Assembly (NCBI RefSeq): GCF_013401435.1
Contig: NZ_JACBGN010000002.1
Span: 1 to 64,000, forward strand
Source: Streptomyces sp. BR123
GTDB taxonomy: Bacteria > Actinomycetota > Actinomycetes > Streptomycetales > Streptomycetaceae
Direction of reading: 5' to 3'
Length of the DNA stretch: 64,000 bases
Below, one piece after another: positions 1-64,000 of the stretch. The translations under genes were made by a program, and so were the position numbers. The notes beneath the pieces were generated by a model. That model searched no databases, was not told the DNA's origin, and was given only the letters and a program-made list of their open reading frames with translations. Numbering within the stretch: the stretch's first letter is position 1; each line of letters begins with the position of its first letter.

Positions 1-1337
1 ATAAGAGACAGTTGCCGGGGTGGCGGGGATTTCCGGGGTTTCCGCGGGCTCCGGGAGTTCGACGATGGCGTGGGCGTTCGTACCGCTCATGCCGAAGGAG
101 GAGACGCCTGCGCGGCGCGGGCGGCCGGTCTCCGGCCAGGGGCGCTGTTCGGTGAGCAGGGAGACGGCTCCCGCGGACCAGTCGACGTGCGGGGAGGGCT
201 CGTCCACGTGCAGGGTCTGCGGCAGCACGCCGTGGCGCATCGCCATGACCATCTTGATGATGCCGGCGACACCGGCGGCGGCCTGCGTGTGGCCGAAGTT
301 GGACTTGATGGAGCCCAGCCAGAGCGGGCTGTCCGCGGGCCGGTCCTGCCCGTACGTGGCGAGGAGGGCCTGTGCCTCGATCGGGTCGCCGAGGCGGGTG
401 CCCGTGCCGTGTGCCTCGACCGCGTCGACCTCGGCGGCGGTCAGCCGGGCGTTGGTGAGGGCCTGCCGGATCACGCGCTGCTGGGAGGGGCCGTTCGGGG
501 CGGTGAGGCCGTTGGAGGCGCCGTCCTGGTTGACGGCCGTACCGCGGACGACCGCGAGCACCTGGTGGCCGTTGCGGCGGGCGTCCGACAGCCGCTCGAC
601 GAGAAGCATGCCGACGCCCTCGCCCCAGGCGGTGCCGTCGGCGGCGGCTGCGAAGGGCTTGCAGCGGCCGTCGGCGGCGAGGCCGCGCTGGCGGCTGAAC
701 TCGGTGAAGACATCGGGCGTGGTGATGATGGTGACGCCGCCCGCGAGGGCGAGCGAGCACTCGCCGGAGCGCAGGGCCTGCGCCGCGAGGTGCAGGGCGA
801 CGAGCGAGGACGAGCAGGCGGTGTCGACGGTGACGGCCGGGCCCTCGAAGCCGAAGGTGTAGGAGACGCGGCCGGAGGCGATGCTGCTGGAGCCGCCGGT
901 GCCGAGGTAGCCCTCGACGCCTTCGGGGACGGTGTTCAGCCGGGACACGTAGTCGTTGTGCATCTGGCCGACGAACACGCCGACCTGCCGGCCGCGCAGG
1001 CCCGTCGGGTCGATCCCGGCCCGCTCGAAGGCCTCCCAGGAGGTCTCCAGCAGCAGGCGCTGCTGCGGGTCCATGGCGAGGGCCTCGCGCGGGTTGATCC
1101 CGAAGAAGGCGGGGTCGAAGTGGTGGGCGTCGTAGACGAAGCCGCCTTCCCGGGCGTACGAGGTCCCGGGGTTGTCCGGGTCGGGGTCGTACAGCGCGTC
1201 GGTGTCCCAGCCGCGGTCCTCCGGGAGGTGGGCGATGCCGTCGCGGCCTTCGGCGAGCAGCTGCCACAGCTCCTCGGGGCTGCGGACACCGCCGGGGAAG
1301 CGGCAGCTCATGGCGACGATGGCGATGGGGTCGTCCG
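1..1337 (-). other. Module A3: KS domain (module cut by window edge)
   Basis: The KS begins at [16 protein letters not shown] and includes the nucleophile Cys4120 (DTACSSS), HGTGT and SNFGHTQ, ending near [12 protein letters not shown] around position 70. About 20 linker residues follow before position 1. The AT and reductive domains lie outside the window, so neither extender unit nor oxidation level can be stated. The cut is a window edge, not a broken gene. Confidence 0.93.
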
Positions 1338-4300
1338 CGTCGGCGGCGGCGCCGACCGGGTGCCGCGGGAGGGCGGCCGCGGCAGCGGCGGCCTCGGAGC
1401 CGAGGAGCTCGTCCTTGAGGAAGCCGGCGAGGGCCGTGGGCGTCGGGTAGTCGAAGACGAGCGTGGCGGGCAGGCGGATGCCGGCGGCGGCGCCGAGCCG
1501 GTTGCGGAACTCGACGGCGGTGAGCGAGTCGAAGCCGAGGTCCTTGAAGGCGCGGCCGGGCTCGACCGCGTCGGGGGTGGCGTGGCCGAGGACGGCGGCG
1601 ACCTGGTCGCGGACCAGGTCCAGGAGCAGGGTGTCGCGCTCGTTCCCGGGGAGCCGGACGAGCTGCTCCACCAGCGGGGTTCCGGTGCCGGCGGCGGTGG
1701 TCTCGACGGCGCGGCGGGCCGTGGTGCGCACGAGGCCGCGCAGCAGGGCGGGGACCGTGCTCGCGTCGGCCTGGCGCAGCGGGGCGAGGTCGAGCTGCAT
1801 GGGGACGAGGTGGGCGTCGCCCGTGCGGTGCGCGGTGTCGAGGAGGGCGAGGCCCTCCTCGGAGGAGAGGCCGAGGACGCCGGAGCGCGTCATGCGGTCC
1901 TTGTCGGCGGTGTCCAGCTCGCCGGTCATGCCGCTGGCCTCGGCCCACAGGCCCCAGCCGAGGGAGGTGCCGGGCAGGCCGTGGGCCTGGCGGTGGCGGG
2001 CGAGGGCGTCGAGGAAGACGTTCGCGGCTGCGTAGTTGGCCTGGCCTGCGCCGCCGAAGGTGCCGGCGGCGGAGGAGAACAGGACGAAGTCGGCCAGGTC
2101 GAGCCGGCGGGTCAGCTCGTGCAGGTGCAGGGCGGCGTCCGCCTTGGGCCGCAGGACGCGGTCGACCCGTTCGGGGGTGAGGGCGGTGGTGATGCCGTCG
2201 TCGAGGACGCCCGCCGTGTGGATGACGGCGGTCAGCGGGTGTTCGGCCGGGATGCCGGCCAGGAGGGCGGCGAGTGCGTCGCGGTCGGCGGCGTCGCAGG
2301 CGGCGACGGTGACCTCGGCGCCCAGGGTGCGCAGCTCGGCGGCGAGTTCGGCGGCGCCGGCGGCGGCCTCGCCGCGGCGGCTGGTCAGGATCAGGCGGCG
2401 GGCGCCGCGGACGGTGACGGCGTGCCGGGCGACGAGGGCGCCCAGAGTGCCGGTGCCGCCGGTGACGAGGACGGTGCCCTCGGGGTTCCAGTCGGCGGGC
2501 ACGCTGAGGACGATCTTGCCGGTGTGGCGGGCCTGGCTGAGGTAGCGGAAGGCCTCGGGGGCCTGGCGCAGGTCCCAGCAGGAGACCGGGATCGGGTGCA
2601 GGGCGCCGGACTCGAAGAGGCCGAGGAGGGCGGTGAGCATCTCCTGGATGCGGTCGAGACCGGCCTCGGTGAGGTCGAAGGCCCGGTACGTGACACCGGG
2701 GTGGGCGGCGGCGACGTCCTGCGGGTCGCGGACGTCGGTCTTGCCCATCTCGACGAAGCGTCCGCCGCGCGGCAGCAGCCGCAGCGAGGCGTCGACGAAC
2801 TCGCGGGCCAGGGAGTCCAGGACGACGTCGACGCCGCGTCCGCCGGTGGCGGTGCGGAAGGTGTCCTCGAAGTCGAGGGTGCGGGAGGAGGCGATCCGGT
2901 CGTCGGTCAGGCCGAGTCCGCGCAGGGTGTCCCACTTGGCGGGGGCGGCGGTGGCGTACACGTCGGCGCCCCAGTGGCGGGCCAGCTGGACGGCGGCCAT
3001 GCCGACGCCGCCGGCCGCGGCGTGCACGAGGAGGGTCTCGCCCCGGCGGAGGCCGGCGAGGTCGTGGAGGGCGTAGTACGCCGTCATGAAGACGATCGGT
3101 ACGGCTGCGGCCTCGGCGAAGGTCCAGCCCTCGGGCATCGGCGCGATCATGCGGCGGTCGACGACGGCGAGCGGGCCGAACGCGCCGGGCAGCATGCCCA
3201 TGACGCGGTCGCCGGGGGCGAGGTCGGTGACGCCGGGGCCGGTCTCCAGGACGGTGCCGGCGCCTTCGGAGCCCATCAGGCCCGGGTCGCCGGGGTACAT
3301 GCCGAGGGCGTTGAGGACGTCGCGGAAGTTGAGGCCGGCGGCGCGTACGGCGACGCGGACCTGGCCGGGCTCCAGCGGGGCTTCGGACTCCGGGCTGGGC
3401 AGGAGGGTGAGGTGGTCGAGGGTGCCCTTGTCCTCGATGTCCATGCGCCAGGCGGAGCCGTCGGCGGGCGGGGTGAGCGGGGTGCCGGCCGGGACCCGGG
3501 CGAGGCGGGGGGCGTGGACGGTGCCGCGGCGGACCGCGAACTGCGGTTCGCCGGTGGCGAGGGCGGCGTCGAGCAGTCCGGGCAGGGTGTCGTCGTCGGT
3601 ACCGGTGGCGGTGCCGTCGAGGTCGGCGAGGACGAACCGGTCGGGGTTCTCCGCCTGCGCGGTCCGGACCAGGCCCCAGACGGGGGCGTGGACGGGGTCG
3701 GCGAGGTCCCAGTCGCCGTGGACGGCGACGGCGCCGCGGGTGACGAACACCAGGCGGGACTCGGCGAACCGGTCGTCGGCGAGCCAGCCCTGGACCAGGG
3801 CGAGGGCCCGGTGGGTCGCGGCCCGGACGGTGTCCGGGGTGAGCGCGCCCTCGGCGCCGACGGCGGCCGAGCAGGGGGCCAGGACGTACGCGGGGGCCGG
3901 GGCGCCCGCGTCGACGGCGGCGGCCAGGGCCGCCAGGTCGGCGTGGGTGCGGCCGGGCAGACCGGTGCCGTCGCCGAGGACGGCCCAGCCGTCGCCGGGC
4001 TGCTCGTCCGGGGTGCCGGTCGGCAGTGGCAGGGTGGCCCAGTCGATGCGGAACAGGGAGTCGTGGTGCGCGGTGCGGGCGGCGCCGGCCAGGCCGTCGG
4101 CGGAGACGGGCCGCACCGTCAGGCGCTCGACGGCGGCGACGGGCGCGCCGGTGGTGTCGGCGACCTGGAGGGAGAGGGTGTCCTCGCCGCCCGGGGTGAG
4201 GCGGACGCGCAGCGCGGCGGCGCCGACGGCGTGCAGGGACACGCCCCGCCAGGAGAACGGCAGCCCGGCCCCGCGGTCGCCGTCGGGGGACGGCTGGACG

Positions 4301-7300
4301 AAGGTGGCGTGCAGGGCGGCGTCGAGGAGGGCAGGGTGCAGACCGAACCGGGCGGCGTCGGCCTGCCGGTCGTCGGGCAGGGCCACCTCGGCGTACACGT
4401 CGTCGCCGAGGGTCCAGGCGGCCCGCAGGCCCTGGAAGACCGGGCCGTAGGCGAAGCCGCCCTGGCCGAGGTGCTCGTACAGGCCGTCGACGGTGACGGC
4501 CTCGGCGCCGGGCGGAGGCCAGGCGGTCAGGTCGAACGCGGGCCGCGGGGCGCCGGTCGCGAGGACGCCGGTGGCGTGGCGGGTCCACGGCTCGTCGTCG
4601 GCGGCGTCCGGGTCGCCGGAGTACAGGTCCAGGGTGCGGCGGCCGTCCCGGCCGGGGGCGCCCACCACGATCTGGAGGCGGACCGCGGCGTGCGGGGCCA
4701 GGAGCAGTGGGGCTTCGAGGGTGAGCTCCTCCAGCACGTCGCAGCCGGCCTGGTCGCCGGCCCGGACGGCGAGCTCGACGAAGGCGGTGCCGGGCAGCAG
4801 GACGGTGCCCATGACGGCGTGGTCGGCCAGCCACGGGTGGGTGTCGAGGGAGATCCGGCCGGTGAGCAGGAAGCCCTCGCCGTCGGCGAGCGGCACGGCG
4901 GCGCCGAGCAGCGGGTGGTGGGCTGCGCCCAGACCGGCCGACTCGACGTCCCCGACGAAGCCGGCGGGGGCTTCGAGCCAGAACCGGCGGCGTTGGAAGG
5001 CGTACGTGGGCAGGTCGGTGCGGCGGGCGCCGGTCGCGGCGAAGTACGCGCTCCAGTCGACGGGGACGGTGCGGGTGTGGAGGGCGGCGATCGCGGCGGC
5101 CAGCGCCTCGGTCTCGCCGCGGTCGCGGCGCAGGGCCGGGACGAACACGGCGTCGGTGCTGCTGTCGGTGTCGGTGTCGCTCAGGCAGTCGCGGCCCAGG
5201 CCCGACAGCACGCCCTGCGGGCCGAGTTCGAGGTAGGTGGTGACGCGCTCGGCGTCCAGGGTGCGGATGCCGTCGAGGAAGCGGACGGCCTCGCGGACGT
5301 GGGCGACCCAGTGCTCGGGGGTGCGCAGTTCCTCGCCCGCGACCTCGCCGGTGAGGTGGGTGACGACGGGGAGGGCGGGCGCGTGGTAGGTGAGGGAGGC
5401 GGCGACCTCGCGGAAGGCGTCGAGCATGCCGTCCATCAGCGGGGAGTGGAAGGCGTGGCTGACGGTGAGCCGCTTGGCCTGCCGGCCGCGTGCCTCGAAC
5501 TCGGCGGCGATCTCCAGCGCGAGGTCCTCGTCGCCGGAGATGACCACGGCGGAGGCGGAGTTGACGGCGGCGATGCCGATCCGGTCCTCCCGGCCGGCGA
5601 GCAGCGGCCGGACCTCGTCCTCGGTGGCGGCGAGCGCGATCATCGCGCCGCCTTCGGGCAGCTGCTCCATGAGCCGGCCGCGGGCGGCGACGAGCGTGCA
5701 CGCGTCGTCGAGGGACAGCACGCCTGCGACGTGCGCGGCGGTGATCTCGCCGATGGAGTGGCCGGCGACGAAGTCGGGGCGCACGCCCCAGGACTCGACG
5801 AGCCGGTAGAGCGCGGTCTCCAGGGCGAACAGGGCGGGCTGGGTGTAACCGGTTCGGTTGAGGAGTGCGCCGTCCTCGGCGAACAGGACGTCCTTGAGGG
5901 GCTGTTCGAGGTGCGGGTCCAGGGCCGCGCAGACCTCGTCCAGGGCGGCCGCGAACACGGGGTGGGCGGCGTACAGTTCGCGGCCGGTACCGGGGCGCTG
6001 GCTGCCCTGTCCGGTGAAGAGGACGGCGAGCCGGCCGTCGGAGGCGTCGTGCCGGACGAGCCGGGCGTGGTCGCGGCCCTCGGCGAGTGCGGCGAGCCCG
6101 GTGAGCAGTTCCTCGCGGCCGGCGGCGACGACGGCGGCCCGGCGGTCCAGGGCGGTACGGGTGGTGGCCAGCGAGTACGCCACGTCGGCGGGCGCCGCAT
6201 CCGGCCAGCCGGCGAGGTGGGCGGCGAGCCGGGCGGCCTGGGCGCTCAGCGCGTCGGGGGTCCGGCCGGACAGGACGAAAGGCAGCGGGGTGCCGGCGAG
6301 GACGACGGACTCGGGGGCGGAGGATTCGGGGGCGCCGGCTTCGGTGTCCCCGTCGGCGGGCGGCTGCTCGATGATGACGTGCGCGTTGGTACCGCTGACG
6401 CCGAAGGAGGATATGCCCGCGCGGCGCGGGCGGCCCGTTTCGGGCCACTGCGTCTGCTCGGTGAGGAGGGAGACCGCGCCGGCGGTCCAGTCGATGTGCG
6501 GGGACGGCTCGCCGATGTGCAGGGACGCCGGCAGGACGCCGTGGCGCATGGCGAGGACCATCTTGATGATGCCGGCGGCGCCCGCGGCGGCCTGGGTGTG
6601 GCCGATGTTGGACTTGATGGAACCCAGTCGCAGCGGCTGGTCCGCGGGCCTGTCCCGGCCGTAGGTTGCGAGCAGGGCCTGCGCCTCGATCGGGTCGCCC
6701 AGGGTCGTGCCGGTGCCGTGGGCCTCGACGGCGTCGACGTCGGCGGCGGTCAGACCGGCGTGGGCGAGGGCCTCTCGGATGACGCGCTGCTGGGACGGGC
6801 CGTTGGGGGCGGTGAGGCCGTTGCTCGCACCGTCCTGGTTGACGGCCGTGCCCCGGACGACGGCCAGCACCGGGTGGCCGTTGCGCCGGGCGTCGGAGAG
6901 CCGCTCTACGAGGATCATTCCGGCACCCTCGGCCCAGCCGGTGCCGTCGGCGTCGGCGGAGAAGGACTTGCAGCGGCCGTCGGTGGACAGGCCCCGCTGG
7001 CGGCTGAAGTCGATGAAGGTGTCCGGGGTGGACATGACGGTGACACCGCCGGCCAGCGCCATGTCGCACTCGCCGCTGCGCAGGGCCTGCGCGGCCAGGT
7101 GCAGGGCGACGAGGGAGGAGGAGCAGGCCGTGTCGATGGTGACGGCGGGTCCTTCGAGGCCGAAGGTGTACGAGATGCGGCCGGAGGCGACGCTGCCGGC
7201 GGTGCCGGTGCCGAGGTAGCCCTCCAGGCCCTCGGGGACGGCCGGGAGCCGGGTCAGGTAGTCGTGGTACATGACGCCCGCGAACACGCCGGTGCGGCTG

Positions 7301-10300
7301 CCGCGCACGGCGGCCGGGTCGATTCCGGCGCGTTCGAAGGCCTCCCAGGAGGTCTCCAGCAGGAGCCGCTGGTGCGGGTCCATGGCGAGGGCCTCGCGCG
7401 GGTTGATACCGAAGACGTCGGGGTCGAAGTCGGCGGCGTCGTGCAGGAATCCGCCCTCGCGGGTGTACGAGGTCCCGGCGCGGCCGGGGTCGGAGTCGTA
7501 CAGCGCGTCGAGGTTCCAGCCGCGGTCGGTGGGGAACGGGGAGATCGCGTCGACGGAGCCGGCGACGAGCTGCCACAACTCCTCGGGCGTGCTGACGCCG
7601 CCGGGGTAGCGGCAGGCCATGGCGACGATGGCGATGGGCTCGTCGGTGACGGCCGGGACGTGGGCGGTGGCGCCGGTGCCGCCCGCGGGCGCGGCCCGGT
7701 CGCCGAGGAGTTCGGTGCGCAGGAAGGCGGCGAGCGCGTTCGGGGTGGGGTAGTCGAAGACGAGGGTGGCGGGCAGCCGGACTCCGGTGGCCGATCCGAG
7801 GCGGTTGCGCAGTTCGACGGCGGTGAGCGAGTCGAAGCCGAGTTCCTTGAAGGCGCGGCCGGGGTCGACGGCGTCGGGGCCGGGGAAGCCGAGGACGGCG
7901 GCGACCTGGACGCGGACGGTGGCCAGCAGCAGCCGGTCGCGTTCGGCGGCTGTCAGCGGCAGCAGCCGCTCGGCGAGGCCGTCGGCCGGGGCGGGGCCCT
8001 GCGCGGCGGCGGTGCGGCGGGCGGCGGGCCGGACCAGGCCGCGCAGCAGCGGCGGGACCATGCTCGCGTCGGCCTGGCGCAGGGCGGCCAGGTCGAGGTG
8101 CATGGGGACGGCGGTCGCATCCCCGGTCTCGCGGGCGGTGTCCATGAGGGCGAGGCCCTCGGCGGAGGACAGTGCGGCGACGCCGGCGCGGGAGATCCGC
8201 TCCAGGTCGGTGTCGGCGAGGTCGCCGGTCATGCCGCTGCGTTCGGCCCACAGGCCCCAGGCGAGCGCGGTGGCGGGCAGGCCTTCGGCGCGGCGGCGCT
8301 GTGCGAGGGCGTCGAGGAAGGTGTTGGCGGCGGCGTAGTTGGCCTGGCCGGCCGCGCCGAGGGTGCCGGCGGCGGCGGAGAACAGCACGAAGGCGGCGAG
8401 GTCGAGGCTGCGGGTCAGCTCGTGCAGGTGGACGGCGGCGTCGACCTTGGCGGGCAGGACGTGGTCGATCCGCTCGGAGGTGAGCGCTTCGAGGATGCCG
8501 TCGTCGAGGACCCCCGCCGTGTGCACGACGGCGGTCAGCGGGTGCTCGGCCGGTACGGAGGCCAGCAGCGCGGCGAGCGCCTCGCGGTCGGCGGCGTCGC
8601 AGGCGGCGAGGGTGACCTCGGCGCCCAGCGCGCGCAGTTCCGCGAGGAGTTCGGGGGCGCCGGCGGCGGCCTCTCCGCGGCGGCTGGTCAGCAGCAGGCG
8701 GCGGACGCCGTGCGCGGTGACCAGGTGGCGGGCGACGAGCCCGCCGAGGGTGCCGGTGGCACCGGTGACCAGGGCGGTGCCGTCGGTGTCGAGCGGGCGG
8801 GCCTCCCGCCCTTCGGCTGCGGGGACGGCGGGGACGCGGGCGAGCCGGGGTGTGACGGCGCGGCCCTCACGGAGGGCGAGCTGCGCCTCGCCGGTGGCGA
8901 GTGCGGCGGGCAGGGCGCGCAGGGACTCCTCGCGGTCGTCGAGGTCGAGCAGGACGAACCGGTCGGGGTGTTCGGACTGGGCCGACCGCAGCAGGCCCCA
9001 CAGCGGGGCGTGCTCCAGGTCGGGCACGTCGGATCCGGCGGTGGTGGCGACGGCGCCGTGGGTGGTGAACACCAGTCGGCAGCCGGCGAAGCGGTCGTCG
9101 GCGAGCCAGGCCTGGGCCAGCTCCAGGGCGTGGTGCAGGGCGTCGGCGACGGCGGCGGGCAGCGCGGCATCGACCGGGGTGGCCGGCGCGCCGCCGACGG
9201 CGGGGCCGGACACGGGGACGACGACGGCCTGCGGCACCGGGGCCCCGGCCTCGACCGCAGCACCGAGGGCCGCGAGGTCGGCGTACGTGGCGGCCGTCGG
9301 CAGGACGCCGGTGAGGCGGGTGAGGCGGGAGCCGGCGGCGGCGTCGCCGAGCAGCGCCCACTGGCCGGGGGCGACGGTGGTGGCGGCCGGAAGGGGCAGC
9401 GGAGTCCAGTCGACGCGGAACAGCGCGTCGTGGAAGGCTGTGCGGGCGGCCCGGACCTGGTCGGGGCTGACGGGGCGGAGCAGCAGGGCGTCGACGGAGG
9501 CGACGGGCGCGCCGGTCTCGTCGGCGAGGTCGACGCAGACGGTGTCCCGGCCGGCGGGGGCCAGGCGGACGCGGACGGCGCGGGCGCCGACGGCGTGCAG
9601 GGCGACGCCGCTCCAGGAGAACGGCAGCCGGCCGTGCTCGGTGTCCTCCAGCAGGGAGCCCATGCCGACGGCGTGCAGGGCTGCGTCGAGCAGGGCCGGG
9701 TGCAGGCCGAACAGGGCGGCCTCGGCGTGGGCCTGCTCGGGCAGGCGGACCTCGGCGAAGACCTCGTCGCCGCGCTGCCAGGCGCCGGTCAGGCCCTGGA
9801 AGACGGGCCCGTAGGCGAAGCCGGTGCCGGTGAGGTACGTGTACAGGCCGTCGACGGGGAGGGCGGTGGCGCCCTGCGGCGGCCAGCTGGCCAGGTCGGT
9901 GGCGGTCCCCCGGCCGTCCCGGGCGGCGGCCGGGGCGAGGAGGCCGGTGGCGTGCCGGGTCCAGGCGCCTTCGCCCCAGGTGTCGTCGGCGGCGTCCTCT
10001 GGCCGGGAGTGCAGGGTGAGCGGGCGCCGTCCGTCGGCGTCGGGCGCGCCGACGGCGAGCTGGATCTGGATGCCGCCGTGCGGGGGCAGGACCAGGGGGG
10101 CTTGGAGGGTGAGCTCTTCGAGGAGTTCGCAGCCGGTGTGCTCGCCGGCCTGGAGGGCGAGTTCCACGAAGGCGGTGCCGGGCAGCAGCACGGTGTCCAT
10201 GACCGTGTGGTCGGCGAGCCAGGGGTGGGTGGCCAGGGAGAGGCGGCCGGTGAACAGGTGGCCGTCGCCGTCGGCCAGGGCGATGGCGGCGCCGAGCAGC

Positions 10301-13173
10301 GGGTGCTCGGCGGAGCCTATGCCGGCGGCGGTGACGTCGCCGGTCCAGGCGGTGGGCTGCTCGGGCCAGTACAGGCGGCGCTGGAAGGCGTACGTGGGCA
10401 GGTCGACGCGGGTGGCGCCGCGGCCGGCGAAGACGGCGGACCAGTCCACGGCGACGCCGTGGGCGTGGGCCCGGGCGACCGCGGCGGCGAACGCGGCCGG
10501 CTCGGGGCGGTCGGCGCGCAGGGCGGGCACGAACACGGCGTCGGCGTGGTCGGCGAGGCAGTCCTGGGCGAGGGCGGTGAGGACGCCGCCCGGGCCGACC
10601 TCGACGAAGGTGGTGACGCCGAGCGCGCCCAGGGCGCGTACGCCGTCGAGGAAGCGGACGGCCTCGCGGACGTGCCGCACCCAGTAGTCGGCGGTGCAGA
10701 TCTCCTCGGCGGTCACGGAGGCGCCGGTGAGGTTGGAGACGATCGGGATGACGGGCGGCGCGTAGGAGACGGCTTCGGCGGCTTCGCGGAACGCGTCGAG
10801 CATGCCGTCCATGAGCGGCGAGTGGAAGGCGTGGCTGACGGTGAGCCGCTTGGTGCGGCGGCCGCGGGCGCGCAGGGCCTCGGCGACCGCGCCGGCCGCC
10901 TCCTCGTCGCCGGAGACGACGACGGAGCGGGGGCCGTTGACGGCGGCGATGGACACCCGGTCGGTGAGGAGCGGGGTGACCTCGTCCTCGGTGGCCTCGA
11001 CGGCGATCATCGCGCCACCGGAGGGCAGGGCCTGCATCAGCCGGCCGCGGGCGGCGACCAGGGCGGCGGCGTCGGGGAGGGTGAAGACGCCGGAGACGTG
11101 GGCGGCGGCGAGTTCGCCGATGGAGTGCCCGATGAGGAAGTCGGGGGCGAGACCCCACTGTTCGAGCTGCCGGTGGAGGGCGACCTCGACGGCGAACAGG
11201 GCGGCCTGGGTGTAGGCGGTCTCGTCCAGCAGCGTCGCCTCGGGGGTGCCCTCGGCGGCGAACAGGACGTCGTACAGGGGGCGTTCGAGGTGCCGGTCGA
11301 GTTCGTCGCGTACGGCGTCCAGGGCGCGGGCGAAGCCCGGGTGGGTGGCGTACAGGTCGCGGGCCATGCCGGGGCGCTGGCTGCCCTGGCCGGTGAACAG
11401 GAAGGCGGTGTTGCCCTCGCCGACGGCGCCGACGACGGCGGTGGCGGGCTGCTCGCCGGCGGCGAGCGCGTCGAGGTCGGCGAGGAGTTCCTCCGCGCCG
11501 TCGGCGAAGAGGACGGCGCGGCGGTCCAGCGCGGCGCGGCCGGTGGCGAGGGAGAAGCCGAGGTCGGTCAGGGCCGCCTGGTCGGCGGCGAGTGCGGGGT
11601 GGGCGCGCAGGTGGCCGGCGAGGCGGCCGGCCTGGGCGCGCAGGCCCTCGTCGCCGTGGCCGGAGACGGGCAGCGGGACGGGCCCGGTGGCGCCCTCCGC
11701 AGCGGCGGCGGCTGTGGCGCCGGTGTTCGTGGTGCCGGTGCCGGTGTCCCCGGGTGCGGCGGGGGTGTCGGCGGGCGGGGCCTGCTCGATGACGGTGTGG
11801 GCGTTGGTGCCGCTGACGCCGAAGGAGGAGATGCCGGCGCGGCGCGGCTGTCCGGTCTCGGGCCAGGGCACGGCCCGGGCGAGGAGCTCGACGTCGCCGG
11901 TGGTCCAGTCCACGGCGGTGGACGGCCGGTCGATGTGGAGGGACTCGGGAAGGACGCCGTGCTGCATCGCGAGGACCATCTTGATGATGCCCGCGACGCC
12001 GGCGGCGGCCTGGGTGTGCCCGATGTTGGACTTGATGGAGCCGAGCCACAGCGGCCGGCCCTCGGCGCGGTTCTGGCCGTAGGTGGCGAGGATGGCCTGG
12101 GCCTCGATGGGATCGCCCAGTGTGGTGCCGGTGCCGTGCGCCTCGACGGCGTCGACCTGTGCCGGGGTGAGTCCGGCGTTGGTGAGGGCCTGCCGGATGA
12201 CGCGCTGCTGGGAGGGCCCGTTGGGGGCGGTGAGGCCGTTGGAGGCGCCGTCCTGGTTGATGGCGCTGCCGCGGACCACGGCGAGCACCGGGTGCCCGTT
12301 GCGGCGGGCGTCGGCGAGCTTCTCCACGAGGAGCATGCCGACGCCCTCGCCCCAGCCGGTGCCGTCGGCGCCCTCGGCGAACGGCTTGCACCGCCCGTCG
12401 GGGGCGAGTCCGCGCTGTCGGCTGAACTGCACGAAGGCGCGCGGGCTGGACATGACGGTGACACCGCCGGCGAGGGCCAGGGAGCATTCGCCGTTCCGCA
12501 GGGCCTGCACGGCGAGGTGCAGGGCGACGAGGGAGGAGGAGCAGGCGGTGTCGACGGTGACGGCCGGGCCTTCGAGCCCGAAGGTGTACGAGAGGCGGCC
12601 GGAGACGACGCTCGCCGCGTTCCCGGTGAGGAGGTACTGCTCGACGCCCTGCGGGACGCCGTCGCGCAGCAGGTCGGGGTAGTCCTGGCCGTTCGTGCCG
12701 ATGAACACGCCGGCCTTGCTGCCCCGCAGGGTGCCCGGATCGATGCCGGCGCGTTCGAAGGTCTCCCAGGAGGTTTCGAGCAGCAGGCGCTGCTGCGGGT
12801 CCATGCCGAGGGTCTCGCGCGGGCTGATCCCGAAGAAGGCGGCGTCGAACTCGCCCACCCGGTCGAGGAATCCGCCCTCCCGGGTGTACGAGGTGCCGCT
12901 GCGCCCGGGGTCGGCGTCGTACAGGGACTCGATGTCCCAGCCGCGGTCGGTGGGGAAGTCGGTGATGGCGTCCCGGCCGCCCGCGACCAGGTCCCACAGG
13001 TCCTCCGGCGACTCGATGCCGCCGGGGAACCTGCAGGACATGCCGACGATCGCGATGGGTTCGGGCTCCTGGGCCTCGACCTCGCGAAGGCGCTGCCGCG
13101 TCTGGTGCAGATCGGCCGTCACCCGCTTCAAGTAGCCGAGGATCTTGTCCTGATCCGACGCCTGACCCGCCAT
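1..13173 (-). CDS. Modular type I PKS, gene A (3' end cut by window); modules KS-AT-DH-KR-ACP, KS-AT-DH-ER-KR-ACP, KS...
   Basis: Cytosolic multienzyme adding extender units to an ACP-bound polyketide. 4391 codons are visible with no stop, so the C-terminus lies beyond position 1. The start is taken as ATG at 13173 because GGTGAGG lies five bases upstream; an in-frame ATG at 13188 has no ribosome site. Residues 1-35 form a coiled-coil docking helix ([20 protein letters not shown]). Module 1 (about 36-1820) is KS-AT-DH-KR-ACP. Module 2 (about 1844-3920) is KS-AT-DH-ER-KR-ACP, the only enoyl reductase in the window. Module 3 (from about 3946) shows a complete KS with Cys4120, then about 20 linker residues. 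Both ATs carry HAFH, the malonyl signature. The gene lies 60 bp downstream of B with no strong hairpin between them, so they are probably co-transcribed. A thioesterase may lie further left but is not seen. Confidence 0.97.
1390..7645 (-). other. Module A2: KS-AT(malonyl)-DH-ER-KR-ACP, fully reducing
   Basis: KS Cys2017; AT Ser2473 with HAFH at 2573-2576 (malonyl); DH His2785 in the canonical [10 protein letters not shown] and Asp2951 in DAALH. The ER spans about 3215-3550 (roughly 2520-3530 in DNA) and shows the NADPH motif [15 protein letters not shown] near 3383. KR has TGGTGTLG near 3570, LDD, FSSAAG and Tyr3714; ACP Ser3883. All reductive motifs are intact, so a saturated methylene unit is predicted. 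It is the only module in the window with an ER. Confidence 0.93.
7700..13066 (-). other. Module A1: KS-AT(malonyl)-DH-KR-ACP
   Basis: KS has DTACSSS with Cys211 plus HGTGT and SNIGH histidines. AT has GHSIGE (Ser684) and HAFH at 781-784, so malonyl-CoA is expected. DH has His989 in [10 protein letters not shown], where Asp replaces the usual Gly of HxxxGxxxxP, and Asp1163 in DAALH. About 220 residues separate the DH from the KR Rossmann motif, which is room for the KR structural half but no ER. KR has TGATGTLGG near 1470, an LDD motif (B-type) and Tyr1613; the usual catalytic Ser position (1600) is Ala in FSAAAG. ACP attachment is Ser1782 in GFDSL. Expected output is a trans alkene, if the DH and KR variants work. 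Confidence 0.9.
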
Positions 13174-13233
13174 TGGAACCTCACCCATGTTCGTCACAAA
13201 CCCTTGTGCTGCTACTGCCTGCTGTCCGCTGCG

Positions 13234-22899
<9,666 letters not shown>

Positions 22900-22967
22900 G
22901 TGCGTGGGCTCCATGCCAGAGAGGCGGTCGTACGGGTCGGTCTGACCGTGTGGTGGTGTGGTAGGGG

Positions 22968-22999
22968 GCCGGGCGGGGCCGGGGAAGGCCCCGCCCGGC
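22968..22999 (-). terminator. GC-rich hairpin after gene C
   Basis: A perfect 13-bp inverted repeat, arms 22968-22980 and 22987-22999 around a 6-base loop (ggggaa), begins 23 bases past the stop codon of C and 68 bases before the start of B. No U-run follows, which is common for actinomycete terminators. It may end or attenuate transcription from C, or stabilise the C mRNA 3' end. Confidence 0.55.
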
Positions 23000-23022
23000 G
23001 GTATCGGGGCGCTCGGCCCGGC

Positions 23023-39387
<16,365 letters not shown>

Positions 39388-39475
39388 GTCTTACGCCATC
39401 CCCGTGCTCGAAGTGGTCAGAGTCGTCAAGGTCGTCGGAGCGGTCACGGCCGTTCCGTGCCGGTCGTGGTGGTGG

Positions 39476-55234
<15,759 letters not shown>

Positions 55235-55387
55235 GTAACGCAACCACCCAATTTGCAGCAGACGGCATCGGAAAGACTGAGCGCAGAGCCGAGAATTGAC
55301 ATCGGAAATGCGGAGCTTCGCATAGCGAGCGAAGCGATTGCTCGGCGGCAGGCTATTTGCCGCTCAATCTCCCCGACAACCCCTAAC
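55235..55387 (-). promoter_or_regulatory. Upstream region of gene D, candidate promoter region
   Basis: This stretch lies between the hairpin that follows gene E and the start of D and is visibly poorer in GC than the genes. It holds a 7-bp inverted repeat (55315-55321 and 55329-55335, gcttcgc/gcgaagc) and a 9-bp direct repeat catcggaaa (55266-55274 and 55300-55308). I see no convincing -35/-10 pair. A promoter or regulator site is an inference from composition and position only. Confidence 0.3.
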
Positions 55388-55429
55388 TGCCCCCTACGCA
55401 CCCCAGGGAGCCGGAGTGCGCAGGGGGCA
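55388..55429 (-). terminator. Hairpin between gene E and gene D
   Basis: Inverted repeat with 14-base arms 55388-55401 and 55416-55429 around a 14-base loop. Its one non-Watson-Crick position becomes a G-U pair in the minus-strand transcript, so the stem is continuous. It starts about 70 bases after the stop of E. No U-run follows. It could be a terminator for E or an mRNA stabiliser. Confidence 0.5.
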
Positions 55430-55498
55430 GCGACCCCCGGACGTATTACCGTCGATTACGCGGGGGGCTGGCCATCTTCACCAATAATCGGCAGGCCG

Positions 55499-58400
55499 TC
55501 AATAACGGCCGAGGCCCTTGTTGATAAAGGCGAACAGCTCCTCGTCGGTCGCGTCCTGGAGGTGCTCGACGCCGTCGGGGCCGGCGTCCGGGTCGTCTTC
55601 CGTGCCGCCGAGGCCGGGCGCGGAGCCGTCCGCGGCGGCCGTGCCGGTGTGTCGGGCGGCCGCGGCCGGGTCGTCGCCTGCGTTCCACTTGGCCAGCAGT
55701 GCCTGGAGCCGCATGGTCACCCGGGCCCGTACGACGTTGTCGGCGGTGCCCTGTTCGAGGACGGACTCCAGCCGGTCGAGTTCCTCCAGCAGCGGGGCCC
55801 CTCCGGCCACCGCATCGGGCACGATCCCGGCACGCAGGAAGGCGGCGACGGCGGCCGGGGTGGGGTGGTCGAAGACCAGGCTGGCCGGCAGCTTCAGCCC
55901 GCTGACCGCGCCGAGGCGGTTGCGCAGTTCGACGGAGGTGAGGGAGTCGAAGCCGAGCTCCTTGAAGGCGCGGCCGGCTTCGACGGCCGTCAGGTCGGCG
56001 TGTCCGAGGACGGCGGCGACGGCCGTGCGCACCAGGTCGAGCAGGAGGCGTTCCTGCTCGACCCCGGGCAGTCCGGCGAGCTGCCGGCCGATCGGTACTC
56101 CCCCGGTCAGGTCCTCGGCGGACTCCCGCTCCGCGCTCTCGATGACCCGCCGGGCTTCGGGGAGGTCCAGGAGCAGCGGCCGGGCCCGGTCGGCGGTGAA
56201 GGCGAGCGTGAACCGCTTCCAGTCCATGTCGGCCACGGTCAGGGTGGTCTCGTCGCGGTCCAGGGCGTGCCGGAGCGAGGCCAGGGTCTGCTCGGGCCGC
56301 ATGGCGAGGATGCCGTGGCGGCGCATCCGGTCGCCGGCGGCGCTGTCGTCCGGGTCCGCGCTGCCCCAGGGGCCCCAGGCGAGGGAGGTGGCGGGCAGGC
56401 CGACGGCCCGCCGGTACTCGGCGAAGGCGTCGAGGAAGGCGTTGCCTGGTGCCTGGTTGCCCTGTCCGGGGGCGCCGAAGGTGGCGGCGAAGGAGGAGAA
56501 GAGGACGAACGCGGACAGGTCGAGGCCGAGGTCGCGGGTCAGCTCGTGCAGGTGCCGGGTCGCGTCGACCTTGACCCGCAGGACGGCGGCCACCTGCTCG
56601 GGGGTGAGCGTCTCGATGACCCCGTCGTCGACGGCCGCGGCGGCATGGAACACCGCGGTGAGCGGCCGGTCCGCGGGGACGGCCGCGAGGAGTTCGGCGA
56701 GGGCGTCGCGGTCGCTGACGTCGCAGGCGGCGATCGTCACCTCGGCGCCGAGTGCGGTGAGTTCCTCGCGCAGTTCGGCGGCGCCGGGGGCGTCGGGGCC
56801 GCGGCGGCCGGCGAGGACGAGGTGCTCGGCGCCGTTCGCGGCGAGCCAGCGGGCCACGTGCGCGCCGAGCGCGCCCGTACCGCCGGTCACGAGGGTCGTG
56901 CCGCCGGGGCGCCAGTCCCGTACCGGCGGAGTTCCGTCGAGGCGGGCGCGGACGAGGCGTCGTACGAGGAGCCCGGAGGGCCGTACGGCGACCTGGTCCT
57001 CGGCGCCGTCTCCGGCCAGGACCCCGACGAGCCGTTCCAGGGACCGGTCGTCGGCCTGCGGGGGCAGGTCGACCAGGCCGCCCCAGCGGCCGCCCTGCTC
57101 CATGGAGGCGACGCGTCCCAGACCCCAGTGGAGGGCCTGCTCCGGGTCGTCGACCCGGTCGGAGCGTCCGGCGGCGACCGCGCCGCGGGTGACGCACCAC
57201 AGGGGTGCGGTGACGTCGGCGTCCCCGAGGGCCTGGGACAGCGCGAGTCCGGCCCCGAAGTGGTTGCCGTCGCCGAGGGCGAGGAGGGAGAGGACCCCGT
57301 TCGGGGCGGTCGCCGCGTCCTCGGCGGCCTCGATGGCGGCGGTGAGCGTGCCCCGGTCGGCCGCGTCGGCCGCCACGGTGAGGGTGCGGACCTCGGCGCC
57401 GCGGTCGGCGAGGGTGCGCAGGACGGCGGCGGCCGTGTCCCCGGCCGGACCGGACAGTGCCTCGGGCACGACGACCAGCCAGGTCCCGGACAGCCGGGTG
57501 GCGGTGGTGTCGGCGAGGGCCTTCCAGGTGATGCGGTAGCGCCAGCCGTCGACCGTGGACTCCTCACGGCTCTGCCGCCGCCAGGAGGAGAGGCCGGGCA
57601 GGACCGAACCGAGCGACCGGATCGCGTCGGGGGTGTCGAAGGCGAGGGCTTCGGCCAGGGCCGTGATGTCCTCGCGTTCGACGGCGTCCCAGAAGCGGGC
57701 GTCGGCCGCGCTCTCCGCCTGCAGCCCCTCCGGTTCGGCGGGGGCCGCCTCCGGCCAGTACCGCCGGGACTGGAAGGCGTAGGTGGGCAGCTCCGTACGC
57801 TGGGCGCCCGTGCCCGCGTACACCGCGTCCCAGTCGACCGCCACACCGCGGACCCAGGCCTCGGCGAGCGACAGCCAGAACCGCTCCAGGCCGCCCTCGT
57901 TGCGGCGCAGGGAACCGAGGACAGCGGCCTCACGGCCGGAGTCCTCCACCGTCTCCTGCATGCCGACGGTCAGCACCGGGTGCGGGCTGGACTCGACGAA
58001 CACGCCGAAGCCCTGGTCCAGAAGGGCACGGGTGGCGTTCTCCAGCTCCACCGTCTGCCGCAGGTTGCGGAACCAGTACCCCGCGTCCAGTTCCGGACCC
58101 TTGACCCACTCACCGGTGACGGTGGACAGGAAGGGAACCTCGGCGGCCCGGGGCTCGATCGGCGCCAGCAGCTCCGCGAGCTCCTCGCGCAGCAGGTCGA
58201 CCTGCGCGGAGTGCGAGGCGTAGTCCACCGCGATCCGCTTGGCCCGCACACCGTCGGCCTCGCAGGCGGCCAGGAACTCGTCCAGGGCCCGGACCTCACC
58301 CGACACCACCACCGACGACGGCCCGTTGGCGGCGGCAACGGAGATCCGCTCCTCACCCCACGCCGCAATCCGCTCCCGCACCTCACCGGCCGGCAGCGGC

Positions 58401-60481
58401 ACCGACACCATGCCGCCCAAACCGGCCAGCACCCGCCCGATCGCCTGACTCCGCAGAGCCACCACCCGCGCCGCATCCTCCAGGGACAGGATCCCCGCCA
58501 CACACGCGGCGGCGATCTCGCCCTGGGAGTGGCCGATCACGGCGCCGGGCCGCACACCCGCGGCGCGCCAGACGTCGGCCAGAGACACCATCACCGCGAA
58601 CAGGGCCGGCTGCACCACGTCGACGCGGTCGAGCGAGGGCGCGCCGTCGGCGCCCCGGAGCACGTCCACCAACGACCAGTCGGTGAAGGGCTCCAGCGCC
58701 TTCGCACACTCATCCACCCGGGCAGCAAACACAGGAGAGGACTCCAGCAGCGCCTCGGCCATGCCCACCCACTGCGAACCCTGCCCCGGGAACACGAACA
58801 CGGTCTTCCCACCGACCACGGACCCGGTCACCACACCCGCAGCCAGCCCGCCCGACGCCACCGCGGCAACACCGGCAGCGTGGTCGCCCAGCACCACGGC
58901 CCGGTGCTCCAGGCCGGCCCGGGTCGACGCCAGCGACCAGCCCACGTCCACCGGGTCCACCGAAGGCGCACCGGCCGCCCAGTCCGACAGCCGCTCCGCC
59001 TGCGCCCGCAGTGCGGCCGCGCTCTTGCCCGACAGCACCCACGGCACCACGGGCATCGCCGAGCGGGGCTCCGTCTCCGGGGCCTCCGCCTCCGCTTCCG
59101 GCGCCTGTTCCACGATCACGTGCGCGTTCGTGCCGCTGAAGCCGAACGCCGACACACCCGCGCGGCGCGGATGCGCCGTCTCGGGCCACGGCGTCCGCTC
59201 CGTGAGCAGGGCGACGGCGCCGGCCTCCCAGTCCACGTGCGGGGACGGCTCTTCGATGTGCAGGCTCTGCGGCAGCACGCCGTGCTGCATGGCCAGCACC
59301 ATCTTCATCACACCGGCGACACCGGCGGCGGCCTGGGTGTGCCCGATGTTGGACTTGACCGACCCGAGCAGCAGCGGCAGGTCCGCCGGGCGGTCCTGGC
59401 CGTACGTCGCGAGCAGCGCCTGCGCCTCGATCGGGTCACCGAGCGACGTACCCGTGCCGTGGGCCTCGACCGCGTCGACCTGGTCGGCGGAGAGCCGGGC
59501 GTTGGCGAGGGCCTGCCGGATGACGCGCTGCTGCGACGGACCGTTCGGGGCGGTCAGGCCATTGCTCGCGCCGTCCTGGTTGACGGCCGAGCCTCGGACC
59601 ACGGCCAGTACGGGGCGGCCGTTCCTCCGTGCGTCGGAGAGCCGCTCCAGCAGCAGCACGCCCACGCCCTCGGCGGGGCCGAAGCCGTCGGCTCCGGCCG
59701 CGAACGCCTTGCACCGGCCGTCCGCGGACAGTCCGCGCTGCTTGCTGAACTCGACGAAGAGGCCGGGGGTGGACATCACGTGCACGCCGCCGGCGACGGC
59801 CAGGGTGCACTCTCCCGCCCGGAGCGCCTGCACGGCCAGGTGGAGGGCGACGAGCGAGGCCGAGCAGGCGGTGTCGACGGTGACGGCCGGGCCTTCGAGG
59901 CCGAAGGCGTAGGAGAGCCGGCCGGACAGGACGCTGGAGGCGTTGCCGGTGCCGAGGTGGCCCGCGTAGTCGTCGGCCGCTTCCAGCAGCGGGGTCAGGT
60001 AGTCCGAGCCGTTCATGCCGACGAACACGCCGCACTGGCTGCCGCGGAGGCTGTTCGGGTCGATGCCGGCCCGTTCGAACGCCTCCCAGGAGGTCTCCAG
60101 CAGCAGCCGCTGCTGCGGGTCCATGGCCATGGCCTCGCGCGGGGAGATCCCGAAGAAGTCGGCGTCGAACGCGCAGGCGCCGCCGAGGAAGCCGCCCTCG
60201 CGGGTGGTGGAGGTGCCCTGCTCGTCGGGGTCGTCCGAGAACAGGTGGTCCAGGTCCCAGCCCCGGTCGGTGGGGAATTCGGTGAGGGCGTCGCCGCCGG
60301 AGGCGAGCAGGTCCCACAGTTCCTCGGGGGTTCGTACGCCTCCGGGGAAGCGGCAGCCCATTGCCGTGATGGCGATCGGCTCGTGGGCCTGGCTTTCGAT
60401 GTCCCGCAGGCGTCCGTACGCCTCGTCGAGATCCGTCGTGACCTTCTTGAGGTATTCGCGGAGCTTTGCTTCGTTCGCCAC
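55499..60481 (-). CDS. Single-module type I PKS, gene E: KS-AT(methylmalonyl)-KR(degenerate)-ACP
   Basis: 1660 residues, GTG start at 60481 preceded by AGGTGA seven bases upstream. Docking helix 1-32 ([20 protein letters not shown]), then KS with Cys206 in DTACSAS, AT with Ser652 in GHSQGE and YASH at 754-757 (methylmalonyl-CoA), KR, and ACP with Ser1513. There is no DH or ER. The KR keeps the NADPH motif TGGTGALG, but the catalytic Tyr is Gln1343 (NQAPGN where B1 has NYAPGN), LDD has become VDD, and the GGMAEG substrate-lid stretch of B1 is replaced by SADPDD. The protein therefore probably leaves its beta-keto group unreduced, giving an alpha-methyl ketone. The C-terminal docking tail, after a long Gly/Asp-rich spacer, ends [15 protein letters not shown]. 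Parts of the gene are near-identical to B1 and B2, so it looks like a recombinant of those modules. Confidence 0.96.
57265..57558 (-). repeat. AT-KR linker repeat, copy in E (294 bp identical to B2)
   Basis: Identical to 14961-15254. To its right (57559-57730) E and B2 differ strongly before becoming identical again in the AT, and to its left the KR resembles B1 instead. Confidence 0.88.
57731..58947 (-). repeat. Methylmalonyl-AT repeat tract, copy in gene E
   Basis: DNA coding the AT and its flanks that is nearly identical to tracts in B2 and B1. The right part (58710-58947) differs from B1 at one base that I could see; the left part (57731-57910) matches B2 essentially base for base. It codes YASH-type AT sequence. 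Confidence 0.85.
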
Positions 60482-60602
60482 TGGCGCTTCACCTATTCGC
60501 GTGGTCGAGACCGCGGTGGGACTCAGGAGAGTGCAAGGAAGTTCAAGGGAGTTCTGGGACCTCGGGGGCCCGAGGATATTTGAGGAAATTCGGGAAGGCG
60601 GT

Positions 60603-60640
60603 GGCCGTACCGCCGGAACAGGGGTTCCGGCGGTACGGCC
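60603..60640 (-). terminator. Strong hairpin after gene F
   Basis: A perfect 17-bp inverted repeat (arms 60603-60619 and 60624-60640) with a 4-base loop starts 16 bases past the stop codon of F and ends about 120 bases before the start of E. It is the strongest hairpin in the window and fits an intrinsic terminator without a U-run. A second small hairpin (7-bp arms, 60560-60575) follows in the same gap. Confidence 0.65.
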
Positions 60641-60656
60641 TGGGGGTGGGTGGGGT

Positions 60657-63600
60657 TCAGCCCTGGCCGAACTTCTTGTCGATGAGCGCGAACAGCTCGT
60701 CGTCGCTCGCGTCCTCGATCTCGTCCGCGGTGGTCGTCGCGCCGTCGGTGCGGCGGGCGTCGTTCCACTGGGCGAGGAGGGTCTGGAGGCGCACCGCGAT
60801 GCGTGCGTGGGCCGCGTCGTCGCCGGCCGCCGCGGCCAGTTCCGCCGGGTCCAGCGAGGAGAAGGTGCTCTCCAGGCGGTCGAGTTCCTCCAGTACGGAG
60901 AGCTTCCGCTCTGCCGTGCCGTCCGGGGCGACCTCGTCCAGCAGGTGCCGGGCGAGGGCCGCCGGGGTCGGGTGGTCGTAGATCAGGGTGGCGGGCAGCC
61001 GGAAGCCGGCGGCCGCGCCGAGCCGGTTGCGGAGTTCGACGGCGGTCAGCGAGTCGAAGCCGAGCTCCTTGAACGCCTGCTCCTCTCCGATGGCCTCCGC
61101 CGACCTGTACCCGAGTACGGCGGCCGCCTGGCTGCGGACCAGGTCCACCACGGTCCGCTCCCGTTCGGCCGCCGGCACGCCGGCCAGCCGTTCGGTGAGC
61201 GTCTGGGCGCCGGTTCCGGTGGACGCGGTCGCGGCCGTGTCCGCCGCGCCGTTCGCGCCGGGGACCGGCGACGCCGTGCGCCGCTGCCGGACAGGTGTCC
61301 GGACCAGACCGCGGAACACGGGCAGGAGCCCGCCGTCCGCCGCCCGGGCCCGCAGGGTCGGAAGGTCGAGGCCGACCGGCAGCAGGACCGGCTCGTCGTC
61401 CCCGGCGGCAAGGGCGGCGTCGAAGAGGGCCAGGCCCTCCGCCGCCGACAGCGGGGTGACTCCGCCGCGTGCGGCGCGTTCCTGCTCCGCCTCGGTGAGC
61501 CGGCCCGCCATGCCGCGCTCCTCGGCCCACATGCCCCACACCAGGGACAGGGCCGCAAGCCCGCGGGCCCGCCGGTGCCGGGCGAGGGCGTCGAGGAACA
61601 CGTTCGCCGCGGCGTAGTTGGCCTGGCCTGCGGCGCCGAGGGTGCCGGCGGCGGCGGAGAACAGGACGAACGCCGACAGGTCGAGGTGACGGGTGAGCTC
61701 GTGCAGGTGCAGCGCCCCCTCCACCTTGGGCCGCAGGACCCGGTCGACGCGCTCGGGGGTGAGGAGGTCCACGATGCCGTCGTCCAGCACGGCCGCGGTG
61801 TGCACGACCGCCGTCAGCGGACGCTCGGCCGGTACGGACTCCAGGAGCGCGGCCAGCGCCTCCCGGTCGGCGACGTCGCACGCGGCCCAGGTGACCTCGG
61901 CGCCCAACGCGACGAGCTGGTCCGTGAGTTCGGGCGCGGTGTCGGTGTCGGCGCCCCGGCGGCCGGTGAGCAGCAGGTGCCGTACGCCGTGCTCGGCGAC
62001 CAGGTGGCGGGCGAGGAGGCCGGCGAGGCCGCCGCCGGCCCCGGTGACGAGGACCGTGCCGCGTGTGTCGATGCGGCCGGCCGGTTCACCGGTGGCCGCC
62101 GTCCGGGCGTCCGCCCGGGCCAGGCGGGGTGCGTACAGGGCGCCGCCGCGTACGGCCAGTTCGGGTTCGGCGGACGCGAGGGCGGCGGGCAGGGCCCGGG
62201 CGGAGGCCTCGGCGTCGTCGAGGTCGACGAGGACGAACCGGTCCGGGTGCTCGGTCTGTGCGGCCCGCAGCAGGCCCCATACCGGGGTGTGGGCGAGGTC
62301 GCCCGCCTCGATGTCCCCGTGGGCGGCCACCGCGCCGCGGGTGACGACGGCCAGGCGGGCACCGGCGAAGCGGCCGTTGTCCAGCCAGCCCTGCACGGTC
62401 GCGAGCACGCGGTGCGTCACCTCCCGCGCGTCCTGCGCGAGGCGGTCGGCGTCCGGTGCGGAGATGCCGGCGGTTCCGGTGGCGGCAGTGGCGGCGGGCG
62501 TCATGAACGGGACGACCACGGTGTCGGGCAGCGGCTGCTTCCCCGCCGCGACGGCCGCTTCCAACGCGCCGAGGTCCTCGTACGCGGCGGCGGGAACCCC
62601 CGCCCGCCCCAGCGCGGCACCCAGACCGGCCTGCGTGTCGGTGGCGGTGCCCGAGGACGCGATGACCGCGAGGGTCGCAGCAGCAGGGCGGGCCTGCGCC
62701 GCCGTACGCACCCAGTCGAGACGGAACAGCCCGTCCGGCGACGCTCCGTCCGGGGCCGCCGCGAACCGCTCGGCGTCGAGCTCGCGGGTCACCATCTCCC
62801 GGACGGACGCGACCGGCGCGCCCTGCTCGTCGGCCAGTTCGACGGACACGGTGCCGGAGCCGGCGCGGGCGGTGATCCGCAGGCGCAGGCTGTCCGCGCC
62901 GACCGCGTGCAGCGCCATCCCGCGCCAGGTGAGGGCTTCGCGGGCGGCGGAGTCGCCGGTGTCGGCAGTCGCCGCGAGCGCCTGGACGGCGGTGTCGAGC
63001 AGGGCCGGGTGCAGGGCGAATCCGCCCGCGGAGGCGCGCAGCCCGTCGGACAGCCGGGCCTGCGCGAAGACCTCCTCGCCCCGTACCCAGACACCGGTCA
63101 GGGTCCTGAGGGCGGGCCCGTGGTGGAGGCCCGCGGCCGCGAGCCGGTCGCGGACCGCGTCGACGGGGACCTCGTCGGCGTCGGCGGGCGGCCAGGGTGC
63201 GGTGCTGTGGGCCTCGGCGGGCCCACCGGCGCCCTCGGCCGCGTCCGCGGTGAGGAACCCGGTGGCGTGCCGGGACCAGGCCCCGCCGGACGGCCCGTCG
63301 CCCTCGCCCGCCTCCGTGCGGCTGTGTATCTCCACCGGGCGGCGGCCGGTGTCGTCGGCTCCGCCCACGGTGAGCCGGAGCTGTACGGCTCCGTCCTCGG
63401 GGAGGACGAGCGGCTCCTCGCCGGTCAGTTCCTCCAGGTGCCCGCAGCCGGCCTCATCGCCGGCCCGCAGCGCGAGCTCGACGAGGACCGCGCCCGGGAC
63501 GACCACCGAATCGGCCACGACGTGGTCGGCCAGCCACGGGTGCGTCCGGCGGGAGAGCCGGCCGGTGAACAGGAAGCCGCCGGTCCCGGGCAGTTCGACG

Positions 63601-64000
63601 GCGGCGCCGAGCAGCGGGTGCCCGGCCGCTGCGATGCCGAGCGAGGCGGCGTCCTCGGCCGCGGCGAAGGAGTCGACCCAGTAGCGCTCTCGCTGGAAGG
63701 CGTACGTGGGCAGGTCGACCTGCCGGGCGCCGGTGCCGGAGAAGTACGCCGTCCAGTCGACCGTCACCCCCTGGACGTGGGCCCGGCCGAGGGCGGCGGC
63801 GAGGGACTCGGCCTCCTGCCGGCCCTTGCGGAGCAGGGCCACGAAGACGGCGCTGTCGGTGCTGCCGTCGGCGGTCAGGCAGTCCTGGGCGAGCGCGGAC
63901 AGCACGCCGTCGGGCCCGAGTTCGAGGTACGCGGTGACGCCGGCGGCTTCCAGGGTGCGGACACCGTCGAGGAAGCGGACGGCCTCGCGGACGTGCCGGA
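60657..64000 (-). CDS. Modular type I PKS, gene F (5' end outside window): AT(tail)-DH-KR-ACP and docking tail
   Basis: The frame is open to the right edge and enters inside an AT, whose visible end [13 protein letters not shown] matches the malonyl-type ATs of C and D, not the methylmalonyl ATs of B and E; HAFH itself is outside. DH: His codon at 63522-63524 in [10 protein letters not shown] (Asp instead of Gly) and Asp codon at 62994-62996 in DTAVQ; the usual YGPAF reads [16 protein letters not shown], where the third conserved Gly of the NADPH motif is Ala, LDD, FSAAAG (Ala at the catalytic Ser position) and Tyr at 61614-61616 in NYAAAN. ACP Ser codon at 61050-61052. The C-terminal docking tail ends [15 protein letters not shown]. 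Predicted output is an alkene conjugated to the ketone left by E, with reduced certainty because of the motif changes. The number of upstream modules in this gene is unknown. Confidence 0.95.
60930..64000 (-). other. Last module of F: ...AT(malonyl-like, partial)-DH-KR-ACP
   Basis: Approximate DNA limits: AT tail 63790-64000, DH 62800-63700, KR 61500-62750, ACP 60930-61160. The KS and most of the AT lie beyond the window. No ER fits: the DH end and KR Rossmann motif are separated by only about 230 residues. Confidence 0.88.

Follow-up and report, generated by a model that had tools for sequence, protein, structure and literature searches.

We looked at a polyketide synthase (PKS) locus in a window of 64,000 nucleotides, which is the first 64 kb of a contig of 103,249 bases. 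Gene E, on the minus strand, encodes a PKS subunit made up of a docking domain, a KS, an AT, a dimerisation element, a KR and an ACP. The features used below, with their positions in the window, are the following.

55499-60481, minus strand: gene E, single-module PKS subunit KS-AT-KR0-ACP, 1660 amino acids
60392-60478, minus strand: N-terminal docking domain of E (Pfam PF08990)
59102-60382, minus strand: KS of E, gatekeeping-loop motif MNGS (hydroxyacyl-like)
57839-58801, minus strand: AT of E, GHSQG/YASH, methylmalonyl type
56915-57544, minus strand: structural subdomain of the E KR, approximate limits, between the AT and the KR catalytic subdomain
56138-56902, minus strand: catalytic subdomain of the E KR, predicted to be redox-dead and C2-like
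56864-56887, minus strand: NADPH motif TGGTGALG of the E KR (residues 1199-1206), intact
56624-56632, minus strand: VDD at the LDD position of the E KR (residues 1284-1286)
56570-56572, minus strand: catalytic Lys1304 of the E KR, retained
56492-56494, minus strand: catalytic Ser1330 of the E KR, retained (His in 10 of 21 orthologues)
56453-56455, minus strand: Gln1343 (CAG) at the catalytic Tyr position of the E KR
56447-56449, minus strand: Pro1345 of the E KR, B2-type P motif, retained
56336-56365, minus strand: degenerate lid loop of the E KR (residues 1373-1382), without GGMAEG
56315-56317, minus strand: His1389 at the lid-helix end of the E KR, B2-type H motif
55826-56044, minus strand: ACP of E, GFDSL intact
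53858-55135, minus strand: KS of gene D, in the module after E, motif TSSH
62883-63641, minus strand: DH at the end of gene F, in the module before E, HGP for YGP, probably inactive
18535-19302, minus strand: paralogous KR whose Tyr, LDD and lid are all intact, in the first module of the gene at 13234-22914

The KS of E carries TACSA, its AT carries GHSQG/YASH, which we take to specify methylmalonyl, and its ACP carries GFDSL. The KR matches the Pfam KR profile PF08659 with 205.9 bits (cut-off 22.6). Its Tyr-Ser-Lys-Asn tetrad is incomplete: Lys1304, Ser1330 and Asn1347 are present and the Tyr is replaced by Gln1343. All reducing KRs are described as having this Tyr in their tetrad (PMC5331325), and reduction-deficient PKS controls have been made by changing it to Phe (PMC12636015).

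The assembly line to which gene E belongs would be a giant PKS for a linear aminopolyol polyene, of the kind that makes neotetrafibricin, linearmycin and clethramycin, and the single module of E would extend the chain by a methylmalonyl unit. From the second gene onward, the PKS genes match the cluster of S. mashuensis JCM 4059 in order and module content, a cluster whose nine genes hold 27 modules and end with a TE. Here the first PKS gene lies in pieces on contigs C245, C278 and C222, and the eighth in pieces on C222 and C716; the terminal TE is on C716. The first gene would hold seven modules, to be compared with seven KRs in the first gene of S. lavendulae CCM 3239, and thus the total would be 28 modules over contigs that are unjoined. 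Fourteen modules lie downstream of E both here and in the S. mashuensis cluster. Counted from the carboxyl end, the methyl added by E would be borne by C30 and its keto carbon would be C31, the hydroxyl of the next module would be at C29, the carbon of the preceding module would be C33, and a pentaene would span C18-C27, set apart from the C31 ketone by C28-C30.

Among known systems, the neotetrafibricin cluster of S. rubrisoli has the same modules from E onward (bar one collapsed gene), the Gln KR and the motif of the KS after E; it has 27 modules and its product bears rhamnose, whereas the extra one of the presumed 28 modules of this genome is in the first gene. The clethramycin and mediomycin PKSs (S. 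malaysiensis and S. mediocidicus) are reported to have 27 modules in nine subunits, as in S. mashuensis, and clethramycin to carry a sulfated C29 hydroxyl (PMC5704753). The linearmycin cluster (Streptomyces sp. Mg1, S. nojiriensis) is reported to have nine PKS genes for a linear polyene (PMC8466323). The nearest E KR in a named organism is that of S. lavendulae CCM 3239 (90%), in a cluster of 29 KRs; its last PKS gene has three KRs, whereas that of this genome has two modules.

To compare Gln1343 with the other KRs of the same genome, we aligned 28 KR rows, one of them truncated, from four of its contigs, C222, C716, C278 and C245. Gln was present at the catalytic position in E alone and Tyr in the 27 other rows, as the initial annotation had claimed for the KRs of the window. 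The same alignment bears out its reading of VDD at the LDD position. It had also given NYAPGN or NYAAAN as the motif of the other KRs in the window: the Tyr is found in all of them, but two read NYAAGN. The nearest relative of the E KR in the genome is the KR at 18535-19302, 83% identical, and comparison of the two lids confirmed that the GGMAEG stretch is missing from E. The NADPH motif and the ACP are intact, also as annotated.

We then collected the E KR and its closest assembly-line paralogue from this genome and 12 others, with matches kept at an E value of 1e-100 or better. Thirteen of 392 genomes of the genus matched, and with the E rows of eight further named genomes this gave 34 rows. 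All 21 E-type rows had Gln (CAG) and all 13 paralogous rows had Tyr (TAC). The E and paralogue labels were assigned independently of the motif, by ORF length for most rows. In the nine rows with cut ORFs, six Gln rows stop 295-313 residues past the motif, as expected of a single module, and three Tyr rows read through at least 557 residues past it without a stop. In an unrooted tree of the 34 rows, E-type and paralogous KRs fall on the two sides of one branch with support 98/94. The same split was recovered at 93/91, just short of the starred level, from 33 rows (the truncated row was omitted) after the LDD, Ser-Gln and lid columns had been removed. In three of the 13 genomes (G000, G035 and G172) E is nearer to its own paralogue than to any other E row of the 13. 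Within-genome homogenisation of the two KRs was considered and set aside, as the trees still separate them.

We give practically no weight to the explanation that the KR decayed at random, recently and in this strain alone. VDD and the exact lid sequence do occur in only part of the E-type family, as such a decay would have it, and these two traits are lineage-specific on the aligned sequences. For the Tyr position, decay in one strain is refuted by the Gln of all 21 orthologues on one side of one branch, and the passage from TAC to CAG takes two base changes. We also looked at the Tyr column in 179 KR matches on 80 loci, which were picked by their similarity to the E KR and so have no bearing on the general frequency of Gln: 158 had Tyr, 10 Gln, 3 Phe, 2 Gly, 1 Glu and 1 Trp, and 4 were unaligned. 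Nine of the ten Gln KRs were E orthologues and the tenth was a degenerate non-E KR (AQAAGD, locus L080).

Four differences in 256 columns are fixed between 20 E rows and 13 paralogue rows: Y1343Q, V1391I, S1430A and G1431D. In the E-type rows, and not in the paralogue, LDD (at two of its columns) and Ser1330 have loosened, as has the lid loop (mean entropy 1.12 versus 0.17), while the stretch 1326-1350 around the Gln stays tight (entropy 0.16). The catalytic Ser, 13 residues before the Gln, is His in 10 of the 21 E-type rows. At a guess, this Ser-to-His clade may correspond to the clethramycin and mediomycin clusters. For the 13 genomes with both KRs, dN/dS was 0.24 for the E KR versus 0.18 for the paralogue, dN was larger in E in 60 of 78 genome pairs, and the mean dN of E was 1.35 times that of the paralogue. 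Over nine complete E genes, dN/dS was 0.29 for the KR catalytic subdomain, 0.44 for the structural subdomain, 0.20 for the KS, 0.18 for the AT and 0.17 for the ACP. Values of about 0.24-0.29 indicate that the E KR is under purifying selection, somewhat less constrained than the neighbouring domains. Together with the Gln common to all orthologues examined, this points to an old and kept state, and contradicts the 'decay' of which the initial annotation spoke.

The AlphaFold model of the E KR catalytic subdomain, built from 44 sequences, had a mean pLDDT of 88.6, and lid residues 184-188 were the only segment below 50. A model of the whole E KR from 8 sequences was poor (mean pLDDT 53.5) and was set aside. 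The catalytic model matched the amphotericin and erythromycin KRs with a Z score of about 34, and the structure of the C2-type PikKR3 (3qp9) with a Z score of 28.1 over 244 residues. As modelled, the KR fold of E is intact. The solved relatives nearest by sequence are Lsd14 and EryKR1, which are epimerizing KRs. Gln1343 is opposite the catalytic Tyr of both, as found in the alignment with characterised KRs that had been called for at the start.

The conserved motifs recall those of B2-type KRs, which are epimerizing and reducing. B2 fingerprints comprise a P after the catalytic position, an H at the lid-helix end and a Gln before the VLR-K stretch (PMC11228615). All 21 E-type rows have the Pro two residues after the Gln and the His of RRHG. 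The Gln(3)-to-Lys stretch was found in the 20 tabulated rows and is also visible in the 21st, and all 20 rows that reach the NADPH region have TGGTGxLG. With P, H, Gln(3) and Lys all present, the E KR has the A2/B2 similarity and the retained Lys that are expected of C2-type KRs. The most simple history would be that a B2-type ancestor became a KR0 by the change of Tyr1343 to Gln, once, before the clusters diverged.

The C2-type KRs DEBS KR3 and PikKR3 are described as non-reducing and epimerizing (PMC5331325); the E KR has the KR fold of PikKR3 and is predicted not to reduce. According to a 2024 survey that covered 1,762 KRs, Tyr is the usual residue in C2-type KRs and Gln, a possible hydrogen-bond donor to the keto group, occurs in some, and most C2-type KRs probably have a damaged NADPH site (PMC11228615). 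A mutated NADPH site is common, not strict, in C2-type KR0s; the E KR differs from most of them by its Gln, its intact TGGTGALG and a sequence nearer EryKR1 and Lsd14. It resembles the Gln-bearing C2-type KRs of the survey by the Gln at the Tyr position, the retained Lys and the B2 similarity, and these may include members of the E family (PMC11228615). The E KR was most likely kept to bind the beta-ketoacyl-ACP and to epimerize the C30 methyl, as C2-type KRs do, with the Gln serving as a hydrogen-bond donor to the keto oxygen. Judging from these motifs, we lean towards a C2-type epimerase. As separate observations that speak against an epimerase, LDD and the lid have loosened, 10 of 21 orthologues have His for the Ser, the mean dN exceeds that of the paralogue, and the Gln and the intact NADPH motif are the reverse of what most C2-type KRs have.

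It is also possible, though in our eyes less likely than not, that the E KR is of C1 type, dead for reduction and for epimerization alike and kept for a structural role only (ACP docking, spacing). The C30 configuration would then stay as set by the KS, with the same ketone in the product. Natural C2-type KRs lost much of their epimerase activity when the Tyr or the Ser was mutated, so that both residues are reported to matter for this reaction (PMC5331325). The drift of LDD, of the lid and of the Ser in 10 of 21 rows would fit an idle site, as would a dN/dS of the E KR above that of the paralogue (0.24 versus 0.18) and above that of the KS, AT and ACP of the same genes. However, diverged orthologues retain the Gln, the Lys, the Asn, the NADPH motif and both the P and the H motif, an idle site is not expected to hold one exact replacement, and Gln is on record in C2-type KRs (PMC11228615).

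To compare these predictions with a product, we used neotetrafibricin. Neotetrafibricin A from S. rubrisoli Inha501 has been reported at m/z 1226.73, which fits [C67H104NO19]- (PMC8312574), and the I-NTF aglycone, called putative by its authors, at m/z 1082.66 as C61H95NO15 (PMC9421130). These formulas come from strain Inha501, and the cluster that we analysed is from Streptantibioticus rubrisoli DSM 42083. Its module content is that of S. mashuensis, except that the seventh gene shows one module; a 3.5-kb contig carries the missing KR(Tyr-Pro)-ACP-KS stretch, and we took the one-module gene as an assembly collapse. The cluster then has 27 modules, three methylmalonyl ATs, YGP in 14 of its 16 DHs and one ER (GGVG), and 27 modules with three methyls are in keeping with the C61 of the aglycone. 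If a C4 amino starter is assumed, the expected formula is C61H95NO15 ([M+H]+ 1082.677) with a dead KR13 and C61H97NO15 (1084.693) with a live one. For the presumed 28 modules of this genome, with 14 dehydrations, one ER and no tailoring, the amino form of the aglycone would be C63H99NO16 ([M+H]+ 1126.704) with the KR dead, against 1128.719 with it live; one of these 14 DHs is presumed from the VMYH motif of the KS after it, as no DH was found on its contig-end fragment. When formula solutions were enumerated, (26 KR, 1 ER), (27 KR, 0 ER) and (25 KR, 2 ER) were found, each with 14 dehydrations. Given these alternative solutions, the formula supports the ketone and is not a proof by itself.

This comparison also bears on whether the E KR could still reduce, the role of the Tyr being taken by Gln, Lys and a bound water, which would give a hydroxyl at C31. 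The NADPH motif, Lys, Ser and Asn are intact, and the formula alone permits a live KR together with a dead ER, but the GGVG of the ER is intact and the KS downstream of it has a motif of its own, QMHN. Moreover, the tetrad is said to occur in all reduction-active PKS KRs (PMC5331325), and LDD and the lid loop are loosened in the E-type KRs and not in the paralogue. A live reductase is therefore very improbable to us. Lacking the Tyr acid, the E KR would leave the beta-keto group unreduced, so that the C31 ketone and the C30 methyl would be passed on. That the module passes on an alpha-methyl-beta-keto chain had been predicted from the start, and the loss of the Tyr and the C61H95NO15 of the relative support it, barring an inactive ER. 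We are almost certain that the E KR is redox-dead and that the product keeps a ketone. The formula of linearmycin A, C64H101NO16, fits one unreduced keto group with 28 modules, four methyls and one ER, but it also has other solutions and was excluded as evidence. The masses of clethramycin and mediomycin, compared by hand with the 27-module prediction, were not decisive, owing to hydroxylations and methyl counts.

The initial annotation had further placed the ketone in an enone beside the polyene half, with an alkene supplied by gene F. The last module of F does contain a DH, which would have to make a C32-C33 double bond, and in this genome the DH still has the His and LLD, the motif with the Asp. 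YGP is given as a motif of active DHs (PMC5704753), and this DH has HGP instead in eight of eight clusters (this genome, S. mashuensis, S. rubrisoli and five further genomes); in S. mashuensis the Asp motif is LLT and the Asp is lost. KS loop motifs are reported to reflect the substrate: VMYH for enoyl chains, TNGQ for chains with a D-beta-hydroxyl (PMC11321453). The E KS of all 11 clusters read has [MVI]N[GA]S, a motif nearer to TNGQ than to VMYH. A hydroxyl at C33 is thus expected and not an enone, and C28-C30 stand between the ketone and the pentaene. In addition, the formula needs 14 dehydrations, which is the number of YGP DHs, with some doubt as to which 14 because of the SNxQ found after module 9.

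This SNxQ, in the KS following module 9 (module 10 here), is behind a YGP DH in all three clusters and is an exception to the KS rule. With a dead DH in module 9, the formula count would hold only if the DH of module 7 or of module 12 were live. Those two are the S. rubrisoli DHs without YGP; the one of module 7 has a Tyr in place of the His, and the KS following module 7 has neither motif. Most DHs that a first pattern had flagged as His-less proved on alignment to have the His, with the Gly replaced by Asp. The DHs were therefore compared by YGP and the Asp motif alone. On this evidence an enone is highly unlikely, and the HGP DH and the E KS motif correct the earlier prediction.

In all 15 clusters compared, the KS that follows E has the motif TS[SN]H; of the 78 KSs that three clusters hold together, only the three that follow E have it. 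From its sequence, this is consistent with a distinct substrate class. The module after E would make the C29 hydroxyl, and the preceding module, with its dead-looking DH, would leave the C33 hydroxyl. Altogether, we are reasonably confident in a conserved C2-type KR0 in gene E and in a product with a ketone at C31, a methyl at C30 and hydroxyls at C29 and C33. What we observed is the sequence, its conservation, the motif context and the match to the formula; the lack of reduction by the E KR protein, its epimerase activity and the carbon numbering by module count are what we infer. Only tentatively do we go as far as a dedicated epimerase in which Gln stands for Tyr and the NADPH site is kept, with a His-Gln-Lys site that would act without redox in the clade of 10 of 21 orthologues, and a next KS whose TS[SN]H would have co-evolved with the alpha-methyl-beta-keto product.

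KR0 domains and Gln in C2-type KRs are already known, and the product formula of the family already fits one keto group. The titles and abstract openings of papers on this product family and on Gln-type redox-inactive KRs do not name the Tyr-to-Gln change in the E module, by which we do not claim its absence from print. Less expected were the clade with Ser changed to His and the motif TS[SN]H. A sequence rule is suggested, in which NQAPGN followed by TS[SN]H in the next KS would place a ketone in giant linear polyenes. The Tyr and the Ser of SDR-fold KRs are implicated both in reduction and in epimerization, as described in PMC5331325. For the question of how such KRs epimerize without reducing, and with which residues, the Gln family (21 of 21 members examined), with Ser or His alongside and a Tyr-bearing paralogue further along the assembly line, offers a natural set of test cases.

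The PKS gene at the start of the window probably continues on a second contig of the BR123 genome, C716, which opens with an AT matching the truncated gene and carries the TE that ends the assembly line.

Window 1-13233: PKS gene, leaving the contig start after a KS

Two observations on DH domains come from further along contig C222, the contig of the window, in gene F, whose last module precedes gene E, and in a second PKS gene.

C222 ~77370-78119 (L004 17370-18119), beyond the window: gene F, first DH, YGP and Asp motifs intact
C222 80904-91409, outside the window: PKS gene whose first module has its KR at 86475; DH of that module examined by alignment

Despite the intact motifs of the first DH of gene F, the KS that follows it carries the hydroxy-like SNxQ motif, and the same was found in S. 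mashuensis and S. rubrisoli. The first-module DH of the second gene lacks the YGP motif in all three organisms, and its S. rubrisoli counterpart has a Tyr at the catalytic His position.

Three features were encountered in the genomes collected for comparison.

Streptomyces lavendulae CCM 3239, L042 2375-4321 and 3895-7407: gene E, split by a frame change within the AT
S. rubrisoli, contig C9 34081-38970 (L147) and L152: two-module gene with a Tyr-Pro KR, present as one module
Streptomyces griseocarneus, L080, ORF 3-1670: KR outside the E family with Gln at the Tyr position

The frame change in S. lavendulae is either a sequencing error or a broken gene. In S. rubrisoli, the missing loop is a separate 3.5-kb contig, and the two modules seem to have been collapsed into one by assembly. 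The S. griseocarneus KR reads AQAAGD, its Asn being altered as well as its Tyr, and possibly represents an independent Tyr-to-Gln loss.

Within the E family, 10 of the 21 orthologous KRs (L122, L125 and L136-L143) have a His at the catalytic Ser position, and the three of these ten displayed in the alignment have IED in place of LDD. In the Ser-to-His KRs, the active site has been altered twice over and kept so within one clade.
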